DNA from: Methylobacterium nonmethylotrophicum
GTDB taxonomy: Bacteria > Pseudomonadota > Alphaproteobacteria > Rhizobiales > Beijerinckiaceae
Assembly: GCF_004745635.1 (NCBI RefSeq)
Contig: NZ_SRLB01000009.1
Location: 62,001-126,000, forward strand
Direction of reading: 5' to 3'
Length of the DNA stretch: 64,000 bases
Shown: positions 1 through 64,000 of the stretch, one piece after another
Layout: every line of letters begins with the position of its first letter
Position numbering within the stretch: the stretch's first letter is position 1
Notes under the pieces: model-generated
Told to the model about the DNA's origin: nothing
The model's database searches: none
Seen by the model: only the letters and a program-made list of their open reading frames with translations
Position numbers and translations under genes: made by a program

Positions 1-288
1 TGGCCAGTATCTACCGGTATATCGACTCAAGATGATACAACTAATCGGATATTTGCTAAATGTCTGCATTAGCATGAGCGAGGGATATGATGTATCGGCG
101 ACAATTCTGACGATGTCGTTGTGGCTAATAAAGCAAATTCCATGGCCACGATTCACCAAATCGTGCGCAAATATGCGCCTGAACGCGAGTTCCTGGGTCG
201 GGTCATAGGCATCTGTAAAAACTAGACATAAAGATCTTACCTTCTCTGGCAGCTCTACCACGCATGTTTTTGGCACTGTGAGCGACAT
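1..288 (-). CDS. 5' part of unidentified AT-rich gene, cut by the left window edge
   Basis: Read on the minus strand, an ATG at 288 opens 96 codons without a stop up to base 1, so the gene continues beyond the window. The protein begins MSLTVPKTCVVELPEK and shows a mixed, globular-looking composition with no obvious signal peptide. An in-frame TAG lies about 45 bases upstream of the ATG; a TTG a few codons before the ATG is an alternative start. Base composition is far more AT-rich than the rest of the window, and codons such as TTT, ATT, AAA and TTA are common, unlike every neighbour. I do not recognise the family. The composition suggests horizontally acquired DNA. It could be a chance open frame, since AT-rich DNA carries more stops, which makes 96 open codons noticeable but not proof. 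Confidence 0.5.
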   Translation of the reverse strand, partial: MSLTVPKTCVVELPEKVRSLCLVFTDAYDPTQELAFRRIFAHDLVNRGHGICFISHNDIVRIVADTSYPSLMLMQTFSKYPISCIILSRYTGRYWP

Positions 289-1290
289 CGGCTTCCGTCT
301 CAAACTGTCATGATGTGGACTAGCCTGTAAGGCCTAGACCGTCAACATGGACACAACGCGCTGGAACAATGAATCGGGGCCATGTGGCTGGTCGACAAGT
401 TGTGCCGTGTGCAGTCAGAGGCGGACATGCGCTCGCTGTTGTCCATAAATTCCCTCCATTGCTCCGTCCGGAGACAATAGCAGGTCATTTCATGGGCCGC
501 ATTGCTGCCGTTATCGGCATCGGCCGAAGCGAGCCCGCGCCCGACGCGGCCTCCCGCGGGCGATCGCGTGTCGGACAGGGCGAACCCACCTGTCGTGCGG
601 ACCGCGCGCCGCGCCCGGCACGCCAGCGCCAGCACAGCGGGGTACAGCGCCAGTCGATCCCTCGCGCGGCGCCTGGCTTAGGCCGAGCGCCGTCAAGACC
701 TCGTCGTCCGCGTGGGCAGGCAGACGATGGGGTCCCGGTCGGCCGTCTTGGCGGGCGCGCCGCTCGTCTTGGCATCGTCGAGGTTCGACCTGCCCGCCGG
801 ACGGCTGCTTCAGGGACGCGAGACCCGTTCGCCTCCGCGCTGGCAACGGCAGAAGCCCGCCCGGCGAGGGCACTCGCCTCAAGCCGGGAGCGGGCTCCGG
901 TTGCGGGCGGGGGACCGCGGGTCAGCGGCGGCGTGGCGGTCTGCGAGGGGCCCCGAAGCCGGCTTCCGGCGTTGCGTCGGGACGGGCGTGTTCGATCGCG
1001 TGATGCGATCCTGATCACATCGCTGCTCCATGCGACGCATCACCTGTCGGCCGAGGCATCCAGCGCCGGCCCGGGGGCAGGCTCCGGCCCGGATCGGCAC
1101 GGCGCGCCGCCAGCCTCTCCCATGGTCGCCGTTGCGGCGGGGTGCCGCCGCGTCGTCCGCCGCCGGTGGGGGAGGCCGGTCGGGTCGGTTGGATCACGTG
1201 ATCCCTCCGGCATCGCGGCCGCTCCGCGGGCGACCGCCGCGCCGCCGCAGCCCGGGGCAGGCGGATCGCGCGCCGCGGCTTGCGGTCCGC
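289..1290. other. Gene-poor stretch between the foreign-looking edge and the adaptor gene
   Basis: Bases 289-480 are still relatively AT-rich, then GC content jumps to the level of the rest of the window. Several long frames exist after 480, but they overlap each other on both strands and read as Arg/Ala/Pro/Gly-rich nonsense without domain motifs, as expected in GC-rich DNA. A 14-base palindrome (ggatcacgtgatcc) lies at 1191-1204. I see no gene, tRNA or transposase here. Confidence 0.5.
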
Positions 1291-2256
1291 TCAGTTCCGG
1301 CTGCGTGCCTCGGTGCTCTCGACGGGCCGGACGGTGTCGCCCTCGCGCAGGAACGGAGCGGCCCGGACCACGACCGCGTCGGTCTCGGACAAGCCGGTGC
1401 GAACCTCGACCTCGTCCTCGGAGAAGAGCCCGATCGTGACCGGGCGCGCCTCGATGGTGCGGCCGGTGGAGACGTAGACGGCCGGGCCGTCGGGTCCGTT
1501 CACCAGGGCGGAGAACGGCACCGCGATGCCGCAGCTCTCCCCCACCGAGACCGTGCCGCGGGCGAACAGGCCGAGCCGGGTATCGCCCGCCGAGGCGAGC
1601 TGGATGCGTACCTGGCCGAGCTGCGTTGCCGGGTCGGCGACCGGCGAGACGATGCGCACCTTGCCGCTGACCGGAGCGAGGCCGATCGGCTTCACGCTCA
1701 CCGCCTGGCCGGGCGCGAGACGGCCGAGCTTCGCGAGCGGCGCCTCGGCCGCCAGTTCCATCTCGCCCTGGGCGGCGATCACGAAGAGCGGGTCCCGGCG
1801 GGCCGGCGCCTGCACGCCCACCATCGCGGTGCTGCGGCCGACGAGGCCGGAGACGGGGGCGCGCAGCGTCACCGGGCCGCCCGGCTGGCCGTCCTCGGGC
1901 GCGAGCTGCGCCAGGGCCTGCCCGGTCCGTACCTCGTCGAGGGCCTTGACGTAGACCTGGGTCACCCGCAGCCCGTCCCGGTCGGGACGGACCTGCACCT
2001 CCTGCCGCGGCACCAGCACGCCGGTCACGTCGACCCGGTCGGAGAAGCAGCGGACCTTCGTGCGGGCCACGCTCACAGCGGGGCCGGCGGGCTGGGCCGG
2101 CGCCGGATCGCCCGCCGCGGCGGCGAGCCCGGGGGCCAAGGCTGCGCAGCCCGCAAGCACCGCGTAGGCCGCGAGCCGCAGGTCGTTATCGCCGAACCGG
2201 CGGCCGCTCTTGCGAAAGCGGCCGCTCTTGCGAAACCCGCTCAGGACCCGCGGCAT
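1291..2256 (-). CDS. Efflux-type periplasmic adaptor (HlyD/RND adaptor family) without coiled-coil hairpin
   Basis: A 321-residue exported protein. The N-terminus has basic residues, a hydrophobic stretch and a lipobox-like VLAGC near residues 34-38, so it may be a lipoprotein. The body reads as a membrane-fusion protein: a beta-barrel/lipoyl segment (VDVTGVLVPRQEVQVRP), the lipoyl closing half (VTLRAPVSGLVGRS), a barrel (GKVRIVSPVADPATQ) and the membrane-proximal domain (VPFSALVNGPDGPAVYV). The two lipoyl halves are joined by only about ten residues, so the alpha-helical hairpin that normally contacts the outer-membrane channel is missing. No pump gene is adjacent within the window. The first ATG that leaves the upstream asmA-like gene free was used. 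An 18-base tandem duplication at 2201-2236 repeats RKSGRF near the start. Family assignment is fairly sure; the substrate is unknown. Confidence 0.82.
   Translation of the reverse strand: MPRVLSGFRKSGRFRKSGRRFGDNDLRLAAYAVLAGCAALAPGLAAAAGDPAPAQPAGPAVSVARTKVRCFSDRVDVTGVLVPRQEVQVRPDRDGLRVTQVYVKALDEVRTGQALAQLAPEDGQPGGPVTLRAPVSGLVGRSTAMVGVQAPARRDPLFVIAAQGEMELAAEAPLAKLGRLAPGQAVSVKPIGLAPVSGKVRIVSPVADPATQLGQVRIQLASAGDTRLGLFARGTVSVGESCGIAVPFSALVNGPDGPAVYVSTGRTIEARPVTIGLFSEDEVEVRTGLSETDAVVVRAAPFLREGDTVRPVESTEARSRN
2201..2236. repeat. 18-base direct tandem duplication inside the adaptor gene start
   Basis: Two adjacent copies of cggccgctcttgcgaaa(g/c) lie at 2201-2218 and 2219-2236 and differ only at the last base. 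The unit length is a multiple of three, so the frame is kept and the protein gains a repeated RKSGRF-like segment before its signal peptide. Confidence 0.9.
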
Positions 2257-2333
2257 CGGAAGTCTTGGTCGCGACACGTCTCGTCCGCTCCGCCTGTATG
2301 GCCGGGCCGCCCGCGGCCCGCCCCTGTTTCCCG

Positions 2334-4061
2334 TCACGGTCGCGGCCGGCCCCGGGGCGCCCCCGGCCGTCCTCCCCCGTCCGCCGGCATCAGCGCGTCG
2401 AGCAGCCCCCCGAGGCCGCCGCCGTTCCGGCCTCCCAGGAGCCCGCCGCCGACGGCGCCGAGCTCCCGCGACAGCTTTCCATCGCCCATCAGCCCCGCCA
2501 GGTCGACCTGGATCTGAGGGGCATCCCATGGACCGTTGATGAGCACCGGCAGGCTCACGTCGAGGATGCGGGGCAGGTTGCGGGCCGCCGCGCGGGTCAG
2601 GCGCGGCTCGATGCGGAAGGCGATGCGCTGCGCCGTGAGGTCGACCACGCCGCTGCCGCCCGCGGTGACGAGGGGGCCGGCGAGGGCGAGTTCCTGGGTG
2701 GCGGCCCGGCCGTCCTGAAGATCGAAGCGCAACGAGAGCCGGTCGAACGAGGTGGTGTCGGCGGAGGAGACCTGCGCCGCCATGGACTGCACCACGCCCG
2801 GGATGTCGATGCCGACGAGGCGGCCGTTCTCGACCAGGAGCGAGGCCTTGCCGGACAGGCCGCGCCGGATGCCGTCGAGGTCGCGCCCCATGCTCCGCAG
2901 GTCGAGGGACGCGCTCGCGGTGCCGTCGAGGAGGGTGAAGCCGGCAAGCCCCGACAGAAGCGGCAGGGCCCGGGCCCGCGTCAGCTCGAGCTGCAGGGCG
3001 TGGCGCGGCACGTCGCCCGCGGCGGCCGGCACCGTGGTGGCGAGGCGGCCCCGGACCTGCCCGCCCTGCAGCGCGGCCGGCGCCAGCGTCGCCTCCACGG
3101 CGCCTTCGGTGAGCCGCAGGTCGAGGTCGGCCTCGCCGAGGCGGGTCTGGCCGACCGCGAGGGAGCCCGCCCGCAGCCGCACCCGGCCGTCGAACAGGCG
3201 CAGCATCGCGACGTCCGGCACCGCGCCGGCGCCCGAGGGCGCCGCGAGGGACAGGGCGTCGAAGCCGAGGTCGAGCCGCACGAACGGCTTCTGCGCCAGG
3301 TCGACCACGACGCTGCCGCCGAAGCGGTCCGGGCCGAGGCTGCCGGCAAGGCGCGAGAGGCTCAGGGCCGGGCCCGCCAGGGCGGCATCGGCGGTGCCGG
3401 TGAGCGGCGCCCCCGCGAGCTGCGGCGCCCGGCAGGTGAAGGCGACCGCGACCGGCGCCGCTTCGCCCGGCGGGCTGGCCGCCGCGAGGGCCGGCGCGAC
3501 GGTCAGGTCGCAGGTGCCCTGCAGGCCGGCCCCCCGGCCCGCCACCGTGACGGCGTGGCCGTCGCCCCGGGGCTCCGCCGTGGCCTCGAGCGCCTCGAGC
3601 GCCGCGACGACGCGCTCGCCTTCCGTCAGCGCGAGGCTGCCGTCGCGCACGGTGATGCGCCGGGGCAGCGGCGGACGCGCCGGTGGCGGGGACCCGCCCC
3701 GCGCCGCCTCGGCCCCGCGCCACCACTGCGCCGGCCAGAGCAGGGCCGGGCGGACGAGCTCCGCCTCTTCCACCTCGCCGGCCAGGAGGCCGGACGCCGT
3801 CCCGCCGAGGCGCACGGCCTCGATCGTCAGGCGGGCCCGGCCCGCCGATCCGAGATCCGTCTCCGTCGCCAGGTCGCGCAGGGTCACGCCCAGGGGCTCA
3901 AGCGACAGCCCGGCGCCCCCCACCGTCCAGGGTCGTCCGGTCGCCGCCTCGAGACGATCGGCGGCAGCGCGCGCGACCAGGGCCTCGCCCGCGATCAGGA
4001 GAGCCGTCACGCCGGCCGCGGCGGCCGTCGCGAGGATGAGCAGGAGGTTGCGCAGTCTCAT
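2334..4061 (-). CDS. AsmA family protein
   Basis: A 575-residue protein with one N-terminal membrane helix (MRLRNLLLILATAAAAG) followed by a large beta-rich periplasmic region. The C-terminal part carries the AsmA signature: a run ending in GSGVVDLTAQRIAFRIEP, then LPVLINGPWDAPQIQVDL, where a predicted low-pass term is compared to a no-net-contribution boundary in the family. The tail is Gly/Pro/Arg-rich. AsmA-like proteins act at the inner membrane/periplasm and are linked to outer-membrane lipid transport and assembly. The ATG at 4061 begins exactly at the membrane helix; an upstream ATG at 4115 would add a Cys-rich segment unlike the family. The adaptor gene begins 77 bases downstream on the same strand and may be co-transcribed. 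Confidence 0.85.
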   Translation of the reverse strand: MRLRNLLLILATAAAAGVTALLIAGEALVARAAADRLEAATGRPWTVGGAGLSLEPLGVTLRDLATETDLGSAGRARLTIEAVRLGGTASGLLAGEVEEAELVRPALLWPAQWWRGAEAARGGSPPPARPPLPRRITVRDGSLALTEGERVVAALEALEATAEPRGDGHAVTVAGRGAGLQGTCDLTVAPALAAASPPGEAAPVAVAFTCRAPQLAGAPLTGTADAALAGPALSLSRLAGSLGPDRFGGSVVVDLAQKPFVRLDLGFDALSLAAPSGAGAVPDVAMLRLFDGRVRLRAGSLAVGQTRLGEADLDLRLTEGAVEATLAPAALQGGQVRGRLATTVPAAAGDVPRHALQLELTRARALPLLSGLAGFTLLDGTASASLDLRSMGRDLDGIRRGLSGKASLLVENGRLVGIDIPGVVQSMAAQVSSADTTSFDRLSLRFDLQDGRAATQELALAGPLVTAGGSGVVDLTAQRIAFRIEPRLTRAAARNLPRILDVSLPVLINGPWDAPQIQVDLAGLMGDGKLSRELGAVGGGLLGGRNGGGLGGLLDALMPADGGGRPGAPRGRPRP

Positions 4062-4517
4062 GTCCGGCCAGCAACCATCGAGCGCCCGCGGGCAACAGAA
4101 GACCGCAAACGTCACGCGAAATCAATCGCCGCCGCGGCTCCTCCAGTGCTTCGAATCGTGCAGTGCTTCGAATCGTGGTCGACGCGGTTCAGCCGTGAGA
4201 GCGGCGTCGAGACAGTCGGCGCTCCGTCCGGCGATCCTGCGGCGCAGCCAGAGGCTCTTGGGCGTCGGTGCGCTGCCGGGCCTCAAGCGCCGCCTGGAGA
4301 GGGGCCTCGCTTCGTCGGGGAGCCCCGGCCCTGGCGCGGGCGGGACCGATCCCCGGCAGGCTCTCCCGGACCGTCAGGCTCATCGGCAGGGCTCCCCCTC
4401 CCGGGTGACCGAGCCGGCCTCCGCTCAAACCGGAATCCGCCGTCAACCCGCGTTCGGAGCCGTGGGTCGGCACCAGTTCCGCTTTACGCCGAGCCGCCTT
4501 TCTGGCACCGCCCGGAC
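4062..4517. other. Intergenic region with a 17-base tandem duplication
   Basis: This gap separates the leftward asmA-like gene from a small rightward frame. It holds two adjacent exact copies of cagtgcttcgaatcgtg at 4144-4160 and 4161-4177. Long frames across it are low-complexity and overlap on both strands. I see no gene here; it should contain the asmA promoter. Confidence 0.5.
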
Positions 4518-4667
4518 ATGTCGCTGCGCGCCTGCCTCGTCCTCGCCCTCGTCACCGGCCTCGCGGGCCTCGGCCTGCGCCTCGCCCTGCCGGTCGCGCC
4601 GGTCGACCAGGATTATCGCGACGTGATCGCATTCTACCGTGCGATGCCGGCGGGCAGCGGGCACTAA
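4518..4667 (+). CDS. Small hypothetical protein, 49 residues
   Basis: The frame runs from ATG 4518 to TAA 4665-4667. The product starts MSLRACLVLALVTGLAGLGL, a convincing single hydrophobic helix or signal peptide, followed by a short polar tail (VDQDYRDVIAFYRAMP). No family is recognised. In favour: a clean signal-like N-terminus, and a terminator-like hairpin (4665-4692 followed by a T-rich run) starting at the stop codon. Against: no strong Shine-Dalgarno and small size. It could be a membrane microprotein or a chance frame. Confidence 0.45.
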   Translation: MSLRACLVLALVTGLAGLGLRLALPVAPVDQDYRDVIAFYRAMPAGSGH

Positions 4668-4677
4668 GCGGAACTGC

Positions 4678-4777
4678 ATGGCGCAATTCTGCTGAGGCTC
4701 TTGTTTTTACATCATTTTCGCCGCCGAACCGGTGACCACTTCGGCACCGGTCGCTCGCCACCGGCGGAATGAGGCTT
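4678..4777 (+). repeat. Dispersed 100-bp intergenic element, copy A
   Basis: This element matches copy B at 8259-8358 over 100 bases with about a dozen differences by eye. A central stretch of 43 bases (4711-4753) is identical. The core contains ccgaaccggtgaccacttcg and an accggt inverted motif. Its left side forms a terminator-like imperfect hairpin with the bases just before it, followed by a T-rich run. The core resembles a family of abundant short intergenic repeats known in Rhizobiales. Both copies lie in the same orientation just after a rightward gene. Confidence 0.85.
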
Positions 4778-4857
4778 CGTGCACCTCACACGACTCCCGC
4801 TGCGCCGAGGCCGCCACACTGAGCAAGGCCGGCGATCGGGAGTTGTGCGAGAGACGC

Positions 4858-5697
4858 TTAGCCGCCGCCGATCTCCCGTCCCGCCGCCTCCGCCAGCGCC
4901 CGGAAGCGCGCGCCGGTCAGCCCCAGGCCCCACGCCTCGTAGAGCAGCCGCCCGCCATTCGGCAGGGCGTCGAACCGGTCCTCCGGCGCCTCGCGGAAGC
5001 GCTCGAGGGCGATCGGGACGAGGTTCAGGGTTGCGGCCTGGCTGGCATGGGCGGAGAAGAGCGCGGCCTTGAAGGCGCAATCCTCCGGGTCGAGGTGCAG
5101 CGCGATCGCCCGGCGGGGAGGGTCCGTGGGCAGGAAGCTGCCGGCCTCCAGCCCGTCCGGGCCGGCATGGTAGAACGGCATCTCGATCACCGCGAGGCGC
5201 TCATGCCCCAGAAGCCGCCGGGCGCCCTGGACGGCCAGCGCCACCGCGTCGTGGTCCGGGTGGCCGCCCTCGTAGGCGTGGGTCAGCGCCACCCCGATGC
5301 CGCGCTCCGCGAACAGGGCCGCGAGGTGCCGGGCCAGCGGCGCGATGATCGCGGCCACGCCCTGGTCGGGATGCAAGAGGCCGATGCGCCGCTCGGGGGG
5401 GATCCCCGCCAGCGTCAGGGCCGCGTCGAGCTCGCCCGCCCGGGCGGCCGCGTAGGAGGCGGCATCCGGGAAGCCGCGCCGGGCCGCGTCCCGCCCGTCG
5501 CGAGGCGCGCCGTCGGTGACGTGGACCACCGTCAGCCCGGAAAGGCGCGGCAGCTGCGCGCCGCAGCCGATGCTCTCGTCGTCCGGGTGCGCCACCACGA
5601 GGGCGACTTGGTGCGCCGCCACCGGCCCGCAGGCCGGGTCGGCGAGGGCCGCGAGGAAAGCGTCAGCGGCCGGCGAGGTCGGGGCAAGGCGCGGCAT
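4858..5697 (-). CDS. PIG-L family deacetylase
   Basis: A 279-residue protein of the PIG-L/LmbE family, zinc-dependent enzymes that remove the acetyl group from N-acetylglucosaminyl-type substrates. The metal and catalytic motif AHPDDES lies at residues 36-42 and the second metal motif GGHPDHD at 144-150; both are intact. No signal peptide is seen, so it should be cytoplasmic. The start is the first ATG of the conserved part, five bases after the stop of the glycosidase gene upstream on the same strand. The two therefore form an operon, and both fit glycan or glycoconjugate metabolism. The real substrate cannot be read from sequence. Confidence 0.88.
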   Translation of the reverse strand: MPRLAPTSPAADAFLAALADPACGPVAAHQVALVVAHPDDESIGCGAQLPRLSGLTVVHVTDGAPRDGRDAARRGFPDAASYAAARAGELDAALTLAGIPPERRIGLLHPDQGVAAIIAPLARHLAALFAERGIGVALTHAYEGGHPDHDAVALAVQGARRLLGHERLAVIEMPFYHAGPDGLEAGSFLPTDPPRRAIALHLDPEDCAFKAALFSAHASQAATLNLVPIALERFREAPEDRFDALPNGGRLLYEAWGLGLTGARFRALAEAAGREIGGG

Positions 5698-5702
5698 CGG
5701 CG

Positions 5703-6677
5703 TCAGATCGCCGGCTGCGGTCCGAGGGCCGGCCCGGGCCGGATCATCCCGGCGTAGCGCCGGATCATCGCGGCGCAGAATTCCGCGAATTCCTCCTTCA
5801 CCTGCGGCGGGCTGGTGTGATGCGGGGCGATGCCCCGGTGCTCGGGGGTGAAGCAGAAGGTCACGGTCACGTCGAACTCCGCCAGGGCCTCCATCTGCCG
5901 GTCGAACCAGTCGAGGGCATCGGGCCGGAACGAATCGGCCCAGGACAGGCCGGTGCGCAAGTACGTCACGCCGAGCCGCCGCATCCAGGCCACCGCCTCG
6001 TCGAGGCGGTGATCCTGGTAGTGGAACCACTGGCACAGGCCGAGCGCCGGGGTGTGGCGGGCGAAGTGCTCCAGCGCGGGCTTGGGCGTGCCGTCCTCGC
6101 GAAGCAACCCCATGTAGAAGTGCCGGTAATAGGACGAGCCCTCCGCCTCCCGGTGCCGGGTCGTGGCGCCCCAGGCCTGCGGCAGGTCGTAGAGGCTGTA
6201 CCAGTGGATCCGCGGCGCCCGGCCGACCAGCAAGGCGGCGGTGCGGTCGACGCCGAAGACCTGCACCTCCTCGGCCCCGAAGGTCGAGACGCCGACCTCG
6301 GTGACCCAGATCGGCTTGTCCGTCACCGCCCGGATCTCCGCGAGCTTGTCCGGCCACTCGTTGATCTGCCACAGGTTCCAGTCGAGCGGGAAGCCGTGCA
6401 CCGCCACCACGTCGACGTGGTCGAGGGCGCGCCTTCCGTCGAGCAGGCGGATGAAGGACGGGTCGATCGGCGAGATGCCGCCCAGCACCGTCGGCAGGTG
6501 CGGGGCCTCCGCCTTCACGGCTCTGGCCGCGCAGTCGAGCGTGTCGGCGAACAGGGCCCAGCCCGGGTCGATCTCCGGGTCCCAGTGCGACTTGTTGTTG
6601 GGCTCGTTCCAGATCATCGCCGCTTCGATCATGCGGACCTCGGGCTCAAACAGGCAGGGGGTATGATGGCCCGTCAT
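5703..6677 (-). CDS. Clan GH-A glycosidase-like protein (beta-xylosidase type) with apparently permuted barrel
   Basis: A 324-residue protein with the two glycosidase clan A acids: IWNEPN (Glu25, expected on strand 4) and WVTEVGVST (Glu127, expected on strand 7). In ordinary members strands 1-3 come before the NEP motif. Here NEP is at residue 24. The segment that looks like strands 1-3 (RRLGVTYLRTGLSW, then FDVTVTFCFTPEHRG and EFCAAMIRRYAG) comes after strand 8 and the usual end region (RHFYMGLLREDGTPKPALEHF). This reads as a circular permutation at the strand 3/4 junction. No signal peptide. ATG 6677 was preferred to ATG 6701. It is co-directional with and five bases from the PIG-L gene, and divergent from the amidohydrolase gene. 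Fold and acids are well supported; the substrate is unknown. Confidence 0.8.
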   Translation of the reverse strand: MTGHHTPCLFEPEVRMIEAAMIWNEPNNKSHWDPEIDPGWALFADTLDCAARAVKAEAPHLPTVLGGISPIDPSFIRLLDGRRALDHVDVVAVHGFPLDWNLWQINEWPDKLAEIRAVTDKPIWVTEVGVSTFGAEEVQVFGVDRTAALLVGRAPRIHWYSLYDLPQAWGATTRHREAEGSSYYRHFYMGLLREDGTPKPALEHFARHTPALGLCQWFHYQDHRLDEAVAWMRRLGVTYLRTGLSWADSFRPDALDWFDRQMEALAEFDVTVTFCFTPEHRGIAPHHTSPPQVKEEFAEFCAAMIRRYAGMIRPGPALGPQPAI

Positions 6678-6813
6678 GGCGGCAGGGCGGGCGCGGCGCA
6701 AGCGGGGGCGGGCGGCGCGTCACTTCGGGACGCTGGCCCGGACCTCGGGCCCGGCATATCGTGACGTCACATCGACGGCGCCGCGGCGCGCGGGCCGAGT
6801 CGGGGAGGGTGCC

Positions 6814-8223
6814 ATGCTTCGCATTGGATTGCGCACGGCCAAAGGCTTTCGGGCGGAAGGGTTCTCGGCGGACGCTGTCGAGCCGGCGCGCCGCGCGCTC
6901 CTGAAGGGCGCCTGCGCCTGCGCGAGCCTGGCCTTCCTGCCCCGCGCCGCCGCGGCGCAAGTCGGCGCCGCTCCCGCCCCCGTCCGGCCGGTCCACGGCG
7001 ACCTCGACGCCGCGGCGCGGGAGGTCGAGGCGGCGATGCTCGCCTGGCGGCGCGACATCCACGCCAATCCGGAACTCGGCAACCGCGAGCGCCGTACCGC
7101 GGCCCTGGTGGCCAAGCATCTGAAGGGCCTCGGCTACGAGGTGCGGGAGGGCGTCGGCCGCACGGGCGTCGTCGCGGTGCTCAAGGGCGGAGGCAGGCCC
7201 GGGCCGGTCGTGGCGCTCCGGGCCGACATGGACGCCCTGCCGGTGCGCGAGGAGGTCGACCTGCCCTTCGCCTCGAAGGCCAAAGCCGAATGGGGCGGCC
7301 AGGAGGTCGGGGTGATGCATGCCTGCGGCCACGATTGCCACGTGGCGATCCTGATGGCGGCGGCCCAGGTCTTCTCCGCCCACCGCGACCGCCTGCCCGG
7401 CACGATCAAGCTGCTGTTCCAGCCCGCCGAGGAGGGTACGGTCGGGGAGGGCGTCTGCGGCGCCCGCCTGATGGTGGACGAGGGCGCGATGCGCGACCCG
7501 AAGCCCGACATGGTGTTCGGCCTCCACGTCTCGAGCGCGCTCCCGGTCGGCAGCATCGGCTACCGGCCCGGCGCCGCCATGGCGGGGGCGGACCGCTTCC
7601 AGATCAAGGTAACCGGGCGCCAGACCCACGGCGCGATGCCGTGGAACGGCGTCGACCCGATCGTGATCGGCTCGACCATCGTCACGACGCTGCAGACCGT
7701 GGTCAGCCGCGAGACAGACATCGCCCGCAGCCCCGCGGTGCTCAGCGTCGGCATCTTCAAGGGGGGCTTGCGCAACAACATCATCCCGGAGACGGCGGAG
7801 CTGGAGGGCACGCTCAGGACCTTCGGCGAGGCGCAGCGCGCCACCGCCAAGCGCCGGGTCACCGAGATCGCCCAGTCGATCGCGACCGGCATGAACGGCC
7901 GGGCCGAGGTGATCTGGGACGAGAACGGCTATCCGCCGCTCCAGAACGACGCGAAGCTCACCGCCCAGGCCGCCCCGACGCTGGCGCGCCTGTTCGGCGA
8001 GCACGCGCGGGTCGTCGACCCCGCCATGGCGAGCGAGGACTTTCCCTACTTTGCGCGTGAGGCGCCCGGCTTCTTCTACTTCGTCGGCATCACGGCTCCG
8101 GGCACCGATCCCGCCAAAGCCGCGCCCAACCACTCGCCGCGCTTCCGCGTCGACGAGGCCGGCCTGATGACCGGCCTGCGCGCCACCCTGCACCTCGTGG
8201 CGGACGCGACCGGGATGGCGTGA
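6814..8223 (+). CDS. Exported M20-family amidohydrolase
   Basis: A 469-residue member of the M20D/amidohydrolase family, dinuclear-metal enzymes that cleave N-acyl amino acids and similar amides. Metal-binding motifs are present: ADMDALP (137-143), HACGHDCH (169-176) and QPAEEG (203-208), then the dimerisation region (TGRQTHGAMPW) and a late AMASEDFPYF motif. The N-terminus has RRALLKGACACASLAF, a twin-arginine-like signal ending at AAAAQ, so export is likely. A GGAG lies ahead of ATG 6814. An ATG further upstream (6676) would overlap the divergent glycosidase gene start and add a poorly conserved tail. A perfect intrinsic terminator follows at 8243-8283, so the gene is probably a single transcription unit. 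Confidence 0.9.
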   Translation: MLRIGLRTAKGFRAEGFSADAVEPARRALLKGACACASLAFLPRAAAAQVGAAPAPVRPVHGDLDAAAREVEAAMLAWRRDIHANPELGNRERRTAALVAKHLKGLGYEVREGVGRTGVVAVLKGGGRPGPVVALRADMDALPVREEVDLPFASKAKAEWGGQEVGVMHACGHDCHVAILMAAAQVFSAHRDRLPGTIKLLFQPAEEGTVGEGVCGARLMVDEGAMRDPKPDMVFGLHVSSALPVGSIGYRPGAAMAGADRFQIKVTGRQTHGAMPWNGVDPIVIGSTIVTTLQTVVSRETDIARSPAVLSVGIFKGGLRNNIIPETAELEGTLRTFGEAQRATAKRRVTEIAQSIATGMNGRAEVIWDENGYPPLQNDAKLTAQAAPTLARLFGEHARVVDPAMASEDFPYFAREAPGFFYFVGITAPGTDPAKAAPNHSPRFRVDEAGLMTGLRATLHLVADATGMA

Positions 8224-8242
8224 GCCGTGTCGAGATCCAATC

Positions 8243-8283
8243 AACCAAGCAGAGTTGGATGGCGCAACTCTGCTTGGTTTTTT
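8243..8283 (+). terminator. Intrinsic terminator of the amidohydrolase gene
   Basis: A perfect 15-base-pair stem (aaccaagcagagttg paired with caactctgcttggtt) with a 7-base loop is followed directly by an unbroken T run, starting 20 bases after the stop codon at 8223. The right half of the stem belongs to repeat copy B. Confidence 0.92.
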
Positions 8284-8358
8284 GCTTTTGCATCATTTTC
8301 GCCGCCGAACCGGTGACCACTTCGGCACCGGTCGTTCGCGACCGGCGGAATGATGCTT
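8259..8358 (+). repeat. Dispersed 100-bp intergenic element, copy B
   Basis: Second copy of the element at 4678-4777, same orientation, with the 43-base core identical. Its left end forms half of the intrinsic terminator. The core has the inverted accggt motif (gaaccggtgaccacttcggc). Confidence 0.85.
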
Positions 8359-8690
8359 AGATCATGCGAGGGGCTGTTTCCAACGGGAGCGGACGTTCAC
8401 GACGGCCGCTTCGCAGCACTCGATCCGGACGGCTCTTCCTGGATGGCCTCGCAGACATTGCAACCGAAGCGCGAGCCATCGTGCACACGATGGCCCTTGA
8501 ACAGCTGATTACTCTACGTTACAGAGTTCTCTGTGATGAAGAGATTTGTGATGACGGCTCCAAACCCGTTCCATGCGCGTGACGATGCCCGTCTCGCTCT
8601 CGCTGCGGCGGAAGATGGCGAGAGCCGCCTGCTCGCCGCTCTCCTCTACGGTCAGGCCAGCCCCTACCTCAACTCTGGGGTGTCGCCTGG
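8359..8690. other. Gap without a supported gene
   Basis: Between repeat copy B and the membrane protein gene no frame shows a domain or convincing start. The motif agcggacgttcac near 8385 recurs inverted as gtgaacgtccgct near 9516, flanking the small gene pair, and may be a remnant of another short repeat. Confidence 0.4.
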
Positions 8691-9134
8691 ATGGCGGGGT
8701 TCGTCGGCACCTTTCTCGCGCCGGAGCGCACGGGCACCATCTGGTCGGCCGTAACGGCCCTGGGTTGGGCAACGACGATGCTTTTTGTTCTTGTGAAACG
8801 CCGCATCAGCCGGGCGCGGCGCTTCGGGCTTGGAATTCGCTACGGTTGCTCGGCGATGCTCATGAGCGCCTATGCCGCGCTCTGGGCCTTCATCCTGCTG
8901 TCCGGGCATGCGAATGCCCTCGGCATCTACGCAGGCACCGTCACCGGCTTCGCCTACCTCATCGCCGGCCTCTGGCGCGGGCGGTTGCTGGCGGTCCTCG
9001 GCGGCGCCTTGACAGTCTTGTTCCTGGCCGGTTTTGCGATGCCGCCCACGGGGTTCCTGCTCTATGCCGGCCTGCTCGGCGGCGGCGGCCTCGTCGCTGC
9101 CGGCCTGCTGTTGGCCCGGCGTGACCCAACCTGA
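8691..9134 (+). CDS. Small membrane protein of unknown function
   Basis: A 147-residue protein with about five hydrophobic segments (for example GTIWSAVTALGWATTMLFVL, YAALWAFILLS, LLAVLGGALTVLFLAGFAM and the Gly/Leu-rich C-terminal helix), so an inner-membrane protein. I recognise no named family. The first in-frame ATG is 8691; the frame is open further upstream, so a GTG or TTG start cannot be ruled out. Its stop overlaps the start of the next gene in TGATG, a sign of translational coupling to the winged-helix regulator. A role tied to that regulator is inference only. Confidence 0.7.
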   Translation: MAGFVGTFLAPERTGTIWSAVTALGWATTMLFVLVKRRISRARRFGLGIRYGCSAMLMSAYAALWAFILLSGHANALGIYAGTVTGFAYLIAGLWRGRLLAVLGGALTVLFLAGFAMPPTGFLLYAGLLGGGGLVAAGLLLARRDPT

Positions 9135-9451
9135 TGCTTGCACAGATGCCTGGCGACCTCGATGCGATCATTCATACGCCGGCACGGCTGCGGATCATGG
9201 CTGCCCTCGCCGCCAGTCCCGAGGGGAGTTTGCTGGAGTTCAAGCGGCTGCGTGCTCTGCTCGGCCTTACGGATGGCAACCTCGGTGCCCACATCGCCAC
9301 GCTCGGAGGCGCGGGCTATGTTGCGGTGACCAAGGATTTTGAGGGGAAGCGTCCACGAACACGGATCGCTGTGACAAAGGCGGGCTATACGGCCTACCTG
9401 GCGCATGTCGCGGCTCTGCGCGCCATCCTCGACGGAGGTGATGTCGGCTGA
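9134..9451 (+). CDS. Winged-helix transcriptional regulator (HTH_27/MarR-like)
   Basis: A 105-residue protein nearly all of which is one winged-helix domain. The order is: helix IIHTPARLRIMAALAA, an acidic turn, helix LLEFKRLRALLGLTDGNLGAHIATLGGAGYV (recognition region), then a wing (VTKDFEGKRPRTRIAVTKAG) and a closing helix. This is the pattern of stand-alone regulators in the winged-helix DNA-binding group related to MarR/ArsR. It begins at the A of the preceding gene's stop codon, so the two are coupled. A DUF2306-like membrane protein follows 273 bases downstream. Ligand and targets are unknown. Confidence 0.85.
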   Translation: MLAQMPGDLDAIIHTPARLRIMAALAASPEGSLLEFKRLRALLGLTDGNLGAHIATLGGAGYVAVTKDFEGKRPRTRIAVTKAGYTAYLAHVAALRAILDGGDVG

Positions 9452-9724
9452 CCTCGCCGGCTGCTTGCGCCAGTCGGATGTGGGAGCGCTCGGCCGGAAC
9501 CAGTCACCGCCGGCGTGAACGTCCGCTTTCGGGACGCGATGGCACAGCTCGCTCGCCACCCTCAACGGCCCTCCGCAAGGTCAAGCTGATTATGTCTCGA
9601 CCCCAAGCGAGCATATCAGCGAGAAGACGCGAACGCGCATCGCTTTCGACGCTCCCCTGGTGATCGATTGCGAGGCTGATCTTCACCCGCCAGGCCATCA
9701 TCACGGAAAATTCCGAGGGAAGGA

Positions 9725-10213
9725 GTGGATGACGTGTCCAGCCTCACCATGCCGGGAATCATTCATACTGTGCTGGCTGCGGCCGGGATCGTGCTCGGTC
9801 TGGTGCAATTCCTGACCCGCAAGCGGGGCAGCCTGCATCGGGCCGTCGGCTACGCGTTCGTCTATGCCATGCTGATCGCGGATTGCGCCGCCCTGCTCGT
9901 CTTCCAGTTCACGGGTGCGTGGAACATCCTGCATTTCGGCGCGCTGACAAGCCTTGCCTGCATGGCTGCAGGCATGTGGCCGGTACTGCGCTCACCCCGG
10001 TGCCCTGACTGGCGCGAGAAACACTATCTGTGGATCTCGTGGTCCTATGTCGGGCTGCTGGCGGCGGCGGCGACCGAACTTGTCGTGCGCACTCTGCCCC
10101 TCAGACATGCGGGCCAGGCCTGGCTCGTGACCTTTGCGGTCACGCTGACCGTGACGCTGGTCGGCCGGTCCCTCATCCTCCGCCATCAACCAGCTGCCAG
10201 GGATCCCGTGTGA
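9725..10213 (+). CDS. DUF2306-like membrane protein
   Basis: A 162-residue protein with four predicted helices and the LVQFLTRKRGSLHRAVGYAF motif typical of DUF2306 proteins, whose function is not established. The GTG at 9725 gives the longest product, but AAGGAG at 9719-9724 then touches the start. The GTG at 9734 has that Shine-Dalgarno nine bases upstream and may be the real start. No intrinsic terminator is obvious after it. It may belong with the two genes upstream, since all run rightward and two of the three are small membrane proteins. Confidence 0.75.
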   Translation: MDDVSSLTMPGIIHTVLAAAGIVLGLVQFLTRKRGSLHRAVGYAFVYAMLIADCAALLVFQFTGAWNILHFGALTSLACMAAGMWPVLRSPRCPDWREKHYLWISWSYVGLLAAAATELVVRTLPLRHAGQAWLVTFAVTLTVTLVGRSLILRHQPAARDPV

Positions 10214-10526
10214 CGTGGCTGGCAGGACCGGCCCGGACAGGGCCCCCGGCAGGGCCGACCCGGGCCGGTCGGCTGGCATCCGCCCACGGCTCGGCCGCGT
10301 ATTACGCTAGGTCCTTGATTCTGCCGCGTTTTCTGCAACGAACCGTTATCCACGTCGCCGGAAGGCGCCCTGGAAGCATTCCGAAGAACAACCGGCCTTC
10401 CCTGCGGCTTGACGGCCACGCAGACCTCGCTTGTGCGGCGATGCCTTGACGGCGATGCCGCACCTGCGAGATGACCCTTCCCAAACGATTGCCGACCCGT
10501 CGACCGCCTTCAGGATTCCTGGCACG
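10214..10526. other. Intergenic region upstream of fpr
   Basis: No gene is supported. The region should carry the fpr promoter. A conserved ferredoxin reductase start sits at 10527, and the frame open upstream of it from 10431 has no family-like residues. GC-rich inverted stretches (ccggcccggacagggc) after 10220 could act as a weak terminator for the upstream gene, without a T run. Confidence 0.4.
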
Positions 10527-11300
10527 ATGAGCAACTTCAACGAGGAGCGCGTCCTGTCCGTCCATCACTGGACCGACTCGCTCTTCAGCTTCCGCACGAC
10601 CCGCGACCCGTCGTTCCGCTTCCGCAACGGCGAGTTCACGATGATCGGCCTCAAGGCCGAGGGCAAGCCGCTGCTGCGCGCCTACAGCGTGGTGAGCGCC
10701 AACTACGAGGACGAGCTGGAGTTCTTCTCCATCAAGGTGCCGAACGGCCCGCTCACCTCCAAGCTGCAGCACCTCAAGGTCGGCGACCCGATCGTGGTCA
10801 GCCGCAAGGCCACCGGCACCCTGGTGCTCGACAACCTGATGCCCGGCCGGCACCTCTACCTGCTCGGCACCGGCACCGGACTCGCGCCGTTCCTGGCGAT
10901 CATCAAGGATCCGGAGACCTACGAGCGCTTCGAGAAGGTGGTGCTCGTCCATGGCTGCCGCCAGGTGCAGGAGCTCGCCTACGGCGAGACGATCACCGAG
11001 ACGCTGCCGAACCACGAGCTGATCGGCGACATGGTCCGCGACCAGCTGGTCTACTACCCGACCGTGACCCGCGAGCCGTTCCGCAACCGCGGCCGCATCA
11101 CCGACCTCATGACCTCGGGCAAGCTCTTCTCCGACATCGGCCTGCCGATGATGACGAAGGAGGACGACCGCTTCATGCTCTGCGGCAGCCCGGACATGAT
11201 TCGCGACACCCGCGACCTCCTGTCGGGGGCCGGCTACGTCGAGGGCAATCACGGCGAGGCCGGCCACTACGTCATCGAGAAGGCCTTCGTCGAGAAGTAG
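10527..11300 (+). CDS. fpr: Ferredoxin--NADP reductase
   Basis: A 257-residue bacterial-type ferredoxin/flavodoxin-NADP+ reductase. It moves electrons between NADPH and ferredoxin or flavodoxin through FAD in the cytoplasm. Visible motifs are RAYSVVS (51-57, FAD binding), GTGTGLAPF (114-122, NADP binding), the LVHGCR strand and FMLCGSP with a short C-terminal tail (HYVIEKAFVEK). The length matches the family when translation starts at MSNFNEERVL. The frame is open 32 codons further upstream but that part is not family-like. The racemase-like gene starts 33 bases downstream. Confidence 0.95.
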   Translation: MSNFNEERVLSVHHWTDSLFSFRTTRDPSFRFRNGEFTMIGLKAEGKPLLRAYSVVSANYEDELEFFSIKVPNGPLTSKLQHLKVGDPIVVSRKATGTLVLDNLMPGRHLYLLGTGTGLAPFLAIIKDPETYERFEKVVLVHGCRQVQELAYGETITETLPNHELIGDMVRDQLVYYPTVTREPFRNRGRITDLMTSGKLFSDIGLPMMTKEDDRFMLCGSPDMIRDTRDLLSGAGYVEGNHGEAGHYVIEKAFVEK

Positions 11301-11333
11301 CCGCGCGCGGGATGCGCCGAGGAGACCGTTTCG

Positions 11334-12056
11334 TTGCGCATCCTGCTCATCAACCCCAACACCACGGCCGCCGTCACCGAGCAGGCGGCGGCGCATGTCC
11401 GACGGCTGATCCCGGGCGAGATCGTGCCGGTCACGGGCCGGTTCGGCGCCCGCTACATCGCGAGCCGCGCGGCGGCCGCGATCGCCGGCCACGCCGCCCT
11501 CGACGCGCTGGCGGCCAACGTCGCGGGATGCGACGCGGTCTACCTCGCCTGCTTCGGCGATCCCGGTCTGCTCGCCCTCAAGGAAGTCTCGCCGGTGCCG
11601 GTCGTCGGCATGGCGGAAGGGGCGCTGCACCTCGCCTGCACCCGGGGGCGGCGGATCGGCATCGTGACCGGCGGCGTCCTGTGGAAGCCGATGCTCGCCG
11701 AGTTCGTGGCGATGCTGGGCCTCTCCGAGCGTCTGGCCGCCATCCGCACCGTCGCGCCGACCGGCGGCGAGATCGCCCGCGACCCCGACGCCGCCCTCGG
11801 CCGCCTCGCGGCCGCCTGCCGCGACTGTGCCGAGATCGACGGGGCCGACGTGGTGGTGCTCGGCGGCGCGGCGCTGGCCGGCCTCGCCGAGCGGGTGCAG
11901 CCGCAGGTGCCGGTGCCGGTGATCTGCTCGGTCGAGGCCGGGGCACGGGCGGTGGTCGCCGCCGCGGGGCTCGCCGGGGCGCGGCCGGCGCTGCCGGCGA
12001 CCGAGAGCGTGGGGCTGTCCGAGGAACTGGCGCGGATGCTGAGCGCCGGAGGCTGA
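11334..12056 (+). CDS. Asp/Glu/hydantoin racemase family protein lacking the second cysteine
   Basis: A 240-residue member of the Asp/Glu/hydantoin racemase superfamily, with the N-terminal RILLINPNTTAAVT motif and the first catalytic Cys73 in YLACFGDPG. The second half-site, which normally reads LGCAGM, here is LGGAALAG with Gly176 in place of Cys, so a classic two-cysteine racemase mechanism is not available. The enzyme may catalyse a one-base reaction or bind without racemising. The start is TTG 11334 with GGAG nine bases upstream, which gives the complete N-terminal strand. It lies 33 bases after fpr and may be co-transcribed. Family is sure; activity is not. Confidence 0.85.
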   Translation: MRILLINPNTTAAVTEQAAAHVRRLIPGEIVPVTGRFGARYIASRAAAAIAGHAALDALAANVAGCDAVYLACFGDPGLLALKEVSPVPVVGMAEGALHLACTRGRRIGIVTGGVLWKPMLAEFVAMLGLSERLAAIRTVAPTGGEIARDPDAALGRLAAACRDCAEIDGADVVVLGGAALAGLAERVQPQVPVPVICSVEAGARAVVAAAGLAGARPALPATESVGLSEELARMLSAGG

Positions 12057-12182
12057 CGCGCGCAGGCTCCCTGCTTTGGGTCAAGCGGTCGCCGGACCAC
12101 CCGGTCTGCGAGCGTGTCGCCGACGCCCTGGCGCCGCCGCTCCCGCCATGCTTCTCTCCGCCGGACAGGGAGAGCCGGCCCC

Positions 12183-12521
12183 ATGCGCACCACACCGATG
12201 ATCCTGGCGGCCGCCGCCCTGCTCGCCGCCCTGCCGGCCCGCGCCCTCGACCTGCGCGACCTGCCGGTCGTCAAGGCGCCCGAGGCCTGCCCGCACGAGG
12301 GGCCCGGCTTCACCCGCCTCGTGCCCGGAGGGCCGTGCACGCGCATCAGCGGCCGGGTGCGGGCCGAGGCCGGCACGCCGGTGCCGGCCCGGCCGGGGCT
12401 TGCGCTCGACGGGGCGCCGAGGGGCGTCGTCAGCGGCGCCGGCCAGGTCGCGATCGACACGCGGACGCAGACCGATTACGGCCCGGCCCGGGCCTATATC
12501 CGCCTCGGCACCGGGCGCTGA
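12183..12521 (+). CDS. Short porin-like exported protein
   Basis: A 112-residue protein with a signal peptide (MRTTPMILAAAALLAALPARAL) followed by VVKAPEACPHEGPGF and GGPCTRISGRVRAE. These match the start of alphaproteobacterial porins: two cysteines bracketing a short loop, then the first barrel strand. It ends with TRTQTDYGPARAYIRLGTG, which resembles a second porin strand. Full-length porins are four or more times longer, so this is either an N-terminal relic with a new stop or a small independent protein. No frame continuing the porin is seen downstream, where the leftward flgN-like gene ends. ATG 12183 begins the signal peptide. Confidence 0.7.
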   Translation: MRTTPMILAAAALLAALPARALDLRDLPVVKAPEACPHEGPGFTRLVPGGPCTRISGRVRAEAGTPVPARPGLALDGAPRGVVSGAGQVAIDTRTQTDYGPARAYIRLGTGR

Positions 12522-12530
12522 CACCGCGCC

Positions 12531-13019
12531 TCACAGGCTGCGCGAGAGCACCAGCGGCACGCTCCGGCGATGGCCGTAGGGCGACGGGGCCGGACGAGTG
12601 CCGTAGCCGATGCCGTAGCCTTGGGGCTCGGCGCTGCGGGTGAGCTCGGCCGAGAGGCTGCGCAACAGACCCTCCGAGATCGCCCGGGCGGTCCCCAGGA
12701 CCGCCTGGTTGGCGGCGACCGCGTCGGAGAACCGCCCGTGGGCCTCCCGCAGGGCGGCGAGGCCCTCGGGGGCGAAGCGGGCGAGCGCCACGGCGTTCGC
12801 CTTCACGGCCTGGAGACCCTGCAGGTAGGCGCCCGACAGCGCGGTCTTCAGCGGCGCCTCGGCCAGGCCCTCCGCGAGGCGCCCGACCCGGATGTGGTCG
12901 CTCTCGCGCCCGAGCAGCACCTCGAGGTCCCGCATGACGCTCAGCGTCTCGGCGACCAGGCGCTCGGCGCCCTCGGCGTCGGCGACCCGGACGGGAGCGG
13001 ACGGGCCCGCCTCAGGCAC
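12531..13019 (-). CDS. FlgN-like flagellar protein (putative export chaperone)
   Basis: A 162-residue, largely helical protein (RLVAETLSVMRDLEVLLGRESDHIRVGRLAEG onward) that starts with GTG at 13019 and overlaps the stop of the rod-binding gene by eight bases, so it is translated with it. Helical segments and position after flgI and a FlgJ-like gene fit the FlgN family, chaperones for the hook-filament junction proteins FlgK and FlgL. Similarity to enteric FlgN is only at pattern level. The C-terminal 35 residues are Arg/Pro/Gly/Tyr-rich and probably disordered. The flagellar link is firm from context; the chaperone role is inference. Confidence 0.7.
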   Translation of the reverse strand: MPEAGPSAPVRVADAEGAERLVAETLSVMRDLEVLLGRESDHIRVGRLAEGLAEAPLKTALSGAYLQGLQAVKANAVALARFAPEGLAALREAHGRFSDAVAANQAVLGTARAISEGLLRSLSAELTRSAEPQGYGIGYGTRPAPSPYGHRRSVPLVLSRSL

Positions 13020-13359
13020 CGGCGCCTCCCTGCAGGCGCAGCATCTCGCGCATCACCTGGTCGCCGATGCCGACGCCGCCGCTCTGCACGATCGACTGGG
13101 CGTATTCCTTGTTGAGCATCGACCGGTAGATCCCGCCGCCGGTGCCGTTCTCGCCGAGCGGGCCGTCGGTGCCCTGCGAGCGGTTGAGGACGTCGAGGCT
13201 CTGCTCCAGGAACATCGACTCGAAGTCCTTGGCGGTCTTCTGGATCTTGGACTTGTCGCCGGTGAGGGCCGACAGCCCGGAGGTGACGGCGCCGGCGAGG
13301 GCCTGGCCGGCCGCCAGGCCGGCGGAGGCCGCGAGGGGAGCGAGTGGGATCATCGGCAA
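13012..13359 (-). CDS. FlgJ-type rod-binding protein (short form)
   Basis: A 115-residue protein corresponding only to the rod-binding domain of FlgJ: KTAKDFESMFLEQSLDVLNRS, an acidic GPLGENGTGGGIYRSMLNKEYAQSI segment, and the final GIGDQVMREMLRLQ. The muramidase domain of enteric FlgJ is absent, as is usual in alphaproteobacteria, where a separate enzyme opens the peptidoglycan. It acts in the periplasm as a cap for rod assembly. It lies 64 bases after flgI and overlaps the flgN-like gene, so these three form one leftward operon. Confidence 0.9.
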   Translation of the reverse strand: MPMIPLAPLAASAGLAAGQALAGAVTSGLSALTGDKSKIQKTAKDFESMFLEQSLDVLNRSQGTDGPLGENGTGGGIYRSMLNKEYAQSIVQSGGVGIGDQVMREMLRLQGGAGA

Positions 13360-13423
13360 TGACCTCGGGATCGGGAGGGACGAGGAAGAGTGGCGAGGGG
13401 GCGGGGCGCAGGGCTGACCGGCG

Positions 13424-14536
13424 TCACATCACCTCGATGTCGGCCTGGAGGGCGCCGGAGGCCTTGATGGCCTGGAGGATCGAGATCAGGTCGCGCGGGC
13501 CGATGCCGAGCGCGTTGAGCCCGTCGACCAGCTCGCGCAGGGTCACGCCCTCCTTGACCAGGGCGAGCTTGTTCTTCTCGCCGGCATCGACCTTGAGGGC
13601 GGTGCGCGGCACCACCACCGTCTCGCCGTTGGAGAACGGCGCCGGCTGGCTCACCTGCGGCGTCTCGGTGATGGTGACGGTGAGGTTGCCCTGCGCCACC
13701 GCCACGGTGGAGACCCGCACGTCGCGGCCCATCACGATGATGCCGGAGCGCTCGTCGATCACCACCCGGGCGGTCTGGTCCGGCTCGACCTTGAGCTGCT
13801 CGACCTCGGTGAGCAGCCGGATCATGTTGCCCTGGTAGCGCGCCGGCACCTGCAGGGTGACGGTGGAGGGGTCGGTCGGCTCGGCGGTGTCGGCGCCCAT
13901 GAAGTCGTTGATCGCCGCGGCGATGCGCTTCGAGGTGGTGAAGTCCGGGTTGCGCAGCGAGAGCCGCAGGCACTTCTGCTCGTTGAGCTTGAACGCGATC
14001 TCGCGCTCGATCACCGCGCCGTTGGCGATGCGCCCGTTGGTCGGCACGCCGCGGGTGATCTTGGCCGCGTCCCCCTCGGCCTGGAAGCCCGCGATGGCGA
14101 GCGACCCTTGCGCCACCGCGTAGGCCTCGCCGTCGGCGCCGAGCAGCGGCGTCACGAGCAGCGTGCCGCCCTGGAGCGACTTGGCGTCGCCGAGCGAGGA
14201 GACCGTGACGTCGATCCGCGTGCCCTGCGCCGCGAAGGGGGGGAGGTTCGCCGTCACCATCACGGCGGCGAGGTTGGCGGTGCGCATGGTGGCGCCGCGG
14301 GTGTTGACCCCGAGCCGCTCCAGCATCGCCTGGACCGACTGCTTGGTGAAGGGCGCGTTGTTGAGCGTGTCGCCGGTGCCGTTGAGCCCGACCACGATGC
14401 CGTAGCCGATGAGCTGGTTGGTCCGCATCCCCTCGACGCTGGCGAGGTCCTTCACCCGCGACAGGGCGAGGGCGGGCCGGGCCGCCAGGACGGGAAGGAG
14501 GGCGAGAAGCATGAGGACGAGGAGGCGGAGGCGCAT
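13424..14536 (-). CDS. flgI: Flagellar P-ring protein FlgI
   Basis: A 370-residue P-ring subunit, which assembles in the periplasm around the rod at the peptidoglycan layer. It has a Sec signal (MRLRLLVLMLLALLPVLAARPALAL) and then the strongly conserved start SRVKDLASVEGMRTNQLIGYGIVVGLNGTGD (a single continuous block at residues 26-57), plus TPLLGADGEAYAVAQG and the C-terminal region LVDGLNALGIGPRDLISILQAIKASGAL. Length matches the family. ATG 14536 begins the signal peptide; the open frame upstream is not family-like. It is divergent from fliX with shared regulatory DNA between them. Confidence 0.97.
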   Translation of the reverse strand: MRLRLLVLMLLALLPVLAARPALALSRVKDLASVEGMRTNQLIGYGIVVGLNGTGDTLNNAPFTKQSVQAMLERLGVNTRGATMRTANLAAVMVTANLPPFAAQGTRIDVTVSSLGDAKSLQGGTLLVTPLLGADGEAYAVAQGSLAIAGFQAEGDAAKITRGVPTNGRIANGAVIEREIAFKLNEQKCLRLSLRNPDFTTSKRIAAAINDFMGADTAEPTDPSTVTLQVPARYQGNMIRLLTEVEQLKVEPDQTARVVIDERSGIIVMGRDVRVSTVAVAQGNLTVTITETPQVSQPAPFSNGETVVVPRTALKVDAGEKNKLALVKEGVTLRELVDGLNALGIGPRDLISILQAIKASGALQADIEVM

Positions 14537-14677
14537 GATGGGGTCCCGAAACTCGGGCGTCCTGCTGCCAGGACCGTGCCAGGCCCGAAGCCGGGCGTAA
14601 GTGTCTGGTAAGGTTACCGATCCGTTTCCGGCCGGGCGGCCCGGGGGGCGGTCAGGACCCGGTCGTTTTGGCCCGGC

Positions 14678-14690
14678 GGCAAGTTCTGCC
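14678..14690. promoter_or_regulatory. Inverted repeat GGCA-N5-TGCC in the flgI/fliX promoter region
   Basis: The sequence ggcaagttctgcc is an inverted repeat and is followed by gcc. The same layout (ggcagaatttgccgcc) occurs in the flgF/fliL region at 22537-22549. In both places it lies immediately left of a CtrA-like site. It may bind a flagellar activator such as the FlbD/FliX system, but that is inference. Confidence 0.5.
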
Positions 14691-14696
14691 GCCTCG

Positions 14697-14712
14697 TTTA
14701 CGGCCCGTTCAC
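14697..14712 (+). promoter_or_regulatory. Degenerate CtrA-like site in the flgI/fliX promoter region
   Basis: TTTA-cggcccg-TTCAC keeps the exact N7 spacing of the CtrA consensus TTAA-N7-TTAAC with one mismatch in each half. It lies 57 bases upstream of fliX ATG and 161 bases upstream of flgI ATG, and has the same distance relation to the GGCA-N5-TGCC palindrome as the perfect site before fliL. Confidence 0.5.
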
Positions 14713-14768
14713 CATACTGGGGCGAGGTTCGACGGGTCTTCACCGCCCCCGTGACCCGGACACCCCTC

Positions 14769-15185
14769 ATGCGCGTCGATACCCGCCTCGCGGCCGCCCC
14801 CCTGTCGGGGGCCGGTCCGCGCTCCCTGCAGGCAGGCGGCCTCTTCACGCTCGGAGCGGAGGCCACCCGGGTGCCGACCAGCGCCGGCAGCGCCGTCCCG
14901 CTCGCGGGCCTGGGCGCCATCCTGACCCTGCAGAGCCAGGACGAGGTGCCGGCCGAGCGCCGCCGCCGGGCGACCAAGCGCGGCCACGACATCCTGGACG
15001 CCCTCGACCGCCTGAAGGCCGCCTTGCTCGGCGGCCGCGTCGCCGCGGCCGAGCTTCAGGCGATCGCCGGCCGCCTCGCCGAGCGCGGCGGCGGCACCGG
15101 AGATCCCCGCCTCGACGACCTTCTGGCCCAGATCGACCTGCGGGCGCAGGTGGAGCTGGCCAAGCTCGGGATGGCGGGAGGCTGA
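14769..15185 (+). CDS. fliX: Flagellar assembly regulator FliX
   Basis: A 138-residue homologue of FliX, which in Caulobacter couples assembly of the early flagellum to the activator FlbD. The N-terminal part is short and Ala/Gly-rich. The C-terminal two-thirds reads RRRRATKRGHDILDALDRLK, a central helix, then GDPRLDDLLAQIDLRAQVELAKLG, the conserved end of the family. The ATG at 14769 follows the regulatory DNA; the frame is open upstream but not family-like. The divergent arrangement with flgI is the same as in Caulobacter. No flbD gene is in this window. Confidence 0.88.
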   Translation: MRVDTRLAAAPLSGAGPRSLQAGGLFTLGAEATRVPTSAGSAVPLAGLGAILTLQSQDEVPAERRRRATKRGHDILDALDRLKAALLGGRVAAAELQAIAGRLAERGGGTGDPRLDDLLAQIDLRAQVELAKLGMAGG

Positions 15186-15238
15186 CGCTGGGCCGGAGCG
15201 CCGCACGTCGCGATGCGAGCCTGGCGCGATCCATCCAG

Positions 15239-15427
15239 GTGATCGCCGCGCAGGTCGGCACGATCCAGGCCGGCACCGGCAGAGCCGTGCGGGTCAGCGT
15301 CTCGGTCGAGGAGAGCGTCCTGCGCCGGATCGGCCAGGCCGCCGCCCTCCGGGGCGAGACCCGGTCCGGCATCCTCGTGGCCGCCGCCAAGGCGCGGCTG
15401 GCGGAGGGGGCGGCCACCGGCCGTTGA
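15239..15427 (+). CDS. Short ribbon-helix-helix-like protein, possible HicB-type remnant
   Basis: The frame starting at GTG 15239 gives 62 residues. The segment VRVSVSVEESVLRRIGQAAALRGETRSGILVAAAKARLA has the strand-helix-helix pattern of ribbon-helix-helix DNA-binding domains, with the TRSG turn seen at the C-terminus of HicB antitoxins. The HicB N-terminal domain and any toxin partner are absent, and the 20-odd residues before the domain look random. It may be a stand-alone small regulator or the leftover of an antitoxin gene. No clear Shine-Dalgarno. Confidence 0.45.
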   Translation: MIAAQVGTIQAGTGRAVRVSVSVEESVLRRIGQAAALRGETRSGILVAAAKARLAEGAATGR

Positions 15428-15508
15428 TGCGGCCGATCCGACACGACGGCGCCCGTTTGCGGACGAGCGGCCTTGCGGCCGCCGGAGACCTGAGCCACTC
15501 CGGCCACG

Positions 15509-16885
15509 ATGCTGTTCAACTCCTTCCCGTTCCTGCTCGGCTTCCTGCCCGTCGCGTTGGGTCTCCACGCCGTCGTGGCCCTGCACCGGCCGGGCTGGCG
15601 GCTGCCGCTCCTCGTCGGGCTGTCGCTCGTCTTCTACGGCTGGTGGGACCCGCGCTTCGTGCCGCTGCTCGTGGCCTCGATCGGGCTGAACTGGCTCGTC
15701 GCCCGCTGGTTCGCGACGAGCCGCGCAGGCCTGCTGATCCCGCTCGCCATCGCGGCGAACCTCGCGGTGCTGGCGGTGTTCAAGTATGCGGGCTTCCTGG
15801 CCGGCCTCGCCGCGCTGCTGCCCGGGCTCCACGACCTGACGCGGCCGAGCCTCGCCCTGCCCCTCGGCATCTCGTTCTTCACCTTCCACCACGTGATGTA
15901 CCTGAGCGACCTGCGCGCCGGTCGGGCGCCGCCGATGAGCCTGACGCGCTACGCCCTCTACATCGCGTTCTGGCCCCAGGTGCTCGCCGGGCCGCTGGTG
16001 CGCTGGAGCGAGATCCTCCACCAGTTCGACGAGAAGCCCTATGCCCGGCCCGACGCCGCCGAGCGGATCGGCCGCGGCCTGATGCTGCTCTGTCTGGGCC
16101 TCGCCAAGAAGGTCTTCCTCGGCGATCCGCTGGCGGCCTACGCCAACCCGGTGTTCCAGGCCGCCGCCGAGGGCAAGGTGGTGAGCGTGGCGGAGGCCTG
16201 GCAGGGCACGCTGGCCTTCACGTTCCAGATCTACTTCGACTTCTCGGGCTACACCGACATGGCGCTCGGCCTCGCGCTGCTGTTCGGGATCGTGCTGCCG
16301 CAGAACTTCGACGTGCCCTACCGCGCCACCTCCCTGCGGGAGTTCTGGCGGCGCTGGCACATGACCCTGTCGCGCTTCCTGCGCGACTACCTCTACGTGC
16401 CGCTCGGCGGCAACCGCCGGGGCCTTCCCGTCCAACTCGCGGCCCTGTTCGCCACGATGACCCTCGGCGGCCTCTGGCACGGCGCCGGCCTCACCTTCGT
16501 GGCCTGGGGGGCGGCGCACGGCGCCGGGCTCGGGCTCGGCGTGCTGTGGCGCCGGGCGGGCCTTCCGATGCCGGCCCTTCTCGGCTGGGCGCTCACCTTC
16601 ACCTTCGTGGCGCTGACCTGGGTGCTGTTTCGCGCCACCAGCTTCGAGGCGGCGCTCGCGGTGTTCAAGGGCCTCATCGGCCTTGCGCCGGTCGGCCACG
16701 GCTTCAAGTGGCGGGCCTTCGTGCCGGCGGCCCTGGTGGCGCTCGTCGGGCCGACCGCCTGGGCGGCGGTCCACCGCCTGCCGCCCCGGCCGGCTCTGGC
16801 GATCGCCTTCGCGGTGCTCCTCGTCGCGGTGCTGCTGCGCATCGGCGACGACGCCAATTACGAGTTCATCTACTTCCAGTTCTGA
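15509..16885 (+). CDS. MBOAT family O-acyltransferase (AlgI-like)
   Basis: A 458-residue polytopic membrane protein of the MBOAT family, the AlgI/DltB-like branch that carries acetyl or other acyl groups across the inner membrane to cell-surface polymers. It opens with the typical MLFNSFPFLLGFLPV, has QIYFDFSGYTDMALGLA, LREFWRRWHMTLSRFLRDY (His284) and the invariant histidine in GGLWHGAGLTF (His324). Length is usual for AlgI. The partner gene starts 15 bases downstream on the same strand. The pair is inserted between fliX and dksA, inside the flagellar region, but need not act on flagella. The target polymer is unknown. Confidence 0.92.
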   Translation: MLFNSFPFLLGFLPVALGLHAVVALHRPGWRLPLLVGLSLVFYGWWDPRFVPLLVASIGLNWLVARWFATSRAGLLIPLAIAANLAVLAVFKYAGFLAGLAALLPGLHDLTRPSLALPLGISFFTFHHVMYLSDLRAGRAPPMSLTRYALYIAFWPQVLAGPLVRWSEILHQFDEKPYARPDAAERIGRGLMLLCLGLAKKVFLGDPLAAYANPVFQAAAEGKVVSVAEAWQGTLAFTFQIYFDFSGYTDMALGLALLFGIVLPQNFDVPYRATSLREFWRRWHMTLSRFLRDYLYVPLGGNRRGLPVQLAALFATMTLGGLWHGAGLTFVAWGAAHGAGLGLGVLWRRAGLPMPALLGWALTFTFVALTWVLFRATSFEAALAVFKGLIGLAPVGHGFKWRAFVPAALVALVGPTAWAAVHRLPPRPALAIAFAVLLVAVLLRIGDDANYEFIYFQF

Positions 16886-16900
16886 GCGGGGGCCGACCCG

Positions 16901-17947
16901 ATGCGCGCTGACCCGCCCGCCCCGCCCGGGGCCGTTCCTGGCCAGGTGGCGTGGCGCCGCTTCGCGATCCGCCTCGTCGCGGCGGCCGCCCTGCTGCTTG
17001 CCGGCCACCTCGCCCTGGCGCTCGCGATCGACCCCTACGACACCGGCCGGCCCCGGCTGCTCGCCCGCGACGGCGTGCGCCCGCAGGGCCCCCGCACCGC
17101 CGCGGCGAGCCGGGGGCGCGACCCCGCCTTCACGGCGGCGATCGTCGGCAACTCGCACATCCAGCTCGTCTCGCCGGCGCGGCTCAGCGAGGCCACCGGG
17201 ATCCCGTTCGTGCAGCTCTCGGTGCCGGGCACCGGCCCGGGCGAGCAGCTGCGCGTCGCGGGGTACTTCCTGCGCCACCACCCGCGGGCGGCGGCGCTGG
17301 TCATCGGAGCCGATGCGACCTGGTGCACCGGCGACCCCGCGCTGCCGCCGTTGCGGCCGTTCCCGGACTGGCTCCTCGCCGAGGACTGGGCGGACTACCT
17401 GCTTGGCCTCCTGCGTCTCACCGTCGCCGCGGAGGTGGTCAACCGCATCGGCTGGGCGGCGCGCGCGGCGCCGCGCCGGGCGGCGCCGGACGGCTACTGG
17501 GACTACGAGCCGGATTACCGCCGCCTCGGCGACCCCGACGCGCCGGAGCGAACGGCCAGCCTCGCGCGGCCTGCCCCGGCCGATCCCGATCCGGGGGAGG
17601 GCGGGCCCGACTTCCCGGCGGCCGCCCGCCTGCGCGCCCTGGCCGAAAGCCTCCCGCCCGGCGCGGCGCTGGTGCTGGTCTTCCCCCCGGTCTATGCCGA
17701 GGCGGCGGCGCGGCCGGGCACCCCCCGGGCGGCGGCCGCGCAGGCCTGCCGGGCCGCCCTGGGGCAGGCGGTGGCGCCGCGGGGCCGCATCGTCGACTGG
17801 TCCGGCGATCGGCCCGAGCGGCACGACCCCGCCCTGTTCTTCGACGCGACGCATTACCGGCAGCCGCTCGCCCGCCGCCTCGAGGCCGACATCGCCGCGG
17901 CGCTGAAGCCCCCCGGGGAGGCCGGCGCAGATGGCCCGCCACCGTGA
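16901..17947 (+). CDS. SGNH/AlgX-like protein, partner of the O-acyltransferase
   Basis: A 348-residue protein with one N-terminal membrane anchor (FAIRLVAAAALLLAGHLALAL) and a large extracytoplasmic domain. AIVGNSHIQLV resembles the first block of SGNH-fold proteins, and the C-terminal FFDATHYRQPLARRL has the D-x-x-H layout expected for the catalytic Asp and His. Such proteins (AlgJ/AlgX/DltD-like) take the acyl group from the MBOAT channel and place it on a polysaccharide. It follows the MBOAT gene by 15 bases, which supports joint function. The serine position is not certain: the block has GNSH, with Ser in the usual place of the nucleophile. Confidence 0.78.
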   Translation: MRADPPAPPGAVPGQVAWRRFAIRLVAAAALLLAGHLALALAIDPYDTGRPRLLARDGVRPQGPRTAAASRGRDPAFTAAIVGNSHIQLVSPARLSEATGIPFVQLSVPGTGPGEQLRVAGYFLRHHPRAAALVIGADATWCTGDPALPPLRPFPDWLLAEDWADYLLGLLRLTVAAEVVNRIGWAARAAPRRAAPDGYWDYEPDYRRLGDPDAPERTASLARPAPADPDPGEGGPDFPAAARLRALAESLPPGAALVLVFPPVYAEAAARPGTPRAAAAQACRAALGQAVAPRGRIVDWSGDRPERHDPALFFDATHYRQPLARRLEADIAAALKPPGEAGADGPPP

Positions 17948-18028
17948 CACGATTGCAGCAGATTGCCGCCGTCCCCTGGTCCGGACCTTGCGTGTCGCCG
18001 CAGGGACATTGTGGTGGCGTCCAGGCTC

Positions 18029-18034
18029 TATTAT
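18029..18034 (+). promoter_or_regulatory. Possible -10 element of dksA
   Basis: TATTAT stands out in very GC-rich DNA 74 bases ahead of the dksA ATG. A convincing -35 is not visible at 16-18 bases (TTGTGG lies about 14 bases upstream), so this is a weak call. Confidence 0.3.
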
Positions 18035-18050
18035 AGGGCTGCGCCAAGTG

Positions 18051-18086
18051 GGCCGCGGCCATGACATCGGCCGCGGTCATGACAAC
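18051..18086. repeat. 18-base direct tandem repeat in the dksA leader
   Basis: ggccgcggccatgacatc (18051-18068) is followed at once by ggccgcggtcatgacaac (18069-18086), with two differences. Both contain an inverted ccgcgg. The repeat ends 21 bases before the dksA ATG, within the presumed untranslated leader, where it could affect translation. Confidence 0.8.
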
Positions 18087-18107
18087 ATCGGTTATCCGAG
18101 GGGCGCG

Positions 18108-18527
18108 ATGGCGAAGATCGTGATCGAGGAGGGCTACGCCCCCAATGACGCCGAGCCCTTTATGAACGAGCGGCAGCGGGAGTATTTCCGCCGCAAGCTC
18201 CAGAGTTGGAAGCAAGACATTCTCCGCGAAGCCCAGGACACCCTGGTGGCGTTGCAGAGCGAGAACGAGAACCACCCCGACTTGACTGATCGAGCCTCGT
18301 CGGAAACCGATCGGGCAATCGAGTTGCGCGCGCGAGACCGGCAGCGCAAGCTGATCGCCAAGATCGATTCGGCGCTCGCCCGCATCGAGGACGGATCCTA
18401 CGGCTATTGCGAGGAGACCGGCGAGCCGATCTCCCTCAAGCGCCTCGAGGCCCGTCCGATCGCCACCCTGTCCCTCGAGGCCCAGGAGCGCCACGAGCGC
18501 CGGGAGCGGGTGTACCGGGACGATTGA
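18108..18527 (+). CDS. dksA: RNA polymerase-binding protein DksA (single-cysteine form)
   Basis: A 139-residue DksA. It binds in the RNA polymerase secondary channel and, with ppGpp, controls stress and rRNA transcription. The coiled coil spans about residues 25-95 with the tip motif DLTDRA (58-63; DxxDxA) intact. The C-terminal zinc-finger region reads GYCEETGEPISLKRLEARPIATLSL: only Cys101 of the four canonical zinc ligands is present, so it should not bind zinc in the classic way. The sequence of this region is otherwise well conserved, which fits the alphaproteobacterial cysteine-poor type. ATG 18108 gives the usual length; the frame open upstream is not family-like. Confidence 0.95.
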   Translation: MAKIVIEEGYAPNDAEPFMNERQREYFRRKLQSWKQDILREAQDTLVALQSENENHPDLTDRASSETDRAIELRARDRQRKLIAKIDSALARIEDGSYGYCEETGEPISLKRLEARPIATLSLEAQERHERRERVYRDD

Positions 18528-18572
18528 GGGGGCGGGTTCGTCGCGCCCCCGCGCCGAAGGGCTCTCCCCTCG

Positions 18573-18625
18573 ACCCTCCCTCCTCTGCGGGGGAGGGTGC
18601 CTCACGCAGTGAGGTGGGAGAGGGG
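18573..18625 (+). repeat. Intergenic inverted-pair repeat, left copy
   Basis: About 53 bases with the pattern accctccctcctctgcggg, gcctcacgcagtgagg and gggagagggg. Its reverse complement matches the element at 18687-18740 over nearly its whole length, with changes mainly in the small central hairpin. The pair frames about 60 bases between dksA and the end of flgH. Confidence 0.8.
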
Positions 18626-18686
18626 ACCACGCTTCCGGAGAGGTCGCGCCGCGATGAAGGGCGCCACAGCCTTCACCGTCGCGCTG

Positions 18687-18740
18687 CCCCTCTCCCGGCC
18701 TACTCCGTAGGCCACCCTCCGCCGCAGAGGGGGGAGGGTT
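18687..18740 (-). repeat. Intergenic inverted-pair repeat, right copy
   Basis: This element starts cccctctcccggcctactcc and ends gcagaggggggagggtt. It is the inverted partner of 18573-18625. Each copy has its own internal hairpin (ggcctactccgtaggcc here), the layout of REP-like elements. Related ccctctccc hairpins occur at 56414-56435 and in the palindrome at 60231. Confidence 0.8.
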
Positions 18741-18826
18741 CATGCACGGGTCGCGAGACGTTTTCTCCTTCAGGCGTGATGTCACCCGGCATCTTGGCCC
18801 GTGACGTGTCGTCACCGGAAACGAGA

Positions 18827-18855
18827 GCGGCCCCGGCGGGGAGTGCCGGGGCCGC
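18827..18855. terminator. Strong hairpin between dksA and flgH
   Basis: gcggccccggc pairs perfectly with gccggggccgc across a 7-base loop. There is no T run on either side, so it may act as a bidirectional pause/terminator or protect 3' ends rather than as a classic intrinsic terminator. Confidence 0.5.
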
Positions 18856-18959
18856 GCCGCGTGCGGGCGGCTCAGGGGGGAGCGCGCCGCCCGGCGCGGG
18901 ATCCTGCCATGAGGCCGTTCGCCAGAACGGCCCCCTTTCGTCAGAACGGCAACCGTTCG

Positions 18960-19697
18960 CTAGAACGGCAGCACGATGTCCAGGAACTGCTGGCCGTAGC
19001 GCGGCTGCTGCACGTCGGTGATCTGGCCGCGGCCGCCATAGGCGATGCGGGCCTGGGCGATCTTGCTCGAATCGATGGTGTTGTCGGACTCGATGTCCTC
19101 CGGCCGCACCACGCCCCCGACGATCAGCTCGCGCACCTCGAAGTTGATGCGGATCTCCTGGCGGCCCTCCAGCACCAGGTTGCCGTTCGGCAGCACCTGC
19201 GTGACGATCGCCGCCACGTTGGTGGTCACGGTCTCGGCCCGCTGGACCGAGCCGGCGCCGTCGTTGCTGGTGGTGGAATCGGTGGTCAGCATCTTCGCCG
19301 GGTCGATGCCGCCGAGGAGCTTGGTCTTGGTCTCGAGGCCGAAGGCGTTGGGCATCCCGAACGATTCGCTGTTCGAGCGCGAGCGCTTGGTCTCGTTGTT
19401 GAGGTTGGCCTTGTCGGTGACGTTGATCTTCACCGTCACGAGGTCGCCGACCTTGGCGGCGCGCTGGTCCTTGAAGAAGGCCCGCGAGCCGGTGCGCCAG
19501 AGCGAGTTCGACGCGTAGGAGACCGGCTGGACGTCCGGCATCGGCAGCCGCACCGGGCGGTAGCCGGGCTGGGCGGTCGGATCCTCGATCGCCGAGAGCA
19601 CCGGCGTCGCGCCGATATTCGTGAGGCGGTCGACGGTGTTGCAGCCGGCGAGCAGCAGGGCCGCGATGACGGGAGCGGCGAGGCGGGTGACGGGCAT
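18960..19697 (-). CDS. flgH: Flagellar L-ring protein FlgH
   Basis: A 245-residue L-ring lipoprotein of the outer membrane. The signal ends at a lipobox (LLLAGCN). The conserved ring segments follow: SLWRTGSRAFFKDQRAAKVGDLVTV, a polar Ser/Asn-rich stretch, and VLPNGNLVLEGRQEI with a final TDVQQPRYGQQFLDIVLPF (written here in parts). ATG 19697 has GGAGG a few bases upstream; an ATG at 19712 would overlap the end of flgA by four bases and is an alternative. It is the last gene of the leftward flgF-flgG-flgA-flgH operon. Confidence 0.96.
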   Translation of the reverse strand: MPVTRLAAPVIAALLLAGCNTVDRLTNIGATPVLSAIEDPTAQPGYRPVRLPMPDVQPVSYASNSLWRTGSRAFFKDQRAAKVGDLVTVKINVTDKANLNNETKRSRSNSESFGMPNAFGLETKTKLLGGIDPAKMLTTDSTTSNDGAGSVQRAETVTTNVAAIVTQVLPNGNLVLEGRQEIRINFEVRELIVGGVVRPEDIESDNTIDSSKIAQARIAYGGRGQITDVQQPRYGQQFLDIVLPF

Positions 19698-19708
19698 CGC
19701 GCGCCTCC

Positions 19709-20794
19709 TCACGGCCGGACCGGGAGAGCGGCCGGCAAGGCAGCCGGCGAGGCGGCGGCGACCCGGGCGGGTGCGGCGGCCGTCACCGGCACGATCGGCG
19801 CCACGGTGACGCGGCCGGGGCCGATCACGGTGGCCTGGATCACCTTCTTGGAGACCGGGTTGATCACCCCGATCACCGCCCCGAGGGGGCCGCCGTCGCG
19901 GGCCTGGCCGCGCAGGGCCAGGGCCACGCCCGGGGTCTCGTACACGATCGTGACCGCCTCGCCGCGGGCGACGAGGTCCGGCCGGCCGAGGTCGCCGCCG
20001 CGCAAAGCCGTGCCGGCGCCGAGCGCCTTCTGCGCCACCTGGCCGACGAAGGCGGCCGGATCGCCCGCGCTGTCGGCCGGCAGGCCCTCGCGGGGCCGGC
20101 GCTCGACCGCGACGTCGGTCGCCGCCAGCGTCTCGCCGCGGTTGACCGCGCGGGTGAGCACCGCCACGTCCGCCATCTCGATCACCTGCCCGGCGATCCG
20201 GAGCGAGGCCTGGCGCTCGCCCACCATCACCAGGGCGGTGACCCGCCGGCCGCGGGGATCGTAGGTCACGTCCTGGGCCACGACCGGGCTCACGAGGTCC
20301 GGCGGCACCGTCAGGACCGGCGAATCGCCCTCGAACGCGATGGTGACGAAGCCGGTATCGAGCCCGCGCTGCTTGGCAAGGGCCGCCTTCACGGCGGATT
20401 CGATCTCCGGCGCGCCGATGCGGCGGGCCGCGCGCTGCACCGAGACCTGCAGGCGGCCGCCGCTCTCCGGCGCGTCGAGCCCGAGGCCGGCCGCCGCCTC
20501 GACGATGCGGCGCACCTGGATCGTGCCGGAGGAGCCCAGCGCCGGCGCCCGGAACAGGGCCTTCTGGGCCAGCGCCGGCGGTGCCCCGGCGACGAGGTCG
20601 CCGAGGGTGATGACGTCGCGCTCGGCGGTGATGTCGCCCTTGAGCGTCAGGCGCGGGCCCTCGGCCAGCACCGGCAGGGTCAGGAGGCCGAGGGCGAGCA
20701 GCGCGAGGGCGGTGCGCGACAGGATGCCGGCGCCGAGCAGCGCGCGCCGGGCCGCCGGGGCGGAAGCGACGGGTCGGGTCATCGGGGCGCTCAT
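19709..20794 (-). CDS. flgA: Flagellar P-ring assembly protein FlgA
   Basis: A 361-residue periplasmic chaperone for FlgI. It has a signal-anchor (ALLALGLLTLPVLA) and a SAF-type C-terminal domain: LTRAVNRGETLAATDVAVE, then VGQVAQKALGAGTALRGGDL and a closing ALRGQARDGGPLGAVIGVIN. It is longer than enteric FlgA because of an N-terminal domain and an Ala/Pro-rich tail of about 40 residues. Its ATG overlaps the flgG stop by four bases, so it is coupled to flgG. Its stop is 12 bases from the flgH start. Confidence 0.93.
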   Translation of the reverse strand: MSAPMTRPVASAPAARRALLGAGILSRTALALLALGLLTLPVLAEGPRLTLKGDITAERDVITLGDLVAGAPPALAQKALFRAPALGSSGTIQVRRIVEAAAGLGLDAPESGGRLQVSVQRAARRIGAPEIESAVKAALAKQRGLDTGFVTIAFEGDSPVLTVPPDLVSPVVAQDVTYDPRGRRVTALVMVGERQASLRIAGQVIEMADVAVLTRAVNRGETLAATDVAVERRPREGLPADSAGDPAAFVGQVAQKALGAGTALRGGDLGRPDLVARGEAVTIVYETPGVALALRGQARDGGPLGAVIGVINPVSKKVIQATVIGPGRVTVAPIVPVTAAAPARVAAASPAALPAALPVRP

Positions 20795-21582
20795 CCGCGG
20801 AACATCTGCGAGGTGGTGGACAGCATCTGGTCGGCGGCGGTCACGACCTTCGAGTTCATCTCGTAGGCGCGCTGCGCGGCGATCAGCGAGGAGATCTCCG
20901 AGACGGCGTTGACGTTCGCCTCCTCGAGGTAGCTCTGCTGCAGCGAGCCGAACCCGTCGGTATTGGGGTTGCCGGTGATCGGCGGGCCCGAGGCCAGGGT
21001 CTCGGTGAACAGGTTGTCGCCGATCGATTCCAGGCCGACCTTGTTGATGAACCGGGCCATCTGGATCTGGCCGAGGTTCTGCGGCGCGGTCTGGCCTGGG
21101 ATCGTCGCCTGCACGATGCCCGACGCGCTGATGGTGACGCTGGTGGCGGTGTTCGGCACCGTGATGTTCGGGTTCATCAGGTAGCCGTCGCGGCTGACGA
21201 TCTGCCCCTGCGCGTCGAGGTCGAACGAGCCGTCCCGCGTATAGGCGGTGCGGCCGTCCGGCATCGTGATCTGGAAGAAGCCCTCGCCGCGCACGGCGAT
21301 GTCGTAGGTCTTCTCCGTCGAGGTCAGGGTGCCCTGCGACATCACCCGGGCGGTCGAGGTGGTCTTGACGCCCGAGCCGAGGGCGAGGCCCGCCGGCAGC
21401 TGGTTGTTCTGGTCCGAGGTGGCCGAGCCCGCCCGGCGCAGGTTCTGGTAGAGCAGATCCTGGAAATGCGCCTGCTGGCGCTTGTAGCCGGTGGTGCGCA
21501 GGTTCGCGATGTTGTTCGAGATGACCTGGACGTTGAGTTCCTGGGCCGCCATGCCGGTGGCGGCGGCGTAGAGCGCGCGCAT
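20791..21582 (-). CDS. flgG: Flagellar distal rod protein FlgG
   Basis: A 263-residue distal rod protein, exported through the flagellar type III system and lacking a signal peptide. It opens with MRALYAAATGMAAQELNV and the rod/hook motif ISNNIANLRTTGYKR, has YTRDGSFDLDAQGQIV, and ends with the helical EISSLIAAQRAYEMNSKVV domain. The length is exactly that of the family. It lies 14 bases after flgF and overlaps flgA. Confidence 0.97.
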   Translation of the reverse strand: MRALYAAATGMAAQELNVQVISNNIANLRTTGYKRQQAHFQDLLYQNLRRAGSATSDQNNQLPAGLALGSGVKTTSTARVMSQGTLTSTEKTYDIAVRGEGFFQITMPDGRTAYTRDGSFDLDAQGQIVSRDGYLMNPNITVPNTATSVTISASGIVQATIPGQTAPQNLGQIQMARFINKVGLESIGDNLFTETLASGPPITGNPNTDGFGSLQQSYLEEANVNAVSEISSLIAAQRAYEMNSKVVTAADQMLSTTSQMFRG

Positions 21583-21596
21583 CGTCGGAGCTCCCC

Positions 21597-22343
21597 TTAC
21601 GCGTTGCCGACGTCGGCGAGGCGCTGGATCGCCGTGCCGCGCAGGGAATCGAGCCGCGAGACCGTGTCGGAGACGAGCTGGTAGACCCGGCTCACCTCCA
21701 GCATCCGGGTCATCGCCAGGACCGGCTGGACGTTCGAGCGCTCGAGCGCCCCCGGCACCACCCGGGCCTGCGGGCCGGCGGCCTGCGGCGGGGCGTTCGA
21801 CGCGTAGAGGTTCGCCCCGGCATTCGTCAGCCCTTGCGGGTCCGCGAAGGTGACGAGGCGGATCTTGCCGCGGGTGCCCTGGTTGGTCGACACGGTGCCG
21901 TCCGGACCGATCGTCAGCCCGGTCTCCTGCTGGCCGATCTGGATCGGGCCGCCGTCGCCGAGCACCGGATGGCCGTCGCTCGTCACGATCTGCCCCTGGG
22001 GGTTCATCTCGAAAGCGCCGTTGCGGGTGTAGCGCTCGCCCTGCGGCGTCTGGACCGCCAGGAAGGCCTCGCCCCGGACCGCCACGTTGAGCGGGTTGCC
22101 GGTGGTCTCGACCGGCCCCTGCGCCAGGTCGAGGGGCGTGGCCGCGTCGATGACGTAGGACAGCTTGCGGTCGGGGCGCTGGAAGCTCTCCGCGCTCGCC
22201 TTCGGCATCAGGTATTCCTGGAAACGCGTGTTCCGCGCCTTGAAGCCCGTCGTGGTGACGTTGGCCATGTTGTTGGCGATGACCTCGAGCTCGCGGCTCA
22301 AGGCCATCTGGGCCGAGAGCCCGATCAACTGAGAGTTCTGCAT
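21597..22343 (-). CDS. flgF: Flagellar proximal rod protein FlgF
   Basis: A 248-residue rod protein with the start MQNSQLIGLSAQMALSRE, the rod motif IANNMANVTTTGFKARN and the middle GEAFLAVQTPQGERYTRNGA, ending in a helix ending VYQLVSDTVSRLDSLRG. It is the first gene of the leftward rod/ring operon and is divergent from fliL with a 289-base shared control region. ATG 22343 gives the complete conserved start; upstream frame is not family-like. Confidence 0.96.
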   Translation of the reverse strand: MQNSQLIGLSAQMALSRELEVIANNMANVTTTGFKARNTRFQEYLMPKASAESFQRPDRKLSYVIDAATPLDLAQGPVETTGNPLNVAVRGEAFLAVQTPQGERYTRNGAFEMNPQGQIVTSDGHPVLGDGGPIQIGQQETGLTIGPDGTVSTNQGTRGKIRLVTFADPQGLTNAGANLYASNAPPQAAGPQARVVPGALERSNVQPVLAMTRMLEVSRVYQLVSDTVSRLDSLRGTAIQRLADVGNA

Positions 22344-22478
22344 CGGTCCTGACGCTCCCCGACGATGCGGCCTGGATCCGGGCCACCCCGCTCCCCAGCG
22401 GCGGACCCGTGCACGGTTGATCGCAGGGCCCGTGCCAGGCCGATGCACCGGGATTTCTGCTGTTATGGCAAATGCTTG

Positions 22479-22484
22479 GTTAAT
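22479..22484 (-). promoter_or_regulatory. TTAACC half site facing flgF
   Basis: On the minus strand GATTAACC occurs at about 135 bases upstream of the flgF ATG. It is only a CtrA half site (no TTAA seven bases away), listed because the other half of this divergent region carries a perfect site. Confidence 0.25.
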
Positions 22485-22536
22485 CGACGCCGCCGCCGCG
22501 AGGGGGCGTTCCGTGCCGACCCGGCAGTTTCGACCG

Positions 22537-22549
22537 GGCAGAATTTGCC
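22537..22549. promoter_or_regulatory. Inverted repeat GGCA-N5-TGCC in the flgF/fliL control region
   Basis: ggcagaatttgcc is an inverted repeat followed by gcc and, three bases later, by the CtrA site. The same arrangement is found at 14678-14690 before fliX. The repeat of both layout and spacing suggests a binding site for a flagellar regulator. Confidence 0.5.
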
Positions 22550-22552
22550 GCC

Positions 22553-22568
22553 TTAACGGCACGTTAAC
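22553..22568 (+). promoter_or_regulatory. Perfect CtrA-type site upstream of fliL
   Basis: TTAA-cggcacg-TTAAC matches the alphaproteobacterial CtrA full-site consensus TTAA-N7-TTAAC at every fixed base. It lies 64 bases ahead of the fliL ATG, a position that fits activation overlapping the -35 region, and about 210 bases ahead of flgF on the other strand. Confidence 0.75.
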
Positions 22569-22632
22569 CAAGCTCCCACACTCTCCGCATGGGTCCCGAT
22601 GGCGGGTAGCGAAGGTTTGGACGGCGGGCGCG

Positions 22633-23148
22633 ATGGCCAAGAAGCCCAAGAAGGCCCCGGCTCCGGAAGCCGAGGGCGAGGAGGGGGAGGCAGCCCCCGC
22701 GACCGGCGGCTCGACGAAGAAGCGCGTCATCCTCATCGCCGCCGGCGTGCTGCTGGTCGCGGGCGCGGGCGGCGGCGGGTTCCTGGTGATGCGCAGCCGC
22801 GCCCATGCCGACAAGCCGGCCGTCGAGCAGACGCTGCCGGTCGCGTTCATGGACGTCCGCGAGATGACCCTGAACCTGATGCCGGCGCCCGGGCAGTCCC
22901 AGCTGCGCTTCGTGCGTCTGAAGCTCGCCCTCGAGGTGCGGGACGCCAAGGTGGCGTCCGAGATCCAGCCGCTGATGCCGCGGGTCGAGGACACCTTCCA
23001 GGTCTTCCTGCGCGAGTTGCGCGCCGCCGACTTCGAGGCGGCGGGCGGCACCTACCGCATGCGGGAGGAGCTGCTGCGCCGGGTCAACGTGGCGGTCTAC
23101 CCCGCCAAGGTCGACGCGGTGCTCTTCAAGGACTTCATCATCCAGTAG
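22633..23148 (+). CDS. fliL: Flagellar basal body-associated protein FliL
   Basis: A 171-residue inner-membrane protein that supports the stator at high load. It has a Lys/Pro/Glu-rich cytoplasmic N-terminus (MAKKPKKAPAPEAEGEEG), one membrane helix (VILIAAGVLLVAGAGGGGFLV) and a periplasmic domain with LRFVRLKLALEVRD and the C-terminal INVAVYPAKVDAVLFKDFIIQ-like end (here starting VNVAVYP). It is the first gene of the rightward fliL-fliM-DUF6468-motE run, 27 bases before fliM, under the perfect CtrA-like site. Confidence 0.94.
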   Translation: MAKKPKKAPAPEAEGEEGEAAPATGGSTKKRVILIAAGVLLVAGAGGGGFLVMRSRAHADKPAVEQTLPVAFMDVREMTLNLMPAPGQSQLRFVRLKLALEVRDAKVASEIQPLMPRVEDTFQVFLRELRAADFEAAGGTYRMREELLRRVNVAVYPAKVDAVLFKDFIIQ

Positions 23149-23175
23149 CATCCTCGAGCGGGATTTGGTGCTTCC

Positions 23176-24390
23176 GTGGCCGGACCTGACGACACGATCG
23201 ACGACGACGACTGGGCCGCCGCCCTGATGGAGCAGGGCGGGGGCGGCGACGCCTCCCTCGCGGAGGAGTGGGGCGCGGCGCTGGCGGAGCAGGGCACCGC
23301 CACCCAGGGAAGCGACATGGCGGCCGAATGGGCCAACATGATCGACGAGGGCGAGACCGAGAACCTCCCCGAGCTCGCCGGCAACGACCGCATCCTGAAC
23401 CAGGAGGAGATCGACCAGGTCCTCGGCTTCTCGCTGCGGGAGCTGTCGGCCTCGGGCGCCGGCGGCATCCGGGCCATCGTCGATTCGGGCGTCGTCTCGT
23501 ACGAGCGCCTGCCGATGCTCGAGATCGTCTTCGACCGGATGATCCGGTTGCTGTCGACGAGCTTGCGCAACTTCTTCCAGGACAACGTCGAGGTCACGCT
23601 CGACAACATCACCTCGGTGCGCTTCGGCGACTACCTGAACGCGATCCCGCTGCCGACGCTGCTCGGCGTCTTCCGGGCCGATGCCTGGGAGAATTCGGGC
23701 CTGGTGACGGTCGAGTCGAACCTCGCCTACTCGACCCTCGACCTGCTGCTCGGCGGCAAGCGCGGCGGCTCGAGCATCCGCCTCGACGGCCGGCCGTTCA
23801 CGCCGATCGAGATGCAGCTGGTGCGCCGGATGGTGGAGATCATCCTCGGCGACCTCGAGGCCTCGTTCCAGCCGCTCTCGCCGGTGCGCTTCCAGATCGA
23901 CCGGATCGAGACCAACCCGCGCTTCGCCACCATCACGCGGCCGGCCAACGCCGCGATCCTGATCGACCTCAAGCTCGACATGGAGGGCCGCGGCGGGCTC
24001 CTCCAGATCCTCTTTCCCTACGCCACGATCGAGCCGATCCGCGACCTGCTCCTCCAGAGCTTCATGGGCGAGAAGCTCGGCCGCGACCACATCTGGGAGG
24101 GCCACCTCGCCACCGAGATCTTCCAGGCCGACGTCGCGGTCGAGGCGGTGCTGCACGAGATGTCGCTTCCCCTGCGCCGGGTGCTCTCGCTCGAGGTCGG
24201 CGACACCATCATGTTCGACGCCAAGCCCGCCGACCTCATCACCCTGCGCTGCGGCGACTGGGCGATGACGCAAGGCCGGATCGGGCGGCTCGACGACAGC
24301 ATCGCCGTGCAGGTCACCCGACCGCTACGCCGCGCCCGCACCACCTTCGCGGCCTTCGAGGCCTCGATGCAGAACCGCAAGGACGGCTGA
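23176..24390 (+). CDS. fliM: Flagellar motor switch protein FliM, with repeated Trp motifs at the N-terminus
   Basis: A 404-residue switch protein of the cytoplasmic C-ring. After residue 72 it is canonical: ILNQEEIDQVLGF, the middle domain with VEVTLDNITSVRFGDYL, LLLGGKRGGSSI and RRMVEIILGDLEASF, and the C-terminal SpoA-like domain. The first 70 residues are acidic and contain three similar short motifs around Trp13 (DDWAAALMEQ), Trp32 (EEWGAALAEQ) and Trp52 (AEWANMIDEG), spaced 19 and 20 residues. Enteric FliM has one CheY-binding segment there. The start is GTG 23176. It lies 27 bases after fliL. Confidence 0.95.
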   Translation: MAGPDDTIDDDDWAAALMEQGGGGDASLAEEWGAALAEQGTATQGSDMAAEWANMIDEGETENLPELAGNDRILNQEEIDQVLGFSLRELSASGAGGIRAIVDSGVVSYERLPMLEIVFDRMIRLLSTSLRNFFQDNVEVTLDNITSVRFGDYLNAIPLPTLLGVFRADAWENSGLVTVESNLAYSTLDLLLGGKRGGSSIRLDGRPFTPIEMQLVRRMVEIILGDLEASFQPLSPVRFQIDRIETNPRFATITRPANAAILIDLKLDMEGRGGLLQILFPYATIEPIRDLLLQSFMGEKLGRDHIWEGHLATEIFQADVAVEAVLHEMSLPLRRVLSLEVGDTIMFDAKPADLITLRCGDWAMTQGRIGRLDDSIAVQVTRPLRRARTTFAAFEASMQNRKDG

Positions 24391-24431
24391 AACCGCATGT
24401 CCCTTTCCCAGTCCCGGAGCGAGGCCGCGTC

Positions 24432-25034
24432 GTGAGCCTGATCGTCAGCATCCTGGCCGACCTGCTGGTGGCGATCCTGCTCGCCGCCTGCATCGCCACC
24501 TCGGTGAGCCTCGGCCGCCGCATCACCCGCCTGAAGGGCGACGAGGCGGCGATGCGCCAGACCATCGGCGACCTGATGGGCGCCACCGAATCCGCCGAGC
24601 GGGCGATCGCCGGCCTGCGCAGCACGCTCGCCGAGTGCGACCGCACGCTGGCCGAGCGCCTGCGCCTCGCCGAGCGCACCAATGCCGATCTCGCCGCCCA
24701 GCTCAAGGCCGGCGACGAGGTCCTCTCCCGCATCGGCCGCATCGTGTCCCAGGCCCGGGCGACGGCGCCCGCCGACATGGCCTCGGTCGGCATGACGCCG
24801 GCCGCGCAGGCCGCCTACGTCCAGGCCGCCTTCGCGCCGGCGCAAGCGCCGGTGCCGGCGCAGGCGTCGGTGCAGGCCCCGGCGCCCGTCGCCCCGGCGC
24901 CGGCCGCTCCCGTCCCGCCGCCCGCGCCCGAGCCGCGGCCGGTCTCCACCGGCGAGCGCCTCGGCGCCGCCGCCGCCGCCGCCCGCGCCCTCAGCGAGCG
25001 GGCCCTGAGCCGCCTCCAGGCCCAGGCGGCATGA
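24432..25034 (+). CDS. DUF6468-type membrane protein in the motility operon
   Basis: A 200-residue protein with an N-terminal membrane helix (LIVSILADLLVAILLAACIA), a long coiled-coil-like middle (residues 35-100, with RITRLKGDEAAMRQTIGDLM) and an Ala/Pro-rich low-complexity linker (about 125-170). The family is found next to fliM and motE-type genes in alphaproteobacteria. Start GTG 24432 lies 41 bases after fliM. Its stop overlaps the motE start by four bases. A role near the stator or switch is inferred from context only. Confidence 0.8.
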   Translation: MSLIVSILADLLVAILLAACIATSVSLGRRITRLKGDEAAMRQTIGDLMGATESAERAIAGLRSTLAECDRTLAERLRLAERTNADLAAQLKAGDEVLSRIGRIVSQARATAPADMASVGMTPAAQAAYVQAAFAPAQAPVPAQASVQAPAPVAPAPAAPVPPPAPEPRPVSTGERLGAAAAAARALSERALSRLQAQAA

Positions 25035-25993
25035 CCCTCGCGCTGCTCCTGCGCCGCTTCGCCGGGCTGCCGGCGGCCGCGACCGGCGCGCCGCCGGCCG
25101 CGGCCGCACCGCCAGCGGCGACGGCCGGGGACGCGAAGCCCAAGGCCGGCGCTGCCGTCGCCGGCGGTACGAGCACGGCCGCCGCGCTGCCGGCCACGGT
25201 CCCGCAGCCGCCCGTCCCCCTCGCGGTCCTGGTGCGGCGCCTCGCGGCGTCGAAGGCCTGGCGCGGGCCGATGATCCGCCTGCGCCTCGTCGATGCGGTG
25301 GCGGTGGCGGCCTCGGGGCTGCTGCTGCTGAAGGTGCTCGCCCTGCTCTCGGCCGGGCCGTCCACCGGCATGCGCTTCGCCGAGCTCCTGATCCACGCCC
25401 GTTCCGGCTACGAGCCCGCCGACCCGGCGATCACCGGCTCGGTCTCGCCCAAGGAAGCCTCCAAGGAGCCGTCCGCCGCGCCGCCGCCGGAGGCGCCGCG
25501 CCCGGCCGCCGAGCCGGTCTCGTCGTCCGAGCGGGCGATCCTCGAGAAGCTCGGCCAGAGGCGCGACGCCCTCCAGCAGCGCTCGCGCGACCTCGAGACC
25601 CGCGAGCAGCTGATCGAGAACGCGGAGCGCAAGCTCGAGAGCCGCATCAACGACCTCAGGACCCTGGAGCAGAAGGGCGACGACGCGGCGGCCCGGCGCG
25701 CCGAAGCCGAGGCCGCGGGGCTCAAGTCCCTGGTGACGATGTACGAGACGATGAAGCCCAAGGAGGCCGCCCGGGTCTTCGACCGTCTGAAGCTCGACGT
25801 GCTGGTGCCGGTGGTGGTGGGCATGAACCCGCGCAAGATGGCCGAGGTGCTGGCGGTGATGCAGCCCGAGGCCGCCGAGCGCCTGACCGTGGCGCTCGCC
25901 CAGCGCGCCCGCGGCGCCGGCACGCCGAAATCCGCCGCGGCTGCGCCAGGCCTGCCGCCGGGCGAGCTGCCGGCGATCGACGGGGTGCGCTGA
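25031..25993 (+). CDS. motE: MotE-family protein
   Basis: A 320-residue protein with an Ala/Pro-rich N-terminal 65 residues, one membrane helix (VDAVAVAASGLLLLKVLALL, about 88-107), a Pro-rich linker, a coiled coil (LGQRRDALQQRSRDLETREQ onward) and a C-terminal MgtE-N-like helical domain (LVTMYETMKPKEAARVFDRL and NPRKMAEVLAVMQPEAAERL). In Sinorhizobium MotE is a chaperone for the periplasmic motility protein MotC, with the helical domain outside the membrane. The ATG overlaps the preceding stop. The N-terminal 65 residues ahead of the membrane helix are longer than usual. Confidence 0.85.
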   Translation: MTLALLLRRFAGLPAAATGAPPAAAAPPAATAGDAKPKAGAAVAGGTSTAAALPATVPQPPVPLAVLVRRLAASKAWRGPMIRLRLVDAVAVAASGLLLLKVLALLSAGPSTGMRFAELLIHARSGYEPADPAITGSVSPKEASKEPSAAPPPEAPRPAAEPVSSSERAILEKLGQRRDALQQRSRDLETREQLIENAERKLESRINDLRTLEQKGDDAAARRAEAEAAGLKSLVTMYETMKPKEAARVFDRLKLDVLVPVVVGMNPRKMAEVLAVMQPEAAERLTVALAQRARGAGTPKSAAAAPGLPPGELPAIDGVR

Positions 25994-26045
25994 GCGAGCG
26001 CCCGGGCCTCCTCGGGCGCCCCTCCACCGACGGTGCATCCCGGAT

Positions 26046-26061
26046 TTAAGCCCTCGTTAGC
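26046..26061 (+). promoter_or_regulatory. CtrA-type site before the large periplasmic repeat protein gene
   Basis: TTAA-gccctcg-TTAGC matches TTAA-N7-TTAAC with one mismatch in the second half and correct spacing. It lies 45 bases upstream of ATG 26107. This places the gene under the same presumed cell-cycle control as fliL and fliX. Confidence 0.6.
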
Positions 26062-26106
26062 CGTGTGCCGGCATGGTGCGGGCTCGGGGTTTACGGGCGG
26101 ATCGCG

Positions 26107-29100
26107 ATGGGTTCGACGGGCAGGAGCCGCTGGCTCGCGGCGCTGATCGCGCTGGCGGGATGGACCGCCGGGGCGAGTGCGGCTGCCGCGGCGCAGCTCG
26201 TCGCGATCCAGGGCAGCGAGCAGAAGAATTTCGGCCGCATCGCGCTCACCTTCGACCACGGCGTCAAGGTGGCCGCCAAGGTCACGGGCGGCGTGCTGGT
26301 GGTGAGCTTCCGCGAGCCGGTGACGGGCCAGCGCGAGCGCCTGGCCGCCGAGATGCCGGCCTACGTGGCGCAGGTTCGCCGCGACCCGGACGGCGCCGGC
26401 CTGCGGGTCGCGCTCCAGGCCTCCTACCGGGTCAACGTGCTGGAGGCCGGCGAGCGGGTCTTCATCGACCTCCTGCCGGAGAGCTGGACCGGGCTGCCGC
26501 CGGGCCTGCCGCCGGAGGTGCTCGCCGACCTCTCCCGCCGGGCCGAGGAGCTGAGCGCGCGCCTGCGCCGCGACGCCGCCCGGGCTCAGCGTACGGTGCC
26601 GCTGCGCCTCGAGGCCGCGACCCTGCCGACCCTGACCCGCCTCTCGATCCGGCTGCCGCGGGAGGCCGAGGTGAGCCTGGAGCGGCTGGGCTCCGAGATC
26701 CGCCTGCGCCTCCCCGGCACCTACGCGATCGAGGCGTCGGAGGCCCGGGCCGGCCTGCAGCCGGCCGTGACGGCGCTCGGCGCCGAGACCGGTCCGGACG
26801 CCGCCCGCATCACCCTGAAGCTCGCCGAGGGCTACGCGGCCGAGGGCTACCGGGAGGACGATGCCTACATCCTCGACCTGACGAAGCCGGCCGCCAAGCC
26901 CGGGGCCGGCGCGCAGACGGAGGCGTTGCCGCCTGCCCCGGCGCCGGCCCCGCCCTCTGCGCCCGCGCCGGCGCCTCCGCAGAAGCCCGCTTCCCAGGCC
27001 GAGGCCCCGGCGCCCGCCCCGGCGGAACCGGAGCCCGCCCCCGCCGGGCCGGTCCAGGCCCGGATCGCCCGGGCCGGGCAGGGCCTGCGCCTCACCTTCC
27101 CGTTCTCGGCCCGGCCGCCCGCCGCCCTGTTCGAGCGCGCCGGCCTCGCCACCCTGGTGTTCGAGACGAATGCCGGAATCGGCCTGCCCGTCCTGCCGGC
27201 GGGGGCGCCGGTGAGCGTCGCCGAGGGACCCAGGGCGGAGGGGGCCTTCACGGTCCTGCGGCTGCGCCTCGAAGCGGGCACGCTGGCGCAGCTCGCCGCC
27301 GGCGAGGGGCAGGGCTGGGACCTGGTGCTCGGCGACGGCAGCGCGCCGGGCGGAGACCTGCTCGCCCCGCAGCGCAGCGCCGATCCCGCGGGCAAACCCG
27401 CCGTGGCGGTGCCGCTCGCGCGCCCCGGCGGCGCGCTCTGGCTCGAGCGCGACGGCGAGCGCGTCGCCGTGGTGACGGCCCGCGGGCCCCGCATCGCCGG
27501 AATGCCGAAGCGGGGCCGCTTCGTCGAGTTCGAGCTGCTGCCGAGCCGCCAGGGCGTCGCCGTGCTGGCCGCGGCCGACGACCTCGTGGTGCGCCCGGGC
27601 CTCGCCGAGGTGACGATCACCCGGCCCGGCGGCCTGTCGGTCTCCCCGATGGTGGCGGAATCGCCGGAGGTCGCGGCCCAGGCGGCGGCGCAGGCCGCCG
27701 CCGGCCTGATGATCCAGCCCGAGCGCTGGAGCGAGGACCAGCGGGGCGACGTGCGCGCCCGCATCCGGACGGCGGAGCTGGCTGCGGCTGCGGCGGAGCG
27801 GCCGGCCCGGTCCGCCGCGCGGCTCGACCTCGCCCGGGTGCTCCTCGCCAACGGCTTCACGGCCGAGGCGGTCGGGGTCCTGGCCTACGCCACCCGGGAG
27901 GACGCGGCGCTCGCGGCCGAGCGGCCGGTGCGGCTGCTCTCGGCCATCGCGGCCCTGCGCCTCGGCCAGGACGCGCGGGCGGCCGCGATCCTCAGCCCCG
28001 ACGGCAAGCAGGTCCAGGACGCCGAGCTGCGGCTCTGGCGCGGCGTGCTCGACGCGCGGGCCCGGCGCAGCGGCCCGGCGCTCGCCGCCTTCAAGGCTGG
28101 GCTGCCGCTGATCGAGGCCTATCCGGAGGACCTGCAGCTGCCGCTCTACCTCGCGGCCGCGGAAGCCGCGCTGGACGCCAAGGACCCGGCCTTCGCCCAG
28201 CGGGCGCTCACCGCGGCGCCGGCCTTGCCCGAGCGGCCGCTCGAGCGCGACCGCCTGGCCTTCCTCAAGGCCCGCTTCGCCGAGGCGATCGGCCAGGACG
28301 GCGAGGCCCGGCGCGCCTACCAGCGTCTCGCCGAGGCCGGCGAGCCGCCGGTGGCCGCCCAGGCGACCCTGCGGATGGTCGATCTCGGGCGGGCCGCCGG
28401 CACCATGACGCCGGAGGCGGCGATCGACCGTCTCGAGCGCCTGTCGCTGACCTGGCGGGCCGAGGCCGAGCCCGAGACCCTGGCCCGGCTCGGCCGGCTC
28501 TACGCCGCCGTCGGCCGCTGGCGCGACGCCTTCGTGGCCGCCCGCAACGCCAACCGCCTCTATCCCGACCATCCGGCGACCCGCGGCCTGCACGACGACA
28601 CGGTGGCTTTGTTCGCCGCCCTGTTCCTGTCGGACCGGGGCGCGAGCCTCGGGCGGATCGAGGCCCTGGCGCTGTTCTACGACTTCAAGGAATTCACCCC
28701 GGTCGGCCGCCAGGGCGACGAGATCGTGCGGCGCCTGGCCGACCGCCTCGTCGCCCTCGACCTCCTCGACGCCGCCGGCGACCTCCTGCAGCACCAGGTC
28801 GACAACCGCCTCACCGGGGCCGCGCGGGCGAGCGTGGCGGCGCGGCTCGCGACCGTGCGGCTGATGGCCGGCGAGCCGCTCAAGGCCCTCAAGGTGCTGC
28901 AGAATACCCGCCTGCCGGAACTGCCGGCGCAGATCCGCGACGCGCGCCTGCTCCTCGAGGCTCGCGCCCTCTCCGACCTGTCGCGCACCGACCTCGCCCT
29001 CGAGATGCTCGAGGGCAGCGACGGCCCGGAGATCGCGCATCTGCGCGGCGACATCCTGTGGGGCGCCCGGCGCTGGCGCGAGGCCGGGGAGGCGCACGAG

Positions 29101-29508
29101 GCCCTGCTCGGCACACGCTGGCGCGATCCCGGCCCGCTCGCGGACGGCGAGCGCGCCGCCGTGATGCGGGCGGCGATCGCCTACGCGCTCGCCGAGGATC
29201 CGTTGAGCCTGGACCGGCTGCGCACGAAGTACACCCAGAAGATGGCCGAGAGCCCCGACGCCCGCACCTTCGGCCTCGTCGCCGCCCCGAACGCCTCCGG
29301 CACCGCCGCCTTCCGCAGCCTCGTCCGCCAGGCGACCAGCGCCGAGACGCTCACCGAGTTCCTGCGCGCCTACCGCGTCCGCTACCCCGAGAGCGCCGCC
29401 CCCGAGCGCCCGAAGCCGGAGGCGAGCCCCGCTGCGGGTGCCAACCCTGCCGCGGGCGCGAGCCCCGCCCCGGAGGCCCGCGGCGGCGGCGGCCCGGCGC
29501 CGGGCTGA
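26107..29508 (+). CDS. Large periplasmic TPR-like protein of the motility region
   Basis: A 1133-residue exported protein. After a signal peptide (WLAALIALAGWTAGASAAAAA) come two AMIN/beta-sandwich-like segments: GRIALTFDHGVKVAAKV, with LVVSFREPV, and LRLTFPFSARPPAALFERAG. They are separated by an Ala/Pro-rich linker (about residues 275-325). From about 560 to the end it is a solenoid of helical pairs resembling tetratricopeptide repeats, for example RRAYQRLAEAGEPPVAAQA and AGDLLQHQVDNRL. A second low-complexity Pro/Ala tail closes it. No transmembrane domain beyond the signal. It follows motE by 113 bases and has its own CtrA-like site, so a role as a periplasmic motility partner (comparable in place to MotC) is plausible. 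Function is not established. Confidence 0.82.
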   Translation: MGSTGRSRWLAALIALAGWTAGASAAAAAQLVAIQGSEQKNFGRIALTFDHGVKVAAKVTGGVLVVSFREPVTGQRERLAAEMPAYVAQVRRDPDGAGLRVALQASYRVNVLEAGERVFIDLLPESWTGLPPGLPPEVLADLSRRAEELSARLRRDAARAQRTVPLRLEAATLPTLTRLSIRLPREAEVSLERLGSEIRLRLPGTYAIEASEARAGLQPAVTALGAETGPDAARITLKLAEGYAAEGYREDDAYILDLTKPAAKPGAGAQTEALPPAPAPAPPSAPAPAPPQKPASQAEAPAPAPAEPEPAPAGPVQARIARAGQGLRLTFPFSARPPAALFERAGLATLVFETNAGIGLPVLPAGAPVSVAEGPRAEGAFTVLRLRLEAGTLAQLAAGEGQGWDLVLGDGSAPGGDLLAPQRSADPAGKPAVAVPLARPGGALWLERDGERVAVVTARGPRIAGMPKRGRFVEFELLPSRQGVAVLAAADDLVVRPGLAEVTITRPGGLSVSPMVAESPEVAAQAAAQAAAGLMIQPERWSEDQRGDVRARIRTAELAAAAAERPARSAARLDLARVLLANGFTAEAVGVLAYATREDAALAAERPVRLLSAIAALRLGQDARAAAILSPDGKQVQDAELRLWRGVLDARARRSGPALAAFKAGLPLIEAYPEDLQLPLYLAAAEAALDAKDPAFAQRALTAAPALPERPLERDRLAFLKARFAEAIGQDGEARRAYQRLAEAGEPPVAAQATLRMVDLGRAAGTMTPEAAIDRLERLSLTWRAEAEPETLARLGRLYAAVGRWRDAFVAARNANRLYPDHPATRGLHDDTVALFAALFLSDRGASLGRIEALALFYDFKEFTPVGRQGDEIVRRLADRLVALDLLDAAGDLLQHQVDNRLTGAARASVAARLATVRLMAGEPLKALKVLQNTRLPELPAQIRDARLLLEARALSDLSRTDLALEMLEGSDGPEIAHLRGDILWGARRWREAGEAHEALLGTRWRDPGPLADGERAAVMRAAIAYALAEDPLSLDRLRTKYTQKMAESPDARTFGLVAAPNASGTAAFRSLVRQATSAETLTEFLRAYRVRYPESAAPERPKPEASPAAGANPAAGASPAPEARGGGGPAPG

Positions 29509-29537
29509 CGTCCCGCGACCGGCCGGGCCGAGCCGCC

Positions 29538-30203
29538 CTACCGCTCGCCGCCCTTCGGCCCGTCGAAGCGGGGCAGCCTCGGCCCGGGCAGGAGGTCGTA
29601 GGGCGAGCGCCAGCCCGGCAAGGCCGCGATGCGCCCGAGCCACGCATGGATCGCCGGATGGCTGGTCGCGAGGTCGTCGCCGGTCTCGTCGGCCGGGAAG
29701 GACAGGTAGGCGCAGAGCGACAGGTCGGCGATCGTCGCCCGCTCGCCGGTGACGAAGGCGCGATCCGCGACCTGCTGCGCGAGGATGCCCAGAAAATCGT
29801 CCACACGCGCCCGCAGGTACCGCAGCACCGCCGGATCGGCCGCGCGGCTGAAGGTGCGCATGAAGCGGTAGGTGGCCATGTGGGCGGAGAGTTTCTGGTT
29901 GTCCCAGAACAGCCAGCGCAGCACCTCGAACCGCCCGGCCTCGCCGTCGCCGCCGAAGCGGCCGTAGCGCTCGGAGAGGCGCAGCAGGATCGGGCCGGTC
30001 TGCGTCAGGCTCTCGCCCTCGTCCTGCAGCACCGGAATCTCGCCCATGGCGTTGACGGTCCGCCGCCACTCGGGCGTCCACGTCACCCGCGCGCCGAAAT
30101 CGGTCCAGACCGGCTCGAACGTCTCGCCGCACAGGGTCAGCATCAGCGCCAGCTTGTAGCTGTTGCCCGATTCCGGGAAGTAATGGAGGCGATAACGGCT
30201 CAC
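29538..30203 (-). CDS. Glutathione S-transferase family protein
   Basis: A 221-residue protein with the thioredoxin-like N-terminal domain (YRLHYFPESGNSYKLALML, then GEIPVLQDEGESLTQTGPIL with the cis-Pro and the SQ/TQ glutathione-binding turn) and the helical C-terminal domain with TIADLSLCAYL. It should conjugate or transfer glutathione in the cytoplasm; the substrate is unknown. The GTG at 30203 fits the family N-terminus and has GGAG nine bases upstream; ATG 30242 would add unrelated residues. It is 122 bases after the BKACE gene on the same strand. Confidence 0.9.
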   Translation of the reverse strand: MSRYRLHYFPESGNSYKLALMLTLCGETFEPVWTDFGARVTWTPEWRRTVNAMGEIPVLQDEGESLTQTGPILLRLSERYGRFGGDGEAGRFEVLRWLFWDNQKLSAHMATYRFMRTFSRAADPAVLRYLRARVDDFLGILAQQVADRAFVTGERATIADLSLCAYLSFPADETGDDLATSHPAIHAWLGRIAALPGWRSPYDLLPGPRLPRFDGPKGGER

Positions 30204-30324
30204 GGGGGGATGCTCCGCGTCGGCTGGGCTGCGTCCGACCATAGGCGATGGTCCAGGGTCTGACACGGCCGCGCGACGGGAGTGACGACGGGCAGGGCGC
30301 GCGTCCACGCCACCGCCTTGCCCC

Positions 30325-31158
30325 TCAGGCGTCCCCGGCGAACAGCGCCCGCGCCTGCACCGGCGTCGCGACGGCGAGGCCGACCGACTGCGCCAGGGCG
30401 GCGAGGGCGGCGACCTGCGCGGCGTTGTCGGGCGCGAGGCTCCCGTCTGGCCGCCAGAGGTTGTTCTCGAACCCGACCCGCGCGTGCCCGCCGAGCGCCG
30501 CCGCGGCGATCAGGCAGGCCGCCTCCCGGGGTCCGAAGGCGCACAGGGCCCAGGGCAGGTCGAGGCGATGCTCGGAGGTCCAGGCGCCGAGGAACGGCAG
30601 CAGGTCCGCCGGGTCCGAGCGCTGGCCGACCGCGTAGCGGCCGAGCACGAACAGGACGCTCGCCCGCTCGAGCGGGATCAGCCCCCGCGCCGCCAGGCCC
30701 TGGAAGCGGGTGACGTCGCCGGCATCGTACAGGATGTGCTGCACCAGCACCCCGCCCCGGGCCTGCTCGGAGAGGAAGGCGGCCGCCGCCGCCTCGTCCT
30801 CCGGCTCGGCGAAGAGCTCGCGCAGGGCGACCGAGAACGCCTCGGGCTTGAGCGCCCGCACCGCCGCCATCTGCTCGGCCGGGGCGTAGAGGCCGACCGC
30901 CTCGGTGGTGACCTGGCAGATCATCTCCGGTCCCGCCTCCCGGCGCACGGCGGAGAGCGCCGCCCGGTAGCGGTCGAGGTCGAGGGTGTGGCGGTTCTCC
31001 GCGTCCCGCACGTGCAGGTGGATCATCGCGGCGCCGGCCTCGCGGCAGCGGGCGGCGGTGAGCCCGATCTCCCGCGGGTCGATCGGCAGGGCCGGGTGGT
31101 CGGCCTTGGTGCGGCGGGCGCCGTTGGGCGCCACCGTGATGACGAGGGGGGCAATCAT
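30325..31158 (-). CDS. BKACE family protein (3-keto-5-aminohexanoate cleavage enzyme-like)
   Basis: A 277-residue TIM-barrel enzyme of the beta-keto acid cleavage family, which splits a beta-keto acid with acetyl-CoA to give acetoacetate and a new acyl-CoA. Metal ligands are visible in MIHLHVRD (His47, His49), and the late RVGFENNLW strand carries the conserved Glu. The start PLVITVAPNGA is typical. Substrate specificity differs between subfamilies and cannot be read here. ATG 31158 begins the first strand; the frame upstream is open but not family-like. Confidence 0.88.
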   Translation of the reverse strand: MIAPLVITVAPNGARRTKADHPALPIDPREIGLTAARCREAGAAMIHLHVRDAENRHTLDLDRYRAALSAVRREAGPEMICQVTTEAVGLYAPAEQMAAVRALKPEAFSVALRELFAEPEDEAAAAAFLSEQARGGVLVQHILYDAGDVTRFQGLAARGLIPLERASVLFVLGRYAVGQRSDPADLLPFLGAWTSEHRLDLPWALCAFGPREAACLIAAAALGGHARVGFENNLWRPDGSLAPDNAAQVAALAALAQSVGLAVATPVQARALFAGDA

Positions 31159-31308
31159 CCTGGCTCTCGAGTCCTCTTCGGCGGCCACGTGGCGGACCTG
31201 CGGGAGGTCGATGAGGGCGCGGTCGAGGCGCCCGCTCCTGTCGGCCGCGCACTCTGCACCGCCGGCGCCCGCCCGCCCAGGCGGGACCGGCGTCATCGCG
31301 TCCCGTCG

Positions 31309-32127
31309 TCAAGCCGGCCCCGCCCGGCGCGAGCGCCGGTGCAGCCACAGCACCAGGAGCGCGATGCCCGCCACCGTGGCGGCGCCGGACCCCGCGAGGA
31401 TGCGGCGGATCAGGGGGGTGTAGATCCCGGTCTGCGGGTCGTAGCCGTAGCAGAGCAGCAGCAGCCGGTCGGAGAGCGCCCCGACCCGGCCCTCGCCGGC
31501 CTCGACGAGCGCGAGGCGCAGGTCGCGGGCGGTCATGGCGAGCGGCGACAGCGCCCGGGCGACCCGGCCGTCGCCGGCGAGCACGAGCGCCCCGGCCGGG
31601 TGGGCGTAGGATTCCGTGTCGCGGTCATACGCGTAGGCGTAGCCGACCGCCCGGGTCACCGCCTCGACGGGTCCCGGCGCCCCGGTCAGCACCACGGCGC
31701 TGGCGAAGAGCGGCCCGGCGCCGAGCTGCGCCGCCACCATGGCGCGGGCGGTGCCGGCATCGGCCCGCGGGTTGATGCCGAGGGTGACGAGCCGGTAATC
31801 CGTCCCGGGCGCGAGCCCGGTCGCCGCGAGCGCCGTGCCGGCGACCGCGAGCATCGGGTCGCAGACGTTGCGGCAGGCATAGTCGAGGGGTATCAGCAGG
31901 GAAGGCCGCCCGGCCAGCGCCTGGCCGAGGCTGAGGTGCCGGCCGTCGGCGGCGTCGGTCAGGCTCGCGTCGAGGGGAGCCCGCGCCCCCGGGGGCGGCG
32001 CCAGGCGGACGCCCGAGAGGTCGTTTTGCGTCAGCCCCGCCGCGGCCGGCCCGGCGAGGCCGAGGAGAAGGGCCGCGAGGACGAGGCGCCCGGCCCGCCG
32101 GGGCCGCATGAGGCCGTGGAATGTCAT
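31309..32127 (-). CDS. SCO1/SenC-like membrane protein
   Basis: A 272-residue protein with an N-terminal signal-anchor (LVLAALLLGLAGPAAA), a thioredoxin-like periplasmic domain and a C-terminal membrane helix (GSGAATVAGIALLVLWLH). The copper/thiol motif C-x3-C is present as CRNVC (Cys85, Cys89), and His175 in SYAHPAGALVL fits the third ligand of SCO proteins. Such proteins deliver copper to cytochrome oxidase or act as thiol oxidoreductases. No oxidase gene lies within the window. Starts at 32109 and 32169 are alternatives; 32127 was chosen because it gives a complete signal without a long basic tail. Confidence 0.8.
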   Translation of the reverse strand: MTFHGLMRPRRAGRLVLAALLLGLAGPAAAGLTQNDLSGVRLAPPPGARAPLDASLTDAADGRHLSLGQALAGRPSLLIPLDYACRNVCDPMLAVAGTALAATGLAPGTDYRLVTLGINPRADAGTARAMVAAQLGAGPLFASAVVLTGAPGPVEAVTRAVGYAYAYDRDTESYAHPAGALVLAGDGRVARALSPLAMTARDLRLALVEAGEGRVGALSDRLLLLCYGYDPQTGIYTPLIRRILAGSGAATVAGIALLVLWLHRRSRRAGPA

Positions 32128-32229
32128 CGCTTGCTTCGCGCGCCCGAAAACCTCACCCTTGCGCGACATAGGGCGGTTCCGCGCAAGGTGGGCGCGGCTG
32201 ACAACAGGCCGCACGGGCGGAGGGGGCGG

Positions 32230-32841
32230 ATGGACGAGATTCGCGACGCGGCGACCTTGCGCGGCCATATGGGCCCGGTCAGCCGCCTGGCCGAGCACAA
32301 GGTGCTGCCCCGGCTCGACGGCCACGCCCGCGCCTTCATCGCGCTGTCGCCGTTCCTGGTCGTGGCCACCGCGGATGCCGAGGGCCGCGCCGATGCCAGT
32401 CCGCGGGGCGACGCGCCGGGCTTCGTCCAGGTCCTCGACGACGCCACCCTGCTGATCCCGGACCGGCGCGGCAACAACCGCGCCGACAGCTTCGCCAACC
32501 TCCTGGCGGCGCCGGGCATCGGGCTGATCTTCCTGGTGCCGGGCATCACCGAGACCCTGCGGGTGAACGGCACCGCCCGCATCACGACCGAGGCCGCCCT
32601 GCTGGCGCCGCTCGCCGCCCAGGGCAAGGTGCCCCAGACCGGGCTCGTCGTGTCGGTGCGCGAGGCCTTCTTTCATTGCGGCAAGGCGGTGATGCGCGCC
32701 CGGCTCTGGGACCCGGAGGCGCAGGTGCCGCGGGAGAGCTTTCCGAGCCTCGGCCGCGTGCTCGCCGAGCAGACCGAGGCGATCGGCGTCGCCGAGGCCG
32801 AGCGGCTGATGGAGGAAGCCTACCGCACCCGCCTCTATTGA
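32230..32841 (+). CDS. Pyridoxamine 5'-phosphate oxidase family (FMN split-barrel) protein
   Basis: A 203-residue flavin split-barrel protein. AFIALSPFLVVATADAEGRADASPRGD is the first barrel strand pair (positions about 35-61), followed by LLIPDRRGNNRADSFANLL, GIGLIFLVPG and ETLRVNGTARI. The pattern is that of the PPOX-like group that binds FMN or F420-like cofactors rather than true PdxH. No signal peptide. It is divergent from the SCO-like gene (103 bases between starts). The substrate is unknown. Confidence 0.85.
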   Translation: MDEIRDAATLRGHMGPVSRLAEHKVLPRLDGHARAFIALSPFLVVATADAEGRADASPRGDAPGFVQVLDDATLLIPDRRGNNRADSFANLLAAPGIGLIFLVPGITETLRVNGTARITTEAALLAPLAAQGKVPQTGLVVSVREAFFHCGKAVMRARLWDPEAQVPRESFPSLGRVLAEQTEAIGVAEAERLMEEAYRTRLY

Positions 32842-32976
32842 GGCGGGACAAGCAGGCCTCATCCCCAGCCGTTCCGCAGCCGCGAGTTGCATGAGCGACG
32901 AAACTCGCCGGATCGTGATAGGATCCCGGCTCGCGGGCACCCGCGCGGGCATGCCGGCCGAGGCGAGGACCGACCG

Positions 32977-33348
32977 ATGACCGAACACAAGAGGTCCGAT
33001 CCCCTCCGGGTACTCGTGGTCGAGGACGAGTACTTCATCGCCGACGACATCTCGCGGGCGCTGACCCGGCACGGCGTCGAGGTAGTCGGCCCGGTGCCGA
33101 CGGTCGGGGAGGCCTGGGCGCTCATGTCGTCGCAGGTCCTCGACCTCGCGGTGCTGGACATCAACCTGCGCGGCGAGCTCGTCTACCCCCTCGTCTCCGA
33201 GCTGAGCCGGCGCGGCGTCGCGATGATCTTCGCCACCGGCTACGACACCCGCGCGATCCCGGCCGATTACGGGGCGATCCCGGCCTGGTCGAAGCCGTTC
33301 GACTACAACGTCCTCGCGGACGCGCTGCCGGGCCTGCGCCGCGCCTGA
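32977..33348 (+). CDS. Stand-alone response regulator receiver
   Basis: A 123-residue single receiver domain without output domain. The acidic pocket is in VVEDEYF (Glu16, Asp17), the phosphorylation site is Asp61 in VLDINLRGE, Thr88 (IFATGYDT) and Lys106 (WSKPFDY) are in place. Single-domain receivers of this kind in Hyphomicrobiales often act in stress phosphorelays or as phosphate sinks. No kinase is adjacent; the neighbours are a PPOX-like gene and a YoaK-like gene. Confidence 0.9.
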   Translation: MTEHKRSDPLRVLVVEDEYFIADDISRALTRHGVEVVGPVPTVGEAWALMSSQVLDLAVLDINLRGELVYPLVSELSRRGVAMIFATGYDTRAIPADYGAIPAWSKPFDYNVLADALPGLRRA

Positions 33349-33468
33349 GGGGCGCGCCCGGACGGGCCCGAACCGACCGTGCGTGCGGTGCAGCGGAACC
33401 GTCACGCTCCCTTCCTGTTCTGCATCGGTGCGATATCTGCCCCGACGGCAGCACAGGAGAGAGGCTGA

Positions 33469-34212
33469 ATGCCAGCGGAGAAGGAAACCAAGGCCTTTCC
33501 GGCCGCCGCGAACACGCGGGTGCCGTTCGCGCTGGCCCTGTCGGCGCTGGCCGGCTGCGCGGACGCGATCGGGTTCCTCGAATTCTCGCAGCTGTTCATG
33601 TCGTTCATGAGCGGCAACACCACCCGGCTCGGCGCCGCGGTCAGCCTGGGGGAGTGGGGGAACGTCACCCGGGTCGGCAGCACGATCGCGCTGTTCTGTT
33701 TCGGGGCGTTCCTCGGCACGCTGCTGGCGGCCGCGGTCGGCTACTGGCGGCTCGCGGTGCTGCTCGGCCTCCAGGCGCTGCTGCTCTGCGTCGGCCTGAT
33801 CATGCCGCGCGGGCCGGAAGAGTTCCCGCTCCACGCCTACCCGATCGTGCTGGCGCTCGGCATGCAGAACGCGGTGCTGCAGGACGAGGAGGGGCGCAGC
33901 CTGGCGCTCACCTACGTGACCGGCGCCGTGGTGCGCTTCGGCACCGGCCTCGCCAACCTGCTCCTCGGCCACCCCTCGCCGTCGTTCTGGATCCAGGCGC
34001 CGCTCTGGGCCGCCCTCACGGTCGGGGCGATCGCCGGCGGCCTGCTGCACGGCGCCTTCGGCGAGCGCGCCTTCCTGGTGCCGGCGGTGGTGGCGGCGCT
34101 GCTGGCGGGCATCGCCCTGGTGATGACGCTCGTCCACGGCGACGGCCCGCTCGTCTCGGGCACCCGATCGCCGGCCCCCGACGCCGCCGCCACCGCGCCG
34201 CCGGTGGTGTGA
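33469..34212 (+). CDS. YoaK family (DUF1275) membrane protein
   Basis: A 247-residue inner-membrane protein with about seven hydrophobic segments. It has the family signature FMSFMSGNTTRLG after the first helix and the middle GMQNAVLQDEEGRSLALTYVTGA (residues about 126-148). Function of the family is not established. The C-terminal 25 residues are Ala/Pro-rich. ATG 33469 follows a GAGAGG. No clear operon partner. Confidence 0.88.
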   Translation: MPAEKETKAFPAAANTRVPFALALSALAGCADAIGFLEFSQLFMSFMSGNTTRLGAAVSLGEWGNVTRVGSTIALFCFGAFLGTLLAAAVGYWRLAVLLGLQALLLCVGLIMPRGPEEFPLHAYPIVLALGMQNAVLQDEEGRSLALTYVTGAVVRFGTGLANLLLGHPSPSFWIQAPLWAALTVGAIAGGLLHGAFGERAFLVPAVVAALLAGIALVMTLVHGDGPLVSGTRSPAPDAAATAPPVV

Positions 34213-34622
34213 GGCCGCCAGGCCGGAGCGGATCCCGCCCGCTCCGGCGACGGCTGCGCCGAGATCGAAGATTACGCCGAGTTCATGGAGCGGAGACACG
34301 GGCGTAAGCCGGGCGGGTCCATACCGGCAGGGTCGCCGGACGCGACGTCGCCCGCTCACCCCCAGGGCGGCGCCGCGCCGCAGGCCCCGAGGGCCGAGGC
34401 GCCGGGTCATCATCGTCGCCCCCCAGACGACCCTGCGCCACGTGCCACGGCAGGCCGAGTCCAGAACGGGCTCGGCCTGCCGACCCCGGCGGCGATGCCC
34501 GACGTGAAGCGGCCCATCCCCCCAACCGCGACGCGTCGGGCCCGGCCCGCCCGCGGTCACGGCGCCAGGACCCGGGCAGGATCCGGGAATGAACCTCCCG
34601 CGCGCCCCGGATCCGCCCTAGA
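34213..34622. other. Intergenic region with one strong hairpin
   Basis: No gene is supported. At 34449-34481 ggcaggccgag pairs perfectly with ctcggcctgcc across an 11-base loop. It lies too far (about 240 bases) from the YoaK stop to be its obvious terminator, has no T run, and precedes the response regulator by about 140 bases. Confidence 0.5.
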
Positions 34623-35321
34623 ATGCCCGACATGCGCCTCCTGATCATCGAGGACGACCGCGAGGCGTCCGCCTATCTCTCCAAGGCCTTTCGCGAGGCC
34701 GGCCACGTCGCCGACACCGCCGATGACGGGCTCGACGGCTACGCGCTCGCGCGGGAGGGCGGCTACGACGTCCTGGTGGTCGACCGGATGCTGCCGAAGC
34801 TCGACGGCCTGTCGCTGATCCGGTCCCTGCGCGAGCAGGGCGTCGAGACGCCGGTCCTGATCCTCTCGGCGCTCGGCCAGGTCGACGACCGGGTGAAGGG
34901 ACTCAAGGCCGGCGGCGACGATTATCTCCCGAAACCCTACGCCTTCTCCGAGCTGATGGCCCGGATCGAGGTGCTGGCCCGCCGCCGCGGCGGGAGCAGC
35001 GGGGCGGAGGTCACGAGCTACCGCGTCGGCGACCTCGAACTCGACCGGCTGTCGCACCGGGTCACCCGGGCCGGCCAGGAGATCCCGCTCCAGCCGCGGG
35101 AGTTCCGGCTGCTCGAGTACCTGATGCGCCATGCCGGCCAGGTCGTCACCCGCACGATGCTGCTCGAGCACGTCTGGGACTACCACTTCGACCCGCAGAC
35201 CAACGTCATCGACGTCCACGTCTCCCGCCTGCGCGCCAAGGTCGACAAGGGCTTCGACCGCCCGATGATCCACACCGTGCGGGGCGCCGGCTACATGGTC
35301 CGGGCCGGCGGCGAGACGTGA
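34623..35321 (+). CDS. OmpR-family response regulator
   Basis: A 232-residue two-domain regulator: receiver with phosphorylation site Asp54 (VVDRMLPKLDG) and Lys in YLPKPYAFSEL, followed by a winged-helix DNA-binding domain (LQPREFRLLEYLMRHAGQVV, TRTMLLEHVW, VIDVHVSRLRAKVDKG and a final HTVRGAGYMV). Its stop overlaps the GTG of the sensor kinase by four bases, so the two are made together. A GCC-rich leader lacks a clear promoter. Signal and targets are not known. Confidence 0.94.
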   Translation: MPDMRLLIIEDDREASAYLSKAFREAGHVADTADDGLDGYALAREGGYDVLVVDRMLPKLDGLSLIRSLREQGVETPVLILSALGQVDDRVKGLKAGGDDYLPKPYAFSELMARIEVLARRRGGSSGAEVTSYRVGDLELDRLSHRVTRAGQEIPLQPREFRLLEYLMRHAGQVVTRTMLLEHVWDYHFDPQTNVIDVHVSRLRAKVDKGFDRPMIHTVRGAGYMVRAGGET

Positions 35322-36787
35322 GCGCGCCGACGCTGGCCTCCGCCCCGGCGGGGCAGGACGGCGTGCTGGCGCGGCTCGGCGCGCTGTGTCGCACCACCGC
35401 CTTCAAGCTCTCCCTCGCCTACCTCCTGGTCTTCGCCGCCTTCGCGTTCTTCGCCCTCGGCTACGTCGCCTGGAACGCCCGGCGCGTCCTCGACGACCAG
35501 ATCGTCTCGACGATCGAGGCGGAGATCAACGGCCTGTCCGACCAGTACGCCTCGGGCGGCATCCGTCGCCTCGTCGGCGTGGTCGAGCGCCGCTCGCGCG
35601 AGCCCGGCGCCTCGCTCTACCTCGTCACCACGCCGGCGGGCGAGCACGTCGTCGGCAATGTCGAGGCGCTGCCCCCGGGCGTGCTGAACGAGCCCGGCCA
35701 GACCGAGACGGCGTATGGCCGCGGCACCGACGGCGACCGCCTCGACCACCGGGCGATCGTGCGCATCTTCACCCTGCCGGGGGGCTTCCGGCTCCTCGTC
35801 GGCCGCGACGTCGAGGAGCGCGACCGCCTGCGGGCGGTGATCGGGCGCGCCTTCGGCTGGTCCCTGATGCTGGTGGTCGGGCTCGGCTTCCTCGGCAGCT
35901 GGTTCATCGCCCAGCGCGTCCTCAAGCGCGTCGACCACATGACGGAGATCACCCGCGGCATCATGGCGGGCGACCTCGACGGGCGGCTGACGCTCGCCGG
36001 CACCGGCGACGAGCTCGACCGGCTGGCGAGCAACCTCAACGCGATGCTCGACCGTATCGGCGAATTGATGCGCGGCATGCGCGAGGTCTCGGACAATATT
36101 GCTCACGACCTCAAGACCCCGCTCACCCGCCTGCGCAACAAGGCCGACGCGGCGCTCCGCGCGGGAAGCGACCCGGACTCCCTACGGGCGGCGCTCGAGG
36201 CCAACATCGAGGAGAGCGACAACCTGATCCGGGTGTTCAACGCCCTGCTGATGATCGCCCGGCTCGAGGCCGGCAATGCCCGCGAGGGCTTGGCGGAATT
36301 CGACGCCGGGGCGGTCGCCCGCGAGGTCGCGGAGCTGTACGAAGCGGTGGCGGAGGAACGCGGCGTGGGCTTGCGGACCGAGGTCGAGGACGGCCTCGTC
36401 CTGCACGGCAGCCGCGAGCTGATCGGACAGGCGATGGCGAACCTGATCGACAATGCCCTGAAATACGGGGCCCTGAAATGCGGGTCCGACGCCCGGGATG
36501 CGGGCGGCGGCGCGTCGGTGGTCTGCGTGACGGCGCGGCGGGAGGACGGCAGCGTCGTCCTGTCGGTCGCCGATCGCGGCGAGGGCATCCCGGAGGCCGA
36601 GCGCGGCCGGGTCCTGGAACGCTTCGTGCGCCTCGAGACCGCCCGCTCGCGCCCGGGCTTCGGCCTGGGCCTGAGCCTCGTCAACGCGGTCGCCCGCCTG
36701 CATCAGGGCAGCTTCTCCCTCGATGACAACGCCCCGGGCCTGCGCGCGACGCTCCGGCTGCCGGCCTTGCGGGGACCGTCGGCATGA
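35318..36787 (+). CDS. Sensor histidine kinase, partner of the OmpR-type regulator
   Basis: A 489-residue inner-membrane kinase: first membrane helix (LSLAYLLVFAAFAFFALGYV), a periplasmic part of about 120 residues, a second helix (WSLMLVVGLGFLGSWFI), HAMP domain, the H box SDNIAHDLKTPLTRL with His263, then N box (NLIDNALKYGA) and G boxes (VADRGEGIPEAER, RPGFGLGLSLV). The frame starts with GTG overlapping the regulator stop. Its own stop overlaps the glnE ATG by four bases. Confidence 0.94.
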   Translation: MSAPTLASAPAGQDGVLARLGALCRTTAFKLSLAYLLVFAAFAFFALGYVAWNARRVLDDQIVSTIEAEINGLSDQYASGGIRRLVGVVERRSREPGASLYLVTTPAGEHVVGNVEALPPGVLNEPGQTETAYGRGTDGDRLDHRAIVRIFTLPGGFRLLVGRDVEERDRLRAVIGRAFGWSLMLVVGLGFLGSWFIAQRVLKRVDHMTEITRGIMAGDLDGRLTLAGTGDELDRLASNLNAMLDRIGELMRGMREVSDNIAHDLKTPLTRLRNKADAALRAGSDPDSLRAALEANIEESDNLIRVFNALLMIARLEAGNAREGLAEFDAGAVAREVAELYEAVAEERGVGLRTEVEDGLVLHGSRELIGQAMANLIDNALKYGALKCGSDARDAGGGASVVCVTARREDGSVVLSVADRGEGIPEAERGRVLERFVRLETARSRPGFGLGLSLVNAVARLHQGSFSLDDNAPGLRATLRLPALRGPSA

Positions 36788-39690
36788 CCGCCTCGCTCGC
36801 CGCGCGCCTGACCCTGGCGCCCCGCCTCGCCGAGCCCGAGCGGGCCCGCGCCCGCCTCGGCGACCTCCTGGCCGAGGCGCCCGAACTCGCCCCCCTCGTC
36901 GGCGAGGGCGGCCCGGCCCGCGACCTCTTCCTCGGCCTCGCCGATCATTCGCCGTTCCTGTGGGGCCTTGCCGCCCGCGACCCCGCGCGGCTCGCCGGCC
37001 TGCTTCAGCGATCGCCGGAAGACGCGAACGCCGCGATCCTGGCCGACCAGCGCCGGGCCGGCCTTGCCGGCGGCGACGTCGCCCGGGCCTTGCGCCGCAA
37101 CCGCGCCGCCCACGCCCTCCTGGTGGCGCTCGCCGATATCGGCGGCGCCTGGTCGCTGGAGGAGGTGACGGCGGCGCTCTCGGACTTCGCCGACGCCTCG
37201 GTGAACGCCGCCGTCGACGCGGCTTTGATCCAGGCTGCCGGCACCGGCCGTTTCCGCCTGGCCGATCCCGGCCGGCCGCAGGAGGGCTCGGGCCTGATCG
37301 TGCTCGGCATGGGCAAGCTCGGGGCGGGCGAGCTGAACTATTCGAGCGATGTCGACCTGATCGTGCTGTTCGATCCCGACGCCGCGCCCCTGCGCGAGGG
37401 CGTCGAGGCGACGCCGTTCTTCAGCCGGATCGCGCAAAGCGTGGCCAAGCTCCTGCAGGAGCGCACCGCCGACGGCTACGTCCACCGGGTCGATTACCGC
37501 CTGCGGCCCGATCCGGGATCGACCCCGACCGCCCTTTCGCTTCCTTCCGCCTATACCTACTACGAGACGCTGGGCCAGAACTGGGAGCGCGCCGCCTTCA
37601 TCAAGGCGCGGCCGGTGGCCGGCGACCGGGCGCGGGCCGACGCCTTCCTGGCCGAGCTGCGCCCGTTCATCTGGCGAAAATACTTCGACTTCGCCTCGAT
37701 CGCCGACGTCCACGCGATGAAGCGGCAGATCCACGCCGTGCGCGGCCACGGCGCCATCGCGGTCGCCGGCCACGACATCAAGCTCGGGCGCGGAGGCATC
37801 CGCGAGGTCGAGTTCTTCGTCCAGACCCAGCAGCTCGTCTTCGGCGGCCGCCGCCCTTCCTTGCGCGGCCGGCGCACCCTCGAGATGCTGGGGGCGCTCC
37901 ACGACGAGGGCTGGATCACCGGTGAGGCCCGCGACGAGCTGCGCGCCGCCTACCGCTTCCTGCGCACCGTCGAGCACCGGCTGCAGATGGTGGCCGACGA
38001 GCAGACCCAGCGCCTGCCGGAGGAGCCGGGCCGGCTCGCGCGCTTTTCCCGCTTCCTCGGCTACCCGGACGAGGCCGCCTTCGGGGCGGCGCTCACCGCC
38101 GAGGCGCGCCGGGTGCAGGGGCATTACGCGCTCCTGTTCGAGGCCGAGCCGGACCTCGCGGCGGAGGTCGGCGACCTCGTCTTCACCGGCTCGGAGGACG
38201 ATCCGGAGACGCTGGCCACCCTGCGCCGCCTCGGCTTCCGCAACCCCGAACAGGCGACCGAGACGGTGCGGGGCTGGCATTTCGGCCGCCGCGCGGCGGT
38301 GACGAGCCCGCGCGCCCGCGAGGTCCTGACCGAGCTGGTCCCGGCCCTGATCCAGGCGCTCGCCGGCACCGCCGACCCGGACGGGGCGCTCGCCGCCCTC
38401 GACCGCGCCTTCGCGCGGATGCCCGCTTCGGTCGAGCTCCTCACCATCCTGCGCTCGCACGAGCGGCTGCGGCTCCTGTTCGCCGACCTCCTCGGCACCG
38501 TGCCGCGGCTCGCCGACACGGTGGCGTTCAGCCCCCACGTCCTCGACACGGTGATCGACCCGGCCTTCGTGGCGCCGGTGACGGAGGCCGACGCGCTCTC
38601 CGGGCAGTTCCGCCTGAGCCTCGGCCAGCCCCGCGACCTCGAGGACGTCCTCGACCGCAGCCGCGACGCCGCCCGGCAATTGCGCTTCGTCACCGGGGCG
38701 CGGCTCCTCTCCGGCATCCTGCCGCCGGCGGGCGCCGGCCGGGCCTATGCGGGCATCGCCGAGGCGGCCGTCGCGGCGGCCCTTCACGCCGTGGAGGCGG
38801 CCTTCGCGGCGGAGCACGGACGGGTGCCGGGGGGCCGCGTCGCGGTTCTGGGCCTCGGGCGCCTCGGCTCGCGCCAGCTCACGGCGGATTCCGACCTCGA
38901 CCTCGTGGTCCTGTACGATTTCGACCAGGAGCGGCGCGAGAGCGACGGCCCGCGCCCCCTCGACGCCGCGGTCTACTACAACCGCCTCACCCAGCGCCTC
39001 GTCGGGGCGCTCACCGTCCCGACGAGGCGCGGCCGGCTCTACGAGGTGGATCTGCGCCTGCGCCCGAGCGGCGGCCAGGGGCCGATCGCCAACCAGTGGC
39101 ACCGCTTCCTGCCCTATTGGCGCGAGGAGGCGGCCTTGTGGGAGCACATGGCGCTCACCCGCGCTCGCGCCCTCGCCGGCGACGCGGGGCTGATGCGCGA
39201 GGCCGGCGCCGCCGTCGCCACGGTCCTGCGCCAGCCCCGCGACGCCGGGTTCGTCGCCGGGGAGGTGAGGGCGATGCGCGCCCTCGTCGCGCGGGAGAAG
39301 GGCGACCACGGCCCCCTCGACCTGAAGCTCGCCCCCGGCGGTCTCCTCGACCTCGATTTCCTGAGCCAGGCCCTGGTCCTGTCCCACGCCGCCACGCATC
39401 CCGACCTCGTCGGCCTCGACGCGCCGGGGGTGCTGGAGCGCGCCGGCGCCCACGGCCTGATCGAGACCGGGCTTTCCGGCCGCCTCGTCACCGCCTACCG
39501 GCTCCTCGACGACGTCCATCACTGGCAGCGCCTGATGGTCGAGGGCGATTTCGCCCGTACCGCCCCGCCCGCTGCCCGCGCGCGGCTCGCCGCCGCGATG
39601 GGCCAGCCCGACGAGGCGGCGCTGACGGCGCAGCTCGCCGAGACCCGGGCCGGCGTGCGGGAGGCCTTCGAGGTCATCCTGGCGAGGTAA
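36784..39690 (+). CDS. glnE: Bifunctional glutamine synthetase adenylyltransferase/deadenylase
   Basis: A 968-residue GlnE. It adenylylates glutamine synthetase and removes the AMP by phosphorolysis, under PII control, in the cytoplasm. Both nucleotidyltransferase domains are intact: GMGKLGAGELNYSSDVDLIV near residues 175-194 (deadenylase) and GLGRLGSRQLTADSDLDLVV near 690-709 (adenylylase), with GRGGIREVEFFVQ and PGGLLDLDFLSQALVL as the linked conserved blocks. Its ATG overlaps the kinase stop by four bases, an unusual link of nitrogen control to a two-component system. Confidence 0.97.
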   Translation: MTASLAARLTLAPRLAEPERARARLGDLLAEAPELAPLVGEGGPARDLFLGLADHSPFLWGLAARDPARLAGLLQRSPEDANAAILADQRRAGLAGGDVARALRRNRAAHALLVALADIGGAWSLEEVTAALSDFADASVNAAVDAALIQAAGTGRFRLADPGRPQEGSGLIVLGMGKLGAGELNYSSDVDLIVLFDPDAAPLREGVEATPFFSRIAQSVAKLLQERTADGYVHRVDYRLRPDPGSTPTALSLPSAYTYYETLGQNWERAAFIKARPVAGDRARADAFLAELRPFIWRKYFDFASIADVHAMKRQIHAVRGHGAIAVAGHDIKLGRGGIREVEFFVQTQQLVFGGRRPSLRGRRTLEMLGALHDEGWITGEARDELRAAYRFLRTVEHRLQMVADEQTQRLPEEPGRLARFSRFLGYPDEAAFGAALTAEARRVQGHYALLFEAEPDLAAEVGDLVFTGSEDDPETLATLRRLGFRNPEQATETVRGWHFGRRAAVTSPRAREVLTELVPALIQALAGTADPDGALAALDRAFARMPASVELLTILRSHERLRLLFADLLGTVPRLADTVAFSPHVLDTVIDPAFVAPVTEADALSGQFRLSLGQPRDLEDVLDRSRDAARQLRFVTGARLLSGILPPAGAGRAYAGIAEAAVAAALHAVEAAFAAEHGRVPGGRVAVLGLGRLGSRQLTADSDLDLVVLYDFDQERRESDGPRPLDAAVYYNRLTQRLVGALTVPTRRGRLYEVDLRLRPSGGQGPIANQWHRFLPYWREEAALWEHMALTRARALAGDAGLMREAGAAVATVLRQPRDAGFVAGEVRAMRALVAREKGDHGPLDLKLAPGGLLDLDFLSQALVLSHAATHPDLVGLDAPGVLERAGAHGLIETGLSGRLVTAYRLLDDVHHWQRLMVEGDFARTAPPAARARLAAAMGQPDEAALTAQLAETRAGVREAFEVILAR

Positions 39691-40042
39691 TCCGGGGGTG
39701 AGGTCACGCCCCGCCCGCCCTCCGTCGAGGGAGGCGGCACGGTTGCCCGGCCCTTGTGGGACATCCCGCGGGATCCCGGCTTCTTGACGAGACGGCGGCA
39801 GCCGAGGCCCGTCCCGCTGCTGCCCGATCGCGACCTGCTGCATTGTGGTGAGTTTCCGCGCAATCCCCGGGTGCGCGGAATAAATGCCTATGGTCTTAAA
39901 TATATTATCGCCAATTCTTGGTGACGTATCCGATTTTATTAGACAGTTAAATGATTACTCTGGGACCGCATAGTGTTTCATATCAAATTAAGATAGTTGG
40001 CTTCATAACCGGCGCGCTAAATTTCCTCGATGGAGCGGGACC
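39691..40042. other. Intergenic region with an AT-rich block before the chemoreceptor gene
   Basis: Bases 39691-39885 are GC-rich and hold no supported gene. From about 39886 to 40022 the DNA turns sharply AT-rich (for example tcttaaatatattatcgcc), which in this genome marks a strong or transferred promoter. None of its TTAA motifs has a TTAAC partner at the CtrA spacing. Confidence 0.5.
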
Positions 40043-41728
40043 GTGCTCGCCAGAGTCAAGATTCTCCACAAGCTCACCGCCGCCGTCCTGCTGATCGCCG
40101 CCCTGGTGGGCGGCTGCGTCTGGTACGCTCAGGCGCGCATGACCACGATCGACGACGGCTACAGCCTGTTCATCGCCCGCGAGGCGCAGGCGCCGGCGAA
40201 TGCCCGCCGCCTCAACCGCACGCTCTACACCCTGAACTATGCGGTGTTCCGCATCATCGCCGAGACGGACGAGGTGCAGATGCGCCGGGCCAGCGCCGAT
40301 TTCGACGAAGGCCTGTCGATGATGACGGCGACAGCCACCGAGATGCGCCGGCAGGCGCCGACCTTCGTGGGCCGCATCGATGCGCTCGCCCGCGCTATCG
40401 ACGATCTCGCCGTGAAGCTCGGTGAGGTGCGCAAGCTCGGCATGGCCCACCGCAATGCCGACGCGCTGGCATTGTTCCACCGCAGCGTCGATCCGGTGCT
40501 GGGCGGCCTGATCCAGGAATCGACCAACCTCGGCAATGACATCCAGAGCTACGTCGAGACCAACTCGGACGCCCTGACCGCTGCGACCAACGCCACCCGC
40601 CTTCAGCTGGTCGCGGTGACCGCCCTCGGGATGCTCCTGGGGCTCGCGGCGGTCGCCCTCGTGGCGGTGCTCGGGGTGACGCGGCCGATCGGCCGGCTCG
40701 TCGGGGTGCTCGAGCGGATGGCCCGGGGCGAGATCGACGCCGAGATCCGGGAGGCGCGCCGCGGCGACGAGATCGGCGCCATCGGCCGCGCCGTCGAGGG
40801 CATCAAGACGATGGTCGCCCAGAAGGCCGCCGAGCAGGCCGAGATCAGGCGGATCGCCGATGCGGCGGCGGCCGAGGAGCGCCGGCGCACCATGGTGGCG
40901 CTGGCGGACGGCTTCGAGCAGGCGGTCGGCGGCATCGTCGGCCAGGTCTCGGCCTCGGCCGCCGAGCTGCAGGCGACCGCCGGCCAGATGAGCGGGACGG
41001 CGACCGAGACCGCGAGCCAGTCCGCCGCTGTGGCGGCGGCGGCCGAGGAGGCCGCCTCGAATGTCGGCACGGTGGCGGCCGCCGCGGAGGAACTCGGCGC
41101 CTCCGTGCAGGAGATCGGCCGCCAGGTCGCCGGCTCCGCCGGGCTCGCCCGTCAGGCGGTCTCCGAGGCGGACCAGACCGGGGCCCGGGTGCAGGCGTTG
41201 AGCCGGATCGTCGGCAGGATCGGCGACGTCGCCGGCCTGATCTCGTCGATCGCCAGCCAGACCAACCTGCTCGCGCTCAACGCGACGATCGAGGCGGCCC
41301 GGGCCGGGGCCGCCGGCAAGGGGTTCGCCGTGGTGGCGGCGGAGGTCAAGGAGCTGGCGGCCCAGACCGCCCGGGCGACGGACGAGATCGGCCAGCAGAT
41401 CGCGGCGGTGCAGGACGCCACCGGCGAGACGGTCTCGGCGATCGCCGCGATCACGGCGCGGATCCGCGAGATCGACGCGGTGACGGTGGCCATCGCCGCC
41501 GCGGTCGAGGAGCAGGGCGTCGCGACGCAGGAGATCGTCCGCAACGTCAGCCAGGCCGCGACCGGCACCGGCGAGGTCACCGGCAACATCGCGGGCGTCG
41601 CCGGCGCGGCCGAGGAGACGGGCGCCGCCGCGACCCAGGTTCTCGCCTCGGCGACCGAGCTGTCGCGCCAGTCCGAGCATCTCGGGAGCGAGGTCGCCCG
41701 CTTCCTCGCGACGGTGCGGGCCGCCTGA
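40043..41728 (+). CDS. Methyl-accepting chemotaxis protein
   Basis: A 561-residue chemoreceptor: membrane helix 1 ([17 protein letters not shown]), a periplasmic helical bundle of about 150 residues, helix 2 ([22 protein letters not shown]), a HAMP domain ([19 protein letters not shown]) and the signalling domain with the hairpin tip around residues 406-440 ([20 protein letters not shown]). The start is GTG 40043 with a GGAGCGGGA ahead. The tail ends RFLATVRAA, with no CheR/CheB docking pentapeptide. The ligand is unknown. Confidence 0.94.
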
Positions 41729-41768
41729 GGCGCGCCGCCGCCCACCTTCCATCCCCCGCGCGGATCGG

Positions 41769-44153
41769 TCAGGCGTGGAGGTCGGCGGCGTCCGTCTGGG
41801 CCGCGAGGGTGAGGCCGGGGCGGGGGAGGCGGACCAGCACGATCGTGCCGGTGCCCTCCTCGGAGCGGATGCGAAGCCCGCCCCCATGCAGCTCGGCGAG
41901 CGAGCGGGCGATGGCGAGCCCCAGGCCCGAGCCCTTGTAGCTGCGGGCGAAGTTGGTCTCGACCTGCTCGAACGGATAGCCGAGCTTCGGCAGGGCCGCC
42001 TTCGGGATGCCGATGCCGCTGTCCTCGACGAAGATGTGCACGGCGTCGATCGCGCGGCGCGTGCGCACCGCCACACGGCCGGCCTCGGGGGTGAACTTCA
42101 CGGCGTTCTGCAGGAGGTTGACCAGGATCTGGTGCAGGGCCCGCTCGTCGGCCATCACCAGGGTGTCGGCGCTCATCTCGATGCTGACGGTCAGGCCCTT
42201 GGTCCGGGCCGGCTCGGCGATCAGCTTGAGGGCGCGCTCGAGGGCCTCGCTCACCGCCACCGGCTGCTTGACGAGCTTCACCCGCCGCGCGTCGATCCGC
42301 GACATGTCGAGGATGTCGTCGATGACCGAGAGCAGGTAGTGCCCGCTCGATCGGATGTCGCGGCAATACTCGCGGTACTTCTCCGAGCCGAGGGACCCGA
42401 AGACCTCGCTCTCCATCACCTCGGCGAAGCCCAGGATGGCGTTGAGGGGGGTGCGCAGCTCGTGGCTCATGTTGGCCAGGAACTCGGACTTGGAGCGGTT
42501 GGCGCTCTCGGCCTGGGCTTTCTGGTCGAGGTAGCGCTCCGCGAGGTCGGCGAGCTGCTGGGTCTGGATCTCGAGGGTCCGGCGCGAGCGCTTGAGGTCC
42601 GCGATGGTGGCGATGAGCTGGCGTTCCGATTCCACGAGCCGCTCCTGGTGCCGTTTCAGGGCCGTGATGTCGGTGCCGACCGAGACGTAGCCGCCATCCT
42701 TGGTGCGGCGCTCGCTGATCTGCAGCCAGCGCCCGTCGGCGAGCTCGGCCTCGAAGGTGCGGGCTCCCGCTTCCGGGAACTCGCCGGCGGGGATCTCGCG
42801 CCGCACGGTCGGCAGGGCGGCGCGCCCCATGATGGCGTCGTAGCGCCGGCCGGGCTGGGCCTCGTCGGCCGTCAGCGCGTGCAGGCGCCGGAACTTCGAA
42901 TTGCACAGGACGAGGCGGTTCTGGGCGTCCCAGAGCACGAAGGCCTCGGACACCGCCTCGACGGCGTCGCGCAGGCGCATGTCGGCGGTGGCGGTCGATT
43001 CGGCCAGCCGCCGCTGCTCCGAGATGTCGATGACGATGCCCACCAGATGGCGGCCATTGTCCTCAAGGTCCTGCACGATCTCGGCCCGGGCCTTGAGCCA
43101 GACCCACTCGCCGCCCGCCGCCCGGATGCGGAACTCGTGGTCGACCGTGGCGTCGCGGGCCGCGAGCTGGCGGGCCAGCCCGTAGAGGTCGGTGTCGTCC
43201 GGATGGACGAGGGCGTTGACGTCGCCGAAGGAGAGGAATTCCTGCTCCCGCCCGTAGCCGAGGAGCTGGTACATCGAGTCCGACCAGTAGATCCGGCCCC
43301 GCGGGATGTCCCAGTCCCACAGGCCGCAGCGGCCGCGGCTGAGGGCGGTGTCGAGGCGCTGGCGCACCTGCTCGCAGACCCGGTCGACGGCGCGGGCCCG
43401 GTCGGCCTGGAGCGCGTAGGCGAGGCCGATGCAGACGACCACGAGCGTCACGGCGCCGACCAGCACCGCGGCGATGCGCGCCCGCCCGGCCCAGAGCGCC
43501 GTGACCGAGTCGAGGGTCTGCACCACCGCGACCTGCGCGATCCCGGCCCCGCCCGGCACCCCCCGCACCGTCGCGAGCGCCCGCTCGCCGCTGCCGAGCA
43601 CGACCGGCAGCACGCCGGCGCGCTCGCCCATGATGCCGAGCACCTGGACCTCGCCGACGAGTTCGGTGAAGCTGCGGGGCAGGCCGGTCTGCTCCGGCAC
43701 CGCGGCCAGGATGGCGTCGTCGGGACCGATCAGCAGCACGCTGCGGCCGGCCGGCAGGCCGCCGGGCGGCAGGAGGCGCACCAGCCGCTCGCGCAGCAGG
43801 GCCGCCTGCACCGGCGCCTCCGTCGGCGCGGCGCCGGTGACTTGGCTGGTGACCTGACCGCTGGCTTGGCCGGTGAGCTGGGCGAGGGCGGCCGGCAGGG
43901 TCCCGGCCATCAGGCGGGCGACGAGATCGATGTCGCGCCGCGCGTCGCCGACCACCTCCTCGCGGTGCCCGGAGAGCTGCAGGGCCGTGACGGCCGCCAG
44001 GCAGACCAGGAAGGCCGCGAGCATCGCCGGAACGGCGAACCGGAGCCAGGATTCCGCGTGGGCGAGGCGCTGGTGCGCGGCCTTCGAAGCCCGGCTGATC
44101 CCGAGGATCGTGGCGGCACGCGCAGAGAAGGGGGCGGGATCCGCCTCCAGCAT
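41769..44153 (-). CDS. PleC/DivJ-type PAS sensor histidine kinase
   Basis: A 794-residue kinase with membrane helix 1 (FAVPAMLAAFLVCLAAVTAL), a periplasmic domain of about 190 residues, helix 2 (IAAVLVGAVTLVVVCIGLAY), a PAS domain (about 310-425: CGLWDWDIPRGRIYWSDSM), a second PAS (AFVLWDAQNRLVLCNSKFRR) and the kinase core. The H box FLANMSHELRTPLNAILGFAEVM-like block holds His564, followed by EKYREYCRDIRSSGHYLLSV, the hallmark of the PleC/DivJ/PdhS group that acts on DivK. The catalytic domain has NLLQNAVKFTPEAG and GSGLGLAIARSL. ATG 44153 gives the full first helix. This kinase group sits upstream of CtrA in other alphaproteobacteria. Confidence 0.85.
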   Translation of the reverse strand: MLEADPAPFSARAATILGISRASKAAHQRLAHAESWLRFAVPAMLAAFLVCLAAVTALQLSGHREEVVGDARRDIDLVARLMAGTLPAALAQLTGQASGQVTSQVTGAAPTEAPVQAALLRERLVRLLPPGGLPAGRSVLLIGPDDAILAAVPEQTGLPRSFTELVGEVQVLGIMGERAGVLPVVLGSGERALATVRGVPGGAGIAQVAVVQTLDSVTALWAGRARIAAVLVGAVTLVVVCIGLAYALQADRARAVDRVCEQVRQRLDTALSRGRCGLWDWDIPRGRIYWSDSMYQLLGYGREQEFLSFGDVNALVHPDDTDLYGLARQLAARDATVDHEFRIRAAGGEWVWLKARAEIVQDLEDNGRHLVGIVIDISEQRRLAESTATADMRLRDAVEAVSEAFVLWDAQNRLVLCNSKFRRLHALTADEAQPGRRYDAIMGRAALPTVRREIPAGEFPEAGARTFEAELADGRWLQISERRTKDGGYVSVGTDITALKRHQERLVESERQLIATIADLKRSRRTLEIQTQQLADLAERYLDQKAQAESANRSKSEFLANMSHELRTPLNAILGFAEVMESEVFGSLGSEKYREYCRDIRSSGHYLLSVIDDILDMSRIDARRVKLVKQPVAVSEALERALKLIAEPARTKGLTVSIEMSADTLVMADERALHQILVNLLQNAVKFTPEAGRVAVRTRRAIDAVHIFVEDSGIGIPKAALPKLGYPFEQVETNFARSYKGSGLGLAIARSLAELHGGGLRIRSEEGTGTIVLVRLPRPGLTLAAQTDAADLHA

Positions 44154-44351
44154 ACCCAAACCCCCAACGGAACAGAGAGAAGATACCGCGGAGGTTCCCG
44201 CCAAGCCTCCGAATCGAGGCTCAATCTGGCATTTCCACAAGCAATTTGTCCAGCGCTCCGGGCTCAGAAATGAAATGTTAACCTGTGAGCGCGTGGCGGC
44301 GGGAAATTCCGGCGCGTGCTGATTCTCTCCGACTTTTCAGTGGTTTGGACA

Positions 44352-47024
44352 TCACCCGAGCGGCGCGAGCGATCGGCCCGCGATATCGCTGACGTCAGGG
44401 GAGAGTCCGGGCGTCCCGGCCACCCGCCGCAGGGCGTCCTCGGCGTGCCGGCGGCGTCCGTCCTCGACCATACGCCAAGTATTGAAAGCAGTTAGCAGCC
44501 GCGCCGCGACTTGGGGGTTTTTGCGGTCGAGGGCCAGCACCACTTCGGCGGTCAGGTCGTAGCCGGCCCCGTCCGGCCGGTGGAACTGCGTCGGATTGTT
44601 GAGGCTGAAGCTGGCGATCAGCGAGCGGACCCGATTCGGGTTGCCGAGCGAGAAGGCGGGGTGGCGCATCAGCCCGCGGACCCGGTCGAGCGTCGCGGCC
44701 TCCGGGATCATCGCCTGCAGGGCGAACCACTTGTCGAGCACCAGGGGCTCGCCGCGATAAGCCTCGCCGAAGCGCGCGAGCGCCGCCTCACGGGCCTCGC
44801 CCGGGACGAGGCTCAGGACCGCCAAGGCCGCGAGGCGGTCGGTCATGGTGGCGGCGGCCTCGAGCTGGTCGACTGCCAGCGCCGTGCCGGCCTCCGGGTC
44901 GGCTGCCGCGACGAGGTCGAGGGCGGCGTTGCGCAGGGCCCGGCGGCCGGCGCTGGCGGCGTCCGGGCTGAACGGCGCCCCGCGCGGCTCGGCCAGCGCA
45001 TCGCGCAGGGCGAGGAGCCGGGGCCCGAGGTCGCGGCCGAGCTGCACCCGGAGCGTCTGGCGGGCGCGCCAGATCGCGTCGGGGTCGACCCCGGCGCCGA
45101 TCGCCTGCGCCACCTCCTGCTCGCCCGGCAGCGTCAGCACCAGGGCCGCGAAGGCGGGATCGGCAAGGGTGCCCCCGTCAAGGGCCTCCCGGTCGAGGAA
45201 GGTCGCGAGCGCGGCGGTCAGGCCGGCGCCCTCCGGCCCGGCCTCGGGCCCGAGCGGCGCGCCGGCGCGGGCGCGGCCGACCACCACCTCCATGGCGAGG
45301 CTCTGGGCCGCCTGCCAGCGGTTGAACGCGTCGCCGTCATGGGCGAGCAGGGTCAGGCGGTCGCCATGGCTCAGCGCGTGCTCGACCTTCACGGGCGCCG
45401 AGAAGCCGCGAAACAGGGACGGCACCGGCGCCGCCGCGACCCCGGTGAAGACGAGGCTGTCCTCGGCCCGGTCGAGCACGAACACGCCGTCCCGGACCCG
45501 CTCGCTCGCGGCCTCGACCGTCCCACCCTCCGGGGTGACGAGGCCGAGGGCGACCGGGATCACCAGGGGCTCGGGCGTCGCGCCCGCGGTGGCCTCCGTC
45601 GCCACCACCGGCAGGCTCTGGCGGAACGACAGGGTGTAGGTCTTACCCTCCGGGTCGTAGGCGCCCGCGACCGCGACGGTCGGCGTGCCCGCCTGCTCGT
45701 ACCAGCGGGCGAAGTGGGCGAGGTCGCGCCCGCTCTCGGCCGCGAAGGCGGCCAGAAAATCCTCGACCGTGGCGGCCGTGCCGTCGCAGGTCGCGAAGTA
45801 GCGGTCCATGCCGCGCCGAAACGTCTCGGCGCCGAGCAGGGTGCGCAGCATCCGGACGATCTCGGCGCCCTTCTCGTAGACCGTCGCGGTGTAGAAGTTG
45901 TTGATCTCGCGGTAGGCCCGGGGCCGTACCGGGTGGGCGAGGGGGCCGGCATCCTCCGGGAACTGGCGCGCGCGCAAGGTCCGCACCTCGGCGATGCGGT
46001 GGACCGGGCGCGAGCGCTCGTCGGAGGAGAATTCCTGGTCGCGGAAGACGGTCAGGCCCTCCTTGAGGCAGAGCTGGAACCAGTCGCGGCAGGTCACCCG
46101 GTTGCCGGACCAGTTGTGGAAGTACTCGTGCGCGATGATCGCCTCGATGTTGGCATAGTCCGCGTCGGTCGCGGTGTCGGGGCTCGCCAGCACGTACTTG
46201 TCGTTGAAGATGTTGAGACCCTTGTTCTCCATCGCGCCCATGTTGAAGTCGGAGACCGCGACGACGTTGAAGACGTCGAGGTCGTAGGCGCGGCCGAAGC
46301 TGCGCTCGTCCCAGGCCATCGAGCGGGCGACGGCGTCGAGGGCGAAACCGGCGCGGCCCTCCTTGCCGGGCTCGACATAGACGGCGATCTCGACGTCGCG
46401 CCCCTCCATGGTGGTGAAGCGCGAAGCCACGCGGCCGAGACGGCCGCCCACGAGGGCGAACAGGTAGGCGGGCTTCGGGTGAGGGTCGTGCCAGACCGCG
46501 TAGTGCCGGCCCGGACCCGCCTCGCCCTGCTCGACCGGGTTGCCGTTGCCGAGCAGCACCGGCGCCTCGTCGCGATCGGCCTCGATCCGGGTGGTGTAGA
46601 CCGCCATCACGTCCGGCCGGTCGAGGAAGTAGGTGATGCGCCGGAAGCCATCGGCCTCGCACTGGGTGCAGTAGACGCCGTTCGAGCGGTAGAGGCCCAT
46701 CAGCTTGGTGTTGGCGCTCGGGTTCACCTGCGTCTCGATCGCGAGCAAGAAGGGGCGCTGCGGCGGCTGGTGCAGGGTGAGGGACCGCGGCGTGACCGCG
46801 ATCGCGCCGGGGCCGGTCGGCTGGCCGTCGAGGGCGATCGCCAGCAGGGTCAGTTCGTCGCCGTCGAGGACGAGGGGGGCGCCGGGCGCGCCGGCGGGGT
46901 TCGGCCGCAGGGCCAGCGTCGCGGTGATCCGGGTCTCGGTCGGATGCAGGCGCAGGTCGAGGTCGACGCGGTCGATCAGGTAGTCGCTCGGGCGATAATC
47001 GGCGAGGCGAACGATCGTCTGCAT
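44352..47024 (-). CDS. pepN: Aminopeptidase N
   Basis: An 890-residue M1-family zinc aminopeptidase that trims N-terminal residues from peptides. The substrate-binding GAMEN motif is at residues 263-267 and the zinc motif HEYFHNW at 299-305 with the third ligand in [13 protein letters not shown]. The N-terminal block is as in E. coli PepN ([39 protein letters not shown] in part). No signal peptide, so cytoplasmic. ATG 47024 matches the family start. It lies alone, 198 bases from the PleC-like gene start on the same strand, divergent from gloA. Confidence 0.97.
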
Positions 47025-47221
47025 GGAGTGTCCCTCGGCGGTCCGGCTTCGGTCACGCGGGCGGCGGAAAGGATGAGCCTTTGCACCGGCGCCGGCCGCA
47101 GCGCAACGCGCGATCGAGGCCTCCCCTTCCGGCCGGGAGTGCCCTAGCTAGCGCGGCGGACAGGGGCCGCGGGCCCGACACGACGGCAGGGCCGCAGGCC
47201 CGGAACGAAGGACGAAGCGTC

Positions 47222-47662
47222 ATGGAATACCTGCACACGATGGTCCGCGTCGCCGACCTCGACAAGGCGCTCGACTTCTACTGCAACAAGTTCGGCCTGC
47301 AGGAGGTGCGCCGCACCGAGAGCGAGAAGGGCCGCTACACCCTGGTGTTCCTGGCCGCCCCGGGCGACGCAGCACGGGCCAAGGACACCAAGTCGCCGCT
47401 GCTCGAGCTCACCTACAACTGGGATCCAGAGGAGTATACCGGCGGGCGCAACTTCGGCCACCTGGCCTACCAGGTCGACGACATCTACGCGACCTGCCAG
47501 AAGTTGCAGGAGGCCGGCGTGACCATCAACCGCCCGCCGCGGGACGGTCACATGGCCTTCGTGCGCTCGCCCGACGGCATCTCGATCGAGATCCTGCAGA
47601 AGGGCGGGGCCAAGCCGCCGCAGGAGCCCTGGGCCTCGATGCAGAACACCGGCAGCTGGTGA
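47222..47662 (+). CDS. gloA: Lactoylglutathione lyase (glyoxalase I)
   Basis: A 146-residue VOC-fold enzyme that turns the methylglyoxal-glutathione adduct into S-lactoylglutathione. The four metal ligands of the GloA pattern are in place: His5 (EYLHTMVRV), Glu62 (LLELTYNW), His80 (FGHLAYQV) and Glu123 (SIEILQKG). The short [24 protein letters not shown]-type region (residues 60-83) is conserved. ATG 47222 starts the family-like sequence. A perfect hairpin follows the stop at 47669-47696. Confidence 0.93.
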
Positions 47663-47668
47663 GGACCG

Positions 47669-47696
47669 GCGGGCGGGCCGGGAACGGCCCGCCCGC
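47669..47696. terminator. Bidirectional hairpin between gloA and the convergent small gene
   Basis: gcgggcgggcc pairs perfectly with ggcccgcccgc across a 6-base loop, located 6 bases after the gloA stop and 11 bases before the convergent gene's stop. No long T run, but the position strongly suggests termination on both strands. Confidence 0.65.
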
Positions 47697-47706
47697 TCAC
47701 GAACCT

Positions 47707-47877
47707 TCAGGCCTCGGCGGCCGGCGTGATGCCGAGCTCGGCCAGCTTGGCGTGGATCGCCGTGAGCGGGCGCTTGAGCTTCAGGCTCATGACCGAAGCC
47801 GAGACGCCGTCCCGCGCCATCGCCTTGAGCTGCTGCACGGTCTCGAGCGTCCAGCCCGCCTCGTTGGTCTCGCTCAT
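47707..47877 (-). CDS. 56-residue protein with GcrA-like HTH pattern
   Basis: The product begins MSETNEAGWTLETVQQLKAM and continues ARDGVSASVMSLKLKRPLTAI to HAKLAELGITPAAEA. The order W-T-x-E-x-V-x-x-L-K, then a G-x-S-x-S turn, then R-x-x-x-A-I-x-x-K-x-x-x-L-G resembles the N-terminal helix-turn-helix of the cell-cycle regulator GcrA, whose extra C-terminal part is absent. It is also short enough to be an unrelated small HTH protein. It is transcribed away from rnpB and towards gloA, with a shared hairpin at its end. Confidence 0.7.
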   Translation of the reverse strand: MSETNEAGWTLETVQQLKAMARDGVSASVMSLKLKRPLTAIHAKLAELGITPAAEA

Positions 47878-48016
47878 CAGGGTTGCCTCCGTTCTCGCGG
47901 CCGCTCGCGGCGGCCTTGGAACCGGCAGGTAGGGAGTGGCGGCGGCGCGGCAAGCCGCACCCGCCGTGGTGCCGCCGCCTTGACGGCATGCCCCTTGCCG
48001 TCGCACATCGGCGCCG

Positions 48017-48443
<427 letters not shown>

Positions 48444-48935
48444 TCCCCAATTTCCGGCCAGTCGCCATAGGGCAGCTCTCGCGGGAATCCAGCGGGCGCG
48501 AGGCAATCTCGACGTAGAGCCCCGTCCCGCATCCGAACAGGCGGGTAGGCCTCGACTTTCCGGTGGTCGCTGCGTCGGGCACAAGCCTTCGTTAACCTTG
48601 CTGGTCTCTGATGGCACCGGGGCGGGTGCTGCCCGCCGCGTGTGCCCTCGCGTTGACGACCCCAGAGGCCCATGATACCCCGAGCCACCCCGTCCACGGC
48701 GATTCCAGCCTCGGCGGCCGCACCCCGCGGGAGCGGGCGTGCCGGTCGCGCGTCGATGTCTGGCGTGGGCAACGCGGCGCCCTGGCGTCGAACCCGGCCG
48801 GCTTCGGCCCGGCTCGTGCGGACAGCGGAGCACCATGGATCGTCACGCGCCCCTGCGCGCCCGGGATCGTCACGCGCCCCTGCGCGCCCGCCGCGGGAGC
48901 TGGGCCGTCGTCCCAGCCGTCTTGAGGAGCCGGCC
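48444..48935. other. Intergenic region between rnpB and rsmH
   Basis: No mraZ or other gene can be supported in this stretch, where mraZ would normally stand. It contains a GTTAACC half site at 48591-48597 (a lone CtrA-type half) and a perfect tandem duplication at 48837-48890. It should include the promoter of the rsmH operon. Confidence 0.5.
48837..48890. repeat. 27-base perfect tandem duplication ahead of rsmH
   Basis: Two adjacent identical 27-base units (48837-48863 and 48864-48890), each starting ggatcgtcacgcgcccctg. The second ends 45 bases before the rsmH start, in the presumed leader. Confidence 0.95.
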
Positions 48936-49952
48936 GTGACCGACGCTCCGCACATCCCGGTCCTGCTGGACGAGGTCCTGGCGGCGTTGCGCCTCGGGGA
49001 CGCGCCGGCGGCGGTGATCGACGGCACCTTCGGGGCCGGCGGCTACACGCGGGCCATCCTGGCGGCCGATCCCCGCAACCGCGTGCTCGCCATCGATCGC
49101 GACCCGACCGCCATCGCGGCCGGCCAGGCCCTTGTGACGGAGGCGGAGGGGCGCCTGACCCTGGTCCAGGGCCGCTTCGGCGACCTCGACGCGATCGCCC
49201 GCGACCACGGCTTCTCCGACGCCGACGGCGTCGTGCTCGATATCGGCGTGTCGTCGATGCAGCTCGACCGGCCGGAGCGGGGCTTCTCGTTCCGCCACGA
49301 CGGCCCCCTCGACATGCGGATGGAGCGCGACGGCGAGAGCGCCGCCGACCTCGTCAACGAGGCCTCCGAGGCCGCGCTCGCCGACATCGTCTACCATTAC
49401 GGCGAGGAGCGCCGGGCCCGCGCCGTGGCGCGCGCGCTGGTCGAGGCGCGCCGGCGCGGCCGCATCGAGACCACGGCGGCGCTCGCCGAGATCGTCGCCG
49501 GGGTGGTGCGGGCCGAGCCCGGCAGCGGCATCCACCCGGCCACGCGCACCTTCCAGGCCCTGCGCATCGCGGTCAACGACGAGCTGGGCGAGCTGCAGCG
49601 GGCGCTGCACGCCGCCGAGCGGACCCTGCGGCCGGGCGGCCGCCTCGCGGTGGTCACCTTCCATTCGCTGGAGGACCGCATCGTCAAGCAGTTCCTCTCG
49701 GCCCGCAGCGGCCGGGCGGTGGCGGCCTCGCGCCACCTGCCGATGGCCGCGCAGCCCGCGCCCCGCAGCTTCGCCCTCGCCACCAAGGGGCCGGTCGCCG
49801 CCGGCGAGGCGGAGTGCCGGGCCAATCCCCGCGCCCGCTCGGCCAAGCTCCGGGCCGGCGAGCGCACCGACGCACCCCCGCCGCCGCCCCTGACGGCGCT
49901 CGAGGCCCTGGCCTCGCTGCCCGAGACCCAGACGCGGGGAGGGCGCCGGTGA
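48936..49952 (+). CDS. rsmH: 16S rRNA (cytosine(1402)-N(4))-methyltransferase
   Basis: A 338-residue RsmH (MraW) that methylates C1402 in the ribosomal decoding centre using S-adenosylmethionine. It opens with [13 protein letters not shown], has the SAM-binding [33 protein letters not shown], and the late [15 protein letters not shown] and [14 protein letters not shown] motifs. Start is GTG 48936 with GAGGAG upstream; the frame open before it is not family-like. Its stop overlaps the ftsL GTG (GTGA). First gene of the division/cell-wall operon. Confidence 0.96.
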
Positions 49953-50386
49953 TCCGCCTCCTGCACCTCGCGGCGATCGCCGGGCTGATCGCCTCGGCCA
50001 TCTACGCCTACTCGATCAAGTACGACACGCTCTACCAGGCCGAGCAGGTCGCCAAGCTGAAGACCCGCCTGCGCAAGGAGCGCGACGCGATCGCGGTCCT
50101 GCGCGCCGAGTGGCAGCTGCTCACCCGGCCCGACCGGCTGCAGGGCGCGGTCGACAAGTACCTGACCCTTGAGCCGATCGGCACGGCCCATCTCGGGCGG
50201 CTCGCCGACCTGCCGGCCCGCGCCGACCGCGGCGACGAGATCGCCCGCAAGCTTGAGGCGCTGGGGCTCGGCGCCACCGCGACCCCGGCCGCCAAGGAGC
50301 GCGCGCCCTCGACCACGGCCGGCCGCGCCGAGGAGCCCCGCACCACCGGCTCCACCTCCACCCGCACCCCGACCGCCAAGAGGTAG
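49949..50386 (+). CDS. ftsL: Cell division protein FtsL
   Basis: A 145-residue bitopic protein: a very short cytoplasmic part, one membrane helix ([20 protein letters not shown]) and a coiled-coil segment ([20 protein letters not shown]) in the periplasm, then [20 protein letters not shown] as in alphaproteobacterial FtsL. The C-terminal 50 residues are Thr/Arg/Pro-rich and probably disordered. It binds FtsB/FtsQ and activates FtsWI. GTG start overlapping rsmH; ftsI begins 6 bases after its stop. Confidence 0.9.
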
Positions 50387-50391
50387 GCGCC

Positions 50392-52257
50392 GTGACCCAG
50401 GACAAGGACTTCCAGGCTCACGACACCCCGCGTCACCAGGCTCCAGGACCGGAAGCCGGCACCGAGGGCCCGGCGGCCGAGGCCATGGACGAGCCCGTCC
50501 CGGCGCCGCGGCGCGGCCTCGCGGCCCTGCTGCGCGGCGGCGTCCTGGCGATGTTCCGCCTCTCGGTGGAGCGCAGCGCCGCCCGCGTCGGCCTCGTCAG
50601 CCTGGTCTTCGGCGGGGTGTTCCTGGCCCTGATCGGCCGCCTCGTCAGCTTCGCCGTGGTGCCGGACGATCCGGGCACCGCCTCCGCCCGCCGGGCCGAG
50701 GCCGGCGGCACGACCCAGATCCGGCCCGACATCATCGACCGCAACGGCGAGATCCTGGCCACCGACATCCGCACCGTCTCGGTCTTCGCCGAGCCGAAGA
50801 ACATCTACGACAAGGACGAGGCGGTCGAGCTCCTCACCGCGGTCCTGCCGGAGATCAACGCCCGCGACCTGCGCGAGAAGCTCTCTTCGAAGAAGGGCTT
50901 CGTCTGGGTCAAGCGCGAGATCACCCCGCGCCAGCAGGCCGAGGTGCACCGTCTCGGCATCCCGGGCGTCGGCTTCCTGCCCGACCACAAGCGGGTCTAT
51001 CCCAACGGCACGGCGGCCGCCCACATCCTGGGCGTGACCAACCTCGACAATGTCGGCATCGCCGGCATCGAGAAGTACATCGACCGCCAGGGCCTGCGCG
51101 ACCTCAACAGCCTCGGCTTCGTCGAGAAGGCGGCGGACCTCGCGCCGGTCCAGCTCTCGATCGACCTGCGCGCCCAGCACGCCGTGCGCGACGAGCTGGC
51201 CTGGGGCATGGAGCATTACCGCGCCAAGGCGGCGGCCGGCCTCATCCTCGACGTCACCACCGGCGAGGTGATCGCGCTCGCCTCCCTGCCCGACTTCGAC
51301 CCCAACGAGCCGAAGGACGCCCTCGATCCCGACCGGATCAACCGGATGAATGTCGGCGTCTACGAGATGGGCTCGACCTTCAAGGCGATGACCCTCGCCA
51401 TGGCGCTCGACTCGGGCAAGTTCACCGTCAACTCGACCTTCGACACCCGCGGCGGCGTGCTGCACTGGGGCCGCCAGAAGATCCACGAGTATCACGGCAC
51501 CAACCGGGTCATCACGATGCCGGAGGTGTTCACCCACTCCTCCAACATCGGCTCGGCCAAGATGGCGCTCGGCATCGGCGTGCCCGGCCACAAGGCCTTC
51601 CTGAAGAAGATGGGCCTGCTCGATCGCCTGCGCACCGAATTGCCGGAGAGCGCCGAGCCGATCATCCCGCCGCGCTGGACCGAGATCAACACGATCACGA
51701 TCGCGTTCGGCCACGGCCTCGCGGTGGCGCCGCTCCAGGCCTCCGCGGCGGTGGCGGCGATCGCGAACGGCGGCTTCCTGATGACGCCGACCTTCCTCAA
51801 GCGCAGCGAGGCCGAGGCGCGCGAGAAGGCCACGCAGGTGCTCTCGCCCCAGACCAGCGAGGCGATGCGCTTCATCATGCGCCTCAACGCCACCGAGGGC
51901 TCGGCCAAGAAGGCGGCGATCCCCTACTACTACGTCGGCGGCAAGACCGGCACCGCCGAGAAGGTGATCCGCGGCCGCTACGTCAAGAACCGGCTGTTCA
52001 CCACCTTCATGGCGGCCGCTCCCATGGACAAGCCGAAATACCTCTTCGTCACGATCATGGACGAGCCGCAGGCCGTGGCGGCGGAATCGGGCAGCTACGC
52101 CACCGCCGCCTGGAACTCCGGCGTCGTCACCGGCCGGGTGATCGCCCGCGTCGCCCCGATCATCGGCCTGCCGCCGCAATTCGAGCCGCCGGCGAAGCCG
52201 TTCCCGCTGATGGTCAAGCTCGGCGCCTATCACGTCAACCAGTTGGACGGACGATGA
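50392..52257 (+). CDS. ftsI: Peptidoglycan D,D-transpeptidase FtsI (PBP3)
   Basis: A 621-residue class B penicillin-binding protein that cross-links septal peptidoglycan. After a polar cytoplasmic N-terminus and one membrane helix (VGLVSLVFGGVFLALIGRLV) come the pedestal domain and the transpeptidase: SxxK at Ser328 (GSTFK), SxN at Ser383 (THSSN) and KTG at 518-520 (GGKTGTAEK). Start GTG 50392, 6 bases after ftsL. Its stop overlaps the murE ATG. Confidence 0.97.
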   Translation: MTQDKDFQAHDTPRHQAPGPEAGTEGPAAEAMDEPVPAPRRGLAALLRGGVLAMFRLSVERSAARVGLVSLVFGGVFLALIGRLVSFAVVPDDPGTASARRAEAGGTTQIRPDIIDRNGEILATDIRTVSVFAEPKNIYDKDEAVELLTAVLPEINARDLREKLSSKKGFVWVKREITPRQQAEVHRLGIPGVGFLPDHKRVYPNGTAAAHILGVTNLDNVGIAGIEKYIDRQGLRDLNSLGFVEKAADLAPVQLSIDLRAQHAVRDELAWGMEHYRAKAAAGLILDVTTGEVIALASLPDFDPNEPKDALDPDRINRMNVGVYEMGSTFKAMTLAMALDSGKFTVNSTFDTRGGVLHWGRQKIHEYHGTNRVITMPEVFTHSSNIGSAKMALGIGVPGHKAFLKKMGLLDRLRTELPESAEPIIPPRWTEINTITIAFGHGLAVAPLQASAAVAAIANGGFLMTPTFLKRSEAEAREKATQVLSPQTSEAMRFIMRLNATEGSAKKAAIPYYYVGGKTGTAEKVIRGRYVKNRLFTTFMAAAPMDKPKYLFVTIMDEPQAVAAESGSYATAAWNSGVVTGRVIARVAPIIGLPPQFEPPAKPFPLMVKLGAYHVNQLDGR

Positions 52258-53735
52258 GCCTCACCCTCGGCGACCTGTTCCCGGAGGCCGGCCGAGGTCC
52301 CGGCCAAGATGCCGGCAAAGCCGCCGGCCTCCCCGTCACGGGCCTCACCGCCGACAGCCGCAAGGTCGCGCCCGGCTTCGTGTTCCTGGCGGTGCCCGGC
52401 ACCGCCGCCGATGGCCGGCTCTTCGCCGCGCAGGCCGCCGCTGCCGGTGCGGTCGCGATGGTGGCGCAAGGCGAGCGCCCCGCCGACCTGCCGGACGCGG
52501 TCGCCTACCTCTCCGTTCCGGATGCGCGTCGCGCCCTGTCGCAGGCTGCCGCCCGGCTGCATCCGGGCCAGCCCGCGACGGTCGTCGCGGTCACCGGCAC
52601 CAGCGGCAAGAGCTCGGTCGCCGATTTCGTGCGCCAGATCTACGGCCGGCTCGGCCTCGAGGCGGCGAGCCTCGGGACGCTGGGGGTCATCACGACGTCG
52701 GGCGCCGCCTACGGCTCCCTGACGACGCCCGACCCGATCACGCTCCACCAGACCCTGGACCGGCTCGCCCGCGACGGCGTCACCGAGCTTGCCATGGAGG
52801 CCTCCTCGCACGGCATCGAGCAGAGCCGCCTCGACGGAGTGCGCCTGACGGCCGCCGGCTTCACCAATCTCGGCCACGACCACCTCGATTACCACGGCAC
52901 GCCGGAATCCTATCTCCAGGCGAAGCTGCGGCTGTTCACGACCCTGCTGCCGGATGGCGGCACCGCGGTCGTCAACGCCGACGGGGCGCAGAGCGCGGCC
53001 TTCATCGCGGCGGCCCGGGACCGGGGCCTGCCGCTCGTCACGACCGGCCGTGCCGGGGAGGGGATCCGCCTCGTCTCCGCCCGCACCCACGGCTTCGCCC
53101 AGCGCCTCGAGATCAGTGTCGCGGGCACGACCCATTCCGTCGACCTGCCCCTCGTCGGGGTTTTTCAGGTCGAGAATGCGCTTCTCGCCGCCGGCCTCGT
53201 GCTGGCGACCCCGGCCGGGGCCGGTCGCGCGGCCGAGGTGATCGCGGCGCTCGGCCACCTCGCCGGCGTGCCGGGGCGGCTCGAGCGGGTCGCCACCGTG
53301 CGGGACGCCCTCTGCATCGTCGACTACGCCCACAAGCCCGACGCCCTGGCGGGCGTCCTCGACGCGCTGCGGCCCTTCACCGCCGGCCGCCTCGTCTGCG
53401 TCGTCGGCTGCGGCGGCGACCGCGACCGGGCCAAGCGTCCGCTGATGGGCCGCATCGCCGCCGAGAAGGCCGACCGGGTCATCGTCACCGACGACAATCC
53501 CCGCAGCGAGGATCCGGCGGCGATCCGGGCCGCGATCCTGGCGGCGGCCCCGGGCGCGGAGGAGATCGGCGACCGTTCGCAAGCCATCCGGGCGGCTGTG
53601 CGCGATCTCCGGGCCGGCGACGTGCTGGTGGTGGCCGGCAAAGGTCATGAAACCGGCCAGATCATCGGCGACCGCACGCTGCCATTCTCCGACCGCGACG
53701 CGGTCCTGAGCGCGATCGAGGAGACCCGCGCATGA
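52254..53735 (+). CDS. murE: UDP-MurNAc-tripeptide synthetase MurE (meso-diaminopimelate adding)
   Basis: A 493-residue cytoplasmic ligase adding meso-diaminopimelate to UDP-MurNAc-L-Ala-D-Glu. The ATP site is VTGTSGKSSVADF near residues 112-124, the central block EASSHGIEQSRLDG follows, and DNPRSEDP near residue 414 is the motif that selects meso-DAP. Overlaps ftsI and murF by four bases on each side, so the block is translationally linked. Confidence 0.96.
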   Translation: MSLTLGDLFPEAGRGPGQDAGKAAGLPVTGLTADSRKVAPGFVFLAVPGTAADGRLFAAQAAAAGAVAMVAQGERPADLPDAVAYLSVPDARRALSQAAARLHPGQPATVVAVTGTSGKSSVADFVRQIYGRLGLEAASLGTLGVITTSGAAYGSLTTPDPITLHQTLDRLARDGVTELAMEASSHGIEQSRLDGVRLTAAGFTNLGHDHLDYHGTPESYLQAKLRLFTTLLPDGGTAVVNADGAQSAAFIAAARDRGLPLVTTGRAGEGIRLVSARTHGFAQRLEISVAGTTHSVDLPLVGVFQVENALLAAGLVLATPAGAGRAAEVIAALGHLAGVPGRLERVATVRDALCIVDYAHKPDALAGVLDALRPFTAGRLVCVVGCGGDRDRAKRPLMGRIAAEKADRVIVTDDNPRSEDPAAIRAAILAAAPGAEEIGDRSQAIRAAVRDLRAGDVLVVAGKGHETGQIIGDRTLPFSDRDAVLSAIEETRA

Positions 53736-55192
53736 CCGAGCCCCTCTGGACCCTGATCGAGGCCGCCGCCGCCATGGGCGGCCGGGTGGTCGCGGACGCG
53801 TCCGCCGCACAGACCCTCTCCGGGATCTCGATCGACACCCGCACCCTGAAGGTCGGCGACCTGTTCTTCGCCATCCGGGGCGAGGCCCGCGACGGCCACG
53901 ACTTCGTGCGCGACGCGCTGACCCGCGGCGCCGGCGCGGCGGTGGTCTCCGAGGAGCGCGCGGCCGACCTCGCCGACGCCGGGCCGCTGATCGCGGTGCC
54001 GTCCTCGCCGGATGACGGCGTGCTCGCCGCCATGCGCGGCCTCGCCGCGGCGGCCCGGGCGCGCACGGGCGCGCGGGTCCTCGCCGTGACCGGCTCGGTC
54101 GGCAAGACCGGCACCAAGGAGGCCTTGCGCCACGTGCTGGCCGCGCAAGGGCCCACCCACGCCTCGGTCGCCTCCTACAACAACCACTGGGGCGTGCCGC
54201 TCACCTTGAGCCGGATGCCGGCATCGAGCGCCTTCGGGGTGTTCGAGGTCGGCATGAACCACGCCGGGGAGATCGCCCCCCTGACCCGGCTGGTCCGTCC
54301 CGAGGTGGCGATCGTCACCACCGTCGAGCCCGTCCATATCGAGCATTTCCGCTCGCTGTCCGGCATCGCCGACGCCAAGGGCGAGATCTTCTCCGGGCTC
54401 GAGCCCGGCGGCGTCGCGATCATCAACCGCGACAACCCGAACTACGAGCGCCTGAAGGCCCACGCGCTCGCCTCCCGCGCCGGCCGGGTGGTGAGCTTCG
54501 GCGAGCATCGCGAGGCCGACGTGCGGGCCGAGCGCATCGTGATGCGGCCCGACCTGTCGATCGTCGACGTGCGGGCGATGGGCCTGGCCGTCACCTACCA
54601 GCTCGGCACCCCGGGCCGGCACACGGCGCTGAACTCGCTCGCGGTCATCGCCGCCGTGCAGGCGCTCGGCGCCGACCTGGCGCTGGCCGCCCTCTCGCTC
54701 GCGCAGCTGCGCCCGCCCGCCGGGCGCGGCGCCCGCCACGTCCTCCAGGTCGCGAGCGGCGAGGCGCTCCTCGTCGACGAGAGCTACAACGCCAACCCGG
54801 CCTCGGTGCGGGCGGCCCTCAGCACGCTCGCCGGCGTCGAGACCGCCGGCCGGCGCATCGCGGTCCTGGGCGACATGATGGAACTCGGCGCCGAGGCGCC
54901 GCGCCTCCACCGCGAGCTGGCCGAGGCGGTCGAGGAGCACGGCATCGACCTCGTCTTCACCGCCGGCCCGCTGATGCAGGAGCTGCACGATGCCCTCCCG
55001 GCCTCCCGGCGCGCCGCCGCCCGGGCGGGTTCCGCCGAGCTGGTCGACCCGGTGCTCGAGGCCCTGCGGCCCGGTGACGCCGTGATGGTCAAGGGCTCGA
55101 ACAGCACCCGCATGGGCCGGATTGTCGAGGCGCTCAAAGCCCGCTACGGGGGCGGCGCGGACCAGGATCTCGCCATCGGCCGGTCCGGCTGA
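53732..55192 (+). CDS. murF: UDP-MurNAc-pentapeptide synthetase MurF
   Basis: A 486-residue ligase that adds D-Ala-D-Ala to the UDP-MurNAc tripeptide. It shows [20 protein letters not shown] at the N-terminus, the ATP loop [14 protein letters not shown], the [14 protein letters not shown] block, [15 protein letters not shown] and [13 protein letters not shown] overlaps the murE stop. mraY begins 79 bases downstream. Confidence 0.96.
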
Positions 55193-55271
55193 GCCACCTC
55201 ACAGGACCTCTGACGCAGCGGCGCGGGCTCACCCCGGCGCTGCCGCTCGCCCAGGATCGGATGCCCCCGGG

Positions 55272-56357
55272 ATGCTCTACCTCCTCTCCGACCTGAGCGG
55301 CGTCTTCTCGCCGCTCAACGTCTTCCGCTACATCACCTTCCGGACCGGCGGCGCGCTGTTCACGGCCGGCTTCTTCGTGTTCTGGTTCGGGCCCTGGATC
55401 ATCTCGCTCCTGCGCCTGCGCCAGGGCAAGGGCCAGCCGATCCGCGAGGACGGCCCGCAATCCCACCTGCTGACCAAGCGCGGCACGCCGACCATGGGCG
55501 GGCTGATGATCCTCGCCGGCGTGCTGGTCGCGGTCCTGCTCTGGGCCAACCCGCGCAACCACTACGTCTGGATCGTCATGATGGTGACGCTGGGCTTCGG
55601 CGCCATCGGCTTCTACGACGACTTCCTGAAGGTCACGAAGCAGAGCCACAAGGGCTTTTCCGGCAAGTTCCGCCTCGGGCTCGAGGCCTTGATCGCCGTC
55701 GCGGCCTGCGTGGCGGTGGCGGAATACTCGGCCCCGGGCCTCGCCTACCGGCTCGCCTTCCCGGTGTTCAAGGACGCGATCATCAATCTCGGGCTGTTCT
55801 ACGTCGCCTTCGCGGGCTTCGTGATCGTCGGCGCCGGCAACGCCGTCAACATCACCGACGGCCTCGACGGGCTGGCCATCGTGCCGGTGATGATCGCGGC
55901 GGCGACCTTCGGCGTCATCGCCTACCTCGTCGGCAACGTGATCTACGCCTCGTACCTGCAGGTGAACTACGTGCCGGGCACCGGCGAGCTGGCGGTGGTC
56001 TGCGGGGCGCTGATCGGGGCGGGCCTCGGCTTCCTGTGGTTCAACGCGCCGCCGGCCCAGATCTTCATGGGCGATACCGGCTCGCTGGCGCTGGGCGGCC
56101 TGCTCGGCACCGTCGCGGTGGCGACCAAGCACGAGATCGTGCTCGGCATCGTCGGCGGCCTGTTCGTGCTCGAGATCCTCTCGGTGATCATCCAGGTCGC
56201 CTCGTTCAAGCTCACCGGCAAGCGCGTCTTCCGCATGGCGCCGATCCACCACCATTTCGAGCAGAAGGGCTGGAAGGAGCCGCAGGTGGTGATCCGGTTC
56301 TGGATCATCGCGGTGATCCTGGCGCTCCTGGGGCTCGCGACGCTGAAGCTGCGGTAG
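55272..56357 (+). CDS. mraY: Phospho-MurNAc-pentapeptide-transferase MraY
   Basis: A 361-residue ten-helix membrane enzyme that moves phospho-MurNAc-pentapeptide to undecaprenyl phosphate, giving lipid I. Its marks are all present: [27 protein letters not shown] (catalytic Asp pair), [25 protein letters not shown] and PIHHHFE. The open frame before ATG 55272 is not family-like. Confidence 0.97.
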
Positions 56358-56413
56358 GCTCCGGCCGGGCTGCATCTTGCAATCTCCGCCGACGCTTGAA
56401 AGGAAGGCGCTGT

Positions 56414-56435
56414 CCCTCTCCCACAGGGGAGAGGG
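56414..56435. repeat. Short ccctctccc hairpin between mraY and murD
   Basis: ccctctccc (56414-56422) pairs with gggagaggg (56427-56435) across a 4-base loop, followed by gatcccgcgcc. It shares the gagaggggatcc string with the long palindrome at 60231-60292 and the ccctctccc core with the pair at 18573/18687. Confidence 0.7.
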
Positions 56436-56471
56436 GATCCCGCGCCATTCCGATCGACCGGCGGACACCGC

Positions 56472-57875
56472 ATGACACCCTCCACCACCTTCGCCGGCCG
56501 GACGGTCGCCCTGTTCGGGCTCGGCGGCTCGGGCCTCGCCACGGCGCTCAGCCTCAGGGCCGGCGGCGCCCGGGTGGTCGCCTGCGACGACAATCCGGCG
56601 CGGATGGAGGCGGCCCGCGCGCAGGGGGTCGAGACCGACGACCTGCGCGACGCGGAGTGGGGTGCGTTCGCCGCGCTCGTCCTCGCCCCCGGCGTGCCGC
56701 TCACCCACCCGGCGCCGCACTGGACGGTGGACCTCGCCAAGGCCGCCGGCGTACCGGTGATCGGCGACATCGAGCTGTTCTGCCGCGAGCGTGCGGCGCG
56801 AAGCCCGGACGCGCCCTTCGTGGCGATCACCGGAACCAACGGCAAGTCGACCACCACGGCGCTGATCGCCCATGTCTTGAGGACCGCCGGGCGCGACGTC
56901 CAGATGGGCGGCAACATCGGCACCGCGATCCTGTCCCTGGAGCCGCCCTCAGCCCATCGGGTCCACGTGATCGAGCTGTCCTCGTTCCAGATCGACCTGA
57001 CGCCCTCGCTGGCGCCGACGATCGGGGTGCTCCTCAACATCACGCCCGACCACCTCGACCGCCACGGCGACATGGCCTCCTATGCCGCCATCAAGGAGCG
57101 GCTGGTCGCGGGCGCGGCGCATGCGGTCATCGGGGTCGACGACGCCTATGCCCAAGCGATCGCCGGGCGCCGGACGGGGCCGCTCACCCGGGTCCATGTC
57201 GGCGAGGCAGGGGAGGGCCCCGGCATCCTCGCCCGCGCCGGCGTCGTCATCGATGGGCGAAAGGCCCCTGCCGAGCCGGTGGCGGACCTCGCCGGGATCG
57301 GCTCCCTGCGCGGCGCGCATAACTGGCAGAATGCGGCCGTCGCCTACGCGGTGGCGAGCGCGCTCGGCGTCACGCCGGACGCCTTCGCGGCGGCGCTGGC
57401 GAGCTTCCCGGGCCTGCCGCACCGGATGGAGGAGGTCGGCCGGCGCGGCCCCGTATTGTTCATCAACGATTCGAAGGCCACCAACGCCGATTCGACCGAG
57501 AAGGCGCTCTCGGCCTTCCAGCAGATCCACTGGATCCTGGGCGGCAAGCCGAAGGAAGGGGGCATCGCGAGCCTCGCACCGTATTTCCCCCGCATCGCCC
57601 ACGCCTACCTGATCGGGGCGGCGACCGAGGTCTTCGCCGCGACCCTCGACGGACAGGTGCCGTACAGCCGCTGCGGGACCCTCGCGGCCGCCGTCGCCGA
57701 GGCCGCCGCGGCGGCGGAGCGGCAAGGGACGACAGGGGATTCCGCGGCCGAGCCGGTGGTGCTGCTCTCGCCGGCCTGCGCGTCCTACGACCAGTTCCGC
57801 AGCTTCGAGGATCGCGGCGACCAGTTCCGCGGCCTCGTGCGGGCCCTTCCGGGCCTGCAACCGCCCGGTGCCTGA
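56472..57875 (+). CDS. murD: UDP-MurNAc-L-alanine:D-glutamate ligase MurD
   Basis: A 467-residue cytoplasmic ligase that adds D-Glu to UDP-MurNAc-L-Ala. It has the Rossmann-like start [15 protein letters not shown], the ATP loop [39 protein letters not shown], and [19 protein letters not shown]. It is 114 bases after mraY. ftsW, which normally follows, is not here; an EEP-family gene follows instead. Confidence 0.97.
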
Positions 57876-57977
57876 GGCGCCGTTCCCCGAATCGGCAAAT
57901 CGGGGTATGCCGCGTCGCGCCGACGGGAGCGCCTCGCGCCATCGTGCCGGCTTACCTGACGCTTCTCAGCCGGTGCC

Positions 57978-58811
57978 ATGCTGCCGCCCCAACGCCTCCT
58001 GCCCGCCGACTCGCCGGTATCTTCCCCCGGCCACGCCCCGCACCGCGCCGGCCCGCGCAAGATCATCAGCTGGAACCTGCTGCGGCGGACCGGCGCGACC
58101 GTCGACGCCCTCGAGGCGCTGATCGCGCAGGAGAAGCCGGACCTGCTGCTGATGCAGGAGGCGACCGTCGACATCACCGAGCTGCAGGCCCGGGCCGGCG
58201 GGCACTACGCCTGGGCGCCGCTGCCCCGGCGCATCCACGGCCTGGCGATGTGGAGCCCGACGCCGTGGCCGAACCCGCCCCGGGTGGTGACCCTGCCGTC
58301 CGGCGCGCTGATCGACCGGGTGTGCCAGATCCTCGATCTCGGCCCGTTCGGGGTCGCCAACGTGCATCTCTCGCACGGCCAGGTGCTGAACCGGCGCCAG
58401 CTGCGCCGCATCGCCCAGCACCTGCCGGTGCGCGCCGCGGTGCTCGGCGACTACAACATCGTCGGGCCGGCCCTGCTGCCGGGCTTCCAGGATGTCGGGC
58501 CGCGCCACCCGACCCACGCCATGGTGGATCTCGTGCCCTTGCGCCTCGACCGCTGCCTCGTGCGGGGGCTCACCTGCCGCGGCCAGGCGGTTCTGCCCCG
58601 CGGCGCCTCCGACCACCGGCCGATCGTGGTCCATCTCGAGCCCGGCAACCCGCAGGGGAAACGCGAGCCGAGACGCGACCTCCTGCGCGACCGCATCGAG
58701 GCGTTTCGCGACCGGGCCGAGGATTTCCGCCGGCGGGTGCCGATCAAAGATATGGCAGCAGCAATCGCACGGCGGCGTCGCGCAGCCGCGCGCCCATCCC
58801 GCGAGAGTTGA
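57978..58811 (+). CDS. Endonuclease/exonuclease/phosphatase (EEP) family protein
   Basis: A 277-residue protein of the DNase I-like fold. Metal and catalytic motifs are recognisable: SWNLLR at the first strand, LLMQEA (Glu), ANVHLSHG, VLGDYNIVG (Asp/Asn) and the C-terminal SDHRPIVVHL (Asp-His). Substrates of this family range from DNA to phospholipids, so the function is open. The neighbouring convergent cls-like gene (phospholipid metabolism) makes a lipid-related role possible. The last 22 codons overlap the 3' end of that gene on the other strand (58744-58811). Confidence 0.85.
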   Translation: MLPPQRLLPADSPVSSPGHAPHRAGPRKIISWNLLRRTGATVDALEALIAQEKPDLLLMQEATVDITELQARAGGHYAWAPLPRRIHGLAMWSPTPWPNPPRVVTLPSGALIDRVCQILDLGPFGVANVHLSHGQVLNRRQLRRIAQHLPVRAAVLGDYNIVGPALLPGFQDVGPRHPTHAMVDLVPLRLDRCLVRGLTCRGQAVLPRGASDHRPIVVHLEPGNPQGKREPRRDLLRDRIEAFRDRAEDFRRRVPIKDMAAAIARRRRAAARPSRES

Positions 58812-60180
58812 GGTCGTCCACCGTCAGCCGCTGCTCCATCTTGGCCCGCATCAAGCGATCGAGATCGGCGGCGAAGTCGGGGTCGTAGACCTCGACGTTC
58901 AGCTCGAAGTTGAGGCGGAAGCTGCGGCTGTCCCAGTTGGCGCTGCCGACGAAGCACCAGGCATCGTCGACCACCATCAGCTTCGAGTGGTCGAAGGGCG
59001 GTCGGTCGAGCCAGATCCGGACCCCCGCCTCCAAGAGCGGCCCGACATGGGCCCGCGTCGCCCAGTCGACCACCCGGTGGTTGCTCGCCTGCGGGATGAT
59101 GACGTCGACGGTCACGCCCCGCATCGCCGCGAGGCCTAACGCCGTCAGCAGCATCTCGCTCGGCAGGAAGTAGGGGGTGGCGAGGCGCACCGAGCGCCGG
59201 GCGGTGGCGACCGCCTCCAGCACCACGAACTCGATCTTCTCGATGTCGGCGTCCGGCCCCGAGGTGACGACCCGGGCGAGGGAGGCGCCGGCGGGCGGGA
59301 TCTCCGGGAACCAGGCCGGCCCCTCCAGGTCCTCGCCCTTGACGAAGGCCCAGTCGCGCCAGAAGGCCTGGGCGAGCTGGCCGACCACCGGCCCGTCGAT
59401 GCGGAAATGGCTGTCGCGCACCGGCTCCGGCGGGTTCTTTGCCATGACGTTCTCGTCGGCGATGTTGACCCCGCCGACGAAGCCGACCCGGCCGTCGACC
59501 AGGAGCAGCTTCTTGTGGGTGCGCAGGTTTAAGAACGGCATCCGCCAGGGCAGGGCCGAGTGCATGAACAGCCCGGCCGGCAATCCTCGCGCCCGCAGGC
59601 GCCGGTACATCGCCGGGAAGAAGTAGCCGCTGCCGATGCCGTCGATCAGCACGCAGACCGCGACACCCCGCGCCTTGGCGGCGGAGAGGGCGTCCGCGAA
59701 GGCCCGGCCGCTGTCGTCGTCGCGCATGATGTAGCTCGAGAGCGCGACGCTGGTCTGCGCCGCGTCGATCGCCGCCAGCATCGCCGGATAGGCCTCGTCG
59801 CCGTGGCGGTAGCGGACGATGCGATTGCCGGCGACGAGGGGCAGGCCGCTGATCCGCTCGACCGCCCGCTTCAGCGGCTCGAACGCCTCCGGCACCTCGG
59901 CCACCGGGGGCGGCGGCGCGCCGGGCCGCGGGCCGGGCAGCACCGGCAGCTTCCGGGCGCGCCGGCTCACCCGGTTGATGCCGAACAGCACGTAGAGCCC
60001 GCTGCCGAGGAGCGGCGAGAGCCAGGCGAGGCCGATCCAGCCGATCGCCGCGCTGACCTCGCGCTTGTTCATCAGCGCGTGCACGGTGACGATGACCGCG
60101 ATGGCGAGCCCGATCGGCGTCAGCACCTCGGTCCGGATCGAGGTCAGGATCCCGAACCAGCGGTAGATCTCGAGTTCCAC
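58744..60180 (-). CDS. Cardiolipin synthase-like phospholipase D family protein
   Basis: A 478-residue inner-membrane enzyme of the Cls type, joining phosphatidylglycerol units into cardiolipin. Two N-terminal helices (PIGLAIAVIVTVHALM and IGWIGLAWLSPLLGSGLYVLF) anchor it. Both HKD active sites are intact: THKKLLLVDG (His222, Lys224, Asp229) and FDHSKLMVVDD (His398, Lys400, Asp405), as is FVGGVNIADE after the first. ATG 60180 starts directly before the first helix. The 3' end overlaps the convergent EEP gene by 68 bases. Confidence 0.92.
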   Translation of the reverse strand: MELEIYRWFGILTSIRTEVLTPIGLAIAVIVTVHALMNKREVSAAIGWIGLAWLSPLLGSGLYVLFGINRVSRRARKLPVLPGPRPGAPPPPVAEVPEAFEPLKRAVERISGLPLVAGNRIVRYRHGDEAYPAMLAAIDAAQTSVALSSYIMRDDDSGRAFADALSAAKARGVAVCVLIDGIGSGYFFPAMYRRLRARGLPAGLFMHSALPWRMPFLNLRTHKKLLLVDGRVGFVGGVNIADENVMAKNPPEPVRDSHFRIDGPVVGQLAQAFWRDWAFVKGEDLEGPAWFPEIPPAGASLARVVTSGPDADIEKIEFVVLEAVATARRSVRLATPYFLPSEMLLTALGLAAMRGVTVDVIIPQASNHRVVDWATRAHVGPLLEAGVRIWLDRPPFDHSKLMVVDDAWCFVGSANWDSRSFRLNFELNVEVYDPDFAADLDRLMRAKMEQRLTVDDLNSRGMGARLRDAAVRLLLPYL

Positions 60181-60230
60181 ACGCCCTCCTGCCGCCGCTG
60201 TCCGGGGATGCCTTGGAGGCAGAACAGATC

Positions 60231-60292
60231 GCCGGATCCCCTCTCCAGGCGATGCCGGGCTTGCCCGGCATCGCCTGGAGAGGGGATCCGGC
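60231..60292. repeat. Perfect 62-bp palindrome upstream of the cls-like gene
   Basis: Thirty bases starting gccggatcccctctccaggc are followed, after two central T, by their exact reverse complement. As DNA it could extrude a cruciform; as RNA it would be a very stable hairpin. It lies 51 bases before the cls-like start codon and about 100 bases beyond the typA terminator. Its gagaggggatcc string recurs at 56431. Confidence 0.95.
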
Positions 60293-60383
60293 GCTGGATC
60301 CTGTGTCGGGCTGAACCACGGGATACGGGAGGTCGGCCCGGGAATCCACGTGGCCGGGCCGTCCGTCCACCATCCGACACAAC

Positions 60384-60414
60384 AAAATCCCCCGCCCCGG
60401 GCCGGGGCGAGGGA
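60384..60414 (-). terminator. Intrinsic terminator of typA
   Basis: On the minus strand catccctcgccccggcccgg and its partner form a 12-base-pair stem with one mismatch, followed by ATTTTGTT, starting about 28 bases after the typA stop. Stem plus T run fit a classic intrinsic terminator. Confidence 0.8.
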
Positions 60415-60441
60415 TGATTCAGGGTCCGCCGATCGGCCGGA

Positions 60442-62268
<1,827 letters not shown>

Positions 62269-62408
62269 GGGATGTCCGAAGCAAACAAAGCCCGGCACGC
62301 CGCGGGCCGCCAGAATGGCAGCCGGACGCATCGAGCCAGGGGAAAACTGTTGCGTCGCAATATAAGGTGTGGCGCCCGATCGCAAGAGGGCGGCCCGCCC
62401 CGGTCGCG

Positions 62409-63773
62409 TCACTCCGCCGCGGCGGAGAGCGGATCCGGTCCGCGCTCGATGCCTTGCGCCTGCCGCTCCTGCAGGGTCGCCCGGCGCTCGGCGATGGCGC
62501 GCCGCGCCTGGTCGAGGCCGAGGGTGAAGGCCGCCACGCCGGCATTGTCGATGGCGCCGGCGCCAGCCCGGGCGAGCGCCGCGGCCAGGATCTCGTCGGC
62601 CTGCCGGTCGAGATCCGTGAGCTCAAGTTCGTCCTCGACGTCGCGGCTCGCCCGCACGATGGCCAGCAGCTGGCGCAGGAGCGCCATGTCCCGGGCCCGC
62701 GACCGGTTGGCGGCCCGCGACACCAGGGTGGCGGCGGCCGAGCCCAGGATCGAGACGCACATCACGATCAGGTAGAACCAGTCCCCGTAGCGGTCGAAGA
62801 AGCTCTCGACCTCGCCCTCGTAATAGGCCTGCGCGCCGGTATGGACCGGAAGCGAGGCGCTCTTCGAGGTGTCGGGCGCCTCGATCTGATTGGCGAGCGG
62901 CACCTCGGCGGCAAGGCCCGGCCGGTTGACGAAGAGCAGCCGGGTCAGCTCCGACACCGCCGAGTCTGACAGCTGTGCCTGGGCCACCAGCCGGTGGCTG
63001 ACCCCGACGGTGGTGATCGGCTCGACCGGCCGCGGCGGCGTGCCGCCGAAGGTGCCGCGGGCGATCTCGATGCTCTCCAGCGCCGGCCAGCGCCGGGCCA
63101 GCACCGCCGCCTCGCCGATCGGGATGAAAGTCGGCGTGCCGCCAGCCGAGTTTCCGTCTCCCGGGTTTCCGTCTCCCTTGGCGATGCTCGCCACCACCTC
63201 GCCCGCGGTGCGGCCGGTCGGCGGGCTCACCACCATCACGGCGTCGACCCGGTGTCCGCGCAGGGCCTCCCCGGCCTCCTGCCCGTCGCCGAGGGGCACG
63301 ATCGTGACGGCGCCCGCCGGCACATCGTAATGCTCCAGGATGTTGCCGAGGAGCCGGGTGTTGCCGGCCGAGTTGCGCACGATCCCGATCCGTCGCCCGC
63401 GCAGGTCCGGCACGGCGGCGAGGCCCGGATCGGCCGCCAGCAGCAGCACCGCGTTGCGGTGCAGGATCGCCACGGTCTGGGTGCTCGCCGGGATGCCGAC
63501 ATCCGAGCGCACCACCGCGAGGTCGACCTTGCCCTGCTCGGCCAGGCTCGCGCTCTCGGCGACGCCGCCCGTCACGACCAGGCGCAGGCGCACGTCCTCG
63601 TGGGTGCGGGCGAGCGACTGGGCGACCGCCGCGACGAGGCGCGCATCCTCGCTCCCCGCCGGCCCGACCGCGACGCGCAGGGTGGTCGGCTGCCCGAGCC
63701 ACTGGTAGGCGAGCAGGCCCGTCGCCACGAGGGCGAGAATGGCCGCGAGGACGATGGGAACGTGGCGCCGCAT
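62409..63773 (-). CDS. Membrane-anchored TAXI family solute-binding protein
   Basis: A 454-residue protein with an N-terminal signal-anchor (IVLAAILALVATGLLAYQWL), a periplasmic TAXI/TRAP-type binding domain (RVAVGPAGSEDARLVAAVAQ, VDLAVVRSD, GRRIGIVRNSAGNTRLL) and a second membrane helix near residues 333-355 (WFYLIVMCVSILGSAAATLV). After this comes a cytoplasmic helical tail of about 95 residues with LRQLLAIVRASRDVEDELEL. Normal TAXI receptors are soluble and work with a TRAP permease; none is near. The architecture suggests sensing or an adaptor role. It starts at ATG 63773 and lies 140 bases beyond typA on the same strand. Confidence 0.85.
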   Translation of the reverse strand: MRRHVPIVLAAILALVATGLLAYQWLGQPTTLRVAVGPAGSEDARLVAAVAQSLARTHEDVRLRLVVTGGVAESASLAEQGKVDLAVVRSDVGIPASTQTVAILHRNAVLLLAADPGLAAVPDLRGRRIGIVRNSAGNTRLLGNILEHYDVPAGAVTIVPLGDGQEAGEALRGHRVDAVMVVSPPTGRTAGEVVASIAKGDGNPGDGNSAGGTPTFIPIGEAAVLARRWPALESIEIARGTFGGTPPRPVEPITTVGVSHRLVAQAQLSDSAVSELTRLLFVNRPGLAAEVPLANQIEAPDTSKSASLPVHTGAQAYYEGEVESFFDRYGDWFYLIVMCVSILGSAAATLVSRAANRSRARDMALLRQLLAIVRASRDVEDELELTDLDRQADEILAAALARAGAGAIDNAGVAAFTLGLDQARRAIAERRATLQERQAQGIERGPDPLSAAAE

Positions 63774-64000
63774 GGGCCTTCACCATGGGCCCCGGCCCCG
63801 GGTTCGGCAATTCGGCCGATTGGCGCGGGGATCGTGCGGCCCCGGCGGGGCGGGCCGGGAGAGAAGGGCAGGCCCGGCTGTGGACGGTCGGGGACCGGTT
63901 CGCGGTTCCGGGAGGTCGACGCGCCCGTCGCAGGCGCGCGCCGGGCGTCCGATCGAGGCCGGCCTCCGGATCGTGGAGCGATCGGCCTGGAGCCGCATGA
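63774..64000. other. Right edge, no gene seen
   Basis: The last 227 bases are upstream of the TAXI gene and should contain its promoter. No supported coding frame or RNA is visible before the window ends. Confidence 0.4.

Follow-up and report, generated by a model that had tools for sequence, protein, structure and literature searches.

The window analysed here, a stretch of 64,000 nucleotides from Methylobacterium nonmethylotrophicum (contig NZ_SRLB01000009.1), carries on its minus strand the gene for a clan GH-A-like glycosidase of 309 residues (5703..6632; start ATG at 6632, stop at 5705-5703), whose barrel is almost certainly circularly permuted. Its stop lies 5 bp from the ATG, at 5697, of a gene on the same strand for a 279-residue PIG-L family de-N-acetylase (4858..5697), the five-base link that the first-pass annotation had reported. 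The latter protein matches Pfam PF02585 (E 1.3e-15; 58.4 bits against a cut-off of 28.2) and carries the AHPDDE and HPDH motifs, whereas its scores fall well short of the MshB and BshB2 model cut-offs. On its other side, the glycosidase gene is adjoined by a divergent M20 peptidase/amidohydrolase (PF01546; 6814-8223). An Rfam scan of window positions 1-12000 at gathering thresholds gave no matches.

The glycosidase had first been read as an open reading frame of 324 residues (5703-6677). The gene and its strand stand, but the start at 6677 does not, the most likely start being the ATG at 6632, which corresponds to Met16 of the longer frame and lies 15 codons inside it. Across 100 homologous loci, a set that counts the window's gene itself and more than one retrieval for some species, this site holds ATG in 83 cases, GTG in 16 and ACC in one (L041). 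The upstream frame is shut by an in-frame stop 1-4 codons ahead of the start in six of these loci (L006, L049, L067, L071, L076 and L085). A TIGR04290 methyltransferase gene closely precedes the glycosidase gene on the same strand in 71 loci, and in 68 of them the two genes overlap, glycosidase start with methyltransferase stop, by 8, 4 or 1 bp; strands 1-3 of the barrel have therefore not been missed upstream. The glycosidase thus has no upstream extension: it opens seven residues before the WNEPN motif, at strand 4 (MIEAAMIWNEPN), which leaves no room for a signal peptide, and the protein is therefore probably cytoplasmic.

Two glutamates stand out as candidate catalytic residues, namely Glu10 in WNEPN (6603..6605, minus strand), the predicted acid/base, and Glu112 in WVTEVG (6297..6299, minus strand), the predicted nucleophile. 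Both are invariant in 42 of 42 aligned rows. Among 136 distinct permuted sequences, WNEPN, HGFP and the strand 2 motif RTG-SW are present in every one, and the pattern W-[IVL]-[TS]-E-x-G is found in 134, with the glutamate retained in the other two (WVAEVG and WATEVG). In the numbering of the 324-residue frame, WNEPN occupies residues 23-27, in agreement with the earlier description, and WVTEVG residues 124-129 rather than 125-130. WNEPN lies at the end of a predicted strand (residues 2-8) and Glu112 inside another (108-113), so that, with strand numbers derived from homology, one glutamate follows strand 4 in an NEP motif and the other sits on strand 7. This is the arrangement of clan GH-A, and the roles assigned to the two glutamates are those general to the clan. 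After WVTEVG come strand 8 and then, at the C-terminus, RRLGVTYLRTGLSW, TVTFCFTPEHRG and EFCAAMIRRYAG, the order that had been claimed from the sequence at the outset.

The C-terminal position of strands 1-3 is borne out by comparison with relatives of ordinary strand order. Residues 1-190 (6063..6632, minus strand), with strands 4-8 at residues 2-8, 48-53, 75-80, 108-113 and 142-145, are homologous to the second part of these relatives and to residues 132-320 of PslG from Pseudomonas aeruginosa. Residues 191-296 (5745..6062, minus strand), with strands 1-3 at residues 198-200, 224-230 and 254-260, are homologous to their first part and, as the weak piece of that match, to PslG 25-130. Both segments are thus homologous to a relative with their order swapped, as expected of a circular permutant. 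Against the ordinary-order profile A4, the N-terminal piece matches the second part with E 1.7e-28 and the C-terminal piece the first part with E 8.4e-13; the C-terminal piece also retains the RT-x-[LI]-SWA and TP motifs of the ordinary-order relatives. Aligned to the latter by hhalign, the native order covers 176 columns, whereas the rotated order covers 278 columns with 33% identity and E 2.8e-40. In a rotation scan against the ordinary-order profile, the score rises from 111 bits at zero rotation to a maximum of 164 bits at a cut at 186-192, where one alignment spans positions 7-291 of the model, whereas an ordinary-order control domain peaks at zero rotation, with 565 bits, and falls when rotated, at the lowest to 281 bits. 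The rotated form outscores the native one in all 136 permuted sequences (median 178 versus 118 bits), these being all of the 137 distinct sequences except L041, which was left out. A passage of PMC2395249 holds that, for symmetric folds, sequence similarity should rise after rotation, as it does here. Based on these comparisons, we regard it as nearly certain that the strand order is 4-5-6-7-8-1-2-3 and that the enzyme is a natural circular permutant; the alignments place the break between helix 3 and strand 4, and the junction of the old ends between helix 8 and strand 1.

The ordinary-order relatives, which were found in the window's class with a 23-sequence profile (A1), are alphaproteobacterial proteins (in Rhizobium etli p42b, Tistrella pTM1, Agrobacterium and Paracoccus, among others) that share the catalytic and surrounding motifs of the permuted enzyme and occur in a related gene cluster. 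They differ from it in strand order and in their architecture: the equivalent of residues 192-296 comes first, followed by that of residues 3-191 and then by an SDR epimerase domain, all within one open reading frame. This frame is 676-695 residues long in four examples, and a fifth (L126) was called at 1075 residues from an early start. The closest relative of solved structure by sequence is PslG, a GH39 enzyme with the ordinary order, a different pathway and low identity. In native order, residues 17-202 of the 324-residue frame align with PslG 131-322, and residues 216-309 with PslG 26-129, the second piece being far below significance when taken alone. For the same five sequences, the native profile finds PslG with E 1.2e-4 in two pieces, and the rotated profile with E 2.1e-8 in a single stretch. 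Searched alone against the PDB, the ordinary-order domain profile does not find PslG (its best match is a beta-xylosidase, E 0.07), and it is thus the permuted family that provides the link to PslG. The relation to GH39 runs through PslG; assignment to that family by a curated profile was rejected, with no GH39 family among the Pfam matches at E up to 1 in either order. The sole Pfam family to reach its cut-off (21) is PF11790, Glyco_hydro_cc, at 22.3 bits for the rotated sequence, compared with 20.0 bits (309 residues) and 20.7 bits (324 residues) in native order. Two ordinary-order domains scanned alone gave no Pfam match, and the glycosidase gave no NCBIfam match at E up to 1.

Two AlphaFold models, built from alignments of 23 and 42 sequences (pLDDT 81.4 and 84.4; pTM 0.83 and 0.86), agree on the eight strands that make up one barrel, with five of them ahead of residue 146 and the other three from residue 197 onwards, and thus predict the (beta/alpha)8 fold of clan GH-A. 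The better model aligns with a designed TIM barrel of 228 residues over 215 residues (Z 13.4, rmsd 3.7); the active-site loops 157-167 and 268-271 are of low confidence. In native order, sequential structure alignment also yields whole-length matches to unrelated barrels with Z up to 13.8 and to clan GH-A GH5 endoglucanases with Z 11.6-11.8, and searches of the PDB return generic TIM barrels as well as whole-length GH20 barrels, again in native order. Foldseek against the PDB gave no match below E 0.001 for either model, and PslG is not among the fold matches listed. Since the symmetry of a barrel allows several alignment registers, the whole-length native-order matches neither show nor exclude a permutation. 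The predicted model itself does not show one, and the case is made by the alignments described above.

Two explanations would do away with the permutation. The strand order would be ordinary if a frameshift or an overlooked start further upstream supplied strands 1-3 and the copy at the C-terminus were something else; the 324-residue frame does begin 15 residues before the conserved start, and in some homologues the frame stays open for a long distance upstream. We looked for such a source, found none and rejected this explanation, to which the methyltransferase overlap, the in-frame stops and the homology of the C-terminal piece to strands 1-3 leave a vanishingly small probability. Alternatively, an incomplete barrel could be joined to an independent C-terminal domain, and the Foldseek matches to GH10, GH128 and FMN-binding beta-glucuronidases, which cover only 136-191 columns, might be taken in this sense. 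However, half-length matches to glycosidases are what a sequential aligner is expected to produce given a permutation, and the C-terminal piece carries the motifs of strands 1-3. In both models, moreover, residues 1-190 hold five strands and residues 191-309 three, so that residues 1-200 alone would not make a full barrel; the two halves are predicted to close a single barrel, as the first-pass annotation had proposed, and whole-length single-barrel alignments reach Z 13. A separate C-terminal fold, rejected on these models and on the homology to ordinary-order relatives, therefore seems very improbable.

The permuted form was found in a minority of the genomes sampled. Searches by tblastn confirmed at least 543 relatives in genome contigs, of which the best 80 were kept. 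Permuted genes were found in 8 of 385 genomes in a sample of the class, with ordinary-order fusions in 6. A sample of the phylum had them in 12 of 398 genomes, all 12 in the window's class, with fusions in 2 and eight weak distant matches. In a sample of the order, 24 of 297 genomes had the permuted form and 4 the ordinary-order form, one of them both, with one weak match. The three samples are not disjoint, the window's genome being part of every one. A tree of 81 rows, built without near copies, places the 62 permuted sequences together on one side of a branch (98/93), adjoined by 13 ordinary-order domains (100/99), and one more ordinary-order row (L152) groups with the distant outgroup. Very long branches lead to this outgroup and the bootstrap was still unsettled, so that the position of the root is uncertain. 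A single origin of the permutation is most likely. We describe the permuted clade as sister to the ordinary-order domains and do not claim that it derives from the fusion. Among 200 open reading frames matching the glycosidase, which include many repeat fetches and come mostly from loci found with a permuted query, 164 align with the permuted profile over its full length, 28 match it in swapped order and 8 match weakly or in part; none contains a duplicated segment of the kind expected of a tandem-duplicated intermediate.

The permuted gene keeps characteristic company. Within 6 kb of 80 permuted genes, a TIGR04290 methyltransferase occurs in 75 cases, the inositol-3-phosphate synthase Ino1 in 70, a histidine phosphatase in 61, the epimerase Epi1 and a glycosyltransferase in 49 each, a nucleotidyltransferase in 46, a zinc dehydrogenase and a Gfo/Idh/MocA protein in 28 each, and PIG-L in 19, all counts being lower bounds because at most 6 kb was searched. 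For the Gfo/Idh/MocA protein the top NCBIfam match is inositol 2-dehydrogenase, and for the zinc dehydrogenase scyllo-inosose 3-dehydrogenase ranks second; neither match reaches its cut-off. The cluster, of about 15 genes, also has a B12/radical-SAM enzyme and, in some genomes, PIG-L; annotated examples are found in S. meliloti pSymB, Azospirillum, Roseomonas, Bradyrhizobium, Paracoccus and Ensifer. Of 61 genomes searched for both, 17 have TIGR04290 above cut-off, 17 the permuted glycosidase and 16 both, a weak match of 26% identity in G003 not being counted. We consider it very probable that the glycosidase belongs to this uncharacterised alphaproteobacterial glycan cluster. Plasmid glycan clusters with TIGR04290, several glycosyltransferases, epimerases and, in some cases, TIGR04295 and Ino1 were also seen in L124, L157, L158, L162 and L163. 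A conserved protein of about 580 residues with no Pfam match lies beside Ino1 or the permuted glycosidase in L163 (8400-10133) and L122 (12969-14720). In G011, a partial TIGR04290 match (C1:159989-160285; 84.8 bits, positions 128-226) beside the permuted gene is possibly a broken copy of the methyltransferase gene. Literature searches on TIGR04290, TIGR04295 and Rta_06860, on S. meliloti locus tags guessed from map position, and on the combination of Ino1, PIG-L and radical SAM enzyme returned no paper, nor is the cluster described in the available passages of two further papers, on UDP-apiose and on pSymB.

Ino1 is distributed differently in the genomes with the two topologies. Genome-wide, it is present in 12 of 13 genomes with the permuted enzyme, the exception being G245, and in none of nine with the fusion only (Fisher p 2e-5, for genomes that are not phylogenetically independent; the 13 were hand-picked, and the nine are all that the class, phylum and order samples contained, three of them from one genus). 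Nine fusion loci of 18-25 kb each (L125-L129 and L157-L160, with L128 and L158 from the same plasmid) all contain an epimerase, a glycosyltransferase and a UDP-glucuronate decarboxylase, and seven contain TIGR04290; no Ino1 or histidine phosphatase match was found in them.

PIG-L is the neighbour that the first-pass annotation had singled out, with the suggestion of a two-step glycan pathway. That suggestion finds support in part. The adjacency does recur: in 17 of 80 loci, rhizobia included, PIG-L follows the glycosidase stop at a distance of no more than 105 bp (five of the 17 being close Methylobacterium copies), but it is one part of the larger cluster. The window's own genome has this cluster spread across three contigs: the glycosidase and PIG-L genes lie on C92, with Ino1 about 135 kb away; the phosphatase and TIGR04290 genes lie on C59; and C9 holds Epi1, an unfused epimerase, the radical SAM enzyme and two glycosyltransferases. 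PIG-L is thus the only cluster gene still adjoining the glycosidase while the rest are dispersed. This speaks for a close link between PIG-L and the glycosidase, and so does the distance of about 0.1 kb between them in G877.

Two strains carry both topologies. In the plasmid of Rhizobium sp. CB3090 (L161), a fused ordinary-order domain (11944-13881) and a permuted gene (28568-29497) lie about 15 kb apart in one cluster, with motifs intact in both. In G877 (L182:1411-3390; L214:9575-11470), the fused domain has WDGPEH in place of WNEPNN, so that the acid/base glutamate is gone, and it has lost several loop segments; the same genome carries the permuted enzyme. One pathway step may therefore be served by two topologies, either the epimerase-fused ordinary-order domain or a free-standing permuted enzyme of single origin that displaced the fused domain in the inositol-making lineages, a scenario that we regard as possible but on the doubtful side. 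G877 would then look like a displacement caught midway. Its decayed domain speaks for simple redundancy of the two forms, and the two intact copies in CB3090 speak against it.

Taken as a whole, we read the gene as encoding a permuted clan GH-A-like (beta/alpha)8 glycosidase of the cluster that would carry out a two-glutamate retaining reaction on an inositol-linked glycan, with PIG-L deacetylating, and we assign this explanation a probability of roughly 0.85. The invariant glutamates would meet across the closed barrel, Glu10 as acid/base and Glu112 as nucleophile; the reaction, a retaining one, would remove a beta-linked sugar on the glycan or transfer it, and PIG-L would take an N-acetyl group from the glycan. 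The substrate, the chemistry and the link to inositol are read from the gene neighbourhood. The enzyme is likely an intracellular retaining beta-glycosidase or transglycosidase acting in the cluster's biosynthesis; a specific role in editing the glycan is more tentative, at somewhat less than even odds. The nearest characterised analogue for such a role is PslG, which passages of two papers (PMC11912335, PMC9075953) describe as a retaining endo-beta-glucosidase whose gene lies in the Psl cluster for polysaccharide synthesis and which has been investigated as an intracellular enzyme.

The barrel could also be catalytically dead and serve as a binding or scaffold subunit. Decay does occur in the family, as the fused ordinary-order relative in G877 illustrates, but the conservation of WNEPN, HGFP, RTG-SW and the nucleophile glutamate throughout the permuted sequences makes this unlikely. 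Many records, including many from plasmids, label the gene as a beta-xylosidase, and there is weak profile similarity to GH39 beta-xylosidases (E 0.47 and worse), which would suggest a catabolic enzyme. Six stretches covering 10-12 kb on either side nevertheless have no annotated sugar transporter, within plasmid gene tables that are incomplete. The recurring neighbours are instead glycosyltransferases, epimerases, a nucleotidyltransferase, Ino1 and a methyltransferase, and the closest solved relative, PslG, sits by the published passages in a polysaccharide synthesis cluster; catabolic beta-xylosidase activity is accordingly quite improbable. Linear profile searches align mainly one half of a permuted protein, which may explain why the gene is labelled "beta-xylosidase" or "hypothetical protein".

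Permuted barrels are not new in themselves. The permutation of the GH70 barrel is relative to GH13, and the "beta-glucosidases" cited as natural permutants are probably domain-order permutations in GH3. In passages of PMC9732880 and PMC5216370, the GH70 glucansucrases of clan GH-H represent a natural circular permutation of a glycosidase catalytic barrel, as we propose here; they differ in belonging to another clan and in being alpha-acting, extracellular multidomain enzymes. Transaldolase and class I aldolase provide a natural TIM barrel permutation with a shift of two units (passage in PMC2213659), but they are not glycosidases, and the list of natural permutants in the available part of PMC2395249 includes "beta-glucosidases" without detail. 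Among the papers listed, titles and the beginnings of abstracts showed no natural permuted barrel of clan GH-A, the large clan of retaining beta-glycosidases, and given the GH70 and transaldolase precedents the surprise is moderate. The permuted enzyme marks a glycan cluster, on which we found no paper, in rhizobia, Methylobacterium, Azospirillum and Roseomonas. Permuted and ordinary-order sisters in related clusters, with both forms present in two strains, form natural pairs in which the consequences of the permutation for folding, termini and fusion partners can be tested.
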